64,000 bases of DNA from Clostridia bacterium. Lineage in GTDB: Bacteria; Bacillota; Clostridia; UBA1212. Below the pieces are notes generated by a model. The model had not been told where the DNA came from. It saw only the letters and a list, made by a program, of their open reading frames with translations, and did not search any database. Position 1 is the stretch's first letter. Every line of letters starts with the position of its first letter. Below are positions 1-64,000 of the stretch, piece by piece. Made by a program: the position numbers and the translations under genes. The DNA is taken from positions 1-64,000 of the forward strand of contig JAFTXP010000013.1 in assembly GCA_017461545.1 (NCBI GenBank), read 5' to 3'.

Positions 1-1
1 A

Positions 2-352
2 GATACACCTGCTACAGATATACCTGCTACAAATATACCTGCTACTGATGTTCCCGGCATAACTGATGTACCTGTTGAAGAGAGTCAGAATCCTACTCAA
101 ACATCCGGTTTTTCTGTAGAAAATAATGGAAATACACGTGAAAAGGAAGAGTCATCTGCATGGTGGATTGTTGTTGTAGTAATTGCCGTTATAGTGATTG
201 TATGCGGCGTAGTATTTATTTTGATTAAGAAAAAAGATCTTTTTAAGGGAATTAAACTTTCAAAAGATGTTCCCGGAGAAAAATCGGATGATTCAGATGA
301 CTTTGAGAACTCAGATGATCTTGATGATTCAAATGATGATTATGAAATGTAA
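2..352 (+). CDS. C-terminal part of a membrane-anchored surface protein (5' end outside window)
   Basis: The reading frame is open from base 2 to a TAA at 350-352. It begins in a Thr/Pro/Ala-rich linker with the repeated motif DIPAT/NIPAT. One hydrophobic segment follows (WWIVVVVIAVIVIVCGVVF), then IKKK and an acidic Asp/Ser-rich tail ending NDDYEM. This order (extracellular linker, C-terminal membrane anchor, short charged cytoplasmic tail) recurs in the two large surface proteins at 30-35 kb, so it probably belongs to the same class. The extracellular domain is missing, so no function can be given. The next gene starts 19 bases downstream on the same strand. Confidence 0.7.
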   Translation, partial: DTPATDIPATNIPATDVPGITDVPVEESQNPTQTSGFSVENNGNTREKEESSAWWIVVVVIAVIVIVCGVVFILIKKKDLFKGIKLSKDVPGEKSDDSDDFENSDDLDDSNDDYEM

Positions 353-371
353 AAAGTACAGGTGATATTTT

Positions 372-1601
372 ATGAAAAAAAGTTTATTAAAAAAATATGC
401 CGATGCCATCGTTACCATCGGCGCTAATGTCCAAAAGGGTCAGCATGTAAAAATAAATGCATCCGTGGAGGTTGCCGATTTTGTTAAGCTGGTGGTAGAA
501 GCTTCTTACAAGGCGGGTGCTAAAAAGGTACACGTTGATTGGAAATCAGACGATATTACAAAGCTACATTACAGATATCAGCCTTTGTCGGTGATGTCGA
601 AAGTTCCTCATTGGCAGGAGGAAAAGCTTGCAGAAGAAGTTGAGGTCATTCCGTGCAGAATAGTTCTTTTGTCGGATGATCCGGACGGTTTAAAAGGTGT
701 AAATATTGAGAAGATGCAAAAAGTCCAGCAAGCGCAGTCTGCTGTTACAAAAAAGTACAGAGATGCTCTCGACTGTAAACAGCAGTGGACTATTGCAGCA
801 GTTCCGTCAAAGGCTTGGGCAAAAAAAGTTTTTCCTCATTTGAGAACATCGGCTGCAGTGGAAGCTTTGTGGGAGGCGATTCTTAAAACGGTATATGTCA
901 GCGAGGACAAAAATGTTCATGACGAGTGGAATCGACACAATAAGAGTTTTGCAGAGAAATGTGCGATATTAAATAATTACAGATTTGACAGAATTGAATA
1001 TAAAAGCAAAAACGGAACTGATTTAAAGGTATGGCTTATTCCCGATGCGAAATGGGAGGGCGGCGGAGAATACACGCTGTCAGGACAGTATTTTAACCCC
1101 AATATGCCAACCGAAGAAATTTTCACATCTCCCATGAAGGGTAAGGCAGAGGGCACGGTTGTTGCTACAAAACCCTTGTGTTACAGAGGACAGCTGATAG
1201 AGAATTTTAAAATTGAATTTAAAGACGGAAAAGCAGTGGCATGGAGCGCTGAACGCGGAGAGGAATTGCTTACAAAAATGCTGACCTTTGACGAAGGCGC
1301 ATCAATGCTCGGAGAACTTGCTTTGATCCCGTATGATTCGCCGATAAATAATCTCGGAATTCTTTTTTATGAAACATTGTTTGATGAAAATGCGAGTTGC
1401 CATATTGCTATGGGCAGTGGCTTTACAAATCTTATTGAAGATTACGATAAATACACTCTTGATGAAATACATGAAAAGGGTATAAATGATTCTATGATTC
1501 ATGTGGATTTTATGATAGGTTCGGATGATATGAGTATCAGAGGATACACAAAAGACGGAGAATGTATCGACATATTCCGTAACGGAAATTGGTCGATATG
1601 A
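372..1601 (+). CDS. M29-family aminopeptidase (AmpS/PepS type)
   Basis: A cytoplasmic metallo-aminopeptidase that removes N-terminal residues from peptides. The 409-residue length is normal for peptidase family M29. The metal-binding residues known for the family can be placed as Glu249 (in TEEIFTSP), Glu315 (in GELALIP), His344 (in ASCHIAMG), and His377 and Asp379 (in IHVDFMIGS). The ATG at 372 has an AGGTG ribosome site eight to nine bases upstream. The gene lies 19 bases after the truncated surface-protein gene and is followed by a short gap before htrA. Nothing looks damaged. Substrate range cannot be read from sequence. Confidence 0.93.
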   Translation: MKKSLLKKYADAIVTIGANVQKGQHVKINASVEVADFVKLVVEASYKAGAKKVHVDWKSDDITKLHYRYQPLSVMSKVPHWQEEKLAEEVEVIPCRIVLLSDDPDGLKGVNIEKMQKVQQAQSAVTKKYRDALDCKQQWTIAAVPSKAWAKKVFPHLRTSAAVEALWEAILKTVYVSEDKNVHDEWNRHNKSFAEKCAILNNYRFDRIEYKSKNGTDLKVWLIPDAKWEGGGEYTLSGQYFNPNMPTEEIFTSPMKGKAEGTVVATKPLCYRGQLIENFKIEFKDGKAVAWSAERGEELLTKMLTFDEGASMLGELALIPYDSPINNLGILFYETLFDENASCHIAMGSGFTNLIEDYDKYTLDEIHEKGINDSMIHVDFMIGSDDMSIRGYTKDGECIDIFRNGNWSI

Positions 1602-1703
1602 TATATAACCGGAAATTATCATGTGCTTTAAAAGTTACAGACTAATTTAAGTTGCAATGTATATAATTTCGCTGTAAAAGTTGACTTGTGGCGAGGTATA
1701 AGT

Positions 1704-3224
1704 ATGGATTTTGATAACGAGGAAAATATAAATAATAATGACGAAAATATCAGCGATGTAAACGGCACAGTTGTCGAGCCTCATCCGAGTGCAAATTCCA
1801 ACGCAAAGTCCGATATTTATGATTCATACGAAGATGACTATGATGACGGTTTTTCTGCTGAGGATGTCCGTGTTAATGATTTCGGAAACGTATCAGACGA
1901 AGATTATGATACAGAAAATGATAAGGAATCTATGCGTGCTTTTTATGTAATTGCGATTACTGTTATGTGCGTTACTTTATTGATCGGCGGATTTATTTTT
2001 GCAAAAAATGTTTTTCCTGATTCCCTTTCATTTGATGACAAAGCAAATACAGGAAGTTCACAAGTGAGCAAAGTGGAACCGTCTGTTGATGATGCGGATA
2101 CCGATGTTGACGATAATAACAGTGATACTGATAACATTGTGAGTACTGAAGAGAATATAAATCCGTCTGATAATTCAGAAAGTGATGTTCCTGAAAAAGA
2201 CGATACTATATCATCTGTCGACGGAAAAACAGAACTTTCAGCTTCCGAGATATATGCTTCATGTGTAAACAGTGTGGTAGGCATTACTACTGAGGGTACA
2301 ACTACTAACATTTTCGGACAGGTAAGTAAAAATGCCAGTTCGGGAACAGGCATAATATATTCGTCGGACGGGTATATTTTAACCAATTATCACGTTATAG
2401 AATCAGGAGCGAATTATACGGTAACTCTCTACGACGGTACATCATATAAAGCGGAACTTGTGGGTTATGAGGCTTCGAACGATGTAGCATTGCTTAAAAT
2501 TGATGCAACAGGTCTATCCGGTGCGTATATGGGGGACTCGGATAATATTTGTGTAGGAGAAGATATAATAGTTATAGGAAATCCGTTGGGAGAACTCACA
2601 TATACTCTTACAAGAGGTGTTGTAAGCGCTCTTAATAGAGTTATAAATACTGATGCGAATCCGAAAAATATGTTCCAGATAGATGCCGCTGTAAATTCCG
2701 GTAATTCAGGAGGCCCCGCTTTTGATGCGTGCGGTCGAGTTATAGGAATTGTGACAGCGAAATATTCTGCATCCACTGTAGAGGGCATAGGGTTTTGTAT
2801 TCCGATAAATGATGCGATAAATATAGCAGAAGAACTAAAAACCTATGGCTATATAAGAGGAAAGGCAGGTATGGAGATTTGTGCTCAGGACAGTTATCTG
2901 ACTTACGGAAGAGGTTGGTTTAATTCTTATGCCATTTATGGAGCCCAAATTACTTATATCAAAGCTGACGGTGCGGCTGCTTCAGCAGGAATGATAACCA
3001 AGGATATGATTGTCGAAGCTAACGGAGTTCAGATAACATCTGTATCTGATTTGCAGACTGTCTTAAAAACATATTCGGTCAGAGATAAATTGGAAATTGT
3101 TGCTTACCACAGCGATGACGGAATAAATTATGAGAAAAAAACTTATGTTGTGACATTAGGGGAATATTCTCCTCAAAACATTCCGGACAATTACAGTTCT
3201 GACCAATACGGTGAAATTTTGTAG
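1704..3224 (+). CDS. htrA: HtrA/DegP-type membrane-anchored serine protease
   Basis: A quality-control protease that degrades misfolded proteins outside the membrane. From the N terminus: an acidic cytoplasmic region of about 75 residues, one membrane helix (about 79-101), an acidic linker, a trypsin-like domain with His230 (NYHVIESG), Asp260 (SNDVALLKI) and Ser335 (GNSGGPAF), and a C-terminal PDZ domain (about 405-485). The open frame extends to a TTG at 1686, but the ATG at 1704 is preceded by GAGGT (1693-1697) at good spacing, so I chose 1704. The N-terminal region is longer and more acidic than in Bacillus HtrA. It stands just upstream of the tRNA-Val promoter. Confidence 0.95.
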   Translation: MDFDNEENINNNDENISDVNGTVVEPHPSANSNAKSDIYDSYEDDYDDGFSAEDVRVNDFGNVSDEDYDTENDKESMRAFYVIAITVMCVTLLIGGFIFAKNVFPDSLSFDDKANTGSSQVSKVEPSVDDADTDVDDNNSDTDNIVSTEENINPSDNSESDVPEKDDTISSVDGKTELSASEIYASCVNSVVGITTEGTTTNIFGQVSKNASSGTGIIYSSDGYILTNYHVIESGANYTVTLYDGTSYKAELVGYEASNDVALLKIDATGLSGAYMGDSDNICVGEDIIVIGNPLGELTYTLTRGVVSALNRVINTDANPKNMFQIDAAVNSGNSGGPAFDACGRVIGIVTAKYSASTVEGIGFCIPINDAINIAEELKTYGYIRGKAGMEICAQDSYLTYGRGWFNSYAIYGAQITYIKADGAAASAGMITKDMIVEANGVQITSVSDLQTVLKTYSVRDKLEIVAYHSDDGINYEKKTYVVTLGEYSPQNIPDNYSSDQYGEIL

Positions 3225-3226
3225 TG

Positions 3227-3255
3227 TTGACATATTTAAAATGTTTGTGTATAAT
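3227..3255 (+). promoter_or_regulatory. Sigma-A promoter of tRNA-Val
   Basis: A consensus -35 TTGACA (3227-3232) and -10 TATAAT (3250-3255) are separated by 17 bases. It begins two bases after the htrA stop codon, and the tRNA starts 18 bases downstream of the -10 box. Confidence 0.9.
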
Positions 3256-3272
3256 GCTGACGATTTCTTTAT

Positions 3273-3345
3273 GGGCTGTTAGCTCAGCTGGTAGAGCATC
3301 TGCTTGACGTGCAGAGGGTCAGGGATTCGAGTTCCTTACAGCCCA
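3273..3345 (+). tRNA. tRNA-Val (anticodon GAC)
   Basis: A full cloverleaf: acceptor GGGCTGT pairs with ACAGCCC, the D arm is GCTC/GAGC, the anticodon stem TCTGC/GCAGA encloses the loop TTGACGT (anticodon GAC, Val), and a T arm follows. The discriminator is A. The 3' CCA is not encoded. Confidence 0.96.
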
Positions 3346-3353
3346 TTTACAAG

Positions 3354-3400
3354 AAGCCGTTGGCTGCGATTTACAAAACGCGGTCGACGGCTTTTTGTTT
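3354..3400 (+). terminator. Intrinsic terminator of tRNA-Val
   Basis: A 15-bp stem (3354-3368 with 3379-3393, three G-U pairs) has a 10-base loop and is followed by TTTGTTT. Confidence 0.85.
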
Positions 3401-3462
3401 GACGAATATAGCCTAACGTTCTATAATACATTCGTGTATGTCTTTTTGTGAGGTGATACTGT

Positions 3463-5196
3463 ATGAGAAAAAAAGATAAATATGAATTTTATGATGACGA
3501 TGAAGATGACGTTGAGCCGTTATATGATTTTTCTACAGTAAAGCTTCACGGCGAAGGTCACGTACAAGGTTTTTATGATGATATTGAATCTTTTTCTTTT
3601 GACGATGATTCTTATGGCGAGTTGCCGTTTGAGGACGATGAAGAATTAGTAGAAGAAGATTTTTCGTTGAAATCTGTATCAGAAGATGACGATAAAATAA
3701 ATATGGATTTTATTGATGACACTAAAGACAATGCAGAAAATTCATTTATTAATGATGATATGTTTGATTTTGGTAAACCGGATGATAGACTTGAAGACAG
3801 CGAAAAGATATCTGATGATGGTTCAGATGATTCAGAAGACAACACGAATTCAAACGTCCCGGCAGATGACGTAAGAGCCAAAAATAGCGAAGAACAACCC
3901 CAGACACAAAAAATACGCGCATCGGCTTTACAGCCGTTATTGGTTATAAACCGATCGAAACATTTGTCTAAATCCAAAAAGAAAGAACAAAAACAGAACA
4001 ACGCTGAAACTATTGCTTTAAAAGAAACGGAAGGGTTTGATCGTTTTGATGATAGTGTTTTTGTTTCATGTGATGATGATATAGAGGATATGAGTGATGC
4101 ACTAAATATAAAGTCTGATGAAATATCAGAAAATACCACAGAAGGTGATGTTGTAACTCCGGATGAGAATATTTCCGAGGAAATATCAGAAGAATTATGT
4201 GAGAATGAAGAGTCAGCTGCGGTATGTGCTGCCGAAGATAATTCTGTGACAGGAGAAGAAGTTACAGAATATGTTGAAGCGCCCGATACTGTTGCAGAAG
4301 AACTACACGGGGTTGATGATGACTCTGTCGAAAAAATCGAAGAAATTTCTGATTATGAGCAATCAGTTACCGAAAATACGGTTTCAGAAAACAGCGATAT
4401 TGATGAAGAAACAGAAGCGCTTTCTGCTGTGATTTCCGATGCGGATAAATCTGTTGAAGATGGCTCGATAGAAATTGCTGCAGTTTCAGATACCGATGAC
4501 GGTGCCGAGGATGCTTCATCCCAAAAGGATATTAATACATCTGAGGCAGAGAAGAAAGCCGAAGAGAAAAAGCTTTTGAAAAAGAAGAAAAAGCGAAAAA
4601 AAATGGTAAAGAATTTTATCCGCGAGATTATAAGTTGGATTATGTTGGTTCTCGCCGCGTTTGCTATAGCAATTGTTGTCAATCTTTATGTTGCAAGGCC
4701 GAGCATTGTTTCAGGCAGTTCGATGATGCCTACATTAAATAACGGAGATACTATTGTAATATCAAAAATTCCGTATATGTTGGGCGATGTGGAGTATGGT
4801 GATATAGTCGTTATTGACAGACAGGCAAATCGAGACAGGACTTTCATAGTAGAGTTAACAGAATCTCTGAAATATAATGCACTTACCCAATCGCTGTTTG
4901 ATAAAAATGAACTTACAGACGACACTTTCTGGGTAAAGCGTGTCATAGGAAAACCCGGAGATGTGATAGAATTTAAAGACGGTAAAGTATACCGGAACGG
5001 TGAAATGCTAATTGAGGATTACATACTCACGCAAGAGGTGGATAATTACACTGACGGACAGCAGGTGGTAGTAAAAGAAGGCTGTATGTTTGTAATGGGA
5101 GATAACCGTAATGCTAGTTTAGACAGCCGGGCTTTAGCTATGCATGATGAACAGATAGAAATAGATCACATCGTAGGAAAGTTAATCAGCAAATAA
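3463..5196 (+). CDS. lepB: Signal peptidase I with long acidic N-terminal extension
   Basis: A membrane protease that removes signal peptides from exported proteins. The catalytic part is ordinary: a membrane helix at about 388-410, the Ser box SGSSMMPTL with nucleophile Ser420, the Lys box VKRVIGKPGD with Lys492, and a late GDNRNASLDSR motif. What is unusual is about 375 residues before the membrane helix. These are strongly acidic (Asp/Glu/Ser-rich, predicted disordered), end in a very basic patch (KKLLKKKKKRKK) just before the membrane, and contain no motif I recognise. Typical signal peptidases I of Firmicutes are about 170-200 residues. The ATG at 3463 has an AGGTG site. The 3' end overlaps the convergent glycosyltransferase by 15 bases. 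Confidence 0.93.
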   Translation: MRKKDKYEFYDDDEDDVEPLYDFSTVKLHGEGHVQGFYDDIESFSFDDDSYGELPFEDDEELVEEDFSLKSVSEDDDKINMDFIDDTKDNAENSFINDDMFDFGKPDDRLEDSEKISDDGSDDSEDNTNSNVPADDVRAKNSEEQPQTQKIRASALQPLLVINRSKHLSKSKKKEQKQNNAETIALKETEGFDRFDDSVFVSCDDDIEDMSDALNIKSDEISENTTEGDVVTPDENISEEISEELCENEESAAVCAAEDNSVTGEEVTEYVEAPDTVAEELHGVDDDSVEKIEEISDYEQSVTENTVSENSDIDEETEALSAVISDADKSVEDGSIEIAAVSDTDDGAEDASSQKDINTSEAEKKAEEKKLLKKKKKRKKMVKNFIREIISWIMLVLAAFAIAIVVNLYVARPSIVSGSSMMPTLNNGDTIVISKIPYMLGDVEYGDIVVIDRQANRDRTFIVELTESLKYNALTQSLFDKNELTDDTFWVKRVIGKPGDVIEFKDGKVYRNGEMLIEDYILTQEVDNYTDGQQVVVKEGCMFVMGDNRNASLDSRALAMHDEQIEIDHIVGKLISK

Positions 5197-6396
5197 GAGT
5201 TTCAGATATTTATCAGTCATTATAGAGCAGTCGTAAAGCGCGACTGCTCTTTTTCTGCAATCAATACTTATGTCTGTGGTGGCTTTTTTGTCGATAGTAG
5301 TGTGGATTGCATTGATAATTTCATCATCATTGTACGGGTTAACAACAATTCCGACTTTGTCAGATATTGCTTCGGGACTTCCGCATAGTGACGAACTGAT
5401 TACCGGAGTTCCGCATGCGAGCGCTTCAGGCACTACAAGAGGAAAGTTATCTTCTACCGACAGGTTAAGAAAAACGTCTGCAGCAGAGTAGATTCCGACC
5501 ATATCTTCAAGATTCTCCGTTCTGGGAATTACTGTTAAGTTCTCAATAGCTTCTTTGGGATTGCAACCTGCACCTACAGCAACGAAATTGTACTGAGGGA
5601 GTTTTTTTGCCAAGCGAAAGAACGCATCTGCCTGTTTTCTGTTGTCCCAAACGCTTGCTACACCTAAGATAATTTTTTTATTAAATTTGATGTTGTATTT
5701 TTTTCTTACTGATTCTATTTCGATTTTATCTGCCGGAATAAATTTTTTCGTATCAATTCCGTTATTTATGACATGAATAGGGTAGTTTGCTATGAAGGAC
5801 TCTTTCGCAAGATTTGCGAGCCACACAGACGGACTTATAAAAGTGATGTCGCTGCGTTTACAGAAAAGCGATTTTTTATGAAAATACTCTTTTTTTGTAG
5901 TGTCAATCAGTGATTTTGGATATTCATTGCGGCAGATAGGGCAATCGCTGCAACCTTTTACGTATTTTCTGCAATTCGCAGCAGAAAAGTATGCGCAGCC
6001 ACCTGTGAATGCCCAGCAGTCGTGAAGCGTCCAGAATATTTTTGCGCTGCAATTATTAATATATTCGAAAAGGATATCCAGATTCAGATAATATCCGTGA
6101 ATGTTGTGAAGCAGAATTACATCGGGATTTATCTTCTGTAATTTTTCAACAAGCGCTTTTGTAGCCTGTTTGCTTGCATGACCGTTTTTTCCGAGTCTTG
6201 CCATCGCTGCATGAAAATATGTGTCAAATGACGAACCGATTCTTTCGCAGTTTTTATATTCTTTTAATTTTCGCCCGCAAAAAAGCAGTGCATCATGGCC
6301 TTTTGCCAGTGATGCCTGCTGAATTGACATAGCTATATTACCTGTACTTCCGTAATCGGATACATTTATCTGGACTAGTTTCACTTGTTTTCCCAC
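5182..6396 (-). CDS. Glycosyltransferase family 4 protein with Cys-rich insertion
   Basis: Probably adds a sugar from a nucleotide donor to a lipid-linked glycan on the cytoplasmic face of the membrane. The C-terminal half has the GT4 donor-site pattern EDNFPLVVPEALACGTPV (about 320-338). The N-terminal half has WTLHDCWAFTGGC followed by a cluster of Cys at 127, 134, 142, 149, 152 and 155. I know this insertion from a subgroup of GT4 enzymes in surface-polysaccharide loci; it looks like a metal-binding loop. It is the last gene of the minus-strand glycan cluster, and its start overlaps the end of capE by 16 bases. Sugar specificity is unknown. Confidence 0.9.
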   Translation of the reverse strand: MGKQVKLVQINVSDYGSTGNIAMSIQQASLAKGHDALLFCGRKLKEYKNCERIGSSFDTYFHAAMARLGKNGHASKQATKALVEKLQKINPDVILLHNIHGYYLNLDILFEYINNCSAKIFWTLHDCWAFTGGCAYFSAANCRKYVKGCSDCPICRNEYPKSLIDTTKKEYFHKKSLFCKRSDITFISPSVWLANLAKESFIANYPIHVINNGIDTKKFIPADKIEIESVRKKYNIKFNKKIILGVASVWDNRKQADAFFRLAKKLPQYNFVAVGAGCNPKEAIENLTVIPRTENLEDMVGIYSAADVFLNLSVEDNFPLVVPEALACGTPVISSSLCGSPEAISDKVGIVVNPYNDDEIINAIHTTIDKKATTDISIDCRKRAVALYDCSIMTDKYLKLLFAD

Positions 6397-7406
6397 TCTG
6401 CAAGTTCGTTTCTGATGTACTCAAGCTCGAGAAGTTTTGCTTTAACTTCTTCGACACCGAGCAATTCCGTGTTGTTTGAGTTAAACTCGGTAAGGTTTGA
6501 ACGCTTCACATCGCCCTTAACAACATATTTGTCGTAGTTAAGATCTCTGGCATCGGCGGGTACTCTGTAAAACTTCCCGCAGTCAATTGAGTTTGCGCAT
6601 TCTTCGTTCGTAAGAAGTGTTTCGTACATTTTTTCTCCGTGTCTGATACCGATAACTTTAATTTCGTTATCCGCATGGAAAAGTTCTTTTACAGCCTGCG
6701 CCAATACCTCTATGGTGCACGCAGGTGCTTTCTGAACCATAATATCGCCCGTTTCGGCGTTTTCAAAGGCGTAGAGGACTAATTCAACAGCTTCTTCGAG
6801 ACTCATGATAAAACGTGTCATTTTAGGCTCTGTAACGGTAAGCGGTTTACCCATCTTTATCTGGTCAATGAAAAGAGGAATGACTGAACCTCTTGAACAC
6901 ATAACATTACCGTAACGCGTTCCGCAAATAAGTGTTTTATCAGCCGGAACTGTCTTTGACTTTGCAACAAAGACTTTCTCCATCATAGCCTTGCTTGTAC
7001 CCATGGCATTTACCGGGTAGGCCGCCTTGTCGGTCGAGAGACATATAACTTTCTTTACACCTGCGTCAATCGCTGCTGTCAAAACATTTTCGGTGCCGAG
7101 AACATTGGTCTTGACAGCCTCGATAGGGAAGAATTCACAACTCGGAACCTGTTTGAGCGCCGCCGCATGAAATACATAATCAACGCCGTGCATAGCATTG
7201 CGGACACTCTGAATATCTCTGACATCTCCGAGGTAATATTTTATCTTATCGTTCTGATAAGCATGTCTCATATCATCCTGCTTTTTTTCGTCACGGGAGA
7301 ATATACGTATCTCCTTTATATCTGTATTCAAAAATCTATCAAGAACCGCGCCGCCGAATGAACCGGTGCCTCCTGTTATCAATAATGTCTTTCCGTCAAA
7401 GTTCAT
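6381..7406 (-). CDS. capE: CapE/FnlA-type UDP-GlcNAc 4,6-dehydratase/5-epimerase
   Basis: An extended short-chain dehydrogenase. Homologues convert UDP-GlcNAc to the 4-keto-6-deoxy L-talo intermediate, the first step toward UDP-L-FucNAc. Visible features are the NAD-binding GGTGSFG (12-18), FSRDEKKQDDMR, HAAALKQVPSCEFFP and LSTDKAAYPVNAMGTSK. The usual catalytic Tyr is Met135 (MGTSK, with Lys139), as in CapE. The C terminus (LEYIRNEL) also fits CapE. It is 341 residues long and complete. The next two enzymes of the FucNAc route (CapF and CapG types) are not in the window. It sits two bases after the WbuB-like gene. Confidence 0.92.
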   Translation of the reverse strand: MNFDGKTLLITGGTGSFGGAVLDRFLNTDIKEIRIFSRDEKKQDDMRHAYQNDKIKYYLGDVRDIQSVRNAMHGVDYVFHAAALKQVPSCEFFPIEAVKTNVLGTENVLTAAIDAGVKKVICLSTDKAAYPVNAMGTSKAMMEKVFVAKSKTVPADKTLICGTRYGNVMCSRGSVIPLFIDQIKMGKPLTVTEPKMTRFIMSLEEAVELVLYAFENAETGDIMVQKAPACTIEVLAQAVKELFHADNEIKVIGIRHGEKMYETLLTNEECANSIDCGKFYRVPADARDLNYDKYVVKGDVKRSNLTEFNSNNTELLGVEEVKAKLLELEYIRNELAEWENK

Positions 7407-7408
7407 GT

Positions 7409-8623
7409 TTATCCGATAACCTCCTCAAGAATATCCATGAGAAATTCTTTCCTGTAATTCTTTTCAAAATATGACAGCGAATTTTCTTTCATGGAATTTC
7501 TCTCGCTATCTTTCATATTATACATACTTATTGCGGTTTCCGCCAGTATTTTTGGATTTTCCGCGGGACAGCTCAATCCTGCGCCTGATTTTTTCACAAT
7601 TTCCGCGCCTTCGCCGCTGCAACTCGCTATTACGGGAATTCCGCACGCAAAGTACGACTGTATCTTAGCCGGCAATGTTATATTCAAAAGAGGCATATCC
7701 TTTAATATCAGAAGCGCGGCATCGCACACCGATAAATATTTGCAGACTTCCTCCGCCGGTTTTCTTCCGATGAAGAAAACATTTTTGTCGAGAACTCCAA
7801 GCTCCTCGGCCTTTTTTCGGATATTGGCCTCGTCGCGGCCGCCGCCCATAAAAATCCAGTTCATACCGGGATATTCTTTCTTCGTCAAGGCGGCGGCTTC
7901 TATAGCAGTTTCAAGCTTCTGCGCCTCTCCGAAATTTCCCGTATAAATAATATTAAATCCAGTTGGTATTTCTTCCTTAATACTGTCTTCTTCCGGTACT
8001 TTGACAGGCTTGTAAAAATCCTCCGCATACTGCGGCCAGAACATGACTTTATCGGAATCTATTCCTGCGTCGGTGATTGAGTTTTTAAATGACTCTGAAG
8101 AAATGAGTATTTTCTCTGATGCTTTGTATACTTTTTTTGTAAGATGCTTTATATAAGAGAATACGGGACCGCTTTTTATGCCTGTCATTTCAGCCAGACT
8201 TTCGGGCCACAAATCAAGGACATATGTATACATGGGAATTTTTTGTTTTTTTGAAACGGTGATTCCGGGGAATGCCATAAAAACAGGGGAAAGCTGATAT
8301 ACAAAAACACAGTCGAATTTTTCTGCCTTTGCAAGCTTTTTAGCCTTTTTACAACCTTTAAACCAGAATGAAAAATAATTGAGAATGAGCTGCTTTTTTG
8401 AGTTGCCTCTGGGGCATATGTCGGTATTGTACACCGTAACGCCGTTGTAATCGCGCGGAGTCTTGTAACACTCTTCGTATCCGTCAAAAACTACACCGGC
8501 GGGGTAGTTAGGCATACCCGTGAGAACGGAAACCTTATGACCTCGCTTTATAAGTTCGGTGCAAATATCGTTTATTCTGAATGATTCGGGATAAAAGTGC
8601 TGGCATACAACAAGAATATTCAC
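7409..8623 (-). CDS. WbuB-like glycosyltransferase family 4 protein
   Basis: A cytoplasmic GT-B enzyme of 404 residues. The N terminus (MNILVVCQHFYPESFRIND, then LTGMPNYPAG) is typical of the WbuB/WcaI-like group of GT4 enzymes. The GT4 donor site is in the C-terminal third (IYTGNFGEAQKLE; PAKIQSYFACGIPVIAS). WbuB proteins are annotated as L-fucosamine transferases in E. coli O antigens, which would suit the capE gene next door, but I infer this from context. The gene lies 20 bases after the phosphoglycosyl transferase gene, so the cluster reads as one operon. Confidence 0.88.
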   Translation of the reverse strand: MNILVVCQHFYPESFRINDICTELIKRGHKVSVLTGMPNYPAGVVFDGYEECYKTPRDYNGVTVYNTDICPRGNSKKQLILNYFSFWFKGCKKAKKLAKAEKFDCVFVYQLSPVFMAFPGITVSKKQKIPMYTYVLDLWPESLAEMTGIKSGPVFSYIKHLTKKVYKASEKILISSESFKNSITDAGIDSDKVMFWPQYAEDFYKPVKVPEEDSIKEEIPTGFNIIYTGNFGEAQKLETAIEAAALTKKEYPGMNWIFMGGGRDEANIRKKAEELGVLDKNVFFIGRKPAEEVCKYLSVCDAALLILKDMPLLNITLPAKIQSYFACGIPVIASCSGEGAEIVKKSGAGLSCPAENPKILAETAISMYNMKDSERNSMKENSLSYFEKNYRKEFLMDILEEVIG

Positions 8624-8643
8624 AGACAGCCTCCTGAAAAACT

Positions 8644-9261
8644 TTATTGTTTCTTATCGTTTTTGTTATCGTTACGCATGCCTTCGGTTATATTTCTTCC
8701 GGATATGATTGCTCCGAAAGAACCGAAAATAATTTTCAGGTCAAACAAAAGACTGCGTTTTTTTACATATTCGCCGTCCATCTTTGCTTTTACGGGGATA
8801 TCAACATCATCTCTGCCGTTTATCTGAGCCCATCCTGTAAGTCCCGGGCGAACTGAGTTTGCATTGTATTTGTCTCTTTCGTCTGCGAGATCTATCTGAT
8901 TGTAAAGCGCCGGTCTTGGTCCTATCAGCGACATGTCGCCTTTCAGAATATTTAAAAATTGCGGCAATTCGTCAATGCTTGTTCTTCTTATAAACTTGCC
9001 CACTTTAGTAATATACGCATCTGCATGCTGCAACTCGTGTGTAGGCATATCCGCAGGTGCTGTTGTAGTCATGGAACGGAATTTATATAAAATGAACTCC
9101 TTCCTGTCTTTTCCGAGTCTGCGCTGTGTAAAAAAAGCACTGCCCTTTGAGTCGCACTTGATAACTATTGCGACAATAAGCATTGGTAACCAAAATATAA
9201 GAAGAAATACAACAGAAATAACAATATCAAGAATGCGTTTAAAAATATCGTAAACTTTCAT
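8644..9261 (-). CDS. Undecaprenyl-phosphate phosphoglycosyl transferase (bacterial sugar transferase family)
   Basis: The monotopic enzyme that starts lipid-linked glycan assembly by moving a sugar-1-phosphate to undecaprenyl phosphate. It has one N-terminal re-entrant hydrophobic segment (about 10-34), then QRRLGKDRKEFILYKFRSM and the catalytic Asp-Glu pair in RRTSIDELPQF, followed by GDMSLIGPRP and RPGLTGWAQ. This is the short PglC/EpsL-like form. I chose the ATG at 9261 because MKVYDIFKRILD matches the family start; a GTG at 9288 or ATG at 9282 would add a few residues. It is the first gene of the minus-strand cluster. The sugar is not evident. Confidence 0.93.
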   Translation of the reverse strand: MKVYDIFKRILDIVISVVFLLIFWLPMLIVAIVIKCDSKGSAFFTQRRLGKDRKEFILYKFRSMTTTAPADMPTHELQHADAYITKVGKFIRRTSIDELPQFLNILKGDMSLIGPRPALYNQIDLADERDKYNANSVRPGLTGWAQINGRDDVDIPVKAKMDGEYVKKRSLLFDLKIIFGSFGAIISGRNITEGMRNDNKNDKKQ

Positions 9262-9371
9262 ATAAAATCTATCTTCTTTCATGCTCACAAATATACAAAA
9301 ATTTTACTATTATTCTATCCAAAAGTCAACGCCGCTGTGCATATTATCATTAAAATAAAGGTATTTTATTG

Positions 9372-9400
9372 TTGCGATTGAGGTGCCCTTGTGATAATAT
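9372..9400 (+). promoter_or_regulatory. Probable promoter of tRNA-Arg
   Basis: TTGCGA (9372-9377), a 17-base spacer and TAATAT (9395-9400). It lies 24 bases before the tRNA. Confidence 0.5.
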
Positions 9401-9423
9401 CTTTAAGCTGACATAAAATATTT

Positions 9424-9495
9424 GTCCCGGTGGTCCAATGGATACGATAACAGACTCCGACTCTGTTGATATGGGTTCGATTCCCGTCCGGGATG
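9424..9495 (+). tRNA. tRNA-Arg (anticodon CCG)
   Basis: Acceptor GTCCCGG pairs with CCGGGAT (first pair G-U). The anticodon stem ACAGA/TCTGT holds loop CTCCGAC, anticodon CCG. The T arm is ATGGG-TTCGATT-CCCGT and the discriminator is G. The CCA is not encoded. Confidence 0.95.
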
Positions 9496-9498
9496 TAT

Positions 9499-9534
9499 AA
9501 AAGAGGTCAAAATCTTTTGATTTTGACCTCTTTT
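9499..9534. terminator. Bidirectional terminator between tRNA-Arg and the yerC-like gene
   Basis: A perfect 16-bp stem (9499-9514 with 9519-9534) with a TTTT loop. It has A-runs on one side and T-runs on the other, so it can stop the tRNA transcript and the convergent gene. Confidence 0.9.
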
Positions 9535-9538
9535 GTGT

Positions 9539-9841
9539 CTAATTTTTATTTTTATCTTTTAGAACCAAGTCGTATCCGCCTGCGCCGTACTGGATGCATT
9601 TATTAACTCTCGCAATAGTGGCGGTGGAGGCGCCTGTCTTTGCTGCAATGGTGCTGAAAGTATTTCCCTCTTTGAGAAGTTTGGCAACCTCAAGACGCTG
9701 AGCAATTGAACATAACTCATTAATCGTGCAGACATCTTCGAAAAAACGGTAGCAGTCGTCTTTGCTGCTTAAAGAAAGTACTGCATCAAAAAAAGCTTCT
9801 GTTTCTTCAGTTTTTATCGCACTGTTTGCCAATTCTCTCAT
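9539..9841 (-). CDS. YerC/YecD family TrpR-related regulator
   Basis: A small helix-turn-helix protein of the TrpR-like YerC/YecD family (100 residues), probably a DNA-binding regulator of unknown targets. The family core is present: SKDDCYRFFEDVCTINELCSIAQRLEVAKLL, then GNTFSTIAAKTGASTATIARVNKCI, and the usual GxGGYD end. The frame extends to 9862, but the ATG at 9841 is preceded by GGAGG at eight bases, so the shorter start is right. It is a single gene, closed by the shared terminator with tRNA-Arg. Confidence 0.92.
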   Translation of the reverse strand: MRELANSAIKTEETEAFFDAVLSLSSKDDCYRFFEDVCTINELCSIAQRLEVAKLLKEGNTFSTIAAKTGASTATIARVNKCIQYGAGGYDLVLKDKNKN

Positions 9842-9939
9842 CTGATTATGTCCTCCATTCAAATGTAATCGTATTTTAACGCTTTATCTTGCTAAAGTCA
9901 AGCTTAACAAAGTTTTTTGCAAGAAGAAATTTTTGAAAA

Positions 9940-9946
9940 TGTCGAA
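9940..9946 (+). promoter_or_regulatory. Possible Spo0A box upstream of the Tad locus
   Basis: TGTCGAA matches the 0A-box consensus exactly and lies about 90 bases before the cpaF-like start. A 7-base site is expected several times by chance in a window this size, so this is only a candidate. Confidence 0.25.
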
Positions 9947-10032
9947 TTGTGTAAACTGACATCGAACTTAACAAATTGCAACGGCACTTCAGTGTTGTTA
10001 TTATTTTTTTACGACAGAAAGGGGGAGTATTA

Positions 10033-11175
10033 TTGACAAGAAATTATTTGGTTGACATGGTTAATCAGAAGCTTACACATTCTATCAGCTCAGAAGTTAT
10101 ATATTCAGATTCGGAGCTTCTGAAAATCATTGATGAGTGTATAGAAAATATTTCCGACCGTGCCCGGTTAAGTTATCACGAAAAATCAGAGATAAGGTTA
10201 TCTGTTTTTAATTTGCGCAGAAAGTTCGGAATTATTCAGCCTTTGTTGGATGACCCGGGTGTAAATGAAATAATGGTAAACGGCACAGATGCAATTTTTA
10301 TTGAAAAAGACGGAAAAATTGAGCAGACTTCTGTACGCTTTGAGAGTAAGGATGATTTGTTCGGTATTATACAATCTATGGCATCTTTTTCTAACAGAAG
10401 TATAAATGAGAGTTCACCGATTGTAGATGCACGTCTGGCAGACGGTTCGCGTATAAATGCTGTTTTAAATCCAACTGCTGTTAACGGTCCGGTTCTGACA
10501 ATAAGAAAATTTTCCGAAAGAACATTTACAATGGAGAATTTTATAGAATTCGAAACTGTTACGTATGACGAATCTGTTTTTTTGCAATGGGCTGTGGAGT
10601 CATCACTTAATATTTTTGTATCCGGCGGAACTTCCAGCGGAAAAACAACGTTTCTGAATGTCTTGTCCAAATATATACCTGAAAAAGATCGAATTATTGT
10701 TATCGAAGATTCTTCGGAACTGAGATTGTGTCAGCCGAATCTTGTCCGATTGGAAACACGCCCGCCGAATTCCGAGGGTAAAGGAGAAATCAGTATGCGT
10801 AAGCTGATAAAAACCGCACTGCGCATGCGTCCTGACCGAATAATTGTCGGAGAGGTCAGAGACGAGAGCGCGCTGGACATGATTCAGGCGCTATGTACCG
10901 GTCATGACGGTTCCATGTCTACTGCCCATGCTAACTCGGCAGAAGATGTATTAATCAGACTTGAGACAATGGCTTTGTGGGAAGGCCATGTAAGTTCTGA
11001 GTCTATAAGAAGACAAATATCATCCGGAGTAGACCTTGTGGTGCATTTGGAAAGGGACAGAGATATGAGACGAAGAGTAAAAGAGATTGTACAGGTATGT
11101 GATTATGAGAGTGGCGGCATTAAGGTCAATCCGGTTTTTTCAGACGGAAAGAAAATCGGCTCGTATATAACATAA
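10033..11175 (+). CDS. cpaF: Tad/Flp pilus assembly ATPase (CpaF/TadA)
   Basis: The cytoplasmic secretion ATPase that drives Flp pilus assembly. Numbering from the chosen TTG, Walker A is GGTSSGKTT (about 198-206), and [17 protein letters not shown] with the His box STAHANS follows. The N-terminal CpaF region has GVNEIMVNG and [10 protein letters not shown]. An upstream ATG at 9976 is open, but the run AAAGGGGG at 10018-10025 fits the TTG at 10033, and the extra 19 residues do not resemble the family. First gene of a five-gene run of pilus genes. Confidence 0.95.
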
Positions 11176-11187
11176 AGGAGGAATAAG

Positions 11188-11952
11188 GTGAGAAAAGGAG
11201 GAAATTTTGTAAAAACATATGAGAAGTACTCGTCGGGGATATTTCCCATAATTCTGTTTACAGTTACTTATTTTTCCGTCGTATTTCTATATTTTTATTT
11301 AATACTGAACAGTATCATGCTTTGTGCGGTAATCACGTCTGTTATTTATCCGTATGCGTTCTTTGCATTTCGTAAATATATGACAGTTCAGAAAATAAAG
11401 AAACTGGAGATACAATTCGGCGAGGCTCTTCGATTTATATCATCTTCAGTAGCGGCAGGTGTAACCGTTGAGAACAGTTTTTATGAGTTTGCCTCAAAGG
11501 CGAATACGTACAATAAAAGTGATTTGTCTTTGATAGCAAAGGAATTCAGAATAATAACAAACAGTATGGATTTGCATGAGAACGCAGCAGATGCTTTCAG
11601 AGACTTTGCAGAGAGAAGCGGAAGCAGTGATATAAAAATTTTCTCATTGGCACTTAGTCAGATTTATTCTTCCGGCGGCGATATAGTCGGTTTGCTTAGA
11701 AATACAGTTTCATCGCTTCGGATAAAAAGAGAAACGGAAGATGAAATAAGTCTGATATTGGCAGGGCCGAAGTACAATCACAGAATAATCACCGTGATGC
11801 CTGTGTTGATAATATTTCTGATGAAATTCATCTCGCCTGACTATATGTCGGCGGTGTATGAGGGCCCGGGGCGTATTGTGGGTGTTATATCTGCGATATT
11901 GATTGTTGTTGCATATATCATCGGAAGCAGGCTGTCAGATATACAGATGTAA
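11188..11952 (+). CDS. tadB: Tad pilus inner-membrane platform protein TadB
   Basis: One of the two GspF-like membrane platform proteins of the Tad system. Two hydrophobic segments near the N terminus (about 15-70) precede a T2SF domain (FGEALRFISSSVAAGVTVENSF...). Two C-terminal helices begin around RIITVMPVLIIFLMKF. It starts at GTG 11188 after AAGGAGG, 12 bases downstream of cpaF. Length (254) is short for TadB because the N-terminal part found in proteobacterial forms is absent, as is common in Clostridia. Confidence 0.88.
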   Translation: MRKGGNFVKTYEKYSSGIFPIILFTVTYFSVVFLYFYLILNSIMLCAVITSVIYPYAFFAFRKYMTVQKIKKLEIQFGEALRFISSSVAAGVTVENSFYEFASKANTYNKSDLSLIAKEFRIITNSMDLHENAADAFRDFAERSGSSDIKIFSLALSQIYSSGGDIVGLLRNTVSSLRIKRETEDEISLILAGPKYNHRIITVMPVLIIFLMKFISPDYMSAVYEGPGRIVGVISAILIVVAYIIGSRLSDIQM

Positions 11953-11967
11953 AGGAGGTTATAAAGA

Positions 11968-12687
11968 TTGTTGAGAAATTACTTTTTGTTTCTGTTAAAA
12001 AATTATTCTTTTATTTACGGTGAAAAGTTGTTTAAAAAAATATTCAACTTTCACCAAACCGCAAAAGCAGTTAGTGTGATTTTTATTGTGACAGCAGGTG
12101 TGTTTGTTTTTTTTGCCGGCGGATTGGCAAAATCAAATATTGCTGCGATTTTAATATTACTTTGTATGGCTGCGGCTGTTCCGGATTTTTTGATAATCCG
12201 CAGAACAAAAAAGAAAAAAGAAAGCCTCAAATACGGATTGGCTGACTTTATGGACAGAACTGCAATATTATTGGATTCAGGAATGCCGCTATGGAGTGCC
12301 ATTGCAGTAACTGCACATAACAGCAATCCTAAGGAGCCGTTTGCTTCAGAAATGATTAACGCCGTGAAATCATTTTCTTTTAAGGAAGGATATTTTTACA
12401 GACCGGAAGAGAGTATGGAGATGCTTGCAGACCGATGTTCGACTCTTATGATAAGTTCGTTTGTATCTTTAGTAGTTCAGAATTCAAGGAAAGGAAGTGA
12501 TGAGCTTGCATGTATTTTTAAAACACAGTCAAATACATACAGGGCAGAACAACGTAACATGGCAAAAAAACGTGCTGAAGAAGCTTCTACATTGATGTTG
12601 CTGCCTACATCAATTGTGTTTGCCGCTATATTAGCATTGGTGGCAACTCCGGCAGTCATGACTATCATCTCGGGAATATCATTGTGA
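11968..12687 (+). CDS. tadC: Tad pilus inner-membrane platform protein TadC
   Basis: The second T2SF-domain platform protein (239 residues), paired with TadB. Membrane segments lie at about 30-70 and at the C terminus (SIVFAAILALVATPAVMTIIS). The central T2SF motif reads LADFMDRTAILLDSGMPLWSAI. A TTG start at 11968 (or 11971) follows AAAGGAGG at 11951-11958. It lies 15 bases after tadB. Confidence 0.88.
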   Translation: MLRNYFLFLLKNYSFIYGEKLFKKIFNFHQTAKAVSVIFIVTAGVFVFFAGGLAKSNIAAILILLCMAAAVPDFLIIRRTKKKKESLKYGLADFMDRTAILLDSGMPLWSAIAVTAHNSNPKEPFASEMINAVKSFSFKEGYFYRPEESMEMLADRCSTLMISSFVSLVVQNSRKGSDELACIFKTQSNTYRAEQRNMAKKRAEEASTLMLLPTSIVFAAILALVATPAVMTIISGISL

Positions 12688-12724
12688 GGATAGTTAAGTC
12701 AGAATAAATTAAAGGGGGATTATT

Positions 12725-12958
12725 ATGGATAATTTTATGTGTATAAATTTCCTAAAAGTAAAAAACATTAAAGAGAATCTTGTCAGAAGTATGAAAAGAG
12801 CCTTAAATCAAAACGGTATGGGAACAGTTGAAATTATTATAATTATTGCTGTCTTGGTGGCACTTGCTTTGCTCTTTAAAACATTTATTTTAGATTTATC
12901 CGAAGGTATTTTTGATAAGATTAAAACAAAAACAAATACTGCAATAGACAGTTTGTAG
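12725..12958 (+). CDS. Flp-like major pilin
   Basis: A 77-residue prepilin. A basic leader ends in NQNGMG, followed by TVEIIIIIAVLVALALLF. This gives a prepilin-peptidase site (cut after Gly) with Glu at position +3 to +5 and the hydrophobic assembly helix, as in Flp1-like pilins of Clostridia. A strong AAAGGGGG site lies before the ATG. It follows tadC and is presumably the pilus subunit. No prepilin peptidase gene is seen nearby. Confidence 0.85.
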   Translation: MDNFMCINFLKVKNIKENLVRSMKRALNQNGMGTVEIIIIIAVLVALALLFKTFILDLSEGIFDKIKTKTNTAIDSL

Positions 12959-12986
12959 TTTTTATTTATAAAAAGAGGTTACTGCT

Positions 12987-14051
12987 ATGAATAGTGATAA
13001 AAAACAGAATTTGTCAGATATTGATGTCAGGATAAGCTGCGACAGAATGCAGGTTTGCATAAATGTTTCAGGAAATGTGAGTGCTAAGGAGGCGATAAAT
13101 CTCATAAAAGAGCGTTTGCCAGATTTCAATAATAAATTTTTTCTACAAACTGATATTACGGCAATACCGGACGGTTACTCCATAAACATTCACGGCAGAA
13201 AGTCTGTTAAGGAATATTTAGCGGAAAAACAATATGTGAGTTGTATTGATATATTTTCAGTATGCAAAATGGCGAAGGATGTTTTTGATAAGTACGGAAA
13301 ATCTGTTTTTTTAGATATACTGTTTGATTACAACGTGATTTTTGTCGAAGAAAATATGCAATTATTAAATTTTGTATTTGTTCCATTCTTACATACGGAC
13401 AGACAACATATGACCTTCAAAGAGTTTATCAGGGTTTTGTTTATTCACATGGCGGAAACAGATCCCGAGTCGGAAGAAAATGTTGTCAAGCTGCTCAATG
13501 TTATCAACGAGTGGGAAGATTCAGGATATAAAGATAAAAAATTTCAGGGATTTGCTTTATGTATAGAATCCTTTATGGATAAATACTATAGAAATTCCAA
13601 AAAAGATCTTATTACAAAAGGAACAAATGCAATTAAACAACTGATTGGCGGTATTTATGTTGAAAAGAGAGACATAAAGGACAGGATATCTTACATATCA
13701 TTCTTATGTGACAAGCCCAAAAGCCGACATTCCTTTGCATATGATGATGTAAAAAAAGTGTTTTTGCGCTTGGATAAAAATAAAAGTCTTGATAATAGTG
13801 TTTTTTCGTGCTTAAAAATCGGAAGAGAAAAAGAGTGGGCAGATTTATATATTGCTGATATGACAGTAAACAGTCGATTCGGAACAGTGTATTTTTTAGA
13901 AAACAATTTTTGCATAAAATATGAAACAGCAATAGACGCAAGTGAAAATGATTTCTTTCGGAGTGGCAAAACATATGCTATAAAAGACGGACAGACGATA
14001 TCTATAGGCAAATTACGGTATACGGTAAAAATCTATAAAAAGGCTGTTTGA
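12987..14051 (+). CDS. Tad-locus protein with DUF6382-like N-terminal and FHA-like C-terminal domain
   Basis: I recognise this only by architecture. Residues 1-170 resemble the DUF6382-type region found next to Tad genes in Clostridia (FDYNVIFVEENMQLLNFVFVPF). The last 95 or so residues look like an FHA fold: IGREKEWADLYI, then VNSRFGTVYF, then SENDFFRSGKTY and LRYTVKI. FHA domains bind phosphothreonine. Here the usual His of SRxHA is Gly, so binding may be weak or lost. No membrane segment is seen. It is the last gene of the pilus operon and may be a regulatory or scaffold component. Confidence 0.75.
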   Translation: MNSDKKQNLSDIDVRISCDRMQVCINVSGNVSAKEAINLIKERLPDFNNKFFLQTDITAIPDGYSINIHGRKSVKEYLAEKQYVSCIDIFSVCKMAKDVFDKYGKSVFLDILFDYNVIFVEENMQLLNFVFVPFLHTDRQHMTFKEFIRVLFIHMAETDPESEENVVKLLNVINEWEDSGYKDKKFQGFALCIESFMDKYYRNSKKDLITKGTNAIKQLIGGIYVEKRDIKDRISYISFLCDKPKSRHSFAYDDVKKVFLRLDKNKSLDNSVFSCLKIGREKEWADLYIADMTVNSRFGTVYFLENNFCIKYETAIDASENDFFRSGKTYAIKDGQTISIGKLRYTVKIYKKAV

Positions 14052-14078
14052 CGTTGATTTATCAAACCTGCTTTTTTT
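14046..14078 (+). terminator. Terminator of the Tad operon
   Basis: A short stem GTTTGA/TCAAAC (14046-14051 with 14062-14067) is followed by CTGC and seven T. The stem overlaps the stop codon of the FHA-like gene. Confidence 0.55.
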
Positions 14079-14198
14079 AGCAAAATAATGTAAATTTTGG
14101 TGTTGCTCGCTGTTTTCTTATGTGATATTATCAAAAAAGATTTGAATATTGTTGTAATAATTTGCATTTTGTTCTTGCTAAAGAAGGGAGAAGAAAAA

Positions 14199-15218
14199 TT
14201 GAGTTTCTTCAGACAAAATATCGCAATTGATTTAGGAACATCTACTATATTGGTGGGTGTAGAAAAAAAGGGAATAGTTATAAAAGCACCTTCTATGGTT
14301 GCAGTAAAAAACGGTACTGATAACGTTTTGGCAATAGGTGATGATGCGGTAGTTTTACTGGGCAGAACTCCCGGTGACGTATCCATTATAAGACCTATAC
14401 AGAATGGTGTTATATCCAGTTATACAGTTACCAAGAGAATGCTCGAATATTTTATGGATAAAGCTGTGCGAAATCCGCTTAAGAGAATTGTAAAACCGGA
14501 TGTCATTATATGTATTCCGAGTAAAACTACCGGTGTTGAGAAGCGTGCCGTAGAAAAGGCGTGCCGAGATGCAGGTGCAGGCAGAATATTCCTTATAGAG
14601 GAGCCTCTTGCAGCAGCTGTAGGAGCCGGTGTTGACATATCCAAACCCGCAGGAAATCTTATAGTTGATGTTGGCGGCGGAACTACCGATATAGCAGTCA
14701 TTTCATATGAAGGTATAATTTCCAGCCGAAGTGTTAAGGTTGCCGGAGATGTGTTTGATGATGTCATAAAAAATTACATAAAGAAAAAGTACGGAATACT
14801 TATAGGCGACAGAACTGCAGAGACCGTTAAAATTGAGGCCGGATGTATGTTTAAGAATTCCAGAAAAGATTCTGTCACGATTCAAGGTAGTGAGTTACAG
14901 TCTGGTTTGCCGAAAGAAGTGACAATTACATCTGATGAGCTGGTAGAGCCTCTTGTAGATGCGTGTCTGCCTATTCTTGATGCAGTAAAAGAAGTTCTCG
15001 AAGAAACTCCTCCGGAGCTTGCTGCAGATATATTCGGGCGAGGTATTATTTTGACAGGCGGAGGATGTCTTATAGAAGGTTTTGATGCATTATTGCGTAC
15101 TGTGTCAGGCATAGATGCTACTGTAGCAGATGATGCTCAGAAGTGTGTTGTAAAAGGTTGTCTGAAAATATTGAATGAAATGCCCGAGGCTCAGAAAAAT
15201 GAAATAAGCCGCGTGTAA
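14199..15218 (+). CDS. MreB/Mbl-family rod-shape actin
   Basis: A bacterial actin that guides lateral cell-wall synthesis. It has the phosphate-1 motif IAIDLGTSTILVG, the phosphate-2 motif IVDVGGGTTDIAVIS and the adenosine motif GIILTGGGCLIEG; it is 339 residues long. The frame extends upstream to 14097, but TTG 14199 follows GAAGGGAGAAG and starts the family alignment (LSFFRQNIAIDLG). It is separated from the Tad genes by a terminator. The usual mreC-mreD genes are absent, so this is probably an Mbl/MreBH-type paralogue. Confidence 0.9.
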   Translation: MSFFRQNIAIDLGTSTILVGVEKKGIVIKAPSMVAVKNGTDNVLAIGDDAVVLLGRTPGDVSIIRPIQNGVISSYTVTKRMLEYFMDKAVRNPLKRIVKPDVIICIPSKTTGVEKRAVEKACRDAGAGRIFLIEEPLAAAVGAGVDISKPAGNLIVDVGGGTTDIAVISYEGIISSRSVKVAGDVFDDVIKNYIKKKYGILIGDRTAETVKIEAGCMFKNSRKDSVTIQGSELQSGLPKEVTITSDELVEPLVDACLPILDAVKEVLEETPPELAADIFGRGIILTGGGCLIEGFDALLRTVSGIDATVADDAQKCVVKGCLKILNEMPEAQKNEISRV

Positions 15219-15255
15219 CAGTATCGTATTTAAATACAGATAATATCACAGTAAT

Positions 15256-15308
15256 AAAGCTCGTGCGTTATAACAATTAAGTTATATTGACACGAGCTTT
15301 ACTTTTTT
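15256..15308 (+). terminator. Terminator after the mreB-like gene
   Basis: AAAGCTCGTG (15256-15265) pairs with CACGAGCTTT (15291-15300), with an inner TATAAC/GTTATA stem. TTTTTT follows. It may also serve murC, which converges on it. Confidence 0.85.
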
Positions 15309-15323
15309 GTGTTTCGCAATCTT

Positions 15324-16781
15324 TTATTTTAATAATTTTGCTATCTGATTTACCGTGCCGGCGCCTAAAAGTAAAATTGTGTCATCACGGCGAACATGTT
15401 CTTTAAGATATGATGCGATGTCTTCGAACTGAGGCATATATATAGCCCTTATACCATTAGACAAAAACTTTTCTGTCAGTATTGAAGCACTGATTTTATC
15501 TGTGTATGGTTCTCTTGCGGCATAAATATCAGTTACGATAACGCAGTCACTGTTTTTGAATACTTCGCAGAATTCATTTTGGAAGTTCAGTGCTCTCGAA
15601 TAGGTATGAGGTTGGAATACGCACCAGATTTTTCCTGATGTTGTAGTGTGAGCAGCATCCAATGTTGCTTTTATTTCTGTAGGATGATGTGCGTAGTCAT
15701 CGATAATAAATGCGCCGTTAACCTTTCCTACAAGTTCGTATCTTCTGCCTGCTCCTTTAAATACTTCCAAACCTTTGGCGATGCCTTCCGGCGGACAGTT
15801 TGCTAAATCTGCAGCAGCAGCTGCTGCTAATGCATTCAGCATATTGTGCCTTCCGGGAACGTGAAGTTTTGTGTGCGCCAGAATTTTGTTGTTTTTGTAT
15901 ATTGAGAATTCGTATCCGTCGTCAATTACGCAATCTGTGTGATGCATAGTTTCTTTCACTTCTGAAACGCTGTAATGATACTTTGATAAATCGCCGTTTG
16001 CATTTACGATTTTTTCGTCAAGAGGTTTGATGCCGTAAGTGACAATATTGCAGTGGGCATATTTTGCTATGTCAAGTGTGTTTTTGTCATCGGAGCAGAG
16101 TATAAGCCAACCGTCTTCCGGAACTTTTTTTGCAAGCTTACTGAATGCACTCTTTATGTCATCAAGATCCTTGTAGAAGTCAAGGTGTTCTGCTTCAATA
16201 TTTAGTATTAAACAGATTTTGGGAGAGAGATTTAAGAAATTTGCGTGGTATTCGCACGCTTCTGTTACAAAAATATCACCATGCCCTGTTCGTACATTGC
16301 TTCCGAGTGTTTGGACCAGTCCGCCTACATGTATGCTCGGATCCATATTTCCGGAAATCATAACAGATGCCAACATTGATGTTGTTGTAGTTTTTCCGTG
16401 TGTACCTGATACAGCAATGGGGCATACATACTCACGTGATAATGCTCCGAGAAAAGCGCCTCTTTCTATGACAGGTATGTTATTTTGTATTGCTTTTGTA
16501 AATTCTGGATTATCGTCAGCGATTGCAAGTGTATAAACAACAAGCTCGCAGTCTGTGGAGAGGTTCTCTTCGTTGTGTCCTATAAAAACAGCAGCTCCGA
16601 GTTTTGTCAGCCTGTCTGTCGAATCTGAAGCTGCTCTGTCCGAACCGGATACTTTGTAACCTTTGTGAAGTGCTATCTCGGCTATTCCGCTCATGCTGGA
16701 ACCGCCTATCCCTATAAAATGAATATGACATCCGGGTTTTAGTTTTATTTCATCGGATTTTGTATCGTATCTATTGTCCAA
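15324..16781 (-). CDS. murC: UDP-N-acetylmuramate--L-alanine ligase
   Basis: Joins L-alanine to UDP-MurNAc, the first amino-acid step of peptidoglycan precursor synthesis, in the cytoplasm. The N-terminal IGIGGSSMSGIAE motif, the ATP loop GTHGKTTTT (126-134), the Mur ligase centre (EACEYHANFLNL, EAEHLDFY) and the C-terminal DDYAHHPTEI motif are all present. The 485-residue length is normal. The start is TTG 16781, with AAAGGAG 11 bases upstream. The gene stands alone with a promoter and a 160-base structured leader, described separately. Confidence 0.96.
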   Translation of the reverse strand: MDNRYDTKSDEIKLKPGCHIHFIGIGGSSMSGIAEIALHKGYKVSGSDRAASDSTDRLTKLGAAVFIGHNEENLSTDCELVVYTLAIADDNPEFTKAIQNNIPVIERGAFLGALSREYVCPIAVSGTHGKTTTTSMLASVMISGNMDPSIHVGGLVQTLGSNVRTGHGDIFVTEACEYHANFLNLSPKICLILNIEAEHLDFYKDLDDIKSAFSKLAKKVPEDGWLILCSDDKNTLDIAKYAHCNIVTYGIKPLDEKIVNANGDLSKYHYSVSEVKETMHHTDCVIDDGYEFSIYKNNKILAHTKLHVPGRHNMLNALAAAAAADLANCPPEGIAKGLEVFKGAGRRYELVGKVNGAFIIDDYAHHPTEIKATLDAAHTTTSGKIWCVFQPHTYSRALNFQNEFCEVFKNSDCVIVTDIYAAREPYTDKISASILTEKFLSNGIRAIYMPQFEDIASYLKEHVRRDDTILLLGAGTVNQIAKLLK

Positions 16782-16837
16782 GTCGAATAATACTCCTTTA
16801 ACAGTTAATTTGAACTGACTTTTTATTTAACCATGAA

Positions 16838-16940
16838 GCAAAAATGTTTGCTTGCAATGACATTTTTGCGAAGCCGTCAATATACGCAGATGTGCAAAGC
16901 ACGTATACGGCGCAGCCGTGAGGCTTGAGTAACAAGACTC
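16838..16940 (-). promoter_or_regulatory. Structured 5' leader of murC (chain of hairpins)
   Basis: At least four compact inverted repeats lie between the murC promoter and its start. They are GCAAAAATGT/ACATTTTTGC (16838-16847, 16860-16869), TATACG/CGTATA enclosing GTGC-AAA-GCAC (16881-16907), CGGC-GCA-GCCG (16908-16918) and GAGT/ACTC (16927-16940). AAGCC (16871) and GGCTT (16922) can close a multibranch. It matches no riboswitch class I know. It could instead be a small palindromic repeat element. Confidence 0.55.
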
Positions 16941-16949
16941 ATTGCGTTT

Positions 16950-16979
16950 ATTATACCATAGTGAGGCTGGAACATTCAA
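16950..16979 (-). promoter_or_regulatory. Probable murC promoter
   Basis: On the minus strand: TTGAAT (16974-16979), an 18-base spacer and TATAAT (16950-16955) with a TG just upstream (extended -10). Transcription would start near 16943, about 160 bases before the murC start codon. Confidence 0.6.
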
Positions 16980-17056
16980 TCTATATAAACTATGTAACAA
17001 ACATAAAAAAATGAGCATATTATTTATAATAAATGAAAAAAAGGGGTGGACAGAAT

Positions 17057-17288
17057 TTGAACACGAAGAGATATATTCCCGATATCAGTTCCTTTTTTGA
17101 TGAAAGCCGAAAGTTAACTATCAATGACATTTTTAATTCGCCTGCCTTGGTGCAGGAGATTGTTTCTTTTGATAAAAACGATTTATATTCGGCAAGTGTA
17201 CAAGGTTCACAAAAAAATAACAATATCAAAAGAAAACACCGACGGTGCCGTAATTTTAAAAGAACTTATCCTTGACGCACAATTTTAA
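17057..17288 (+). pseudogene. Small gene with probable frameshift, unknown function
   Basis: AAGGGGTGG precedes TTG 17057, which opens a frame beginning NTKRYIPDISSFF and reaching IVSFDKNDLYS. That frame then turns very basic (IKRKHRRCRNFKRTYP) and stops at 17275. The +1 frame after the A5 run at 17174-17178 instead reads TIYIRQVYKVHKKITISKEN and ends KELILDAQF at the TAA 17286-17288, which looks much more like protein. Removing one A would join the two into a protein of about 76 residues. This may be a decayed gene, a sequence error or programmed slippage. I do not recognise the family. Confidence 0.5.
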
Positions 17289-17351
17289 ATACAATATACT
17301 GGATATTGGTTTATGATATTCTTTTTTACACAAGAGAAGGGAGATTGTTAT

Positions 17352-17762
17352 ATGTCGGCTTCTAATATTTACTATATTAATGATGCTAATTTTGATAAGG
17401 TTACAATGCAGAGCAAGATGCCTGTTCTGATTGACTTTTATGCTGATTGGTGCGGACCGTGCAGAACGCTTGCATCGGTTATAGAAAAAGTGGCTGCGGA
17501 GTATGACGGACAAGTTGCTTTTTGTAAAATGAACGTTGATGAGAATCCTAACACACCGAATCGGTATAAGATTGCTGCGATTCCTACTGTTATTTTGTTT
17601 ATTGACGGACTTGCTGCAGAGAAGACGGTTGGATTGCACGATATAGATTTTTATAAAGAAATGTTGGACAAGCATCTAAAAAAAGAAGATAAAGTATTTG
17701 ATGCAGCAGATCAGACGGATGAGCAGAAAGAACTGCACGAACCTGAAGAGACGGTTGACTGA
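17352..17762 (+). CDS. trxA: Thioredoxin
   Basis: A cytoplasmic disulfide reductase. The active site WCGPC is at 33-37, inside PVLIDFYADWCGPC, and the cis-Pro motif is AIPTVILF. The thioredoxin fold covers about residues 5-110. A non-typical acidic tail of about 25 residues follows (EDKVFDAADQTDEQKE). The frame opens at 17313, but AGAAGGGAGA lies just before ATG 17352. It may be cotranscribed with divIVA downstream. Confidence 0.95.
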   Translation: MSASNIYYINDANFDKVTMQSKMPVLIDFYADWCGPCRTLASVIEKVAAEYDGQVAFCKMNVDENPNTPNRYKIAAIPTVILFIDGLAAEKTVGLHDIDFYKEMLDKHLKKEDKVFDAADQTDEQKELHEPEETVD

Positions 17763-17832
17763 AAAAAGTGGATTTTCGATTTTTTAAGGAATATAATAAC
17801 AATTTTAATAAAAAATAGGAGTGAGTTTTGCT

Positions 17833-18516
17833 ATGGCTAAGTCAGACAATAATGGACAGAAACTTTTCGGTACAGAGTTTAACGGTTTTAATAAAAAACA
17901 GGTTACCGAATACATCGCTTCACTTGAGAATAAGTACAATGCTTCTTTGAAACAAAAAGAGACAGATATCAGCTCATTGGAAAATTCATATAACGAATTA
18001 CAGGATAAGTATGCTGAGCTTTTTGATTCTTATATGGTTTTGCAGGAGGAGAAGTCCAAGATTGCCGATGTGCTTATTGGTGCTGAAAACAGAGCCGGTG
18101 AGATAATAGAACAGGCAAAGCACGATGCCGAAAAAGAACGTTCTGAGCTTGAAGCACAGTCAGAACTGCTGAGAGAGGCTATTGTAGACAAGAATAAAAT
18201 ATTAAAAAATATGAAAGATTCAGCAAATGCGTTAGTTGCAGAATTTGAAGCACTGATGGACAGCAAGGTTAAAGAGATGCGCTCTATGCTTGATTCCGGC
18301 ATTGCGGAACTTAATTCGAAAGTTGATTTAGTCATAACAGATACTGCTGCCAAAAATGAAGCGGCATCTGTTCCAGACAAAGATGATAGTGCTGATGGAG
18401 AAATTTACGCTGTTACAGAGCTTTCGGACAATACAGATGATGTGGTTCCGAATGAAGTAACCGGGATTTTTGAGGACGAGGACGAAAAAAAGAATGACGG
18501 AGATATGTTTTTATAA
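17833..18516 (+). CDS. DivIVA-domain coiled-coil protein
   Basis: A cell-pole or division-site organiser of the DivIVA/GpsB type. The N-terminal DivIVA motif is FGTEFNGFNKKQVTEYIASLENKY. A long coiled coil of Glu/Lys/Leu heptads follows (about 30-165), then an acidic, probably disordered tail. 227 residues from ATG 17833; the GTG at 17821 lies inside the ribosome site TAGGAGTGAG, so I rejected it. It sits between trxA and the cdaA operon. Confidence 0.88.
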   Translation: MAKSDNNGQKLFGTEFNGFNKKQVTEYIASLENKYNASLKQKETDISSLENSYNELQDKYAELFDSYMVLQEEKSKIADVLIGAENRAGEIIEQAKHDAEKERSELEAQSELLREAIVDKNKILKNMKDSANALVAEFEALMDSKVKEMRSMLDSGIAELNSKVDLVITDTAAKNEAASVPDKDDSADGEIYAVTELSDNTDDVVPNEVTGIFEDEDEKKNDGDMFL

Positions 18517-18545
18517 GAAACAGAGGAAAGCGGGTTTTAGATTAA

Positions 18546-18677
18546 ATGGAGAATAAGAATGGTAATAAACGAAGCCTTGCAGTGAGAATAATGTGCTTGA
18601 TTTTGGCAGTAGCTATGGTTTCTTCTACAATTTTATATGTAATATTTTATTTAATTGAGTATTTTAAGAACGTATAA
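18546..18677 (+). CDS. 43-residue single-span membrane protein
   Basis: ATG 18546 opens a 43-codon frame: a polar start MENKNGNKRSLAVRIM, one hydrophobic helix (about 14-38, CLILAVAMVSSTILYVIFY) and a short end ending KNV. It fills the gap between divIVA and cdaA on the same strand. GAGGAAAG lies upstream at rather long spacing. I have seen small proteins of this shape near cdaA in Clostridia, but I cannot name a family. Function unknown. Confidence 0.6.
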   Translation: MENKNGNKRSLAVRIMCLILAVAMVSSTILYVIFYLIEYFKNV

Positions 18678-18724
18678 GCATAAATAATTATTCGACACAT
18701 ATTTAAATTGGGGTGAGCGAAGTT

Positions 18725-19627
18725 TTGGGGTTGATTTTAGCTGATTCAGGCGGAATCGGAAGTGTATTCATATTTTTGGGTGAATATTTAGGAATAGAAT
18801 CTGCATGGGACATTATATTGATTTTATTGGATTTAACAATAGTATCATATGCAGTCTTTAAGATAATACAGTTATTTCATGATTCTAGGGCAAAACAAGT
18901 GGGAAAAGGTATACTGCTTATTTTGCTTATAGCTTCTGTTGCCAATTTAATGAATTTAACCGCAGTGTCGTATATAGTCAATATTTTGGTTTCAATTTTA
19001 CCCGTTACGATAGTTGTTTTATTCCAGACAGAGATAAAAAGAATTTTTGAAGGTGTAGGACATACAAAATTAAGAGATTATTTTCATCCGGACAAAAATA
19101 AAGAGAATGAAGCGACCGAGCGTGTAATTGATGAGATAATCGTTGCAGTAGAAGATCTTGCCGAAAACCGTGTAGGTGCATTACTTGTATTTGAGAGACA
19201 GACTAACTTAGGTGAAGTAATCAGTTCGGGTACAATTATTGATGCAAATGTTACGTCTGCATTGATACGTCAGATTTTTGTTATAAATACACCTTTGCAT
19301 GACGGTGCTACAGTTATAAGAAATAATCGCATATATGCTTCAGGCTGTTTCCTTCCGCTTACTACAGATTCGTCTTTAAATAAAGAACTTGGTACGAGAC
19401 ATCGCGCCGGAATCGGTGTTACTGAGATTTCAGACTGTATAACATTGATAGTATCTGAAGAAACCGGAATAATTTCATGTGCACAAAATGGTTCCCTTAC
19501 TAGAAATATGGACTCTACTATGTTAAAACGTGTGTTGAGTGACAATCTGATGATAAAAGATAAAGAGAAGGACAAAGAGACCGAGTCTGATAAAAAGAAG
19601 CGATTCTTCAGGAGGCGCACAAGATGA
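18725..19627 (+). CDS. cdaA: Diadenylate cyclase CdaA
   Basis: A membrane enzyme that makes cyclic di-AMP from two ATP; it controls potassium, osmotic and cell-wall balance. There are three N-terminal membrane helices (about 27-105), a linker, then the DAC domain with DGA at about 193-195 (TPLHDGATVI) and RHR at about 225-227 (GTRHRAGIG). The basic tail ends KKRFFRRRTR. I chose TTG 18725 because GTG 18713 lies inside the GGGGTGAG ribosome site. The stop overlaps the cdaR start by four bases (ATGA). Confidence 0.95.
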   Translation: MGLILADSGGIGSVFIFLGEYLGIESAWDIILILLDLTIVSYAVFKIIQLFHDSRAKQVGKGILLILLIASVANLMNLTAVSYIVNILVSILPVTIVVLFQTEIKRIFEGVGHTKLRDYFHPDKNKENEATERVIDEIIVAVEDLAENRVGALLVFERQTNLGEVISSGTIIDANVTSALIRQIFVINTPLHDGATVIRNNRIYASGCFLPLTTDSSLNKELGTRHRAGIGVTEISDCITLIVSEETGIISCAQNGSLTRNMDSTMLKRVLSDNLMIKDKEKDKETESDKKKRFFRRRTR

Positions 19628-21135
19628 ATAAAAGAATGCAGACTGTCCTCCAAAGTAAATATTTCTATATTGCAGTGTCAGTTATTGTGGCAATTGCCAT
19701 ATGGATAATTGCGCTTAATACCATAAATCCGGTTGTAGAGAATACAATGGATGTATCTATAGTATATTTAAATGAAGATGCTCCTGCGGAAAAAAATCTT
19801 TCGCGGACGTCAGAACTTGATATTAGTACAGCTACGATAAAGGTGTCCGGAAGACAGAATACGATAAATAATCTGCTTGCGAGTGAAATAAAAATTTATA
19901 TTGATTTTGCGGATGTCTCAGAAATCGGTGTTACTCATTTAAAGGTAAGCCAGCCTCAGTGTGATCGTTTCGGCGTTAAGATATTGGATTATTACCCGAA
20001 AGAGGTTGATGTGTCATATGATACAAAGACAGAAATGTATCTTAATGTGAAAACGGAATACACAAATGATGTTTTAGCCGAAGGTTTCGAATTTATCTCC
20101 GTAAAGGCAGAGCCTGATAGCGTGCCTATCAGCGGATTTGTTTCTGATATAGAGGGGCTTGACTATATAAAAGTAAGCTTATCTGACAATGTTGAAAACG
20201 GTACGATAAACTCTAACAGAACAATAAGTCTTTTAGGTCGTTATATAACGAACTCAGGACACGATGTGACTGCAAATTTCGAACCGGAAAAGATTACCGT
20301 AAAAATAGAAGTTGCAAAAAGAGTTCCTATAACATATACAGTTGTAGGCAGCCCGCGCGAAGACTGTTATTTGTTAAAACACGGAATCTCGTCTGAAACT
20401 GTCTTGTTGCAGGGAGACTCAGATGTTGTTTCAAAGATAACCGAGATTGATTTGGGAGAAATCGATATTACGGGTATTTCTGAAAAACTTAACCGCGATA
20501 TAGATCTTAAAGACTATCTTCCGTCAGGAGTTACCATTTACGGTGATTCTATAAGGTATATTGTTGTTGATGTTGAATCTTATGTAACGAAGCAGATTGA
20601 GATGAGCTTGGATGATATAAGCCAGCCTGGTAAAAATGATGCTGAATACGAGTACGATATCAGGTTTGCTGATTCATTGAAAGCTGTAAATAATAAAGTC
20701 AAAGTGACGATTAAAGGAAAAGCTGCGGATATAGAGAATATGACTATTGGTTCATTAACTCCTGTGCTGGATTTGTCTGACAAGAACATTGGCTCATACA
20801 GAAATCAAAATATTGTTTTTACAGTGCCGGAGAATGTAACTGTTGTGGGTGAATATCCTGTGAATATTGAAGTTAGTTTGATTGAGGTTCCTGAACCGGA
20901 AGTCCCGAATAGTTCGTCGCAACCGCAAAATTCTACAACTCCCGTGGCTACACAAACTGTTGCTCCTACTGGTACTTCCTCTGCTACAGCAACTGTTGTG
21001 CCTACTAAACCTGTTGCGACAGCAACTGTCTCACCTGCAACAACTACTGCGCCCACAGCAACCACTGCGCCTATTGCTGTTTCTGATGTATTGCCGGAAT
21101 CAACAGCAAATGTGTCTGCTGAAAATAATGAATAA
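19624..21135 (+). CDS. cdaR: YbbR-domain protein CdaR, regulator of CdaA
   Basis: CdaR proteins sit outside the membrane and control CdaA. One N-terminal membrane helix (about 14-36) is followed by four tandem YbbR domains (about 45-430), the spacing seen in other CdaR proteins. The last 75 or so residues are a Thr/Pro/Ala linker-like tail (VATQTVAPTG, TTAPTATTAP) with no anchor after it. That is unusual for CdaR and resembles the linkers of surface proteins in this window. It is translationally coupled to cdaA. In Bacillus this operon continues with glmM; here it does not. Confidence 0.93.
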   Translation: MNKRMQTVLQSKYFYIAVSVIVAIAIWIIALNTINPVVENTMDVSIVYLNEDAPAEKNLSRTSELDISTATIKVSGRQNTINNLLASEIKIYIDFADVSEIGVTHLKVSQPQCDRFGVKILDYYPKEVDVSYDTKTEMYLNVKTEYTNDVLAEGFEFISVKAEPDSVPISGFVSDIEGLDYIKVSLSDNVENGTINSNRTISLLGRYITNSGHDVTANFEPEKITVKIEVAKRVPITYTVVGSPREDCYLLKHGISSETVLLQGDSDVVSKITEIDLGEIDITGISEKLNRDIDLKDYLPSGVTIYGDSIRYIVVDVESYVTKQIEMSLDDISQPGKNDAEYEYDIRFADSLKAVNNKVKVTIKGKAADIENMTIGSLTPVLDLSDKNIGSYRNQNIVFTVPENVTVVGEYPVNIEVSLIEVPEPEVPNSSSQPQNSTTPVATQTVAPTGTSSATATVVPTKPVATATVSPATTTAPTATTAPIAVSDVLPESTANVSAENNE

Positions 21136-21148
21136 TTGGTGGAAATAG

Positions 21149-21994
21149 ATGAGTAAGAAAAGAACTGTAAAGCAAATAATTCGTCGAGTTTTAAATGCTG
21201 TTTTGATAATTGGAATGATTGTGCCTATGGCATACTATTTGTATATCTTTACTGTTAAATATATTGAAAGAAGTGAAACGGCATCCGGTTTTGTGTCAGC
21301 TGTTTTTTCTACATGGACAGCTCTTTCCGGTATGTTTTTAAAATTGGCTTTTATATCAGCGATTTTTATCGTTATAAAACTATTGTCATTATTGCCGTTG
21401 CTTTTCAGCCGTATAAAGGTATACCATCGAGGTACTGATGTTCAGGAAATTGTACCTGCTGAATCTTTCGATGAAATAAAGAATATAAAACTTGATGATT
21501 TTATCAGAAAGTACAAAGAAGTTATGTATGATGCTGAAAGGACGGCGGCACTTTTGCCTGTGGTATTATACGCTATTTCGTCAGGCAATCCTGATTCGGA
21601 TGATATTGTTAATTTTATCACAAACAGAGCAAGCGATAACGAAATGTCTCTGTCAGAACTTAAGAACATTAAAAAACAGCTGGAGGGAAAAGAATATATT
21701 GCTTTGTCTTATTTCACATGCACAACTCCGGAAAACGGATATGAGGTGAGCGGTGTTCCGACTACAAGAATAAAGTTCTCCGGAACGTCAGGAAATGACA
21801 AGGATGAAAAAACACTTTACATTGCATGCAGCGGTTCCGGCAGTTACAGACCGATAAAATTAAAAGCCATTTCTCCTAAAACTGTAAAGAAATCTAAAAA
21901 TACATACATAGCTGAAATAAAGACAGATGATATGATATGGATTTTCGATGAATTTTCTGCATCTTTGGTAAATGTGAAGACATATAAACAATAA
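21149..21994 (+). CDS. Unknown membrane protein in the cdaA operon
   Basis: 281 residues that I do not recognise. There are two membrane helices near the N terminus (about 14-34 and 55-80), so the large rest (about 90-281) should be on one side, probably cytoplasmic. That part is predicted helical (VMYDAERTAALLPVVLYAIS), then beta-rich and without conserved Cys/His. GGTGG lies before the ATG, 13 bases after cdaR. The position normally held by glmM makes a link to cyclic di-AMP or envelope stress possible, but this is inference from context only. Confidence 0.8.
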   Translation: MSKKRTVKQIIRRVLNAVLIIGMIVPMAYYLYIFTVKYIERSETASGFVSAVFSTWTALSGMFLKLAFISAIFIVIKLLSLLPLLFSRIKVYHRGTDVQEIVPAESFDEIKNIKLDDFIRKYKEVMYDAERTAALLPVVLYAISSGNPDSDDIVNFITNRASDNEMSLSELKNIKKQLEGKEYIALSYFTCTTPENGYEVSGVPTTRIKFSGTSGNDKDEKTLYIACSGSGSYRPIKLKAISPKTVKKSKNTYIAEIKTDDMIWIFDEFSASLVNVKTYKQ

Positions 21995-22017
21995 GCTAAA
22001 AATGTTTTAAAAATTTT

Positions 22018-22060
22018 AAGACAAGAACGGCACATCATCCGATGTGCCGTTCTTGTCTTT
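22018..22060. terminator. Bidirectional terminator between the cdaA operon and the LysM gene
   Basis: A perfect 19-bp stem (22018-22036 with 22041-22059) with loop ATCC. T-runs lie on both sides. Confidence 0.9.
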
Positions 22061-22081
22061 TGGGGTTCGATTGAGGAAAAT

Positions 22082-22474
22082 CTATTTGTCAACAGGGATA
22101 AGCAAAACTTTTCCGGAGTAAATTGTAAATCCGTCTAAACCGTTTATTTCTCTTATCTCCTGTATAACATCTCTGGGATCTGAATCGGGGAAGTTTTCTT
22201 TGGCAATACTCCAGAGGGTGTCCCCGTTTTCGACTATTAATTCGGAATATTCTGTCTGTGCATCGGCGTTGTCTTTTGCAAGGGCAATCAACATACCCCC
22301 GGTGAGAATTGTGACAGCCATGACAATCACAGCAACGGTTATTGCTTTTTTGTGTAATTCTTTTTTTCTCCTGTAAGCAGCTCTCTCGTCTCTGCCGCAG
22401 ATTGGTTTGCATTTAAAAATATTAAGAGTATCGATAAAATTGGCTAATGCGTTGTTTTTTTCAATTTTTGTCAT
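22082..22474 (-). CDS. Membrane-anchored LysM protein, probable SOS division inhibitor (YneA-like)
   Basis: 130 residues: an N-terminal cytoplasmic part with two Cys (FKCKPICGRDERAAYRRKKEL), a membrane helix (about 44-66) and a C-terminal LysM domain (about 78-128, YSELIVENGDTLWSIAKEN). The layout (short N terminus, one helix, one LysM) matches YneA of Bacillus, which blocks division during DNA damage. The promoter carries two LexA-type boxes, which supports this strongly. ATG 22474 follows AAGGAGG. The lexA gene usually found next to yneA is not here. Function is inferred, not shown. Confidence 0.8.
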   Translation of the reverse strand: MTKIEKNNALANFIDTLNIFKCKPICGRDERAAYRRKKELHKKAITVAVIVMAVTILTGGMLIALAKDNADAQTEYSELIVENGDTLWSIAKENFPDSDPRDVIQEIREINGLDGFTIYSGKVLLIPVDK

Positions 22475-22593
22475 ATGTATTTCCTCCTTATGATCCGCAA
22501 AGCGGAACTTTATTTTCGTTATGTACATATTATATAAATACATATGTCCGATAAAACGGACAGTTGATTATATCGAACGCTATTTTTTAATTA

Positions 22594-22607
22594 CGAACAT
22601 ATGTTAG
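22594..22607. promoter_or_regulatory. LexA (SOS) box 1
   Basis: CGAACATATGTTAG, one mismatch from the Gram-positive consensus CGAAC-N4-GTTCG. It overlaps the -10 box of the LysM gene promoter. Confidence 0.75.
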
Positions 22608-22629
22608 CAGAACAAATGTTCTTTGTCAA
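22601..22629 (-). promoter_or_regulatory. Promoter of the LysM (YneA-like) gene
   Basis: On the minus strand: TTGACA (22624-22629), a 17-base spacer and TAACAT (22601-22606). Both SOS boxes lie within or over it, so a bound repressor would block RNA polymerase. Confidence 0.75.
22609..22622. promoter_or_regulatory. LexA (SOS) box 2
   Basis: AGAACAAATGTTCT: perfect GAAC-N4-GTTC core, lying in the spacer between -35 and -10. Confidence 0.78.
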
Positions 22630-22775
22630 CCGGTTTATTGAGAAAAAATGCGAAAACGTAAAAATGTTTGGAAAAAATAAGATGGATAATCGACCTTCTA
22701 TTATGACAAACTTTATATAGTTGATTTTTGAATCAATAATTGTAGTTAAAGTGTAAAAATAGGAGGAAATAAAAT

Positions 22776-23618
22776 ATGAAAAAGATTGTTTCATTGATAC
22801 TTGCAATAGGTTTGCTTACTTCAATGGGCATTTTGTCTGTATCAGCAGATACAGGGGAACCGGTGTGGTCATATTATCCGAATTATGATTATATAGGTGA
22901 CGGAAGAGATTCATGGGCTATAACTGCTGACGGAAACGGCAGCGCTGTCCGTTCTGCTGATGATTCTTATGTGACATTCACGGCGAATGCCGCTCCGGAG
23001 GCTCATTTTTATGTAGGATGGGCTGCAGGAGATCTGACTGCATCAATGATTCCGACAATCGATGCATCATCGGGCAATGTTTTTGTTCTAAAATGCAGAT
23101 TATCAGATTCAAGCAAAGTCGGCGAAGAGGGAGATATTATAGGGCAGCTTGTTGCCGCTTCAGGTGCGTGTGTCGTGAACTTTGATTATGATGCCACAAC
23201 CGAATGGCAATATGTTCTTATAGATTGTGCAAATCCTACAGTGGGCAGCTGGACCGGTACAATAAATTTTCTGAGACTTGACTATGCTAATTCCGTATCG
23301 GTAAATTCTGCGAACCTTGAAGGGTTCTCTGTAGATATTGAATCACTTGAACTTTTTACAGACAGAATGGCAGCTCAGTCATATATTGATTCTATGACAG
23401 AAAATACAGACGATAATAACAATATTGAAGGCGAAAATAACGGTAATGCTGAAAATGATAATGCGGATAACACCGGAAACGGTAATACGGATAATATAGA
23501 GAGTGACAATATAGATAATATCGAAACAGATGATTCTGTTTTTTCAGCATCAATAATCTTGGTTATTTTATCATGTACGGTTGCCGTTCTTATTAAAAAA
23601 AGAACCTATAAATTTTAG
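22776..23618 (+). CDS. Secreted, C-terminally anchored surface protein (paralogue 1)
   Basis: 280 residues. A signal peptide (1-24, ending VSADTG) and a compact domain rich in aromatic residues (about 28-205: PVWSYYPNYDYIGDG, AHFYVGWAAGDL, WTGTINFLRLDY) are followed by an Asn/Asp/Gly-rich linker, a membrane helix (SIILVILSCTVAVLI) and KKR. The domain resembles a beta-sandwich such as a carbohydrate-binding module, but I cannot assign a family. It is a clear paralogue of the next gene. AGGAGG precedes the ATG. It is probably exposed on the cell surface. Confidence 0.85.
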   Translation: MKKIVSLILAIGLLTSMGILSVSADTGEPVWSYYPNYDYIGDGRDSWAITADGNGSAVRSADDSYVTFTANAAPEAHFYVGWAAGDLTASMIPTIDASSGNVFVLKCRLSDSSKVGEEGDIIGQLVAASGACVVNFDYDATTEWQYVLIDCANPTVGSWTGTINFLRLDYANSVSVNSANLEGFSVDIESLELFTDRMAAQSYIDSMTENTDDNNNIEGENNGNAENDNADNTGNGNTDNIESDNIDNIETDDSVFSASIILVILSCTVAVLIKKRTYKF

Positions 23619-23667
23619 TGAAGCGTAAGCTGGAACCCTATGATATAAGAGAGCGGTTAATTAATGA

Positions 23668-23701
23668 ATAATCCCTGTCTGTAAATGCGGATGGGGATTA
23701 T
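23668..23701 (+). terminator. Possible terminator hairpin after paralogue 1
   Basis: ATAATCCC (23668-23675) pairs with GGGATTAT (23694-23701) around an 18-base loop. No T-run follows, so termination activity is uncertain. Confidence 0.35.
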
Positions 23702-23744
23702 CCAATATGATTTATAAATATTTTTCGCCTGACAATAATAATAT

Positions 23745-23773
23745 TTGACAGTTTAAAAAACATAATGTAAAAT
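23745..23773 (+). promoter_or_regulatory. Sigma-A promoter of surface protein paralogue 2
   Basis: TTGACA (23745-23750), 17 bases, TAAAAT (23768-23773). The leader is about 60 bases and contains a TATAAGT/ACTTATA hairpin and a 20-bp A/T palindrome just before the ribosome site. Confidence 0.85.
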
Positions 23774-23838
23774 ATCAGCATCTATAAGTTTGTTATGACT
23801 TATAAAAAAATAATATTATTTTTTAGGAGGAAACAAAA

Positions 23839-24837
23839 ATGAAAAAAATTGTTGCTTTGATTATTGCTATCGCAGTAGTCGCATCAATGGGTGTCATGTC
23901 AGTTTCTGCAGCAGAAGATCCGGTATGGCAGTACTATCCGAATGATATTTACATCGATAAGCCGGATTTGACAACAACTCCCCCGCAGGATGAGTCATGG
24001 AGTGCGACAGGTGCTACAGGTGAAAAATCTGATGATGATAATTATGTGAGATTCACTGCTCAAAAGGTTACAGAAGCGTATTTCTATACAGGATGGGCTT
24101 CCGGAGACTTGACTTCTTCTCAGGTTTCTACAATATACGCTGACGCAGGTAATACATTTGTTATCAAATGCAGAATTCCTGATGCTTCATATGTTGGTCC
24201 TGAAGGTCCGCTTGTAGGCGAACTTCTTGCAGGTGATAACGGATTGATTACTGCTCATTACACATATACACAGACAACTGACTGGCAGTATGTAGTTGTA
24301 GATATGACTTCTGCACCTCTCGGCGCAATGTGGTCAGGAGAGATTAACTGGTTCCGTGTTGACTTTGTAAATGCTAATGCGATAACTGTAGATAACATCA
24401 ATGCTATCGAGGGATTCCAGTTTGATTTGGAATATATTAAGCTCTTCTCAAATATTGATGCAGCTAATGCATATGTAGCTGAGGCAGAAGCTGGCGGTGA
24501 CGAAACAGGATCTGACAATACAGGATCTGATAACACAGGTTCTGATAACACAGGATCTGATAACACAGGTTCAGATAACACAGGATCTGACAATACAGGA
24601 TCTGATAACACAGGTTCTGACAACACAGGTGCCGGTAACACAGGATCTGAGAACACAGGATCTGATAGCACAGGATCTGAGAACACAGGTTCTGAGAACA
24701 CAGGATCTGAGAACACAGGATCTGATAACACAGGTTCTGACAACGCAGAAACAGATGATGCTACAGTAGCAGCATTTGTAATGCTCATCGCTATGGCATG
24801 TGCAGCTGCTGTTGTTCTCAAAAAGAGAGCATTCTGA
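23839..24837 (+). CDS. Secreted, C-terminally anchored surface protein with GSDNT repeats (paralogue 2)
   Basis: 332 residues with the same plan as its upstream paralogue: signal peptide (1-24), an aromatic-rich domain (about 27-215; PVWQYYPND, AYFYTGWASGDL, WSGEINWFRVDF), a repeat linker, a C-terminal membrane helix (VAAFVMLIAMACAAAVVL) and KKR. The linker is 16 pentapeptides of the form GS[DE]NT. It probably holds the domain away from the cell wall, and the number of repeats is likely to vary between strains. Codon use is more biased than in its neighbours, which with the strong promoter suggests high expression. The ligand is unknown. Confidence 0.88.
   Translation: MKKIVALIIAIAVVASMGVMSVSAAEDPVWQYYPNDIYIDKPDLTTTPPQDESWSATGATGEKSDDDNYVRFTAQKVTEAYFYTGWASGDLTSSQVSTIYADAGNTFVIKCRIPDASYVGPEGPLVGELLAGDNGLITAHYTYTQTTDWQYVVVDMTSAPLGAMWSGEINWFRVDFVNANAITVDNINAIEGFQFDLEYIKLFSNIDAANAYVAEAEAGGDETGSDNTGSDNTGSDNTGSDNTGSDNTGSDNTGSDNTGSDNTGAGNTGSENTGSDSTGSENTGSENTGSENTGSDNTGSDNAETDDATVAAFVMLIAMACAAAVVLKKRAF
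24508..24747 (+). repeat. 15-bp tandem repeat array coding for (GSDNT)n
   Basis: Sixteen in-frame 15-bp units. The first eight code GSDNT exactly; later ones vary (GAGNT, GSENT, GSDST, GSDNA). Third-base differences show the units are not all recent copies. Confidence 0.95.
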
Positions 24838-24868
24838 TTATAAATAACTAAGTTTAATTATAATTGGC

Positions 24869-24904
24869 AAAAAAGCGAAAGTCCTTACGGACTTTCGCTT
24901 TTTT
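24869..24904 (+). terminator. Terminator after surface protein paralogue 2
   Basis: A perfect 16-bp stem with a TTAC loop (24885-24888) and a T-run. Confidence 0.92.
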
Positions 24905-24975
24905 TATTATTGATTACTGCTTGTTTTTTATTTTGTGAACATTAAAAAATAAGGCTATTTTTTTGCAGTTTTTTA

Positions 24976-25004
24976 TTGACATACACCTGCAGAATGATTA
25001 AAAT
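24976..25004 (+). promoter_or_regulatory. Sigma-A promoter of gdhA
   Basis: TTGACA (24976-24981), 17-base spacer, TAAAAT (24999-25004). Leaves a leader of about 115 bases. Confidence 0.82.
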
Positions 25005-25009
25005 TAAAA

Positions 25010-26477
<1,468 letters not shown>

Positions 26478-26502
26478 TATTTATAAAATCGGTATGAGAT
26501 TG

Positions 26503-26534
26503 CCCCCGCGCGGCATTCGCCGCGCGGGGGTTTT
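26503..26534 (+). terminator. gdhA terminator
   Basis: CCCCCGCGCGGC (26503-26514) pairs perfectly with GCCGCGCGGGGG (26519-26530), loop ATTC, then TTTT. Confidence 0.92.
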
Positions 26535-26540
26535 GTAAAA

Positions 26541-26577
26541 ACGAGGGCGATTTTTCCGCGGGAAAAATCGCCCTCGT
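26541..26577. other. Second perfect hairpin after the gdhA terminator
   Basis: A 17-bp perfect inverted repeat (26541-26557 with 26561-26577) with a three-base GCG loop. No T-run follows. It lies seven bases after the T-run of the first hairpin. Confidence 0.8.
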
Positions 26578-26597
26578 ACATTATAAAAGCACAATTC

Positions 26598-26626
26598 TTG
26601 CGTTAAATAATCGAATATGATAAAAT
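26598..26626 (+). promoter_or_regulatory. Probable promoter of the IspD/TarI gene
   Basis: TTGCGT (26598-26603), 17 bases, TAAAAT (26621-26626). Confidence 0.6.
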
Positions 26627-26680
26627 CATGTCAACAAATTGCATTAGGTAATAAAATACATATACGAAAGTGAGAGTCAG

Positions 26681-27391
26681 ATGGTTTTTGCGGTAATTGT
26701 TGCAGGCGGTATCGGCTCAAGGATGAAGAGCGCGGATATTCCGAAACAGTTTATGGAACTCGGCGATAAGCCTATAATTATACATACGGTTGAGCGTTTT
26801 ATACATTCAGAGAGAATTGACAGAATTTATATAGGAGTACATCCGGAGTGGATCGATTATATGGAGGAGCTTTTGGTAAAGCATTTCGGCAATTCGGATG
26901 TTGCGGTGATTGTGCCGGGAGGAAAAGACCGAAACGGTACGGTGTTTAATGTTATAGACAGGATAGAAGCCGACTATGGTTTGTCGGATGAGCATATAGT
27001 TCTGACACATGATGCGGTAAGACCTTTTATAACGCAGAAAATTATAAATGAAAATATTGATGCGGCGGTTAAGTACGGTGCTGCGGGCACAGCGTACAAT
27101 TCTATTGATACGATAGTGATGTCCGGGGATGGCGAATTTATTACTTCTGTTCCGGAAAGACGCATGATGTACAACGTCCAGACGCCGCAGAGCTTTAAAA
27201 TAAATCTTCTCAGACAGCTTTTTGACAGTCTGAGCCAAGAGGAGAAAAATACTCTGACCGATGCGTGCAGAATTTGTACTGTCAGAAATCAACCGGTTTA
27301 TATAGTAGAAGGGGATATTTCAAATATAAAAATAACAACACCGACAGATTTTAAATTTGCTCAGGTGATAGCAGATAGTTTTAAGGAATGA
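26681..27391 (+). CDS. IspD/TarI-family cytidylyltransferase
   Basis: Transfers CMP to a sugar-alcohol phosphate. The family motifs are VAGGIGSRM with PKQF (7-24), the central THDAVRP and the C-terminal NIKITTPTDFKFA. Two products are possible: CDP-methylerythritol (IspD, isoprenoids) or CDP-ribitol (TarI, wall teichoic acid). Details such as IVPGGKDRNGTV, DEHIVLTHDAVRPF and LTDACRICTVRNQPV look closer to TarI as I remember it, but no TarJ-type dehydrogenase is nearby to confirm this. 236 residues, complete. The dockerin gene starts about 16 bases downstream. Confidence 0.88.
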   Translation: MVFAVIVAGGIGSRMKSADIPKQFMELGDKPIIIHTVERFIHSERIDRIYIGVHPEWIDYMEELLVKHFGNSDVAVIVPGGKDRNGTVFNVIDRIEADYGLSDEHIVLTHDAVRPFITQKIINENIDAAVKYGAAGTAYNSIDTIVMSGDGEFITSVPERRMMYNVQTPQSFKINLLRQLFDSLSQEEKNTLTDACRICTVRNQPVYIVEGDISNIKITTPTDFKFAQVIADSFKE

Positions 27392-27407
27392 AGGACGGGT
27401 GACAGTT

Positions 27408-29207
27408 TTGAATAAAAGCATCTATATAAGATTTGCATTGATATTGTTAAGCATATTCACGGTATTTACAGCGGTGCCGTGCGCTTCCGAAACAGTTGAC
27501 ACGGCAGCAGCCGGGGAATGTTTACAACCGGAATATATCGAACATGTATCATGTCTTCCGTTCGAGAATATTGAGGCTGTTCCGGAAGAAATTACCGAAG
27601 ATACTGACGGGTATTCTGAATCCGGGATATCTTTGCCGCTCGCGCTGAACAGTTCGGAGTCAACTATTTTGACGGACAAAGAAAAAGCTGTGTGTCAGGC
27701 TATTTATGAAGGTCTTGTCGCGCTTTCTTCGAAAGTTACATTGCCGTATACCGTTACAACAGATGAATTGTCATCTCTTTATAAAAGAATTATTTATTCA
27801 TCACCCGAGTTGTTTTATGTCAATTCGTCTTACAGTTATTCGTATATGACCGTGAGCGGCGTTAAATATGTAGTAGCCGTTTCTCCTAAATATAAAATGA
27901 CCTCTGATGAAGTTGCTTCAGCAAGGACGTATATAGATGCCGAGCTGCAGAAATTGCTTGCGCTTTGCGATGCTTCATGGACGGACATGGAGAAGGTTTT
28001 ATTTTACCACGACTATTTAGTTTTAAATTTCTGCTACGATGAGAGATTGTACACCCAAGGGTCTTCTTATGTTAATTATGATATATACAATTTCCTTAAA
28101 GAGAAAACCGGCGTATGCATGGCATATCAGCTTCTTATGATGGCTTTGCTTGATGAGGTAGGAGTGGAGAACAGTTATGCAGAAAACGGCGGTCACATCT
28201 GGAATGTTGTTAAGATAGACGGTAATTGGTATCATGTCGATGCCACATGGGATGATCCGATTGTAAACAGTACCGATTACAACGGCTTTTACGGACTTGC
28301 CGAACATGTATCTTTCATGAAGAGCGATACATATTTTACGGAAAACGGATACGATGCATGGAACTGTGATTATACCTGCACAGATACAACATATGATGCA
28401 AATACAGTTCTGACTGATACTATTTCTGCGATAATCATAGAGGATGAGGGCTGGTATTATGTCGATAAATCAACCGCTTATCTGATGTGCTATGACATTG
28501 ACACCGACACAAGTACGAGCATTAAAAGAATATCGCCCTCACTGAGCACATGCTATTCAAGTCTTTACAAGTACGGAGATTGTCTGATATATAACGGGGC
28601 ATATTCGGTTTTTGCATATAATACGGTCACGGGAGCTTCGTATACTCTGAACACAAGCAGTGTTACATCTTCTTACATATTGGGATTTACAGTAGAAGGT
28701 GAAACGCTTGACTACATAACCGGAACCACTTTTGCGGAGTCTTCATGGTCACATACGGAAGTTTTGCTGTGTGATACTGCAATAGGTCGGTTAGCATTGA
28801 TTTCCGATTCGATACTTTGGATTGATGATATAAATAAGTTGCTTGAGAATGTAACCGGTGCGGCAAACACATTAGCTGATATTAAAGCGTCTCTGATGAA
28901 CAGTACTTCAAATATAACCGTGAAAGACTCGCAGGGCGCAGAAATTACCGCAAGCAGCTCACTTGTCGGTACGGGATGTCAGATTATACTTACAATAAAC
29001 GGGTCTGTCAAAGACACTCTTACAATCGTTGTGGACTGTGACACAGACGGCGACGGAGCTGTTACTGTTGCAGATGCTGCTGCTGCCATGAGTGATGTTT
29101 ACGGAACAGAAGCACTCATGGGAGTATACGGTCAGGCCGCCGATTTTGATGAAAACGAAGCAGTAACAATTATCGATGTAATGAACATTTTGAATAGTAT
29201 TGCATAA
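27408..29207 (+). CDS. Secreted transglutaminase-like protein with type I dockerin
   Basis: About 599 residues. A signal peptide (1-30) is followed by a transglutaminase-like (papain-fold) core with Cys237 (KTGVCMAYQ), His263 (NGGHIWNVV) and Asp278 (YHVDATWDDP), so the triad is intact. A beta-rich region follows. The C-terminal dockerin (about 545-599) has two calcium loops, DTDGDGAVTVADA and DFDENEAVTIIDV. Dockerins bind cohesins, so the enzyme would be held on a cellulosome-like scaffold or a surface cohesin. I chose TTG 27408; GTG 27399 lies within the ribosome site. Substrate unknown; it may be a protease or an acyl transferase. Confidence 0.92.
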   Translation: MNKSIYIRFALILLSIFTVFTAVPCASETVDTAAAGECLQPEYIEHVSCLPFENIEAVPEEITEDTDGYSESGISLPLALNSSESTILTDKEKAVCQAIYEGLVALSSKVTLPYTVTTDELSSLYKRIIYSSPELFYVNSSYSYSYMTVSGVKYVVAVSPKYKMTSDEVASARTYIDAELQKLLALCDASWTDMEKVLFYHDYLVLNFCYDERLYTQGSSYVNYDIYNFLKEKTGVCMAYQLLMMALLDEVGVENSYAENGGHIWNVVKIDGNWYHVDATWDDPIVNSTDYNGFYGLAEHVSFMKSDTYFTENGYDAWNCDYTCTDTTYDANTVLTDTISAIIIEDEGWYYVDKSTAYLMCYDIDTDTSTSIKRISPSLSTCYSSLYKYGDCLIYNGAYSVFAYNTVTGASYTLNTSSVTSSYILGFTVEGETLDYITGTTFAESSWSHTEVLLCDTAIGRLALISDSILWIDDINKLLENVTGAANTLADIKASLMNSTSNITVKDSQGAEITASSSLVGTGCQIILTINGSVKDTLTIVVDCDTDGDGAVTVADAAAAMSDVYGTEALMGVYGQAADFDENEAVTIIDVMNILNSIA

Positions 29208-29234
29208 GGTAAGATAAAAATGTAAATGTAAATC

Positions 29235-29271
29235 ACGGGGCGTCATTCTTGCCGGAATGACGCCCCGTTTT
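29235..29271. terminator. Terminator between the dockerin gene and the YetF-like gene
   Basis: ACGGGGCGTCATTC (29235-29248) pairs with GAATGACGCCCCGT (29255-29268), then TTTTG. It serves the dockerin gene and lies seven bases beyond the end of the convergent gene. Confidence 0.88.
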
Positions 29272-29277
29272 GCTGTT

Positions 29278-29985
29278 CTATTGAAACAGATCATTATCTG
29301 TCTTCACTTCAAACTTTTTATAGATGTTTAAATTTCCGGAACAGTCATATGTTGCAAGAAATATATCATTTTCAGAATTGATCTGATGTTTTTTCAGCTG
29401 TTTTAAAAGCCAATCTCTGTTATGTCCGACTGAGGCGAGATTTTTTTCTTTTATATTGCCGTCAATTATTACATTGGTGACAATATGTTCCTGATTTACC
29501 GACAGACTCAGATCATTGGGCGTGGCAGGCCGTTCGCCTGATTTGGGGAGAATGGACAGGGTGCCGTTTGACTCTAAAATTGCCGTTTCTATGCTTGCAA
29601 GATTAAAATAACCGTTTATTCTGCATCTCATCAAAAAGTCCGAAATATCAAGTTTTGACTTGCGAAAATTGTCTTTGTAGAGGATTCCCTTGTCGTATAA
29701 AACTACGGAACTGCCGCCGAAAAATTTCCTGAAAAAATCATTTTTTCTGCCGAGATAGCCGATGAGAAATGTTACTGCACCGTATATGATCATTGCAATA
29801 AGAGACTGCCACACGTCTCCTTCCAGAGACGTTGCCATTTCAGCCGCAATTGAGCCGATCGTTATACCGTTGATATATTCAAACATGTTGAGCTGCGACA
29901 TCTGTGTATTTCCGATTAACTTTGTCAAAAGAAAAAGTACGGCAAGTGAAAACACCGCCGACAGTATAATTTTTATTATAGACAT
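29278..29985 (-). CDS. DUF421/YetF-family membrane protein
   Basis: 235 residues with three N-terminal membrane helices (about 5-85) and the YetF soluble domain with FGGSSVVLYDKG, LMRCRINGYFNLASIETAILESNG and SILPKSG. Families of this type occur in spore formers and have been linked to the spore membrane and germinant-release machinery, but most members are uncharacterised. The frame opens at 30036; ATG 29985 has GAGG at ten bases, while the ATG nine bases earlier is too near it. It converges on the dockerin gene. Confidence 0.88.
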   Translation of the reverse strand: MSIIKIILSAVFSLAVLFLLTKLIGNTQMSQLNMFEYINGITIGSIAAEMATSLEGDVWQSLIAMIIYGAVTFLIGYLGRKNDFFRKFFGGSSVVLYDKGILYKDNFRKSKLDISDFLMRCRINGYFNLASIETAILESNGTLSILPKSGERPATPNDLSLSVNQEHIVTNVIIDGNIKEKNLASVGHNRDWLLKQLKKHQINSENDIFLATYDCSGNLNIYKKFEVKTDNDLFQ

Positions 29986-30045
29986 AAAAAGCATGCCTCT
30001 TTCTTTTATGAAATCAACATGCCTTATTATGTACAATAAATATTT

Positions 30046-30065
30046 TATTATTCAAAAGAATAATA
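30046..30065 (-). terminator. Possible AT-rich terminator of the surface operon
   Basis: TATTATTC-AAAA-GAATAATA hairpin directly after the minus-strand stop at 30075. Weak stem, so uncertain. Confidence 0.4.
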
Positions 30066-30074
30066 TTTCAGTTT

Positions 30075-32339
30075 TTAATTTTCCGGTTCTTCTTGTGAAG
30101 AAGTATCTTCGGATTTATCGCCGTCTGTGTTTTCCTCGGCTTCTTTCTTTTTAATCTTCTTAAGTGAGACAACAATGATTACCGCTACAATTACAGCTAC
30201 GGCGAGAGCTCCTATGCCGGCGAAGATAAGGATTTTGCCCCAGTTTGTAGATTTCTCTTCGGTATCGGTAGATACAGGAGCAGGAGTTGTTGTCACAGGT
30301 GCGTCAGGATCTGTTATATCTGCTTGCGGAACTGTATCTGCTTCTGCTGCCGGTGTATATGACATCATATCCGGATCAAAGGTTGCAGGGTCAGTCTTTA
30401 CTGCGTCATCTCCGTATTTTTTAGCAGTTTCTTCGTCGGGAGAAAGTGCAATACATGATATATAAATCTTGTCTTTTGCGGATGACTCCTCGAAATAGTC
30501 AAATCGCATACTGTTAAGCGTGCAATTTGTAGTTCCGCCTGTGGTCCGCCAAATATCTTTGTAGTCATTCAAGTTTATGATTTCTGTATGGTACTCGCCG
30601 TCACATTTAAGCTCTATCGGTATAGAGTATTCTTTTAATGCTTCAACTATTTTGCCGATGTAGAAATACATTCTTGTTGTGTAGCTGTCTTTAGAGTTTG
30701 ACTTTGGAACCATGTATGTATATGTGAGATAACTGTAATCGGTTGTCAGGATTCTTTCTGAATTAAGCGATGTTTTAATCACTAATTCACCTTCTAAATT
30801 ACTTTCTTCGCCAACCGTAGTTATTTTTGCAATGCCTTTCTCTGCAAATTCTATCATGCAGTTATCCAATCGTGTGAAGGCTCTCAGGTCATTTGTTGTA
30901 TCAAAATTTATGTGTGTGTAGTCTATGGTTTTTTTCCAGTTAAAATCATCCTTGTGCTCTTTGAATGTTTCACGCATTGTGCTGACATCGCCGGTGCTGA
31001 TTATATAACTGTATTCAAACGGTTCAAAGTTTCTCATTGTGTTTGTTATGAGCGGCGCGACATAGTTTGTAGGAAAAGCTTTTGGGTCTTTTGATCCGTC
31101 ATATTCACATCTTCCTGCGAGCATTATTTCGACTTGCGGTGTATAAAGACCGATTCCGTAGCCCTTCTCGCTGCTCGTCCATGCACACCAAGTCTCTGTA
31201 TTTGATTTATCCAGGGTGGTGTAACAATCATCAGCGGTATCGCGTTCTCCCCAAAACGGCAAATCTTTTTTCACTGTAAGTTCGTCATCTGTCCAGGGTT
31301 TTTTTCCGTTATAAAATGTGAACGTATCAAGGTAACTTATGGTGTAAAATGCAGGTAATTCCTGATGTCTGCCGGATTCTCCGTGATCATAAGTTGAAAA
31401 ATCGACGAATCTGTTGTCAACTTCTATGTAATCGTCATGCAATGTATATGTATTTTCCATATATGCGTATGTAGGTGTATTATACTGTGACCAGTCGAGC
31501 GGACGGCATTTTACGTAAATATAGTTTTCCTCAATGGTGAAATCCAATATTTTACTTTTATTGTTAAATTGGTCGCCGCCTTGTACCGGATTGTATCCCC
31601 AGGATGATCCCTGATAATTTCCGAGGACATACGGCTCTTTCATTGTGCCGTAATAGGACTGCTGAACCAAACGTCCTGTATCGTATGCATTGAGCATATT
31701 TGTGACAGTGTCATCGCCGTCAAGCTTATCTTCTATATAATTGACACCGCCGCCCCAGGCCATATATACACCGAGTTTGAAACGTTCGTTTTCAATATAT
31801 ACAGTATCGTTTACTGGCCTATAACCCATAGCTGTTTCAAATGAGTGAAGCTTAAAGGCAATACGGGTGCCCTCCTTTATAGGTTCGAATGTCAACTGAA
31901 GAGGTTTTAATCCTATAACATTGGATATAACTTTTGTGTCTACGGTAATAGTGTTGTCAATCAGCGATGTAAAGTCCGCCTCGTCACCTTTTTCCAGGTA
32001 GAAGTCCTCTGTATATATTGTGTCTGCCGTTTTGTAAGAGATTGTTCCCTTTACAACGTCGGAAGCTGTGTAGTTTATTGAAAACTTATTAAATTGTTTG
32101 TTTTTTGGCTCAACTATGTTGAAGACCAATTTGTCTTCTACAATGTAACTCCCGTCAGCCGTTGTTCCTATAAATCCCGACACATTGGTTTTTAACCCTG
32201 CACCGTTAAATTGAATGTCTGTTTCTTCCGCTTTTACCGCTTGTGCGGAAAAAAGACATTGGAAAATCATGGCGAAAGTAACAAAAAGAATTGCTGCTTT
32301 TTTCAGCACATGATTAGATGAAATAAAGCTGTTTTTCAT
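30075..32339 (-). CDS. Large surface-anchored protein, unknown aromatic-rich core (paralogue B)
   Basis: 754 residues: a signal peptide (1-36), an N-terminal beta domain, then a core (about 175-470) with motifs WGGGVNYIEDK, YDTGRLVQQSYYG, WGYNPVQGG, VKCRPLDW, RHQELPAFYTISY and YGIGLYTP. A second beta-sandwich-like domain (about 480-640, ending in IYISCIALSPDEE), a Thr/Pro linker, a membrane helix and an acidic tail follow. The conserved Trp/Tyr/His residues suggest carbohydrate binding or cleavage; I do not recognise the family. It lies 42 bases after its paralogue and is probably cotranscribed with it. Confidence 0.85.
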   Translation of the reverse strand: MKNSFISSNHVLKKAAILFVTFAMIFQCLFSAQAVKAEETDIQFNGAGLKTNVSGFIGTTADGSYIVEDKLVFNIVEPKNKQFNKFSINYTASDVVKGTISYKTADTIYTEDFYLEKGDEADFTSLIDNTITVDTKVISNVIGLKPLQLTFEPIKEGTRIAFKLHSFETAMGYRPVNDTVYIENERFKLGVYMAWGGGVNYIEDKLDGDDTVTNMLNAYDTGRLVQQSYYGTMKEPYVLGNYQGSSWGYNPVQGGDQFNNKSKILDFTIEENYIYVKCRPLDWSQYNTPTYAYMENTYTLHDDYIEVDNRFVDFSTYDHGESGRHQELPAFYTISYLDTFTFYNGKKPWTDDELTVKKDLPFWGERDTADDCYTTLDKSNTETWCAWTSSEKGYGIGLYTPQVEIMLAGRCEYDGSKDPKAFPTNYVAPLITNTMRNFEPFEYSYIISTGDVSTMRETFKEHKDDFNWKKTIDYTHINFDTTNDLRAFTRLDNCMIEFAEKGIAKITTVGEESNLEGELVIKTSLNSERILTTDYSYLTYTYMVPKSNSKDSYTTRMYFYIGKIVEALKEYSIPIELKCDGEYHTEIINLNDYKDIWRTTGGTTNCTLNSMRFDYFEESSAKDKIYISCIALSPDEETAKKYGDDAVKTDPATFDPDMMSYTPAAEADTVPQADITDPDAPVTTTPAPVSTDTEEKSTNWGKILIFAGIGALAVAVIVAVIIVVSLKKIKKKEAEENTDGDKSEDTSSQEEPEN

Positions 32340-32381
32340 TTTTTACTCCTTTTATATATGGTAAATTAATTAAAAACTATT

Positions 32382-35273
32382 TTATTTTTTGCGTTTTTTC
32401 TTTAAGAACAGCAAAAGAAAAATGATACCGCCGATTACAATAATTGTGATAATTAAGATAACAGTCAAAATGACCTTGATGTTTTTCTTGTTGCCTTTAT
32501 TGCTATCGGAGCTTCTGTTGTCCGTTTTGGTTGTGTTTTCTTCTGTATCGGCAGTGGGTGCAGAAGCTGACTCTGAGTCGTTGTTTTCATCTCCGGCAGT
32601 ATGCGATGCGCTGCTTTCGGGTAATTCCGATTCAGTTATTTCCGGTGTGGTTGTTGACGGCGTTTCTGTTTCATGTATCGGTGATGTATTTACAAACACC
32701 ACTGTACCGAGTTTATCTGTTATAAAAACAAGTTTGCCGTCTGTATATGATGAATTGACTGTTGTAAGTTTTCCATCCTGTGATGCCATGTAAGCCATTG
32801 TTTTATTGTTATTATATCCCTCGGGCAATGTCACTGTGAGCATTATAGGACTGTTGAGTGTTGCGTTAATACTCATATTTGTAATTATATATCGTATTTC
32901 AGTACCGAAACATGCTGTTATATTTTTGTCGATTTCCGCAGTGTCACTTGCTTTTGCGACTGTGATTTTTGTATTGTCATCAAAAGTGTTGTTGCCTTTG
33001 TCAGTTATTTCTACCAATACAGAACTGTCCTCGCCGTGCGAAGGTGTGGTACTCGGTGAAAGTGTCACAGATGTACCTGCCGTGCCTGAGGGGTTTACCT
33101 TGTTGGAAGAGCCTGCTGTATTCAAACCGCCGGCTGTGCTTGAGGAACTGCCTGTGCCGGAAGACGGCGATAGAGTTATACCGCCTGTATAAAGCGGTGG
33201 AGAAGATGTTGTCGTAGAATTTGCCGAGCTTGTCGGTTTTGATGTAGCTGTGGAAGACGGCGTTGCAGATGCTGTCGGTGTTGCTGCCGTACTGCTTGTA
33301 GATGCAACCGCATAATTATTTGCCGCAGCTTTTGTTTTAGCAAGCGATATTTCAGATACGTAAATTATATCGCCGGCATTAGGTTCATCCATAAGATCAA
33401 ACCGTAATTTGTTTATTTTTTTGCCGCTCGAAGGCCATAAATTTGTATAGCCGGATAAATTTATAACCAAAGAATGGTATTTTCCGTCTCTTATAAGCTT
33501 TTTTGTAAGTGACTTGCCTGCTGATGCATAGGTATCATCTCCGACACATATAAAAATTTCCATATTATAAGAAGAATAGTAATTTCCGGTCGGTATCATA
33601 TAAGTGAATACGAGATATTTATATTCATTTGTGTACAGTACTTCAGAATTCATTGCGTAGTTTACATATGCATAGACGTCAAAATCCCAGTTATTTCCCG
33701 CAGAACTGCTTGTAACGAATTTTGCTGAACCGTTTGATGTTGTAGCAACTGCATCGTTAATATCCGATAAAGCATTGAGCTGGTATGAATCATCAAATGT
33801 AAGTCTTGTATAATCGATTTCGCCTGATTCTACATCAACATCAACGTCTAAATTAAGCGCCTGTGCTTTGAAAACTTTTCTGATTGTGTCCACATTGCCT
33901 GCTGTAATGTAGTAAGTATATGAATACGGAGTATAGTTTTGCATAGTATAGGTTTTAAGCGGTGCTACGTAATTTGTTGCATCGTTTGTAGGGCTTTTTG
34001 AACCGTTATATGCATTTCTTCCTGCAAGGAGAATAGAGACATCAGGGGTGTAAAGCCCTATGCCGTATCCGGTTTCTTTTGAAGTCCAGGAGCACCATGT
34101 TTCTGTATTGCCGCTTTTTATATCGGTATAACATTCTGATCTGTTTGCCTGGTCACCCCAAAAACCGAGATTCCCTTTTGTTGTAAGAGTATCGTCTGTC
34201 CATGGTTTGGAACCGTTGTAGAAAGTGAACTTATCAAAATAGCTGATTGTATAGAATGCCGGAAGTTCCTGGTGTCTGGGTGAACCGTGATTATATCCGG
34301 AAAAATCAATAAATCTGTTGTCAACAGTTATATGTGTACTTTCTAACGTATATTTGTTTTCCATATATGATAGAGAATAAATGCCTTCTTTTGCCCAGTC
34401 ACGGGGGCGGCACTTTACATAAATGTATGTGTCTGTAACGATACAGTCTATAAGTTTGCTTTTTTCTCCGTACAGATTTCCGCCCTGAACAGGATTGTAT
34501 CCCCATGTTGTTCCGTTATAGTCGCCGCAGTCATACGGGTAGCTTGATGTGCCGTAATACGACTGCTGAACCAATCTGCCGGTATCGTGCTTATTAAGCA
34601 TATTACCTATTGTAGAATCTCCGTCTTTTTTGTCTTCTATGTAATTCAGACCGCCGCCCCAGATGAGACAGCAACCGAGTTTGAAACGGCTGTTTTCCAG
34701 ATATACGGTATCTGATGTATAAACTTCTGCCACAGTTGTTGTTATGGAATTGATTTTTAATGTGGCAGTCGATGCCGAAAGAGGAGTAAAGACAATCTTA
34801 GATATTTTTGCAGCCTTTTTATTAATCAGATAATTATCCGTGAATGAAGTAAACACACCTGCTGAGGTATTTTTTTCGAGGAAAAATTCTTCGCTTTTTG
34901 TGGAAGATGATTCAGTATAGTAAATAACGCCTTTAACAGCCTGGTTGGAATAATAATTTATACTGAATTTGTTGAAATTTGTGTTCGCAGGGCTTGTAAA
35001 AGTATATGTAAGTGTTCCCGAAAACTTATATCTTCCGGATGTGATTGAAGAATAGCCCGATACTGCAACAGATGCTGAACTGCCGTTAAGAGGGACTGTT
35101 ACTGAAGAGGAAACTGCAGAAGTCGGATACGGTGTAGAGGTAGCTGCGAAAATTTCTCCCGGTACAAAGGTAAATTGGCATAGAAAAATAATCAGCATGA
35201 TTATTGCTGAAAATCTGACTAAAAATTTATTGCGCATACGCATAAATGTAAAGATACTTTGTACGTTTTTCAT
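32382..35273 (-). CDS. Large surface-anchored protein, unknown aromatic-rich core (paralogue A)
   Basis: 963 residues with the same plan as the downstream gene: signal peptide (1-43), beta domain, then a core with WGGGLNYIEDK, HDTGRLVQQSYYG, WGYNPVQGG, VKCRPRDW, RHQELPAFYTISY and YGIGLYTP. More than half of the core residues appear identical by eye. It differs in having a long Ser/Thr/Pro linker (SSTAATPTASATPSSTATS) and an extra beta domain (ITDKGNNTFDDNTKITVAK) before the C-terminal helix and KKKRKK. AGGGGAGA precedes the ATG. First gene of the two-gene operon. A polysaccharide-active enzyme or adhesin is the likeliest role, by inference. Confidence 0.85.
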   Translation of the reverse strand: MKNVQSIFTFMRMRNKFLVRFSAIIMLIIFLCQFTFVPGEIFAATSTPYPTSAVSSSVTVPLNGSSASVAVSGYSSITSGRYKFSGTLTYTFTSPANTNFNKFSINYYSNQAVKGVIYYTESSSTKSEEFFLEKNTSAGVFTSFTDNYLINKKAAKISKIVFTPLSASTATLKINSITTTVAEVYTSDTVYLENSRFKLGCCLIWGGGLNYIEDKKDGDSTIGNMLNKHDTGRLVQQSYYGTSSYPYDCGDYNGTTWGYNPVQGGNLYGEKSKLIDCIVTDTYIYVKCRPRDWAKEGIYSLSYMENKYTLESTHITVDNRFIDFSGYNHGSPRHQELPAFYTISYFDKFTFYNGSKPWTDDTLTTKGNLGFWGDQANRSECYTDIKSGNTETWCSWTSKETGYGIGLYTPDVSILLAGRNAYNGSKSPTNDATNYVAPLKTYTMQNYTPYSYTYYITAGNVDTIRKVFKAQALNLDVDVDVESGEIDYTRLTFDDSYQLNALSDINDAVATTSNGSAKFVTSSSAGNNWDFDVYAYVNYAMNSEVLYTNEYKYLVFTYMIPTGNYYSSYNMEIFICVGDDTYASAGKSLTKKLIRDGKYHSLVINLSGYTNLWPSSGKKINKLRFDLMDEPNAGDIIYVSEISLAKTKAAANNYAVASTSSTAATPTASATPSSTATSKPTSSANSTTTSSPPLYTGGITLSPSSGTGSSSSTAGGLNTAGSSNKVNPSGTAGTSVTLSPSTTPSHGEDSSVLVEITDKGNNTFDDNTKITVAKASDTAEIDKNITACFGTEIRYIITNMSINATLNSPIMLTVTLPEGYNNNKTMAYMASQDGKLTTVNSSYTDGKLVFITDKLGTVVFVNTSPIHETETPSTTTPEITESELPESSASHTAGDENNDSESASAPTADTEENTTKTDNRSSDSNKGNKKNIKVILTVILIITIIVIGGIIFLLLFLKKKRKK

Positions 35274-35326
35274 AAAGAAACTTTCTCCCCTCGATTATTT
35301 ATTAAAATACCCCATAATAAAAGTAA

Positions 35327-35360
35327 ATCATCTGAATTTAAAGTATATCATCCGAATAAA
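35327..35360 (-). promoter_or_regulatory. Operator-like direct repeats upstream of the surface operon
   Basis: ATCATCTGAATTTA (35327-35340) and ATCATCCGAATAAA (35347-35360) start exactly 20 bases apart, two helical turns, 54-87 bases upstream of the paralogue A start. The rest of 35274-35562 holds a tandem AGGGCAATTT pair near 35463 and no gene. Confidence 0.35.
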
Positions 35361-35562
35361 TAATATGCAAATCGGAAAAGTGTTAAAAATATGGAAACAA
35401 CTGCCTGACGTATGTATCAATGTCTGTATGATGGCGACACGCTTCCGGAATTTGTGAATGATAGGGCAATTTAGGGCAATTTTCGTGAAATTACTTCTGT
35501 GAAACAGGACGGTAAAAATAAAAATTTGTAAAAATTTTTCGTTTTTTTTTATAAATAAGGTG

Positions 35563-35591
35563 TTGACAAAGCAAAATCACTATGTTATCCT
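35563..35591 (+). promoter_or_regulatory. Promoter of the tRNA-Thr/tRNA-Tyr pair
   Basis: TTGACA (35563-35568), 17 bases, TATCCT (35586-35591). The first tRNA starts 32 bases further. Confidence 0.75.
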
Positions 35592-35622
35592 AAGCAAGCT
35601 GTTGCGAGAGCAATAGTGATAA

Positions 35623-35695
<73 letters not shown>

Positions 35696-35727
35696 TTCGT
35701 TATTTTCTGGAGACAGAAAATAACAAT

Positions 35728-35809
35728 GGGAGATTTCCCGAGCGGCCAAAGGGGGCAGACTGTAAATCTGTTGTCACTGACTTCTGTGGTTCGAATCCAC
35801 AATCTCCCA
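35728..35809 (+). tRNA. tRNA-Tyr (anticodon GTA)
   Basis: Acceptor GGGAGAT pairs with ATCTCCC. Loop CTGTAAA gives GTA, and the long variable arm is typical of bacterial tRNA-Tyr. A perfect hairpin (GTTATTTTCT/AGAAAATAAC) separates it from tRNA-Thr and may guide processing. Confidence 0.96.
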
Positions 35810-35810
35810 T

Positions 35811-35860
35811 AAAAAAATCCTCGTTCATAAGAACGGGGATTTTTTTTTTTGCTGACTCCA
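35811..35860 (+). terminator. Terminator of the tRNA pair
   Basis: AATCCTCGTTC pairs with GAACGGGGATT (one G-T), loop ATAA, followed by a long T-run. Confidence 0.9.
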
Positions 35861-35914
35861 AAAATAACGTCCCGCATTTTTATAACGCAGGGCGTTGGAA
35901 TTTTATTACCGATT

Positions 35915-36100
35915 TTACTGTTTACTGAATGAAATGTCACGAATCATTTCACCGTTTATAATTCTGACTTTTTTCTTTTCTTCGACTCTTATCCATTTTT
36001 CGTCAACTGATATAAGTATACCTTTTATCGGTGTGTTGTCATCATGTAATGTAATATTACATTCTCTTCCTAGAAATGTTGAAAGTATTTTAGTGAGCAT
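35915..36100 (-). CDS. Small Sm-like beta-barrel protein
   Basis: 61 residues: an N-terminal helix (MLTKILSTFLGRE), then short strands (CNITLHD, IKGILISVDEKWIRVEE, KKVRIINGEMIRDISF). This helix-plus-strands layout is like an Sm/LSm fold, and similar 60-residue proteins occur in Clostridia under DUF names. The Hfq RNA-binding motifs are not seen. AGAAGG lies before the ATG. A single gene next to the tRNA pair. Function unknown. Confidence 0.72.
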   Translation of the reverse strand: MLTKILSTFLGRECNITLHDDNTPIKGILISVDEKWIRVEEKKKVRIINGEMIRDISFSKQ

Positions 36101-36273
36101 CTGTAAAACCTTCTTTCTGCAATTATAACCAAAACGTAATTAGAAATATTATTAGATATATTTTATCATATTAAATCCCAAAGTAAAATGTTTATATAAG
36201 TAAAATAAGTCTGTATTATCAAACGGAATTCAGCGGATAATATATTTCAGATGTTGAACAGGGGAGGAAAAGA

Positions 36274-36855
36274 ATGAAAACATTTCTTTTGATTATTGAT
36301 ATACAGGAGGGATTTATATCCGATGAAACGGAATCTGCGAAAAAGCGAATAGGAAATCTCTTGAAAGCGTCATTTTTTGATTATTCAATAGCGTCGGTGT
36401 ATCAGAATACTCCGGGAGGTCCTTTGGTAAAATTTATGGGCTGGACACGATTTTTTTCGAAAGAGGAACAGCAGTTGGCGGGAATTATCAAAAAATATGC
36501 GGATTCAACGGTTTACAAGCAACGTTACTCTGCCGTGAACGAGCAGCTGTTCACAATTTTGAGGCAAAATAACGGCGGTGAATTGCCGGAGGCTGTTTTT
36601 ATTGCGGGAGTTGATACGGAGTGTTGTGTTCTGGCTACTGCCATGGAGCTTTTTGAGAGCGGAATAAGACCTATTGTTCTGGCTGATTACTGCGCTACGA
36701 CAGGCGGCGGGAAATACCATGAGGCAGGGGTTTTGAGCCTTGAAAGCCTGATTGGAGAGAACAATATTTTTTCAGGTGAAATTGAATCGAAAAGTGATAT
36801 TAAAAAAATATTGGATTTCAGTAAAAAAAATATGGAAATTCAAAAAGAGATATGA
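36274..36855 (+). CDS. Isochorismatase-family cysteine hydrolase
   Basis: 193 residues. The catalytic triad of the family can be placed as Asp9 (LLIIDIQEGF), Lys82 (VYKQRYS) and Cys118 (GVDTECCVLATA). Members hydrolyse amides such as nicotinamide, or N-carbamoyl compounds; the exact substrate cannot be told from sequence. The central loop is WTRFFSKEEQQL rather than the usual motif of nicotinamidases. GGGGAGG precedes the ATG. It is followed by nagB at 51 bases, though no shared function is evident. Confidence 0.9.
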   Translation: MKTFLLIIDIQEGFISDETESAKKRIGNLLKASFFDYSIASVYQNTPGGPLVKFMGWTRFFSKEEQQLAGIIKKYADSTVYKQRYSAVNEQLFTILRQNNGGELPEAVFIAGVDTECCVLATAMELFESGIRPIVLADYCATTGGGKYHEAGVLSLESLIGENNIFSGEIESKSDIKKILDFSKKNMEIQKEI

Positions 36856-36906
36856 TATATTTTTTGTAAAATTATATTTTCTAATTTTAAAATTGGAGGA
36901 GATATT

Positions 36907-37626
36907 ATGAAGATTATTGTTTGTAAAGATTACGAACAGATGTCTGTTGAGGCAGCGAAGATTGTTGCAGCTCAGATGAAAGAAAAAAAAGATTCTATCC
37001 TTGGTCTTGCTACAGGCTCCACTCCGCTTGGTCTTTATAACGAGCTTGTGAGAATGAACAAGAACGGCGAAATTGATTTTTCGGAGATTAAGACGTTCAA
37101 CCTTGATGAGTATTATCCGATCAGCCACAAAGATGACCAGAGTTACTATTACTTCATGAATGAGAACTTATTTTCTCGCGTAAATATCGATCCTTCCAAC
37201 ACTGACATCCCCAACGGCGAGGCTCCTGATGCGGAAGCTGAGTGCAAACGTTACGATGCTGCTATAGATGCAAGCGCAGGCGTTGATATTCAGATTCTCG
37301 GTATCGGTCAGAACGGCCACATTGCTTTTAACGAGGCAAGTGATGTTCTCCATGCAAACACTCATCAGGAAACTCTTACTGAAAACACAATTCAGGCCAA
37401 TTCACGTTTCTTTGAAAACGAAGCAGATGTTCCGCGCCATGCTCTTACAATGGGCGTCGGTTCTATCATGAAGGCAAGAAAGATTATTCTCCTTGCTTCC
37501 GGTAAGAACAAAAGAGATGCTGTCAGAGCTTTGACTGATGACACTATCACAACACAGAACCCGGCTACATTGCTCAAGTTACATAGTGATGTTACTATCA
37601 TCTGTGACGAAGAGGCTATGGGTTGA
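36907..37626 (+). CDS. nagB: Glucosamine-6-phosphate deaminase
   Basis: Converts glucosamine-6-phosphate to fructose-6-phosphate and ammonia, feeding amino sugars into glycolysis. It has LGLATGSTPLGLYNELV, FNLDEYYPI with the catalytic Asp, and IQILGIGQNGHIAFNEA with the catalytic His. 239 residues is a normal length for Firmicutes NagB. GGAGG precedes the ATG. No nagA or regulator lies next to it. Confidence 0.96.
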   Translation: MKIIVCKDYEQMSVEAAKIVAAQMKEKKDSILGLATGSTPLGLYNELVRMNKNGEIDFSEIKTFNLDEYYPISHKDDQSYYYFMNENLFSRVNIDPSNTDIPNGEAPDAEAECKRYDAAIDASAGVDIQILGIGQNGHIAFNEASDVLHANTHQETLTENTIQANSRFFENEADVPRHALTMGVGSIMKARKIILLASGKNKRDAVRALTDDTITTQNPATLLKLHSDVTIICDEEAMG

Positions 37627-37653
37627 TAGCTGAAAATAACAAATTGTTATCCC

Positions 37654-37692
37654 CGCAGCGGCGAAAATAAAATTTCGCTGCTGCGTTTTTTT
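37654..37692. terminator. Terminator shared by nagB and the polysaccharide deacetylase gene
   Basis: CGCAGCGGCGAAA (37654-37666) pairs with TTTCGCTGCTGCG (37673-37685), one G-T, followed by TTTTTTT. Confidence 0.85.
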
Positions 37693-38404
37693 AAATATAA
37701 TCCGAAAAATCATTGAGCAGGATTTCTTTATTTGTTCCGTAGAAAATATCGCTGTGCCCGCTTATGTACTTGCAAAACTCCTCGAATTTATTCCACGTGT
37801 TTTCCATGTCAAATTCGTAACTGTGTCCCCATATGTAGAATATCTTCGGTTTGTCCGGCTTCATTTCAATAAATTTATCTGCGAGACTGTACATTGTATC
37901 AAAGTCCAGGTGGAATCCGGATGGATTAAATCGGTATAGATTTGATTGTAAATCAAAGTTGCCGCTGTGGGTGATTGTGCGTGCGTAACGCACACCGGTG
38001 TTTTCTTTTATGAGTTTCGCTGTTCTGTCGTCATTCTGATTGCCTCCGCATGGATAAGCCATTCCTATAACTTCGTATCCTGCAAGCTCACTCAGATTGA
38101 GTCTATCCTGTTCTACCTGTCTGATGACTTCCTCATCGTCAAGCACTGTAAGAAGCGGGTGTGTCAGTGAATGAACCGCTATTTCGTGTTCTTTGTAAAT
38201 TTTCCTTACGTCATTTTTAGAGACTTTATTGTGAGGGACAGTTCTGTCCTTATAAGCGAGTTCGCCCGAAAGACCCAAAAGCTCCGAATTGATATTGAAT
38301 GTAGATTTTAAGTTGTATTTGTTCAGTATTTCAATCAGGCGTATGTCCTGTGTGACTCCGTCATCGTAACTGAATGTCAACGCTTTCATTTTTCCGTTAA
38401 ACAT
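37691..38404 (-). CDS. Polysaccharide deacetylase (NodB fold)
   Basis: 237 residues, no signal peptide. The NodB metal-binding motifs are TFSYDDG (Asp14/Asp15) and HSLTHP (His78, His82), followed by the active-site motif YPCGGNQND (in place of RxPxG). Members remove acetyl groups from chitin-like or peptidoglycan sugars. The missing signal peptide and the YPCGG variant suggest a cytoplasmic sugar or oligosaccharide substrate. It converges on nagB. Confidence 0.88.
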   Translation of the reverse strand: MFNGKMKALTFSYDDGVTQDIRLIEILNKYNLKSTFNINSELLGLSGELAYKDRTVPHNKVSKNDVRKIYKEHEIAVHSLTHPLLTVLDDEEVIRQVEQDRLNLSELAGYEVIGMAYPCGGNQNDDRTAKLIKENTGVRYARTITHSGNFDLQSNLYRFNPSGFHLDFDTMYSLADKFIEMKPDKPKIFYIWGHSYEFDMENTWNKFEEFCKYISGHSDIFYGTNKEILLNDFSDYI

Positions 38405-38529
38405 GGCAGCATCTCCTTGCTTATAAATATTAAAAAATTTGCACTCATATTTACACGGATTATATCAATTAGTACCGGACTTTACAATTAAAAATTCACA
38501 TATGTTTAAGGCGTATTTCCCGGCTTGTA

Positions 38530-38558
38530 TTGACAAAAAACGGAGCAGAGTTTAATAT
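38530..38558 (+). promoter_or_regulatory. Promoter of the ireB operon
   Basis: TTGACA (38530-38535), 17 bases, TAATAT (38553-38558), about 60 bases before the ribosome site. Confidence 0.8.
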
Positions 38559-38624
38559 TAAATTTGAGTTAGACTCATTGTTTCACAATTATTATTTGTG
38601 ATAGGAAAGGAAGGAATTTGCCAT

Positions 38625-38909
38625 ATGGAGACTTACAGGACTACGTTTGGTATTGTAAAAGATGTTGTGTCAGCGCAGGGCGAGAAATCTGAAGTATCTC
38701 AGGTTATTTCTGATGTATATGCCGCTTTGTGTGAGAAAGGATATAATCCGATAAATCAGATGGTCGGTTATATTATGTCTGGCGACCCGACATACATCAC
38801 AAATCACAACGGAGCCAGAGCACGCATTACTTCAGTTGAGCGTGACGAATTGGTAGAGGAATTTGTTTCATTGTATTTTAAGTCTATTGCCGGAAACGAA
38901 GAAAAATAA
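38625..38909 (+). CDS. ireB: IreB/UPF0297 regulatory protein
   Basis: 94 residues of the IreB (YrzL) family, known as a negative regulator and substrate of the Ser/Thr kinase IreK in Enterococcus. It has [34 protein letters not shown] and the C-terminal [14 protein letters not shown] 38625 follows AAGGAAGGA; the frame opens 27 bases earlier. First gene of the classical ireB-yqgF-yrzB operon. The family N-terminal Thr residues phosphorylated in Enterococcus appear present (YRTT). Confidence 0.95.
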
Positions 38910-38911
38910 AA

Positions 38912-39334
38912 ATGGACAGAGTTATAGGCATTGATTACGGTGACAGCAGAATAGGCATTGCACTGAGCGATCCTTTCGGGTGGGGTGCGAGTCCGCTTTG
39001 TGTTGTTGACGGTAAGCAGGGACTAAAAAAAGCTGTTTCGGAGATTATATCACTTGTTGATAAAAACTCCGCGACAAAGATTGTCATAGGTTATCCGCTC
39101 AATATGAACGGTACGGCAGGACCTCGCATACAGAGGACGGAGCGTTTTATCGAAGAGTTTTCAGCGATGCGTCCCGATGTGGAGGTTATAAAGTGGGATG
39201 AGAGACTTACAACCGTTGCCGCAGACAGGACGATGCGCGAGCTGGGTATAAGTCAGAGACAAAAAGGTGTCAGTGATAAGCTTGCGGCTGCATTTATTTT
39301 GCAGGGATATCTGGACAGTATAAAAAATAAATAA
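38912..39334 (+). CDS. yqgF: YqgF/RuvX-type Holliday junction resolvase-like nuclease
   Basis: 140 residues with an RNase H fold. The motifs are IGIDYGDSRIGIALS with the catalytic Asp, VIGYPLNMNGTAG, KWDERLTT, and KGVSDKLAAAFILQGYL with the final Asp. The family takes part in pre-16S rRNA processing. It starts two bases after ireB. Confidence 0.96.
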   Translation: MDRVIGIDYGDSRIGIALSDPFGWGASPLCVVDGKQGLKKAVSEIISLVDKNSATKIVIGYPLNMNGTAGPRIQRTERFIEEFSAMRPDVEVIKWDERLTTVAADRTMRELGISQRQKGVSDKLAAAFILQGYLDSIKNK

Positions 39335-39357
39335 TTTACATTTCGGAGGATTTTATT

Positions 39358-39657
39358 ATGGATAATGAAAATATAGAAGAGTTAAATGAGAATGACGAAA
39401 GCACCTTCATTCTGACAGACGAAGAGGGTAATGAATATCCTTTCAGTTTGCTGGATTTTGTAGATTACAATGATGATATGTATGTAGTTCTTGCTCCGGC
39501 TGATTCAGACCCGGAAAGTGACGATGATCTCGAACTTGTTGTAATGCAGGTTGTTATGACAGACGAAGGCCCTACATTTGAAATGTTTGAGGATGACGAA
39601 CTCGCAGAGGCTGTGCTCGATAAGTTTATTTCTTCGCTTGATGAGTCGGAACAGTAA
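39358..39657 (+). CDS. yrzB: DUF1292 (UPF0473, YrzB) protein
   Basis: 99 residues, very acidic. The family pattern FILTDEEGNEYPFSLLDFVDYNDDMYVVLAP is clear. Third gene of the conserved ireB-yqgF-yrzB operon. The function of the family is unknown. GGAGG precedes the ATG. Confidence 0.93.
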   Translation: MDNENIEELNENDESTFILTDEEGNEYPFSLLDFVDYNDDMYVVLAPADSDPESDDDLELVVMQVVMTDEGPTFEMFEDDELAEAVLDKFISSLDESEQ

Positions 39658-39677
39658 TTTCAGAAATAGAATTGATA

Positions 39678-39715
39678 ACGCCCGGCGCAGTCAGTTATTT
39701 GTCTGCGCCGGGCGT
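39678..39715 (+). terminator. Terminator of the ireB operon
   Basis: ACGCCCGGCGCAG (39678-39690) pairs perfectly with CTGCGCCGGGCGT (39703-39715). The following T-run is poor. Confidence 0.7.
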
Positions 39716-39827
39716 ATGATTATCAGGAAAATTGTTACAGAATTATAAGAATCTTAAAAAGCTTGTATTAAATCCATTCAAATTTCGTAAATTATATAGG
39801 TAGATATGTTATATAGAAGAGGAATAT

Positions 39828-40811
39828 ATGAAACATTGCTTTATTGTTAACCCGACAGCAGGCAGAATGAATGCAGATATGTGCAGAAAGTCTATAGAGT
39901 CAATTTGCGCTGACAGAAAAATTGAATTTGAACTGAAATTTTCTCAGGCAGAGGGTGACATTGACCGACTTGCGGAAGAGGCTGCGTCAAACGGTTTTAA
40001 ATATATATATGCCATAGGAGGGGACGGCACATTAAATGAAGCTGCCAATGGCATAATGAAATATATTGATGCATCTGATTTAACCGAGAATGAAACTCCT
40101 GTTATGGTTCCTGTTCCGTGCGGCACGGGCAATGATTTCGTAAGAACTATTGACACAAGCGGCGTCTACAAAAAATACATTGACAATATAAATAAAAAAA
40201 GTAAAACAAGCGAAGAATACCAAAAAGAACTCGACAAGCTGATTTGTTCAGCCGTTGACAGCGTAGGCAACGTTAAAAAAATTGATGTGGGCACGGCAAA
40301 CGGCAGATATTTTATAAATATAGCCTCCATCGGCTTTGACGCGGAAGTTGTTATCAGTGCGAAGAATTATAAAAATAAAAAATTTATTCCGAACAGTATG
40401 GCGTATTACATAGGAGTTTTTACTACTTTTTTATCTCTGAAGCCCAGATATGTGAAAATTTCTTATGATTCGGATGAATTCGTTGACAAGAATATTACAC
40501 TTGTCGCGATTGCAAACGGCAAGTATTACGGCGGCGGTGTGATGCCTGCTCCCGACGCGGATTTAAAAGACGGAAAATTTGATGTTTGCACAGTTGATTT
40601 TGTCCGCAGGTATATGGTTCCGATTTTCTTCCCAAAATATAATAAGGGCAGACACGGCAGTATGAAGCAGGTTGACTTTAAAAAATGCCGGAAGGTTGTA
40701 ATTGCTTCGGAAAAACCGTTTGCTTTCAACGTTGACGGAGAGGTTTCGTACGAGACGCGCGGAGAATTTGAGATATGTAAAAATAAAATTCCTATGGCGA
40801 TAATGAAGTGA
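39828..40811 (+). CDS. Diacylglycerol kinase-family lipid kinase
   Basis: 327 residues. The catalytic domain has IVNPTAGR, the nucleotide loop AIGGDGTLNEAANG and PVPCGTGNDFVRT, followed by the C-terminal beta-sandwich (VAIANGKYYGGGVMPAPDADLKDGKFDV). Firmicutes members (DgkB/YegS) phosphorylate diacylglycerol or related lipids and recycle lipid headgroups. It is a single gene between two operons. Substrate not proven. Confidence 0.92.
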   Translation: MKHCFIVNPTAGRMNADMCRKSIESICADRKIEFELKFSQAEGDIDRLAEEAASNGFKYIYAIGGDGTLNEAANGIMKYIDASDLTENETPVMVPVPCGTGNDFVRTIDTSGVYKKYIDNINKKSKTSEEYQKELDKLICSAVDSVGNVKKIDVGTANGRYFINIASIGFDAEVVISAKNYKNKKFIPNSMAYYIGVFTTFLSLKPRYVKISYDSDEFVDKNITLVAIANGKYYGGGVMPAPDADLKDGKFDVCTVDFVRRYMVPIFFPKYNKGRHGSMKQVDFKKCRKVVIASEKPFAFNVDGEVSYETRGEFEICKNKIPMAIMK

Positions 40812-40821
40812 AATTTTTTGC

Positions 40822-40850
40822 TTTACACGGACTTTTAAGTGTGATAGTAT
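40822..40850 (+). promoter_or_regulatory. Probable rpsO promoter
   Basis: TTTACA (40822-40827), 17 bases, TAGTAT (40845-40850). Transcription would start near 40857. Confidence 0.65.
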
Positions 40851-40856
40851 ACTGAA

Positions 40857-40910
40857 GGTTAACCGTTACCTTGGTTTCGGGACACTCCAACCCCTACTAC
40901 GGAAACGGCG
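40857..40910 (+). promoter_or_regulatory. Structured rpsO leader, candidate S15 autoregulatory RNA
   Basis: CCGTT/AACGG (40863 and 40904) can enclose TTGG/CCAA (40871-40890). An alternative AAGGT/ACCTT hairpin overlaps the same 5' strand. Mutually exclusive folds before rpsO are typical of S15-binding leaders in other bacteria. Confidence 0.4.
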
Positions 40911-40941
40911 ATTTTAATATTTTATAAGGAGATTTGTTATT

Positions 40942-41205
40942 ATGACAAAAGAGAGAAAACAGGAAATTATCAAAACTTATGCTGTTCACGAAGGTGACAC
41001 AGGTTCACCTGAGGTACAGGTTGCTATTCTCACAGAGAGAATCAATCATCTTAACGAGCACCTCAAAGCACACAAGAATGACCACCACTCAAGAAGAGGA
41101 CTTCTTCTTTTAGTAGGTCAGAGAAGAGGACTTCTTAAGTATCTTGCTAAAGTTGATATCGAAAGATACCGTGCATTGATTGAAAAACTCGGTTTGAGAA
41201 GATAA
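40942..41205 (+). CDS. rpsO: 30S ribosomal protein S15
   Basis: 87 residues, standard S15: the 16S rRNA-binding pattern [20 protein letters not shown], then [19 protein letters not shown]. An AAGGAG site precedes the ATG. rpsO followed by pnp is the classical order. Confidence 0.98.
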
Positions 41206-41219
41206 GAAGCTTTTAAATG

Positions 41220-41266
41220 ATTACAAGTCTTGAAGGCAAACCCTTTGAGGCTTGTAATTTTAATTT
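41220..41266 (+). terminator. Partial terminator between rpsO and pnp
   Basis: A 17-bp stem (41220-41236 with 41242-41258, three wobble pairs) with a five-base loop, then TTTAATTT. It may allow some read-through into pnp. Confidence 0.7.
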
Positions 41267-41403
41267 AAGGAACCGCTCTGCAGCAGGCGGTTTCGCCCGT
41301 ATTCGGGATAGGAGATGCGCAGAATTTTATATTAAGGAGGAGTTTGCCTAGGGTGGTAGACTGCCAAAAAGGACGGGCAGTGTACCGGGCAACAAAAGAA
41401 AAA

Positions 41404-43485
<2,082 letters not shown>

Positions 43486-43502
43486 TTAGATAATTAAGCG
43501 AA

Positions 43503-43550
43503 TAATAAAAAAGGCAGAGCCGCGGTTACGCAAAAGCGTAATCGCGGCTC
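43503..43550 (+). repeat. Direct repeat (left copy) flanking the toxin-antitoxin locus
   Basis: About 48-55 bp, including AATAATAAAAAAGGCAGAGC and the pnp terminator hairpin. It recurs with few changes at 44136-44183, 633 bp to the right. Confidence 0.8.
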
Positions 43551-43557
43551 GAATTTT
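43517..43557 (+). terminator. pnp terminator
   Basis: A 15-bp stem (43517-43531 with 43536-43550) with AAAA loop, then GAATTTTA. It is nearly identical to the hairpin at 44153-44182. Confidence 0.85.
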
Positions 43558-43603
43558 ATAAATGATTGGGTATTTCAAAACCGGAATTTCCAATTATTTA
43601 CCA

Positions 43604-43632
43604 TTGACACCTAAATACGAGTTTTGTAATAT
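43604..43632 (+). promoter_or_regulatory. Promoter of the putative antitoxin RNA
   Basis: TTGACA (43604-43609), 17 bases, TAATAT (43627-43632). Transcription would begin near 43640 and run against the small toxin gene. Confidence 0.75.
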
Positions 43633-43639
43633 AATTTTA

Positions 43640-43735
43640 TAAGGGCAACACCTATAGCGGTGCACTCCTTGTTATTTATGTTATTGATGAAAGACTGTGG
43701 TTTTAGTAGCATGTGGAGCACAGTCACTCTTTATG
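43640..43735 (+). ncRNA. Putative antisense antitoxin RNA (RatA-like)
   Basis: Begins with a hairpin (ACACC-TATAGC-GGTG) at 43648-43662 and can end at the stem GACTGTG/CACAGTC (43693-43699 with 43719-43725) followed by ACTCTTTA. It overlaps the 3' end of the 28-codon toxin on the other strand. Length near 95 bases is an estimate from promoter and hairpin positions. No protein is seen on this strand. Confidence 0.5.
43643..43673 (+). repeat. Shared leader motif, left copy
   Basis: GGGCAACACCTATAGCGGT followed by GCACTCCTTGTT. An imperfect inverted copy lies at 43858-43894, so both opposed transcripts start with nearly the same sequence. Confidence 0.6.
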
Positions 43736-43810
43736 TATGCTATATAGTAAATAAATGAAAATATCGACTATACTGATAAGTATAATACGAAGTATTTCAT
43801 ATTTATCCAT
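43724..43810 (-). CDS. 28-residue hydrophobic peptide, putative type I toxin
   Basis: ATG 43810 opens a 28-codon frame starting MDKYEILRII and ending LLYSIHKE. A polar start, one hydrophobic stretch (about 7-23) and a charged end are the pattern of holin-like type I toxins (TxpA/BsrG/Hol_Tox group). The ribosome site AGGGGGTGAT is unusually strong, six bases from the ATG. A hairpin (43821-43828 with 43842-43849) can hide that site. The gene is below the size normally called. A promoter, a 5' stem and an opposed RNA complete the module. Toxicity is inferred. Confidence 0.68.
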   Translation of the reverse strand: MDKYEILRIILISIVDIFIYLLYSIHKE

Positions 43811-43820
43811 ATGCATCACC

Positions 43821-43849
43821 CCCTTTCGGTCATCTGACTTTCGAAAAAG
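43821..43849 (-). promoter_or_regulatory. Stem hiding the toxin ribosome site
   Basis: In the toxin mRNA CTTTTTCG pairs with CGAAAGGG (two G-U). This covers most of the ribosome site and would keep translation low until refolding or processing. Confidence 0.5.
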
Positions 43850-43857
43850 CCGAAGCG

Positions 43858-43894
43858 AACAAGGAGCGTAACTGTTACCGCTATGGGTATGCCC
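43858..43894 (-). repeat. Shared leader motif, right (inverted) copy
   Basis: On the minus strand it reads GGGCATACCCATAGCGGTAA and then ACGCTCCTTGTT. It matches the left copy at most positions with a few inserted bases. Confidence 0.6.
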
Positions 43895-43944
43895 ACGGGC
43901 TTTGCCCGTGCGAAAATGCTATCAAATATGGATTTAAATGTAAA
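43894..43944 (-). promoter_or_regulatory. Promoter and 5' stem of the toxin mRNA
   Basis: TTTACA (43939-43944), 17 bases, TAGCAT (43916-43921). The predicted start falls at a perfect hairpin CACGGGC-AAA-GCCCGTG (43894-43910), which would protect the 5' end of the mRNA. Confidence 0.55.
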
Positions 43945-43949
43945 TGATG

Positions 43950-44135
43950 CTTGGAATTATTTCCTGCGATTTTCACCAGTTATGTTTAAACGCCTTTATT
44001 TAAAGGATTTTTACAGGTAAATTATTTTTTTTAACGTTGATTATTTCCCGACGGAAGATGCGGTAGGAGAGTGATTGGTGTAAGCAAATTCCTCAGTGGT
44101 TATGCCGGGGAAGCGTGATGCACGATGCATAAGCG
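43950..44135. other. Non-coding stretch to the right of the toxin locus
   Basis: No credible gene on either strand. A weak CCTTT-ATTT-AAAGG hairpin with a following T-run (43992-44012) is the only structure I see. Confidence 0.4.
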
Positions 44136-44183
44136 GATAATAAAAAGGTAGAGCCGCGATTACGGAAAAGCGTAATCGCGGCG
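44136..44183 (+). repeat. Direct repeat (right copy) with second terminator hairpin
   Basis: AATAATAAAAAGGTAGAGCC-type sequence with the stem GCCGCGATTACG/CGTAATCGCGGC (44153-44164 with 44171-44182). It is a near copy of the pnp terminator region. Confidence 0.8.
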
Positions 44184-44275
44184 CTGTTTGTTATTTATGC
44201 AATTCTAAATAATAATCAGCATATGTGAAAAAGTCTTTTTACAAAAAAATTTCATAGACTTCAGATAGTTAGGTA

Positions 44276-44818
44276 TTATTTATAAATAATATTTCCTTGG
44301 CACTCAACATTTCCTTCAATTGTTTTGCATTCAATGTTTCCTCCGCAATTAACATCTCCGCAAATACTCGCATCACAGAAAATGTTTCCTCCGCAATTAA
44401 CATCTCCGCAAATACTCGCATCACAGAAAATGTTTCCAAAAACCTCAACCTTAAAATATTGTCTTGTAGTTTCGTTGCAGTTTCTAGGGAATGTTATATC
44501 TATTGTTTTATCTAAATTTTCTACCGACACAATTCGTTTACCTCTGGCAACAACAACGCGGAATGTATCATCATCACGCAGAGGAAATTGTGCACAAATA
44601 TCATTAACTATCGGCTCTTTTCCAAACAATTCATCTATGCTTATATCAAATATTTCTGCAAGTTTTGGTATTAAACTAATATCCGGGCAACACTGCGCCG
44701 ACTCCCATTTGGATACCGACTGATTTGTTACTCCTAATTCCTTGGCAAGCTCCTCTTGGGTTAAACCTTGCTTTTTTCTAAAATAACTAATAGTATCGTT
44801 CAGTTTTAAGTTATCCAT
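44276..44818 (-). CDS. XRE-family regulator with duplicated Cys-rich C-terminal repeats
   Basis: 180 residues. The N-terminal helix-turn-helix (about 6-65: RKKQGLTQEELAKELGVTNQSVSKWE) is followed by a linker and a beta region. The tail is built of 16-residue units of the form NIFCDASICGDVNCGG. Two units are identical and a third is diverged (NIECKTIEGNVECQG). The regular spacing suggests a small beta-helix like bactofilin or polymer-forming domains, with Cys stacked in register. Such Cys ladders could bind metal or respond to redox state. AAAGGAGTG precedes the ATG. Likely target: its own promoter. The family of the tail is not known to me. Confidence 0.85.
   Translation of the reverse strand: MDNLKLNDTISYFRKKQGLTQEELAKELGVTNQSVSKWESAQCCPDISLIPKLAEIFDISIDELFGKEPIVNDICAQFPLRDDDTFRVVVARGKRIVSVENLDKTIDITFPRNCNETTRQYFKVEVFGNIFCDASICGDVNCGGNIFCDASICGDVNCGGNIECKTIEGNVECQGNIIYK
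44337..44432. repeat. Exact 48-bp tandem duplication inside the XRE gene
   Basis: Bases 44337-44384 and 44385-44432 are identical over 48 bp, coding two 16-residue Cys-rich units. The identity at silent sites points to a recent duplication. Confidence 0.93.
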
Positions 44819-44840
44819 AGTTACACTCCTTTATATTACT

Positions 44841-44850
44841 TGTAGCTACA
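44841..44850. promoter_or_regulatory. Possible operator of the XRE gene
   Basis: TGTAGCTACA is a perfect 10-bp palindrome 23 bases upstream of the ATG. A TCCAACTTAAAGTTGGA palindrome near 44916 is a second candidate. The rest of 44851-45070 shows no gene. Confidence 0.3.
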
Positions 44851-45074
44851 TTTATATTTTAAGTGCTAAATTAATGCAAAACAATAACGCAGTTATTGGA
44901 TTTTTCCAACTTAAAGTTGGATTGATTCGTGAAGAATTGCTGCCCGCATAACACAGACAGCAAAATAATAGGTTGGTTTTAATAATTATAAGACAAAATT
45001 TATCTTTGTCCCTATTGTAGCGCAAGCATAGCATAAAGAATGTCCCTTTACAACAGCCGGTATATTTTTACCGG

Positions 45075-45090
45075 TCGACATCCCTCGACA
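45075..45090 (+). promoter_or_regulatory. Possible tandem Spo0A boxes upstream of spoIIE
   Basis: TCGACA occurs at 45075-45080 and 45085-45090, ten bases apart; each has six of seven bases of the 0A box TTCGACA. A CCGGTA/TACCGG hairpin lies just upstream. In Bacillus, spoIIE is activated by Spo0A. Confidence 0.45.
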
Positions 45091-45173
45091 TCTTACGATT
45101 TTTTTATATGTTAAAGTCTTTTTCCATTGATACAAATTATATAAATCAAACACTTACAAAGGTGGTTTTACTA

Positions 45174-47732
45174 ATGAAAAAAGACTATGATACAAAGGAT
45201 GCAAAGGGCACTGTACAGCAAACCGAAATGTATGATGAGGGCATTGCGGAAATGTCCTTACCTGATATGCTGAAATCTTTGAGTTTCGATAAAAAGGTAG
45301 TGATAACGGCCGTTGTTATGTTTTTTATGGGGAGAGCCTGGATTCCGGGAGGACTGCTTCCTTTCGGCACGGCTGCTTTTGCGGCTGTTGTTATATCTCC
45401 GGATTGCAGAATGAAAAACAGCCGCGCTGTTTTGTACGGAATATCGGTGCTGCTCGGAGTATTGACACTTGCACAGTGGTGGCAGCTTCTGATTGCCTTG
45501 TTTATAATGGTGTCGTTTTATTCGGCAGTAAGAATTAAATTCGGAGAGGGTTTATCGTATGCGGAGTTGCCTTACGGTGAATTTATATCGCCTGATAATA
45601 AAAAACCGTTTGCCGTTATTTGCGGAATTATTTATTTTATTTGTTCAATCGGAGCTTCTGTATTGGTGATTGCAATCTCATCTGCCAAAATATCGGATGC
45701 GCTGTTGTTGCTGACTCAGTCCATCGTAGGTTTTGCCGCTTTTTACGTGTTCAGAAATGTTTCTCTGATATTTGTTGACGATATAGGAAGAAAAGTGATG
45801 ACAAACGAAGAGATGGCATGTATTGCGATTGCCGTTGCAGTAGGATTGATGGGTCTTCCCGATATTGTTTTTCTTTCAATCTCGGTAAAAAGGTTATTGT
45901 GCATAGTTGTCGTGATGATTTTCAGTTATCGCGGCGGGCTTGGCACAGGCGCTGCGTGCGGCGTTACGGCAGGAATACTCATATCAGCATCAAAAATTGC
46001 AAACGGCGGCGATCTTTCGTCAACTATAATAGCCGTATACGGCTTCAGCGGTTTTCTTGCAGGATTGTTTAACCGATACAGGAAAGTAGGCGTATCAATC
46101 GGTTTTATAATGGGCAATCTTTTGCTTGCGATTTTATTTAATGAAAGTCAGGATATTATTATAAATATTTATGAAGTTGGTTTTGCGGTAATACTGTTTG
46201 CGATTATTCCCGACAGGTTTACTGAGTTTCTCAAACTGCCGCAGTTTACAGGTGTCAAAGTTCCGACCGTAAAAGTTAATTATGCCGTAAAACTTCGGAA
46301 TATGGCTGTAGGAAAGTTAGAAAGCTTTTCCGGAATTATGCGTGAAATGTCATCCGTTTGTAAAGATTTTACCGAAGGCTGCGCCGCTGGAAATAAAGAC
46401 GATCTGATGCAGATTGTAGAGCGGACTACCGACAATATTTGTAAAAAATGCATGCTGTGTAACAGTTGCTGGGAGACAAATTTTTATAAAACATATCAGT
46501 CGTTCGGAGTTATGGTAAGTATTCTTGAATGTCGCGGAAAAATCTCATTTACGGAAATACCAAAAAATATTTCCACTGTTTGCCCGAACATAGACGCTTT
46601 GCTTGATGAAATAAAAAAGGGTTTTGAAATGTGGCGCATTGACTGCCTTTGGAGAAGACGCATGGAAGAGACTAAAAAGCTGCTTCCTGTCCAGCTTGAG
46701 AGCATGGCGGAAATACTGGACAACCTTGCGAAAGAAGTCGATTTAAGCGTTGTTTTTGAGGATAAAATCGAAAGAAATATTATCAAGTCAATGGCAGACC
46801 ACGAACTTAAAATAAAAAATGTCACAGTTTCAAAGAATCTTTCGGGAAGGCTTGAAATTGCTGCCGATATAAAATGCTGCGGAATGAAAAAGGCATGTAT
46901 AAAATCATATTTACCTCTTTTGTCACGGGTAACGGGCACAAATCTTGTAATAGACAAAGAGGCAACCGCTGAACTCTGCGGCTTTGTGCCTCCGACAGAG
47001 AATACCCAATGTCACAATGACGGAAAAACAGCATGGTGTCCTATGGTTTTCTGTGAAGCTGAACCGTTTCGCATAGCTGTTTCATCATCGGTCTGTCCGG
47101 CAAATAAAAACCGTGTATGCGGAGATTCGCATTCGTTTATGCAGCTTCGTCACGGAATATATTTAATGGCAATAAGCGACGGGATGGGAAGCGGAGAGAG
47201 TGCCGCTGCACAGAGCAGGTCTGTTATAAAATTATTGGAGCTTTTCATGGAGAGCGGCCTTGGATGTACCGCCGCCGTTGCAATGATAAATTCACTGCTC
47301 GAAACAGGAAGTGAAAAAATGATTTCGGCAACGGTTGACCTTTGCCTTCTCGACCTCTACGAAGGCAAAGCTACATTCTTAAAATTAGGCGCCGTGCCTT
47401 CAGTTATAAAGCACGGCGCGCACGTTGATTCCATCGCTGTTCCGGCGCTTCCTATGGGAATGGCAGATGATTATAACGAAATATTTGACTGCAAAACTAT
47501 TAAAAGAAAAATCGATGATCAAGACATCATAATACTGATGTCCGACGGTGTGACCGAGGCATTCAGAGAGAACGGCGGCAACCGTGTAGATTTTTATTCC
47601 TGCATAGAAAATATGAACTCTTCAAATCCGAAGCAGATTGCCGATGCGCTTGTAAATCTTGCCGTTGCAAACTGCGGCGGTGTTGCAAAGGATGATATGA
47701 CCGTTGTGGCCGCCAGGATAAAGAAAGACTAA
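45174..47732 (+). CDS. spoIIE: Stage II sporulation protein E (SpoIIE phosphatase)
   Basis: A membrane Ser phosphatase that activates sigma-F in the forespore and works at the asymmetric septum. About ten membrane helices lie at 40-310 (starting VVITAVVMFFMGRAWIPGG), then a central regulatory region with Cys motifs (CKKCMLCNSCW). The C-terminal PP2C-type domain has AISDGMGSGESAA (about 664-676) and ILMSDGVTEAF (about 785). ATG 45174 follows AAGGTGG at good spacing; an upstream ATG at 45108 lacks a ribosome site. 852 residues, complete. It marks the organism as a spore former. Confidence 0.96.
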   Translation: MKKDYDTKDAKGTVQQTEMYDEGIAEMSLPDMLKSLSFDKKVVITAVVMFFMGRAWIPGGLLPFGTAAFAAVVISPDCRMKNSRAVLYGISVLLGVLTLAQWWQLLIALFIMVSFYSAVRIKFGEGLSYAELPYGEFISPDNKKPFAVICGIIYFICSIGASVLVIAISSAKISDALLLLTQSIVGFAAFYVFRNVSLIFVDDIGRKVMTNEEMACIAIAVAVGLMGLPDIVFLSISVKRLLCIVVVMIFSYRGGLGTGAACGVTAGILISASKIANGGDLSSTIIAVYGFSGFLAGLFNRYRKVGVSIGFIMGNLLLAILFNESQDIIINIYEVGFAVILFAIIPDRFTEFLKLPQFTGVKVPTVKVNYAVKLRNMAVGKLESFSGIMREMSSVCKDFTEGCAAGNKDDLMQIVERTTDNICKKCMLCNSCWETNFYKTYQSFGVMVSILECRGKISFTEIPKNISTVCPNIDALLDEIKKGFEMWRIDCLWRRRMEETKKLLPVQLESMAEILDNLAKEVDLSVVFEDKIERNIIKSMADHELKIKNVTVSKNLSGRLEIAADIKCCGMKKACIKSYLPLLSRVTGTNLVIDKEATAELCGFVPPTENTQCHNDGKTAWCPMVFCEAEPFRIAVSSSVCPANKNRVCGDSHSFMQLRHGIYLMAISDGMGSGESAAAQSRSVIKLLELFMESGLGCTAAVAMINSLLETGSEKMISATVDLCLLDLYEGKATFLKLGAVPSVIKHGAHVDSIAVPALPMGMADDYNEIFDCKTIKRKIDDQDIIILMSDGVTEAFRENGGNRVDFYSCIENMNSSNPKQIADALVNLAVANCGGVAKDDMTVVAARIKKD

Positions 47733-47735
47733 GAA

Positions 47736-49745
47736 TTATTTTTTCTTCTTTGCACCGGAGCTTTTTCTCGCGGCAGACGCGTTTGCTTTTGTATTTCTTC
47801 TGCCTGCCGGTTTTGCAGACTGCTTTGAAGCCGTTTTCTTTCTTGACGCTGTCACTTTTGTAACAGGTTTTCCGGCTTGATTTTTGCCGTGTCTGACAGG
47901 CGAGGAGTTGCTCTGCGCTTTCGTTTTTTCTCTGCCGAAATTTTCTATCTTTCTCGGCGGTATAAGACAGTTGCGCCCGAAACCTATGAGGTCCTGCCTT
48001 CCGGCTTTTATGAGAGCTTCGCGCACAAGATAGTAGTTTTCGGGAATATTGTACTGAATCAAAGCCCTTTGCATTGCCTTGTCGTGCGGCGTTTTTGCGA
48101 CAAATACTTTTTTCATCGTTCTCGGGTCAAGCTCCGTGTAGTACATGCATGTACTGGCTGTGAACGGTGTGGGGTAGAAGTCCTGAACCTGCTCGGGATG
48201 ATGTCCCGTTTTCTTTATATAAAGGGCAAGTTCTATTGCATCATCAAGCGTTGAGCCGGGATGCGAGGACATGAGGTACGGTACTACGTACTGTTTTTTA
48301 CCGGTAGCTCCATTTGCTTTGTCAAACTTCTTCAAAAATGCTGTATAGACAGCGTTTGACGGCTTGCCCATGAGCTTTAAGACATTGTCCGAAACGTGTT
48401 CGGGTGCAACTCGTAACTGTCCGCTGATATGGTGCTCGACAAGCTCTTTGAGAAATGTGTTGTTCTTGTCAGCCAAAAGGTAGTCAAACCTTATTCCGGA
48501 ACGGATAAACACTTTTTTAACCTTCGGTATGCTTCTGAGTTTTCTGAGTAGTTCCACATAGTCGCTGTGATCCGCAATCATATTTTTGCAGGGCGTGGGA
48601 AAAAGGCACATTTTGTTTTTGCATGTGCCGCTTTTTAACTGTTTTTTGCAAGCAGGCTGTCTGAAGTTTGCGGTAGGGCCGCCCACATCATGAATATATC
48701 CCTTAAAGTCCTTGTCCTGTGTGTATTTAACTGCTTCTTCAATTATTGACTTATGACTTCTTGTCTGCACGATTCTTCCCTGATGGAATGCGATGGCACA
48801 AAAGCTGCACGAGCCGAAACAGCCTCTGTTGCTTGTTATACTGAATTTTACTTCTTCAAGTGCCGGTACTCCTCCGAATGCATCGTACGAAGGGTGTGCG
48901 CGTCTGGTGTAAGGCAGGTCGTGTGACTCGTCCATTTCCTCTGTTGTGAGAGGCTTCTGCGGAGGATTCTGAACTACGATACTTCCGTCCGGATATTTTT
49001 CTGTCAATATTTTTGCCGTAAAGGGATCGGTGTTTGCCTCCTGTATTGAAAAGCTTTCTGCAAATTTTCTTTTGCTTTCCGTTATCTCTTTGAATGACGG
49101 CAGAGTGATATAATCGGTCAGATTTTCAAGCGACCTTGTTTTATATACAGAGCCTGCAATGAATGTGATATCTTTTATTGACAGCCCCGATGCAAGTGCG
49201 TCAGCCAGTTCTATTATGCTTCTTTCGCCCATGCCGTAAAGTACGAGGTCTGCCTGCGAGTCTAAAATTACGGAGCGTTTTACGGTGTCAGACCAATAAT
49301 CGTAGTGTGCAAGTCTGCGAAGGCTTGCTTCGACGCCGCCCAATATAATGGGTGCGTTTTTGTAAGCCTGTCTTATGAGGTTGCAGTAAACCGTGGCCGC
49401 ATAGTCGGGTCTTTTCCCTATTACGCCTCCCGGCGTGTAGGCATCGCTGTTCCGGCGCTTTTTTGCGACGGTGTAATGATTTACCATCGAATCCATATTG
49501 CCGCTCATAACCAGAAAGCCGAGCCTGGGCATTCCGAAGACTTTTACGCTGTTTTTGTCTTTCCAGTCGGGTTGTGAGATTATACCCACCCGATAGCCGT
49601 GTGAGTCAAGCATACGGCTGATAATGGCATGGCCGAATGAAGGATGATCTACGTATGCGTCCCCTATGACGTACACAAAGTCAACCTCATTCCATCCTCT
49701 TTCTTTCATATCTTCGGCGTTTATCGGCAAAAATTCGTTTTTCAT
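47736..49745 (-). CDS. YgiQ-family (UPF0313) radical SAM protein
   Basis: About 669 residues. An N-terminal B12-binding-like region (DFVYVIGDAYVDHPSFGHAI) is followed by the radical SAM core with the cluster motif GCFGSCSFCAIAFHQGR (CxxxCxxC, near residues 305-315). The large YgiQ C-terminal region comes next. The last 60 or so residues are a Lys/Ala/Ser-rich basic tail (AGRRNTKANASAARKSSG), probably disordered and nucleic-acid binding. The function of the family is unknown. The ATG at 49745 fits the family start; its ribosome site is weak. It converges on spoIIE with a gap of three bases. Confidence 0.92.
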   Translation of the reverse strand: MKNEFLPINAEDMKERGWNEVDFVYVIGDAYVDHPSFGHAIISRMLDSHGYRVGIISQPDWKDKNSVKVFGMPRLGFLVMSGNMDSMVNHYTVAKKRRNSDAYTPGGVIGKRPDYAATVYCNLIRQAYKNAPIILGGVEASLRRLAHYDYWSDTVKRSVILDSQADLVLYGMGERSIIELADALASGLSIKDITFIAGSVYKTRSLENLTDYITLPSFKEITESKRKFAESFSIQEANTDPFTAKILTEKYPDGSIVVQNPPQKPLTTEEMDESHDLPYTRRAHPSYDAFGGVPALEEVKFSITSNRGCFGSCSFCAIAFHQGRIVQTRSHKSIIEEAVKYTQDKDFKGYIHDVGGPTANFRQPACKKQLKSGTCKNKMCLFPTPCKNMIADHSDYVELLRKLRSIPKVKKVFIRSGIRFDYLLADKNNTFLKELVEHHISGQLRVAPEHVSDNVLKLMGKPSNAVYTAFLKKFDKANGATGKKQYVVPYLMSSHPGSTLDDAIELALYIKKTGHHPEQVQDFYPTPFTASTCMYYTELDPRTMKKVFVAKTPHDKAMQRALIQYNIPENYYLVREALIKAGRQDLIGFGRNCLIPPRKIENFGREKTKAQSNSSPVRHGKNQAGKPVTKVTASRKKTASKQSAKPAGRRNTKANASAARKSSGAKKKK

Positions 49746-49787
49746 ATTTTTCTCTGTTTTTCTCTGCTTTTCTGTATTGTATCTGCC

Positions 49788-49855
49788 GCGTGACACGCGG
49801 CAGTGTTTTTATCGAAGCGTCGGCGGCTTCTGCACCTTGGCGGAGCCGCCGACGC
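49788..49855 (-). promoter_or_regulatory. Two-hairpin leader of the YgiQ-like gene
   Basis: GCGTCGGCGGC/GCCGCCGACGC (49817-49827 with 49845-49855) and CTGCCGCG/CGCGGCAG (49788-49804). Both are GC-rich in an AT-rich setting. Confidence 0.6.
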
Positions 49856-49859
49856 CTCC

Positions 49860-49887
49860 ATTATAACAAATGCGGCTGCTTTTTCAA
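49860..49887 (-). promoter_or_regulatory. Promoter of the YgiQ-like gene, inside the rnj terminator
   Basis: On the minus strand: TTGAAA (49882-49887), 16 bases, TATAAT (49860-49865). The -35 box lies in the loop of the upstream terminator. Confidence 0.6.
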
Positions 49888-49897
49888 AGCAGCCGCA
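49871..49897 (-). terminator. Terminator of the RNase J gene
   Basis: TGCGGCTGCTTT (49871-49882) pairs with AAAGCAGCCGCA (49886-49897) around a three-base loop. The following T-run is short (TTTGTT). Confidence 0.7.
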
Positions 49898-49917
49898 GCC
49901 ATTATGTAACTTTTTTA

Positions 49918-51663
49918 TCAATCAGATACGATTTCATCGGATGTATTTTCCTCAGGAATCAATTCCGGTAAAACATTTTTTCCGTTAACCTCCATTATAA
50001 CCGGGAGAATCATCGGATTACGCTTTGTTTTTTCGTAAACATAGTCGTGAACAGCATCTCTGATCATTGTTTTCTTAAGTGTCCAGTCGTGACGCTTTCT
50101 CATGTCCTCTGTCTTTTCGAGAGCATTGATAGTGACTTCGCGGATATTCGTGATTATGTCTTCGGACTCTCTCATGTAGACAAAGCCTCTCGAAATAACG
50201 TCGGGTCCGGAAATAACTTTTCCGGTGTCGGAGAGGATAGAAAGAACGATTATTATAAGTCCGTCTGTTGCAAGATGTCTTCTGTCACGGAGAACTATAT
50301 TTCCTACGTCACCTACGCCGAGACCGTCTACCAGGACATTGCCTGCTTCGACACGTTCTGCGATGCTTGCATGGTCACCGTCTTTGAACTCGAGAACTGC
50401 GCCGTTTTCTGTTATGAAGATATTTTCATCGGGCATACCGAGCTTTTTGGCTATGTTTGCATGATGAATAAGATGTCTGTGCTCTCCATGTACGGGCATA
50501 AAGTATTTAGGCTTTATAATCGTGTGAATGAGCTTTAACTCTTCTTCGCATGCGTGTCCCGAAACGTGTACTTCCGCAAGAGCTTTGTATATTACATTAG
50601 CTCCTTTCTTGAAAAGATCATCAATAACTTTTGCAATTGACTTTTCGTTGCCCGGAATAGGGCTCGCCGAAATAATTACAGTATCGGTAGGGTAAATCTC
50701 AACCTGATTATGTGTAGCATTTGCCATTCTTGTAAGTGCTGACATCGCCTCTCCCTGGCTGCCGGTTGTGATGATTATCAATTCGTTTGCAGGATAGTTA
50801 TCAATTTCTTCTACAGGGATAATAACGTCCTCTGTGTTCTCCATATAACCGATACTTGTGGCAACATCAACAATATTTACCATGCTTCGTCCGCATATTA
50901 CACATTTTCTGCCGAGATCTTTGGCAATATTTACTATCTGCTGAACTCTGTGAATGTTGGACGAGAAGGTTGCAACGATAATTCTTCCTTCTATTTTTAC
51001 AAAAAGATCCTCAAATGTTTTACCTACTGTTCGTTCGGACATTGTGAATCCTTTTTTCTCTGCGTTTGTACTGTCTGCCATAAGCAGGAGAACTCCGCGT
51101 TCTCCAAGTTCAGCCATTCTCATAAGATCAATAGGCTCATTGTCGACAGGTGTATAGTCGACCTTAAAGTCGCCTGTATGAATTACAAGACCTGCCGGAG
51201 TTGTAATGGCAAGAGCGCAGGCATCTGCAATACTGTGGTTTGTTCGGATAAACTCTACCGCAAAGTCGCCTTTTATAATCATATCTCCGTATTTTACAAC
51301 TTCGAGCGTTGCCGAACTGCCCAAGCCTGATTCGTCAAGTTTTTTCTGTACCAATGCCAATGTAAATTCTGTTCCGTAGATAGGCACATTAATACTTTTA
51401 AGAAAATAAGGAAGCGCGCCTATATGGTCTTCGTGACCGTGCGTGAGAACAACAGCTTTTACCTTATCTTTTCTTGCAAGCAAATATGTGAAATCCGGAA
51501 TAACTGCATCAATACCCGGCATGTCATCTTCAGGAAATGCAATACCTACATCGATAATGATAATATCATTATCAGATTCGAATGCAGTCATATTCTTTCC
51601 TATTTCACCCAATCCGCCGAGCGGAATAATTCTTAAATTTTTACTTTTAACCTTTGTTATCAT
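49918..51663 (-). CDS. rnj: Ribonuclease J
   Basis: A metallo-beta-lactamase/beta-CASP RNase with endo- and 5'-exonuclease activity, central to mRNA turnover in Firmicutes. Zinc-site motif VVLTHGHEDHIGALP (His75, His77, Asp79, His80), then MADSTNAEKKG, the beta-CASP region (ATFSSNIHRVQQI, TTGSQGEAMSALTRMA) and VSGHACEEELK. 581 residues from ATG 51663, which follows GAAGGGGC. A single gene, divergent from recA. Confidence 0.96.
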   Translation of the reverse strand: MITKVKSKNLRIIPLGGLGEIGKNMTAFESDNDIIIIDVGIAFPEDDMPGIDAVIPDFTYLLARKDKVKAVVLTHGHEDHIGALPYFLKSINVPIYGTEFTLALVQKKLDESGLGSSATLEVVKYGDMIIKGDFAVEFIRTNHSIADACALAITTPAGLVIHTGDFKVDYTPVDNEPIDLMRMAELGERGVLLLMADSTNAEKKGFTMSERTVGKTFEDLFVKIEGRIIVATFSSNIHRVQQIVNIAKDLGRKCVICGRSMVNIVDVATSIGYMENTEDVIIPVEEIDNYPANELIIITTGSQGEAMSALTRMANATHNQVEIYPTDTVIISASPIPGNEKSIAKVIDDLFKKGANVIYKALAEVHVSGHACEEELKLIHTIIKPKYFMPVHGEHRHLIHHANIAKKLGMPDENIFITENGAVLEFKDGDHASIAERVEAGNVLVDGLGVGDVGNIVLRDRRHLATDGLIIIVLSILSDTGKVISGPDVISRGFVYMRESEDIITNIREVTINALEKTEDMRKRHDWTLKKTMIRDAVHDYVYEKTKRNPMILPVIMEVNGKNVLPELIPEENTSDEIVSD

Positions 51664-52009
51664 AATTAGCCCCTTCATATCAAACTACAATAGCAGTTTA
51701 GTTAACTAATATATTGTATAGATAAATAGATATTTTATATTTACGAGTTTATAAATTATACTGTTATGATTAATAATACTAAAACACTAAAATCAAGACA
51801 CAATCACATAAGATGTAATGGTCTGAAAGGTAATACATATAGCAGTGACAACATGTATTCTAACAAAATATGTATAAAATATATAATCACGTAAACTCTA
51901 TTTTCCTAAGTATACCACTTTTTTTATTTTAGTAAACAAAAATTTATGAAAAAAAAAGAAAAATGAACAAAAATAAAATGACGGGAATTATATTCCAAAA
52001 GCTGACAGT
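51664..52009. other. AT-rich spacer between rnj and recA
   Basis: No gene, strong hairpin or tRNA in this stretch. It presumably holds the rnj promoter, which I could not place with confidence. Confidence 0.4.
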
Positions 52010-52023
52010 ATTTCCCGGGAAAT
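52010..52023. promoter_or_regulatory. Palindrome upstream of the recA promoter
   Basis: ATTTCCCGGGAAAT, perfect 14-bp palindrome, ending 12 bases before the -35 box of recA. Confidence 0.45.
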
Positions 52024-52035
52024 GTAAGTTTTTGG

Positions 52036-52064
52036 TTGACTATGCTTTGAACTTAATATAGAAT
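52036..52064 (+). promoter_or_regulatory. recA promoter
   Basis: TTGACT (52036-52041), 17 bases, TAGAAT (52059-52064). No GAAC-N4-GTTC site is seen. CAAACAAAAGTTTG (52070-52083) is a symmetric but imperfect LexA-like site just before the ribosome site. Confidence 0.75.
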
Positions 52065-52097
52065 AACTACAAACAAAAGTTTGGAGGTATTCCTATT

Positions 52098-53120
52098 ATG
52101 AGTGATAAAACGGATATGCAGCCTATGAGCGAAAAAAAGAGAGCCCTTGAGGCTGCTATGGCGGTTATAGAGAAGCAGTTCGGTCAGGGAGCGGTTATGA
52201 AGCTCGGTGATAATAAGCATATGAATGTCGAGGTGGTTTCTACAGGTTCTATTGCTATTGACTTTGCTTTAGGTGTAGGAGGATTGCCGAGAGGCCGTAT
52301 TATAGAAATATACGGACCCGAGTCTTCAGGTAAAACTACAGTCGCTCTTCATGCTATTGCCGAGGCACAAAAGATGGGCGGAGAAGCTGCTTTTATAGAT
52401 GCGGAACATGCGCTTGACCCGGTATATGCTAAAGCTTTGGGCGTAGACATAGATAATCTTATTGTTTCACAGCCTGATACCGGAGAGCAGGCTCTGGAGA
52501 TTGCCGAGGCACTTGTCAGAAGCGGAGCCATAGATATCATTGTAGTAGACTCTGTTGCAGCTCTTGTTCCTAAGGCAGAAATTGCAGGCGAGATGGGAGA
52601 TTCACATGTAGGTCTCCATGCACGCCTTATGTCACAGGCTCTCAGGAAACTTTCCGGTGTTATAAACAAATCTAATACTATAGCAATTTTTATTAATCAG
52701 CTTCGTGAGAAAGTCGGAGTTATGTACGGAAATCCTGAGGTTACAACGGGCGGCCGTGCACTCAAATTCTATGCGTCAGTTCGTATGGATATCAGAAAAG
52801 TTGAGGCCATAAAAGAAGGCACTGAGATTATAGGAAATAAGACGAGAGTTAAGATTGTTAAAAACAAAGTTGCGCCGCCTTTTAAAGAGGCTGAGGTGGA
52901 TATTATCTACGGAAAAGGCATCTCGAAAGAAGGTTCGCTTCTCGATGTTGCGGTAAATTACGACATAGTAGCAAAGAGCGGTTCATGGTTCTCGTATAAC
53001 GGTCAGCGTATAGGTCAGGGCCGTGAGACTGTAAAGGCATACCTTCGTGATAATCCTGATGTATTGACTGAGATTGACGAGAAAGTAAGGGCGATAGCTG
53101 CAGAAAAATTGCAGTGCTGA
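52098..53120 (+). CDS. recA: Recombinase RecA
   Basis: ATP-dependent strand exchange and SOS co-protease. Walker [10 protein letters not shown] (73-81), Walker [16 protein letters not shown], the loop [21 protein letters not shown], and [25 protein letters not shown]. 340 residues, complete; the C terminus is less acidic than usual. GGAGG precedes the ATG. recX follows. Confidence 0.98.
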
Positions 53121-53165
53121 AAATTCTGATATAAATAATTACAATGATTTGGTTTACAGAAAACT

Positions 53166-53846
53166 ATGTATAACGGATTAGAAAAAGCAGATGTGGTTGA
53201 GAAAAACGGTGCAGGTGCGGCAGATGGTTGTTTGCAGGTTTTATCGTATACTGTTTCCGATGAGAAAAAAGAAATATACACGGTAAGTTTAAACAACGGT
53301 GCAGTCCTTGATCTGACTGCTGAAGAGTTTTTCGAGAACTCTATGTATGATTCTGATATTCCTCTGAGCATCAGCTTTGATGATTTGATATTTAATATTT
53401 ATTCAAAGCGTGCATTTTATGAAAGTGTGCGCTTTGTTTTATTTGCGAAAAAAACAGTATCGCAGGTCAGGGATCATCTGACGGATCTGGGCTATGATGA
53501 AAGTTGTATAGAATTTGCAGTAAATTCTCTTAAAGAAGAGGGTTATCTGGATGACTTCGCATATGCGAAAAAGTTTATAAAGAAAGCGGTAGATTCACGG
53601 ATTGTTTCTTGCAGAATGATAATTTGTGAGTTAAAACAGAAGGGAATCACGGAAGAAATTGTACGTGTTTGTCTTGATGAATTAGACATAGATGATTATA
53701 CTTTGGCTCAGAAGGCTGTTGCCAAGAAAAAAACATTGGGTGTCACGGACACGATAAAGATTCGCCGTTTTCTTGCCGGAAAGGGCTTTTCAGGTGATGC
53801 TGTGAGACAGGCGATAGGTTCTGATATATTTGACGAAAATATTTAA
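53166..53846 (+). CDS. recX: RecA regulator RecX
   Basis: 226 residues. Three RecX three-helix repeats are visible, the first around FVLFAKKTVSQVRDHLTDLGYDESCIEFAVNSLKEEGYLDDFAYAKKFI. An N-terminal region of about 75 residues is beta-rich and also found in other Firmicutes RecX proteins. RecX controls RecA filament length. It lies 45 bases after recA; no clear ribosome site precedes the ATG, so translation may depend on recA. Confidence 0.92.
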   Translation: MYNGLEKADVVEKNGAGAADGCLQVLSYTVSDEKKEIYTVSLNNGAVLDLTAEEFFENSMYDSDIPLSISFDDLIFNIYSKRAFYESVRFVLFAKKTVSQVRDHLTDLGYDESCIEFAVNSLKEEGYLDDFAYAKKFIKKAVDSRIVSCRMIICELKQKGITEEIVRVCLDELDIDDYTLAQKAVAKKKTLGVTDTIKIRRFLAGKGFSGDAVRQAIGSDIFDENI

Positions 53847-53867
53847 TATTAAAGTGGGGATTTCCTG

Positions 53868-55244
53868 ATGGATTCAGAAAAAATTTACAAAAACAGTTCG
53901 GAAGAATCAGCAGAAACAATTTCGGTCGGAATGATTTCTTTAGGTTGCGCAAAAAACAGGGTGGACTCTGAAATTATGCTGGGACTACTGAGAGGTTCAG
54001 ATTACAAGATTACTGCCGACCCGTCACTTGCTGATGTTATTGTAATAAATACATGCGGATTTATAGAGAGTGCTAAACAGGAAGCTATTGATACAATATT
54101 AGAAATGGCAGAATATAAAACAACCGGAAAGTGTAAGAAGCTTATTGTCACAGGATGTCTTTCTGAACGTTATGCGAAAGAAATTGAGGAAGCTTTGCCG
54201 GAGGTCGATGCGATAATCGGTATCGGCGGATATGACCGTATATGCGAAGCCATCGAGACTGATTCGGAAAACAAATATGTATATACAGAAAAAAACCATT
54301 CTATAGAATATCTTAATTCAGACAGAATACTCACTACCCCTTCGGGCAGTGCATATCTGAAAGTTGCAGAAGGATGTGACAATAGATGTGCGTATTGTGC
54401 AATTCCTTCGATAAGGGGACCGTTCCGCAGCAGAAGCCTTGATGACATATTGCATGAGGCAAAAACTTTGTCTGAAAGCGGCATAAAAGAACTTGTTATT
54501 GTAGCACAGGACACTACTCGCTACGGCAAGGACTTGTCCGAAAGCGGCGAGCCAATGCTCGGTGTTTTACTCAGAAAGCTTAATGAAATAGAAAATATCA
54601 GGTGGATAAGACTGTTATATTTATATCCTGATGAAATAACGGAAGACGTTTTTTCTGCACTGAAAGAATGCGAAAAAGTTTTACCTTATATAGATTTGCC
54701 GTTGCAACATGTGTCTGACAGTGTGCTTTCCCGTATGAATCGCAGGGGAAGCGGTACGCTTATCAGGGATATTATAAAAAGATTTCGCAGTCAGTTGCCG
54801 GGTTGTGTTATAAGAACATCTTTGATTACCGGATTTCCGGGAGAGACAGAGGATGATCACAAAGAACTTGCAGCTTTTTTGGAGGAGATGCAGCTTGACA
54901 GAGTAGGTATATTTACGTACTCAAAAGAACACGGTACAGAAGCTTATAAGATGAAGCCTCAGATAAAGAAAAGCATAAAAGAAAAACGGTATGACGAGTT
55001 GATGAGTATACAGCGTGTTATTTCGCAGAGGAAAAATACAGAGCGAATAGGAAAAATATACGATGTTTTAGTAGAAGATATCGCAGATGACGGACTGTTT
55101 TACATAGGAAGAAGTTATGCGGAAGCTCCTGAGGAGGACGGAAATATCTACTTTACTGCCAATGACGAAATCAGTATAGGTGATATAGTAAAAGTGCGAA
55201 TCCTTATAGCCGAGGATTATGATTTGACAGGCGAACAAGTTTAG
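53868..55244 (+). CDS. rimO: Ribosomal protein S12 methylthiotransferase RimO
   Basis: A radical SAM methylthiotransferase that modifies an Asp of S12. N-terminal UPF0004 domain with SLGCAKNRVDSE (Cys27) and further cluster Cys (INTCGF, VTGCLSERY). The radical SAM motif GCDNRCAYCAIPSIRGPFRSR (Cys170, Cys174, Cys177) and the phrase IRGPFRSR favour RimO over MiaB. A C-terminal TRAM domain is present. 458 residues. Part of the recX-rimO-pgsA run. Confidence 0.96.
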   Translation: MDSEKIYKNSSEESAETISVGMISLGCAKNRVDSEIMLGLLRGSDYKITADPSLADVIVINTCGFIESAKQEAIDTILEMAEYKTTGKCKKLIVTGCLSERYAKEIEEALPEVDAIIGIGGYDRICEAIETDSENKYVYTEKNHSIEYLNSDRILTTPSGSAYLKVAEGCDNRCAYCAIPSIRGPFRSRSLDDILHEAKTLSESGIKELVIVAQDTTRYGKDLSESGEPMLGVLLRKLNEIENIRWIRLLYLYPDEITEDVFSALKECEKVLPYIDLPLQHVSDSVLSRMNRRGSGTLIRDIIKRFRSQLPGCVIRTSLITGFPGETEDDHKELAAFLEEMQLDRVGIFTYSKEHGTEAYKMKPQIKKSIKEKRYDELMSIQRVISQRKNTERIGKIYDVLVEDIADDGLFYIGRSYAEAPEEDGNIYFTANDEISIGDIVKVRILIAEDYDLTGEQV

Positions 55245-55292
55245 ACTAAAATACAAAATTGAGACTATATATAATATCAAAGGAGTTTTGAT

Positions 55293-55883
55293 ATGAATTT
55301 ACCGAACAAGCTGACAGTTCTCAGAATTATAATGATTCCTGTCTTCATGATATTTGCATTTCCCTATCCGGATTGGTTTCCTTTCGTTTCGGAGATGGCG
55401 TGGTTTATAAAATGCAAAGATATAGTGGCATTTACTGTTTTTGTTGTAGCGTCGATTACTGATTTCCTTGACGGATATATTGCGAGAAAAAACAATCTCG
55501 TAACAGATTTCGGAAAATTCCTTGATCCTATTGCAGATAAGCTTTTGGTTACGGCGTCACTTTTGTCTCTTGCAAAAGTGAGTGATGCATATGTCTGGGC
55601 AACGATGATTATACTTATAAGAGAATTTGTTGTTACGGGCATAAGGCTTGTGGCTGCCGGAAAAGGTGTTGTTATAGCTGCAGGAAAGATGGGCAAGCTA
55701 AAGACTGCAACTCAGATGATTGCTATTTCAGTATTGCTGTTTGCTCCTGTTCTGCCGGTTGGAATAATACGTACAACAATATTTCTTGTAGGAAATATCG
55801 TGATGGCTGTTTCAGTTTTGTTGACAATTATTTCCGGGGTAGAGTACATATACCAAAACAGATCACTTTTAGAGTCCAAATAA
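55293..55883 (+). CDS. pgsA: CDP-diacylglycerol--glycerol-3-phosphate phosphatidyltransferase
   Basis: A membrane enzyme that makes phosphatidylglycerol phosphate. The CDP-alcohol motif is complete: DGYIARKNNLVTDFGKFLDPIADK. About five membrane helices, 196 residues. AAGGAG precedes the ATG. It is followed by plsX at 16 bases, so phospholipid genes are grouped. Confidence 0.96.
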   Translation: MNLPNKLTVLRIIMIPVFMIFAFPYPDWFPFVSEMAWFIKCKDIVAFTVFVVASITDFLDGYIARKNNLVTDFGKFLDPIADKLLVTASLLSLAKVSDAYVWATMIILIREFVVTGIRLVAAGKGVVIAAGKMGKLKTATQMIAISVLLFAPVLPVGIIRTTIFLVGNIVMAVSVLLTIISGVEYIYQNRSLLESK

Positions 55884-55899
55884 GGAAAGGTATTTTATT

Positions 55900-56925
55900 A
55901 TGATGGTACTTGTGGATGCCATGGGAGGAGATAATGCTCCTGAGGCTGTCGTTAAAGGCTGTGTAGATGCTTTAAATGAAGAGACCGGATTCAGTATAAC
56001 TCTTATCGGAGATCGTCCTTCTATAGAAAAAGTTCTGGTAAATGAGAAATATGATAAAAACAGACTTTTTATCCGTCATACATCAGAGGTTATAACTAAT
56101 GATGATGTTCCTACTAAGGCGATAAGGTCTAAGCCTGATTCATCTCTTGTAGTCGGATTTAATATGCTTAAAGAGAAAGAGGGCAATGTCTTTATTTCGG
56201 CAGGCAGCAGCGGCGCGCTTCTGGCAGCATCTGTCATGATTCTTAAAAGAATAAAAGGCGTTGAAAGACCGGCAGTGGGCTCTGTTATACCTACAAAAAA
56301 AGGCAAACTGCTATTGCTTGATTCAGGTCTTAATCATACATGCAGAGCCGGCCACTATGTTCAGTTCGGATATTTGGGTGCGGCATATATGAAATCTGCA
56401 TTTGGCATAGATAATCCTCGTGTAGGACTGATAAATATCGGTACAGAAGACGAAAAGGGTACGGATGTTGTACGTGAAGCCAACGTAATGCTCAGAGAGT
56501 CCCGCTTAAATTACGTAGGCAATATAGAGAGCCGCGATTTATTTGATGGTATAACGGATATTGCAGTTACAGACGGTTTTACGGGCAATGTTATATTGAA
56601 ACTTATAGAAGGTGCATCTTCTTTCTTTTTTGGAGAGATAAAGGATGTTCTTTATGAGAATTTTAAATCAAAAATGGCCGCTTTGATGCTAAAGAAGGGA
56701 TTGGCTAAATTCAAAAAGAAGATTGATCCGGATGTGAACGGCGGCGCTCCTATTTTAGGTATTGACGGCCTTGTTATAAAAAGCCACGGCAGTTCTAAAG
56801 CACGGACAATAAAATATGTGGTGCTTAAGGCTAAAGTACTGGCAGAAAGTAATTTTATAGAAGAATTGAAGCATGATTTTTTGACAGTTCCAAAAGAAAA
56901 TTCTTCTGAAAATGCGGATTCGTAA
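55900..56925 (+). CDS. plsX: Phosphate acyltransferase PlsX
   Basis: Converts acyl-ACP to acyl-phosphate at the start of phospholipid synthesis. The N-terminal VDAMGGDNAPEAVVKG, AGSSGALLAAS, the DSGLNHTCR motif and the C-terminal GAPILGIDGLVIKSHGSS are all present. 341 residues, complete. In front of acpP and rnc, the usual Firmicutes order (fabD and fabG are not between them). Confidence 0.97.
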   Translation: MMVLVDAMGGDNAPEAVVKGCVDALNEETGFSITLIGDRPSIEKVLVNEKYDKNRLFIRHTSEVITNDDVPTKAIRSKPDSSLVVGFNMLKEKEGNVFISAGSSGALLAASVMILKRIKGVERPAVGSVIPTKKGKLLLLDSGLNHTCRAGHYVQFGYLGAAYMKSAFGIDNPRVGLINIGTEDEKGTDVVREANVMLRESRLNYVGNIESRDLFDGITDIAVTDGFTGNVILKLIEGASSFFFGEIKDVLYENFKSKMAALMLKKGLAKFKKKIDPDVNGGAPILGIDGLVIKSHGSSKARTIKYVVLKAKVLAESNFIEELKHDFLTVPKENSSENADS

Positions 56926-57074
56926 TATTTTATTAAATACATAATAGAATAGTTATATAAAAATTAACAAAATTGAAATTATGATCTAATAAAATTTTTC
57001 TTGACTTTTTAAGTCTGTTTATATGATACTTTTATAGATAGATTTAATATAAATTTGAAAGGGGTATTCCTAAT

Positions 57075-57299
57075 ATGTTAGATAAAGTTGCAAAAATTGT
57101 TGCAGAACAGCTTGGTGTAGAAGAGAGTAGTATTACTCCCGAATCTTCGATTATTGATGATTTAGGTGCAGATTCTCTGGATATTGTAGAGCTTATAATG
57201 GCTTTCGAGCAGGAGTTTAATATTGAAATTCCTGATGAGACAGCAGAAAAAATCACTACAATCGGTGATGTACTCGATTATATAAACTCAGTAAAATAA
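57075..57299 (+). CDS. acpP: Acyl carrier protein
   Basis: 74 residues. The phosphopantetheine site is Ser34 in [15 protein letters not shown]. An acidic four-helix protein. GAAAGGGG precedes the ATG. It has its own upstream gap of about 150 bases, with a TTGACT near 57002 that may be a -35 box. Confidence 0.97.
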
Positions 57300-57367
57300 T
57301 TTTTATTGATATGACTCGTTAAACATAGGTCTTTTATAATTTGTTTTACTGCAAGGGAGATAGTATT

Positions 57368-58075
57368 TTGGAAAAGAGCTATCCGGATTTAAGTGACTTA
57401 GAAAAAAATTTGGGCTATTCGTTTAAGGATTTAAACAAACTTTATTCTGCCCTTATTCATACGTCATATGCAAATGAGCATAGTCGTGGTCGCCGTATTG
57501 TCAGAAGTAATGAAAGAATTGAATTTTTGGGAGATTCGGTATTGGGTCTTGCTTCCAGTACATATATTTATAAGAATTATCCTGATATGACAGAAGGTCG
57601 TATGTCTAAACTGAGAGCGAGTGTTGTATGCGAGAGTACATTGGCGGATATAGCAGTTTCTATCGGATTGGATCGTTGCCTGATACTCGGTGTCGGAGAA
57701 GATCAGTCCGGTGGTCGCGCAAAGGCATCTATATTGGCTGATGCTATGGAAAGCGTTTTTGGTGCTATTTATCTTGACTCAGGATATGAAACGGCTCAGT
57801 CAGTTGTTCTGAAGTTTATTGTGCCGGAGATTTTAAAGCGAGTAGATAATTTTGTTCTTTCAGATTATAAAAGCAGTATTCAGGAGATATGCGCAAAAAA
57901 ACATTTGCGTGTATCATATTCTATTGTGTCTGAATCGGGTCCTGAACATGACAGAGTTTTTACTGCCCAAGCAGTTATTTCAAACGGACTTTCGGCATTT
58001 GGCGAAGGCAGGACAAAAAAAGACGCAGAACAAATTGCCGCAAGCCGTCTGTTGAAAATGTTTGAAAATAAATGA
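57368..58075 (+). CDS. rnc: Ribonuclease III
   Basis: A double-strand-specific RNase for rRNA and antisense-RNA processing. The catalytic motif NERIEFLGDSVLGL is at about 50-61, and the second acidic site is DAMESVFGAIYLD. A C-terminal double-stranded RNA-binding domain is present (about 160-230). TTG 57368 follows AAGGGAGA; the frame opens at 57341. It could cut the opposed RNAs of the toxin locus, an inference only. Confidence 0.96.
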   Translation: MEKSYPDLSDLEKNLGYSFKDLNKLYSALIHTSYANEHSRGRRIVRSNERIEFLGDSVLGLASSTYIYKNYPDMTEGRMSKLRASVVCESTLADIAVSIGLDRCLILGVGEDQSGGRAKASILADAMESVFGAIYLDSGYETAQSVVLKFIVPEILKRVDNFVLSDYKSSIQEICAKKHLRVSYSIVSESGPEHDRVFTAQAVISNGLSAFGEGRTKKDAEQIAASRLLKMFENK

Positions 58076-58090
58076 TTTGTTTTATAAATT

Positions 58091-58115
58091 AAGCCTTTTA
58101 AAAGGCTTTTTTTAT
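58091..58115 (+). terminator. rnc terminator
   Basis: AAGCCTTTTAAAAGGCTT, an 18-bp perfect palindrome, followed by a T-run, in the gap before the radical SAM gene. Confidence 0.8.
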
Positions 58116-58139
58116 TTGTTTAAAGAGAGAGTTTTTAAA

Positions 58140-59180
58140 ATGTTGATAATACCTATTTTTGTCCCTCATGCCGGTTGCCCGAATGACTGTTGTTTTTGTA
58201 ATCAGAAAATAATCAGCGGTAACACATCTGTGCCGGATGCAGAATCAGTTTTGAGTACAATACAGTTTTACGAAAAAATTGCAAACAGATATGACGAAGT
58301 ACAGCTCGCTTTTTATGGCGGAAGTTTTACCGCAATCGAAGTATCTCTTCAGGAAATGTTTCTGAAAACAGTTCAGCCTTTTTTGAAAGTTAACGGAGGA
58401 TTTATAGACCGTATCAGAGCATCTACAAGACCTGACTGTATTGATGAATCGGTAATCGACAGGCTTATAAAGTATAATGTTTCGATTATCGAACTCGGTG
58501 CACAATCTATGGATGACAATGTGCTCAAAATGTCCAAGCGCGGACATACTTCGGAGGCAACCAGAAAAGCTTCCCGGTTGCTGAAAGGTGCAGGGATTAC
58601 TTTGGGTTTACAAACTATGACAGGTTTGCCCGGTGCAACGAGTGAAAGCGATAGGAAAACTGCCGAGGAGATTGCTGAATTACAACCTGATATTGTGAGA
58701 ATTTATCCTACCATAGTTATAAAGGATACTGATTTGTATGAATGGTTTTTGGACGGTGAATATATTTCACCGTCACTGGAGGAGACCGTTGATTTGTGCG
58801 CAGATCTTCTGGAATACTATGAGAGTAAAAATATAACAGTAATACGAATGGGACTTCAATCCTCTGATAACATAAGCGACAGAGGTGATATCGCCTGCGG
58901 TCCGTACCATCCTGCTTTCGGACAGCTTGTAAAGTCAAGAATTGCTTTGAGAAAAACAGAAGGAGCAGTTAAAAGTCTTTGCAAAGCATCAGCCGGCACA
59001 CGTGGAAAATCTCTTATTATTTCTGTTCCCAAAGGTCAATGCTCGGATTATATAGGTCAGAAAAAATGTAATTCTGAGTATATTAAAAACAAATACGGTT
59101 TTCGCTCAGTAAAGGTTGTAGAATGTTCTATCGGAGAGGAGCAAAATAACAGCAATTATCCGAACGTAATCGTCAGGTAG
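58140..59180 (+). CDS. Elp3-like radical SAM protein
   Basis: 346 residues. The cluster motif is GCPNDCCFCNQ (CxxxCxxC), then LAFYGGSFTAI, STRPDCIDE, IIELGAQSMDDNVLK and the C-terminal VIRMGLQSS. Homologues sit between rnc and smc in many Clostridia and are annotated as Elp3-like; their substrate is unknown. The frame opens at 58062 inside rnc, but ATG 58140 starts the family alignment and has AAGAGAGAG upstream. It overlaps comEA by eight bases at its end. Confidence 0.9.
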   Translation: MLIIPIFVPHAGCPNDCCFCNQKIISGNTSVPDAESVLSTIQFYEKIANRYDEVQLAFYGGSFTAIEVSLQEMFLKTVQPFLKVNGGFIDRIRASTRPDCIDESVIDRLIKYNVSIIELGAQSMDDNVLKMSKRGHTSEATRKASRLLKGAGITLGLQTMTGLPGATSESDRKTAEEIAELQPDIVRIYPTIVIKDTDLYEWFLDGEYISPSLEETVDLCADLLEYYESKNITVIRMGLQSSDNISDRGDIACGPYHPAFGQLVKSRIALRKTEGAVKSLCKASAGTRGKSLIISVPKGQCSDYIGQKKCNSEYIKNKYGFRSVKVVECSIGEEQNNSNYPNVIVR

Positions 59181-59934
59181 TTATAAAGTCTTTTATCGAA
59201 TCAAAGCGGCTTTGTTTTATACCTGTGACATTCATTATATCTTCTATATGCTCGTATGGACCGTTTTTTTCTCTGTAATCAATAATTTTTTGTGCTGTGC
59301 TCTCTCCTATTCCCGGGAGGATGCACAGTTCTTTTATATCGGCGGTATTTATATTTACAGTAATGGTTTCTATATCTGTATCAGATGTGCTGTTTTCTGA
59401 ACTTGATGTCTGAGCAGGTACCGTAGTGACGAACCATCCGTTTTCGTCCTGATTCAGTTTTTCTGCCGAGTCTGTGACTGAAGGTATTTTTATCATCATA
59501 TTGTCAGATAGGGGATATGCTAAATTTATACGAGTGAGATCTGCGTTTTCGGTAAAACCGCCTGCAGCTGTGACAGCGTCCTGAATAATACTGCCTTTGG
59601 GAACGGTGACAACGGAAGGATTTGTTACGCATCCGACTACATATACCGTGAGGTGGTCTGCGCTGTTATAAGGGGATGAAGTACTCATAGTGTCGGAAGC
59701 GGTCGAATCCGACACTGCGGATGTTTTCGCGGCTTCGGGCAGACTCGATGAGGCACTGTCTGATAAACCGGGGCTATTTGCTTCTAAAGCCAAAATAGGA
59801 TTTTCTTTTTCGATTCTTTTTTCGGAACGAATCGAGAAGCCAAGTATTGCCAATAGTACGAAAACCGATACAACGGCAGCAAATTTCAACCACCCCGGCA
59901 AATAAAAAACACGACCGAATAGTTTTATACGCAA
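59173..59934 (-). CDS. comEA: ComEA-type DNA-binding protein
   Basis: 253 residues. One N-terminal membrane helix (about 14-36), a Ser/Thr-rich linker, an SLBB domain (about 95-150, LTVYVVGCVTNPSVVTVP) and a C-terminal double helix-hairpin-helix (INTADIKELCILPGIGESTAQKIIDYREKNG). ComEA binds incoming DNA during natural transformation. ComEB and ComEC genes are not in the window. 59935-60156 holds no gene. Confidence 0.95.
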   Translation of the reverse strand: MRIKLFGRVFYLPGWLKFAAVVSVFVLLAILGFSIRSEKRIEKENPILALEANSPGLSDSASSSLPEAAKTSAVSDSTASDTMSTSSPYNSADHLTVYVVGCVTNPSVVTVPKGSIIQDAVTAAGGFTENADLTRINLAYPLSDNMMIKIPSVTDSAEKLNQDENGWFVTTVPAQTSSSENSTSDTDIETITVNINTADIKELCILPGIGESTAQKIIDYREKNGPYEHIEDIMNVTGIKQSRFDSIKDFITT

Positions 59935-60156
59935 AAAGCATCACACCTTTGTTATGTTATGTTGAAATGCTATTTTATTTCCCGGATTCAGTCAATTATT
60001 TCCAAAAATGTTAATAATCATTAATTATATTCAGACAGAAACAAAAAATAGATAAAGAAAATCGCATATCTGTACAGCCAACACAATTTATTATTTAAAA
60101 AATTGAATAAAATATGATAATATAAAAGAAAGTATTGATTGAAGGACGTGTTTTAT

Positions 60157-60885
60157 ATGGAAAGTAAAAATTACCCTACGCCGCATATAAATGCAAAACC
60201 TGAAGATTTTGCGAAAACCGTGTTGATGCCGGGAGACCCTCTGCGTGCGAAATTTATTGCCGAAACATATCTTGAGGATGCCCGCCTCGTAAATAATGTT
60301 CGCGGAGTACAGGGCTATACCGGAATGTACAAGGGTGTAAAAGTTTCCGTAATGGCGAGCGGTATGGGAATGCCTTCAATGGGTATTTACAGCTATGAAT
60401 TATTCAACTTCTTCGGCGTTGAAAACATTATCAGGGTGGGATCCGCCGGTTCGATCAATATGAATGTAAATATTCGCGATGTGGTACTTGCGATGGGTGC
60501 ATGTACCAATTCTGCTTACTCAAAGCAGTTCGGTTTGCCGGGAGATTTTTCTGCCATAGCTGACTATAAAATGTTGCAGACCGCTGTTGAAGTTTCAAAA
60601 GAGATGGGTGTCAGATGGCACGTAGGAAATATAGTCTCATCGGATACTTTTTACAGTGACGATACTTCAGCCAATGACAAATGGAGCAAAATGGGTGTCA
60701 TGGCTGTTGAAATGGAAGCTGCTGCTCTTTATATGAATGCGGCTCGCGCGGGCAAGCGCGCGCTCGCCGTCTGTACAATATCCGACCATATATACAAAAA
60801 CGAAGCTACAACGTCTGAGGAAAGACAGACATCGTTTACTCAGATGATGGAAATAGCACTTGAAACGGCGGTGCGGATGGAATGA
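60157..60885 (+). CDS. deoD: Purine nucleoside phosphorylase DeoD type
   Basis: Splits purine nucleosides with phosphate in the salvage pathway. The hexameric class motifs are PTPHINA, TVLMPGDPLRAKFIAET, SGMGMPSMGIYSYELF, VGSAGSI, and VEMEAAALY near the end. 242 residues from ATG 60157 after GAAGGA. Coupled to deoB by a four-base overlap. Confidence 0.97.
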   Translation: MESKNYPTPHINAKPEDFAKTVLMPGDPLRAKFIAETYLEDARLVNNVRGVQGYTGMYKGVKVSVMASGMGMPSMGIYSYELFNFFGVENIIRVGSAGSINMNVNIRDVVLAMGACTNSAYSKQFGLPGDFSAIADYKMLQTAVEVSKEMGVRWHVGNIVSSDTFYSDDTSANDKWSKMGVMAVEMEAAALYMNAARAGKRALAVCTISDHIYKNEATTSEERQTSFTQMMEIALETAVRME

Positions 60886-62063
60886 ATGTTAAAAGAGTCT
60901 TTTTAATCGTGTTGGACAGCGTCGGCGCGGGAGAACTTCCGGATGCGGAAAAGTTCGGGGACAGAGGAGCAAATACTTTAAAAAGTATTCACAAGTCTCC
61001 GTTCTTTGAAATACCGAATCTTATGAAAATGGGCCTCGGCGACATACAGGGACTTGAATACCTTAAGAACTGCATGGCGGAGAACGGCGAAAAGCATACT
61101 GCGGCTGTCGGAAAAGCGGCGGAGCTTTCCATGGGAAAGGATACTACAATAGGTCATTGGGAGATAATGGGGCTTGTTTCAAAGGAACCTCTTCCGACAT
61201 ATCCGGACGGTTTCCCGAAAGAAATAATTGACGAGTTTTCACGTCTCACAGGCAGAGGCGTGCTTTGCAACAAACCGTATTCCGGCACTGAGGTAATAGC
61301 AAAATACGGAGAGGAACACATAAAAACAGGCGATTTGATAGTATATACATCTGCCGACAGTGTGTTTCAGATTGCGGCGCACGAGGAAGTTGTACCGGTG
61401 GAGAAGCTGTATGAATATTGCCGCACAGCCAGAAAAATTCTGACAGGAAAAAACAGCGTGGGGCGAGTAATTGCAAGGCCTTTTGTCGGGGAGAACGGAA
61501 ACTTTACAAGAACTTCAAACAGACATGACTTTTCGCTTGAACCTACAGGCAGAACACTTCTTGATGCATTGAAAGAAAAAGATTTTGACGTGATAGGCGT
61601 CGGCAAGATAAATGATATATTTGCGTCGCGCGGCATAACGGAGTTTGTCACGACAAAAGGTAACGATGACGGAATGGATAAGACTCTCGGATATGCCGAA
61701 AAGGATTTTACGGGACTTTGTTTTGTAAATCTTGTAGACTTTGATATGATATACGGCCACAGGAACAATATTGACGGATATGCGGCGGCGCTTACCGACT
61801 TTGATTTCAGGCTCGGAGAATTATTGCCGAAGCTCAGGGAGGAAGACATTCTTATAATAACTGCCGACCACGGATGCGACCCGGGAGATATAAGCACAGA
61901 CCATACGAGGGAGTATGTTCCGATTCTTATATACGGAAAAGATATTAAACCTAAAAATCTGGGAATCAGAAAATCGTTTGCAGATATTGCAGCAACTGTT
62001 GCGGAGTGGTTTGGCATAAGTTATGAAACATCAGGCGAAAGCTTTGCAAAAGAGCTTTTATAA
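60882..62063 (+). CDS. deoB: Phosphopentomutase
   Basis: Interconverts ribose-1- and ribose-5-phosphate (also deoxy), so it uses the sugar released by DeoD. Alkaline-phosphatase fold: FLIVLDSVGAGELPDA, the Thr site GKDTTIGHWEIMG, and the metal motifs LVDFDMIYGHRNN, TADHGCDPGDISTDHTREYVP. 393 residues, complete. Translationally coupled to deoD. Confidence 0.97.
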   Translation: MNVKRVFLIVLDSVGAGELPDAEKFGDRGANTLKSIHKSPFFEIPNLMKMGLGDIQGLEYLKNCMAENGEKHTAAVGKAAELSMGKDTTIGHWEIMGLVSKEPLPTYPDGFPKEIIDEFSRLTGRGVLCNKPYSGTEVIAKYGEEHIKTGDLIVYTSADSVFQIAAHEEVVPVEKLYEYCRTARKILTGKNSVGRVIARPFVGENGNFTRTSNRHDFSLEPTGRTLLDALKEKDFDVIGVGKINDIFASRGITEFVTTKGNDDGMDKTLGYAEKDFTGLCFVNLVDFDMIYGHRNNIDGYAAALTDFDFRLGELLPKLREEDILIITADHGCDPGDISTDHTREYVPILIYGKDIKPKNLGIRKSFADIAATVAEWFGISYETSGESFAKELL

Positions 62064-62080
62064 AATTCAGAGGTATTTTT

Positions 62081-63121
62081 ATGAAAAAAATTCTATTTAT
62101 TGCGACGGGAGGAACTATTGCCTCCGCTGAAACGGAAAACGGACTTTCTCCCGAAATAACAGGAGAAGAGTTAACTTCTGCCATTCCCGAAGTGAAAGAA
62201 ATATGCGAATATGACTGTATGCAGCTCTGCAATCTGGACAGTACCAATTTAGGTCCAAAGCACTGGCTGTATATTGTTGAAGTGATAAGAGACATTTATA
62301 ACTCATATGATGGTTTTGTGATAAGCCACGGCACAGACACGATGGCGTATACCGCATCGGCGCTTACATATCTTATGCAAAATCTTGATAAGCCGGTTGT
62401 TATAACGGGTTCGCAGTATCCTGTTGGGGCGGAGAATTCGGATGCTCACAAAAACCTGCGCGATGCTTTTACGGCTGTATGCGATGAAAATCTTAAAGGT
62501 GTTTTTGTTGTGTTCTGCGGATTTGTTATTGCAGGTTGCAGAGCAAGAAAGATGAAATCAATGAGTTATGACGGCTTCTACAGTATAAATTCTGATAATG
62601 TTGCAGAGGTCAGAGGCGGGCATCTTGAATATACGGAGTGGTTCAAAACAACTTTGATAAAAACTCTTCAAACCGATGACGGCGATTTTGAAAAGGCACC
62701 GCCTGTATTTTACAACCGTCTTAATCCCAAGGTTGCTGTTATGAAGCTCATTCCGGGAATGAAAGAGGATGTTCTTGAATATCTCTTTACAAAAAACGAT
62801 GCGGTAATTATTGAGAGCTTCGGTGCCGGAGGACTTCCCACATCCGATGAATATGACTTTGAAAGAGTTATACAAAAAGCAAACGACGAAGGCAAATTTA
62901 CTGTCATTGCTACGCAGGCATTACTTGACGGTACAAATTTGTCAACATATGAAGTAGGTAAAAAATTCAGGGATGAGCTTTCGGTGCTTGAAACTTACGA
63001 CATGACGATAGAAGCGGCTCTTTCCAAGCTGATGTGGATTTTGGGTCAGGCTTTTGAAAGGAAAGAGGTCGAAAAGCTTTTTTATACGCCCGTAAGCGGA
63101 GATATAAATATAAAAGTATAG
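62081..63121 (+). CDS. L-asparaginase, type I (AnsA-like)
   Basis: Hydrolyses asparagine to aspartate and ammonia. Active-site residues are Thr12 (IATGGTIAS), Ser54 in LDSTN, and Thr85-Asp86 (ISHGTDTM), plus a later GSQYPVGAENSDAHKNL. No signal peptide, so cytoplasmic. 346 residues. It starts 17 bases after deoB and is probably cotranscribed. Confidence 0.94.
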   Translation: MKKILFIATGGTIASAETENGLSPEITGEELTSAIPEVKEICEYDCMQLCNLDSTNLGPKHWLYIVEVIRDIYNSYDGFVISHGTDTMAYTASALTYLMQNLDKPVVITGSQYPVGAENSDAHKNLRDAFTAVCDENLKGVFVVFCGFVIAGCRARKMKSMSYDGFYSINSDNVAEVRGGHLEYTEWFKTTLIKTLQTDDGDFEKAPPVFYNRLNPKVAVMKLIPGMKEDVLEYLFTKNDAVIIESFGAGGLPTSDEYDFERVIQKANDEGKFTVIATQALLDGTNLSTYEVGKKFRDELSVLETYDMTIEAALSKLMWILGQAFERKEVEKLFYTPVSGDINIKV

Positions 63122-63213
63122 ACTTTATGTCAATAATGTCATAAAATTTACAAAGATGATTTAATATTTACAAAATTAAAACAGATATAAGATATAAAAA
63201 GAAAGGGATTTTT

Positions 63214-64000
63214 ATGAAACTGACAACAAAAGCAGTAATGAGAACAGTTGCTTTGGCACTTGCCGCAATTTGTGTTATGACATGTGTGCCTTTTAGCGCA
63301 GTTGCCTCGGAAGTATCATTTACAAGCCCCGTTGCAGGAGGTATCATTGTAAATGAGAATTTTGATTCGTCCGCTGTATTTTCAGGGGGAAATTTTGTGT
63401 CCGATGAAAGCGGCAATGTTTATACAATAGAGGACGGAACATTGAAAAAAGCAGGTACAGACTCGGAAATTTTGGTGTCCGAACTGTCCGGCGCTTCATC
63501 TCTCTGCATCACATCAGAAAAGTTCTACTGTGTTTTAAACGGAAACATTGTAAGTATTGACAGAGAAACTTATGATACAGAAATTGTAGCGGAATCAGAC
63601 GCAGTGATGATGTATGTGTCAGATAACGGAGATATTTATACTCTTGAAAATGATACAGTATATAAAAACGGAAAAACAGAGTTTTCCGCGGAGAGTATTT
63701 CAAGATTTTGCCCGACCGCATACGGATATATTTATTCTACGGGAGAATTCCTTTCTTACACAGTATACGGATTTGATGCTGCAACAGGAATGTCATTCCT
63801 TATCGCAGATGATGTTGAGTCATGGGACGTAGAGAAAGAAACACTTGTAATTGATTTTTCCGACAGCGAAAAAATGATTTCAGTGGAGGATCTCTGGATG
63901 GGCGGCGCGCTTTCCGATTATAACCTTTACGGCACAGGTGATGTTGCAGAGCTTCTTGAAAATGTTTCGGGATCAACTTCCGTGACTGTAGGAGGCACCG
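63214..64000 (+). CDS. N-terminal part of a secreted protein (3' end outside window)
   Basis: ATG 63214 after AAAGGGA opens a frame that runs off the window (262 codons). Signal peptide (1-32: KLTTKAVMRTVALALAAICV, ending AVAS), then a beta-rich region with short repeated strands (NVYTIEDGTLKKAG, DIYTLENDTVYKNG, SFLIADDVESWDVEKE). This looks like blades of a beta-propeller. It has no clear catalytic motif in the visible part. An extracellular or wall-associated role is likely. Confidence 0.8.
   Translation, partial: MKLTTKAVMRTVALALAAICVMTCVPFSAVASEVSFTSPVAGGIIVNENFDSSAVFSGGNFVSDESGNVYTIEDGTLKKAGTDSEILVSELSGASSLCITSEKFYCVLNGNIVSIDRETYDTEIVAESDAVMMYVSDNGDIYTLENDTVYKNGKTEFSAESISRFCPTAYGYIYSTGEFLSYTVYGFDAATGMSFLIADDVESWDVEKETLVIDFSDSEKMISVEDLWMGGALSDYNLYGTGDVAELLENVSGSTSVTVGGT

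Follow-up and report, generated by a model that had tools for sequence, protein, structure and literature searches.

Which kind of protein is formed by the core shared by two large surface proteins that a Clostridia bacterium encodes side by side, and what could this core do at the cell surface? The initial annotation could place it in no named family and guessed at a carbohydrate-active fold. The locus lies within a stretch of 64,000 nucleotides (hereafter the window, contig C5 of genome G000). The two genes are called P2 and P1, in the order in which they would be transcribed.

The P2-P1 gene pair and the design of its products

Both open reading frames are on the minus strand, exactly where they had been reported. 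P2 (32382-35273) encodes 963 residues and P1 (30075-32339) encodes 754; the two products are paralogues sharing 285 of 659 aligned residues (43% identity, BLASTP E-value of 0.0), and other homologues of P1 are found. The genes are separated by 42 nucleotides (32340-32381, minus strand), which carry AAAAGGAG ahead of the ATG of P1 and for which no terminator-like site is listed. The two-gene operon proposed earlier is thus plausible from the layout of the sequence, and the two genes may be co-transcribed. A gene encoding a YetF/DUF421 membrane protein, identified by its family match (29278-30036, minus strand), starts 38 nucleotides downstream of P1 and may belong, as a third member, to the transcript of the pair; no YetF/DUF421 gene was found among those read at the syntenic place of a sister genome of the genus.

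The gene for the 754-residue protein is also present on another contig of the same genome, C11. The end of this contig repeats positions 28578 to 33153 of the window at 100% identity over the 4576 bases compared. Because the gene and its flanks are identical throughout, a biological duplication was rejected and the copy looks like assembly redundancy. The sister genome has a single core gene at the syntenic place (L083), and the pairing of P1 with P2 is a feature of the present genome. Tandem core genes were found in this genome and in one other, G002. The tree joins the two G002 copies with each other (support 93/84), which points to a duplication of their own.

Both products begin with a signal-like segment. 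In P1, the signal peptide is followed by an N-terminal beta-sandwich (residues 37-170, approximate boundary; 31830-32231, minus strand), the core (residues 174-474; 30918-31820, minus strand), a C-terminal module (residues 475-640, approximate boundary; 30420-30917, minus strand), a linker and a C-terminal transmembrane helix (residues ~702-727; 30159-30236, minus strand) with a Lys-rich segment after it. P2 has the same order of modules, with a long Ser/Thr/Pro-rich stretch added ahead of its helix (residues ~934-957; 32403-32474, minus strand), which is followed by a KKKRKK end; its core is the equivalent region of 291 residues (33849-34721, minus strand). Hydropathy reaches 3.14 near the C-terminus of P1 and 3.36 near that of P2. 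Neither protein contains an LPxTG motif, the only sortase signal that was looked for, and neither matches Dockerin_1 at E-values up to 1. P1 and P2 are therefore predicted, from their sequences, to be exported and anchored by a transmembrane helix, in agreement with the anchoring by a C-terminal helix rather than a sortase motif that had been proposed.

The N-terminal beta-sandwich of P1 is absent from the family member L006, and the P1 ortholog of the sister genome (L001/L008) retains the transmembrane helix without the C-terminal module. No Pfam name was found for this last module, which is shared by two proteins in which the core profile detects no core: L007, a CotH protein of the present genome, and L028, a NAGPA phosphodiester glycosidase.

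Other genes of the window may be mentioned here. The gene at 27399-29207 encodes a transglutaminase-like protein with a dockerin-like C-terminal segment (Dockerin_1 below its cut-off), and a similar gene adjoins the P1 ortholog in the sister genome. Two neighbouring proteins encoded at 22776-24837 are alike in design and apparently exported; the second carries a long run of GSDNTGSDN-type repeats ahead of a C-terminal hydrophobic helix.

A conserved core with a predicted mutarotase-like fold

The existence of a shared core of about 300 residues is borne out by comparison of the two proteins. All four of the motifs reported earlier (among them WGGG.NYIEDK and WGYNPVQGG) are found in both, the cores are 62% identical, and their Smith-Waterman score is 1006, the highest value among 100 shuffles being 62. 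The core was also said to be rich in Trp, Tyr and His. This holds for Trp (2.7 and 2.4% in the P1 and P2 cores, against 0.6% in 18 other genes of the window) and for Tyr (9.3 and 10.3%, against 3.7%). His, however, is at the level of the other genes (1.3 and 1.4%, against 1.6%).

Conservation was assessed on 41 distinct cores (36 cellular and 5 viral), obtained from 100 domain matches by removing duplicates and matches spanning less than 230 of the 288 profile positions; in this set, the alignment of the core from the viral contig L092 is unsure over its later half. In P1 numbering, G196, D220, G222, R223, G255, W283 and Q326 are invariant across the 41 cores, and E295 and E382 are kept in 40. 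D220, G222 and R223 belong to a D-x-G-R motif (31671-31682, minus strand). No His is found among the residues kept in at least 39 of the 41 cores. E327 is kept in 38; it is unaligned in L092 and replaced by Lys in the pair L005/L066, and because of this replacement the alignment rules it out as an obligate catalyst.

Searches of sequence databases leave the core outside any named family. Among 27 cores compared with Pfam at E-values up to 1, only two unrelated, chance-level matches were obtained, each in a single member (DUF3601, 0.14; Atu4866, 0.46). NCBIfam gave nothing significant in the core of P1, P2 and four homologues, and no aldose-epimerase profile was matched in either of these two scans. 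PHROGs gave no core match for P1 and the protein of the viral contig L036, and phmmer or profile searches of PDB sequences gave E-values of 0.23 or worse in the core. Scanning the 27 members over their full length against Pfam produced single-member matches such as COR-B (0.0038) and CBM_6 (0.061), for which no positions are given; the matches of P1 and P2 to RIFIN, PRIMA1 and similar families were dismissed, since they are below cut-offs and fall in the linker and transmembrane tail. A search of the literature, whose reach ended short of the original papers on GH174 (see below), found no account of the core family, and a text search on three motif strings gave no match. By sequence, the family is unnamed in Pfam, NCBIfam, PHROG and PDB, and the profile search proposed as a check on its novelty found no characterised family.

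An AlphaFold2 model of P1 residues 37-631, built from six sequences, has a pLDDT of 57.6, with blocks of 79-91 over the first 40 residues, that is within the N-terminal beta-sandwich. A second model, restricted to the 301 residues of the core and built from eight sequences, reaches a pLDDT of 75.2 and a pTM of 0.79, with low confidence around D220-R223 (block mean of 53). Compared with known structures (VIA-align 2), this core model is closest to two GH174 enzymes: the endo-1,3-fucanase GH174A (8jd7_A; Z of 22.7, 272 aligned residues, 3.7 Å, 11% identity) and Fun174Sb in complex with a fucotetraose (9k1g_A; Z of 22.0, 267 aligned residues, 3.6 Å). The following entries are the PBCV-1 capsid protein (17.4), the polysaccharide lyase PL26 (16.9) and two mutarotases from B. 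subtilis (4bze and 3mwx, both 16.8), and the periplasmic domain of YidC is found at 14.2. With the longer and poorer model, the GH174 pair is again at the top, tied with a third entry (15.4, 15.4 and 14.5). Foldseek orders the matches of the core model differently: by E-value, an aldose-1-epimerase from E. coli (3nre) is first (4.3e-9) and 8jd7 fifth (3.0e-8), and by TM-score normalized to query length, 8jd7 (0.63) and 9k1g (0.60) are the highest among the 50 matches listed.

The high-ranking matches are mostly mutarotases and carbohydrate enzymes of the mutarotase-like fold. The core is thus predicted to be a galactose-mutarotase-like super-sandwich with a GH174-like fold, the GH174 fucanases being set apart at the top. 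The relation to mutarotase-like sandwiches and the carbohydrate-active character that the initial annotation suspected are supported at the level of the fold, on a predicted model. GalM and other aldose-1-epimerases, domains of GH65, GH38, GH94-type phosphorylases and GH2, and the lyases PL8, PL26 and PL33 match the model at Z of about 12-17; the core shares no sequence family found with them and has its own conserved set (DxGR / NPxQxG / W / QELP / TE).

The comparison with GH174, a recently established family, deserves more attention. The likeness extends over 272 of the 301 residues of a model with a pLDDT of 75 and is about 5 Z units above the next entry, whereas no relation in sequence is detectable: a search of PDB sequences at E-values up to 10, with profiles spanning the entire core or one of two motif regions, retrieves no chain of a GH174 enzyme. 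CAZy families are sequence-based. We would class the core as a new sequence family, one that belongs by its predicted structure to a known type of carbohydrate-active proteins. In a review, the residues D119, E120 and E218 are listed for Fun174A (PMC11943901). If a plain offset is applied (residue 1 of the model being residue 68 of the chain), which ignores gaps and assumes that both numberings are equal, D119/E120 fall near residue D47 of the model (P1 D220) and E218 near E154 (P1 E327). This correspondence is suggestive only.

Relatives of the core in Clostridia and viruses

Relatives of the core were found in 21 of 31 genomes examined from the host's order, in seven of the 12 genera covered. 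Across the phylum, the single positive genome among 398 drawn is that of the window itself. A class-wide draw of 291 genomes gave 13 with any match, and full-length alignment located core regions only within the same order; in G130, G155 and G300, the matches fall outside the core. These figures come from a cellular sampling that is wide only within this phylum.

The cores are found in proteins of diverse designs. An N-terminal hydrophobic segment precedes 27 of the 36 cellular cores and a lipobox-like pattern is found for 19, while the other nine lack the segment and are apparently cytosolic; these labels are crude, "cytosolic" meaning an N-terminal hydropathy below 1.5 and neither label being the output of a signal-peptide predictor. 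A C-terminal transmembrane helix is restricted to three cores, those of P1, P2 and the G001 ortholog. Among 27 family members scanned with Pfam, P1 and P2 included, two carry a type I dockerin. Dockerins were found in 26 and cohesins in 22 of the 29 genomes of the order that were searched, and the genome of the window has seven dockerin and four cohesin matches. The family recalls the cellulosome-type proteins of Clostridia through its two dockerin-bearing members and through a host genome with dockerin and cohesin matches, unlike P1 and P2 themselves, which end with a transmembrane helix.

The neighbourhood of core genes was examined at 14 of 20 loci, chosen to avoid repeats, and covers 52 genes located at most two positions away from one of them (genes encoding more than 1800 residues being excluded). 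A CAZyme or an esterase is directly beside the core gene at four loci: an SASA carbohydrate esterase at about 15 nucleotides (L080), a GH123-like protein (L087), a GDSL esterase on the opposite strand (L088) and a GH78 rhamnosidase (L089). At the other ten, none was recognised among the nearest neighbours within the best 25 of the 95 families listed. One apparently cytosolic form (L072) is beside genes for an MFS_2 sugar transporter, a GDPD and an ADP-ribosylglycohydrolase, with a GH127 within 7 kb, and reading of the sequences reveals the same gene order in L073, L075 and L077. A conserved partner gene was looked for and rejected, as neighbours vary between groups of loci. The gene context modestly backs a carbohydrate role.

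The core is also encoded on four viral contigs (L036, L068, L091 and L092); tblastn searches of plasmids and of INPHARED phages gave nothing, and no relative was found when the viral collection was scanned with L006. On L036, a single protein (6789-11447) carries a GDSL-like domain (E-value of 3.6e-7, 31.3 bits against a Pfam cut-off of 32.9) with a core on either side, and the following gene has matches among the PHROGs for tail spikes, baseplates and structural virion proteins. Close relatives of this core are encoded on L068 (3931-7548) and L091 (5290-7356); L036 and L091 share one source number (2881966637). With its GDSL-like domain and its neighbour from a tail or virion family, the L036 gene resembles those of phage tail proteins with carbohydrate-active domains, from which it differs by the lack of any PHROG match in the core (searched with P1 and the L036 protein) and of any INPHARED match. 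Known tail enzymes are mostly beta-helical. The core tree is reliable for close groups only, the viral rows, L006/L079 and L027 being long or joined to long branches; no direction of transfer is therefore claimed.

On the fourth viral contig, L092 (12.6 kb), a large Asn/Thr-rich protein (2989-7776) combines a LamG-type domain with a very diverged core. The composition looks archaeal.

Possible functions of the core

The reading that we favour, and that seems to us somewhat probable, is that P1 and P2 are exported, membrane-anchored, glycan-cleaving enzymes of an unnamed family with a GH174-like fold, whose catalysis, residues, substrate and cleavage mode are all inferred. The core would be the catalytic domain and the flanking beta-sandwich modules would hold the substrate. 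A polysaccharide would lie across the open face of the sandwich, where conserved acids would perform endo-hydrolysis, the candidates being D220, E295 and E382, beside R223 and W283. As a weak guess, suggested by analogy because of the GH174 fold and of one adjacent GH78, the substrates might be glycans containing 6-deoxysugars. We counted in favour of an enzyme the fold topped by GH174, the conservation across 41 cores, the enrichment in Trp and Tyr, the dockerins and cohesins, the CAZyme and esterase neighbours, and the GDSL-like domain and tail setting of L036. Against it, we counted the lack of a significant sequence match to GH174 or any other catalytic family, the ten loci at which no CAZyme or esterase was recognised nearby, the Lys in place of E327 in L005/L066, an epimerase as the best Foldseek E-value, the low confidence at D220-R223 and the presence of the fold in the PBCV-1 capsid (17.4) and in the periplasmic domain of YidC (14.2), which are not known as enzymes.

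These last proteins make a serious rival, rather unlikely in our opinion, of the view that the core is a non-catalytic glycan-binding domain (adhesin or receptor-binding) of mutarotase-like fold, with P1 and P2 holding the cell onto polysaccharides of plant, mucosal or microbial origin. It keeps this standing because a similar fold is found in proteins not known as enzymes, such as the chlorovirus capsid protein, and because E327 is lost in the pair L005/L066. The transmembrane anchoring, the Ser/Thr/Pro-rich stretches and the richness in Trp and Tyr would fit a binder equally, as would a viral homologue with two cores in one chain, beside a tail-family gene. However, D220 and R223 are invariant in the 41 cores, E295 and E382 nearly so (40 of 41), and the closest folds are, by about 5 Z units, those of hydrolases; moreover, nine of the 36 cellular cores seem to be cytosolic, where an adhesin makes little sense.

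The same cytosolic forms, one of which adjoins an MFS_2 transporter, could instead point to small sugars or glycoconjugates as the substrates. The core would then be an exo-acting enzyme, a lyase, or a mutarotase or epimerase, and the exported forms would derive from cytosolic ones. This is quite improbable: aldose-1-epimerases and the lyases PL26, PL8 and PL33 are indeed among the structural matches, with 3nre giving the best Foldseek E-value, but the epimerases are about 6 Z units under GH174 (16.8 against 22.7), and 27 of the 36 cellular cores are preceded by an N-terminal hydrophobic segment. Furthermore, GalM-type mutarotases use a His, and none is among the highly conserved residues of the core. 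Least likely of all, and highly improbable, is a divergent branch of GH174 acting as an endo-alpha-1,3-L-fucanase on fucans, which the two top structural matches and the offset that brings D119/E120 and E218 of Fun174A (PMC11943901) near D220 and E327 would favour, but which is opposed by an identity of 11% with no signal from full-core or motif profiles, by the Lys at E327 in two of the 41 cores, by an offset that skips gaps and presumes agreeing numberings, and by sulfated marine fucan being presumably an unlikely main substrate for this organism.

The high conservation of the core, its frequency in one order of Clostridia and the lack of a significant match in the sequence databases searched make it a candidate new family active on polysaccharides. 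The structural link to GH174 points to specific residues and substrates for assay, and the copies on viral contigs hint that the domain may also serve as a glycan enzyme of tails. A broader and more tentative proposal, which may well go too far, is that of a new enzyme family at the CAZy level, with a GH174-like fold, exchanged among Clostridia (in cytosolic, lipoprotein, dockerin and transmembrane forms) and viruses of bacteria, perhaps also of archaea, where it would be a tail enzyme. If true, one family would link the breakdown of plant fibre with the penetration of glycans by viruses.

A last observation concerns the genes in which E327 of the QELP motif is replaced by Lys. The proteins concerned (L005, 1480-2718, and L066) form an orthologous, apparently cytosolic pair within the genus and are possibly pseudo-enzymes. 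At L071, the gene with this replacement is flanked by an NMT1-type ABC transporter and a flavodoxin-like gene.
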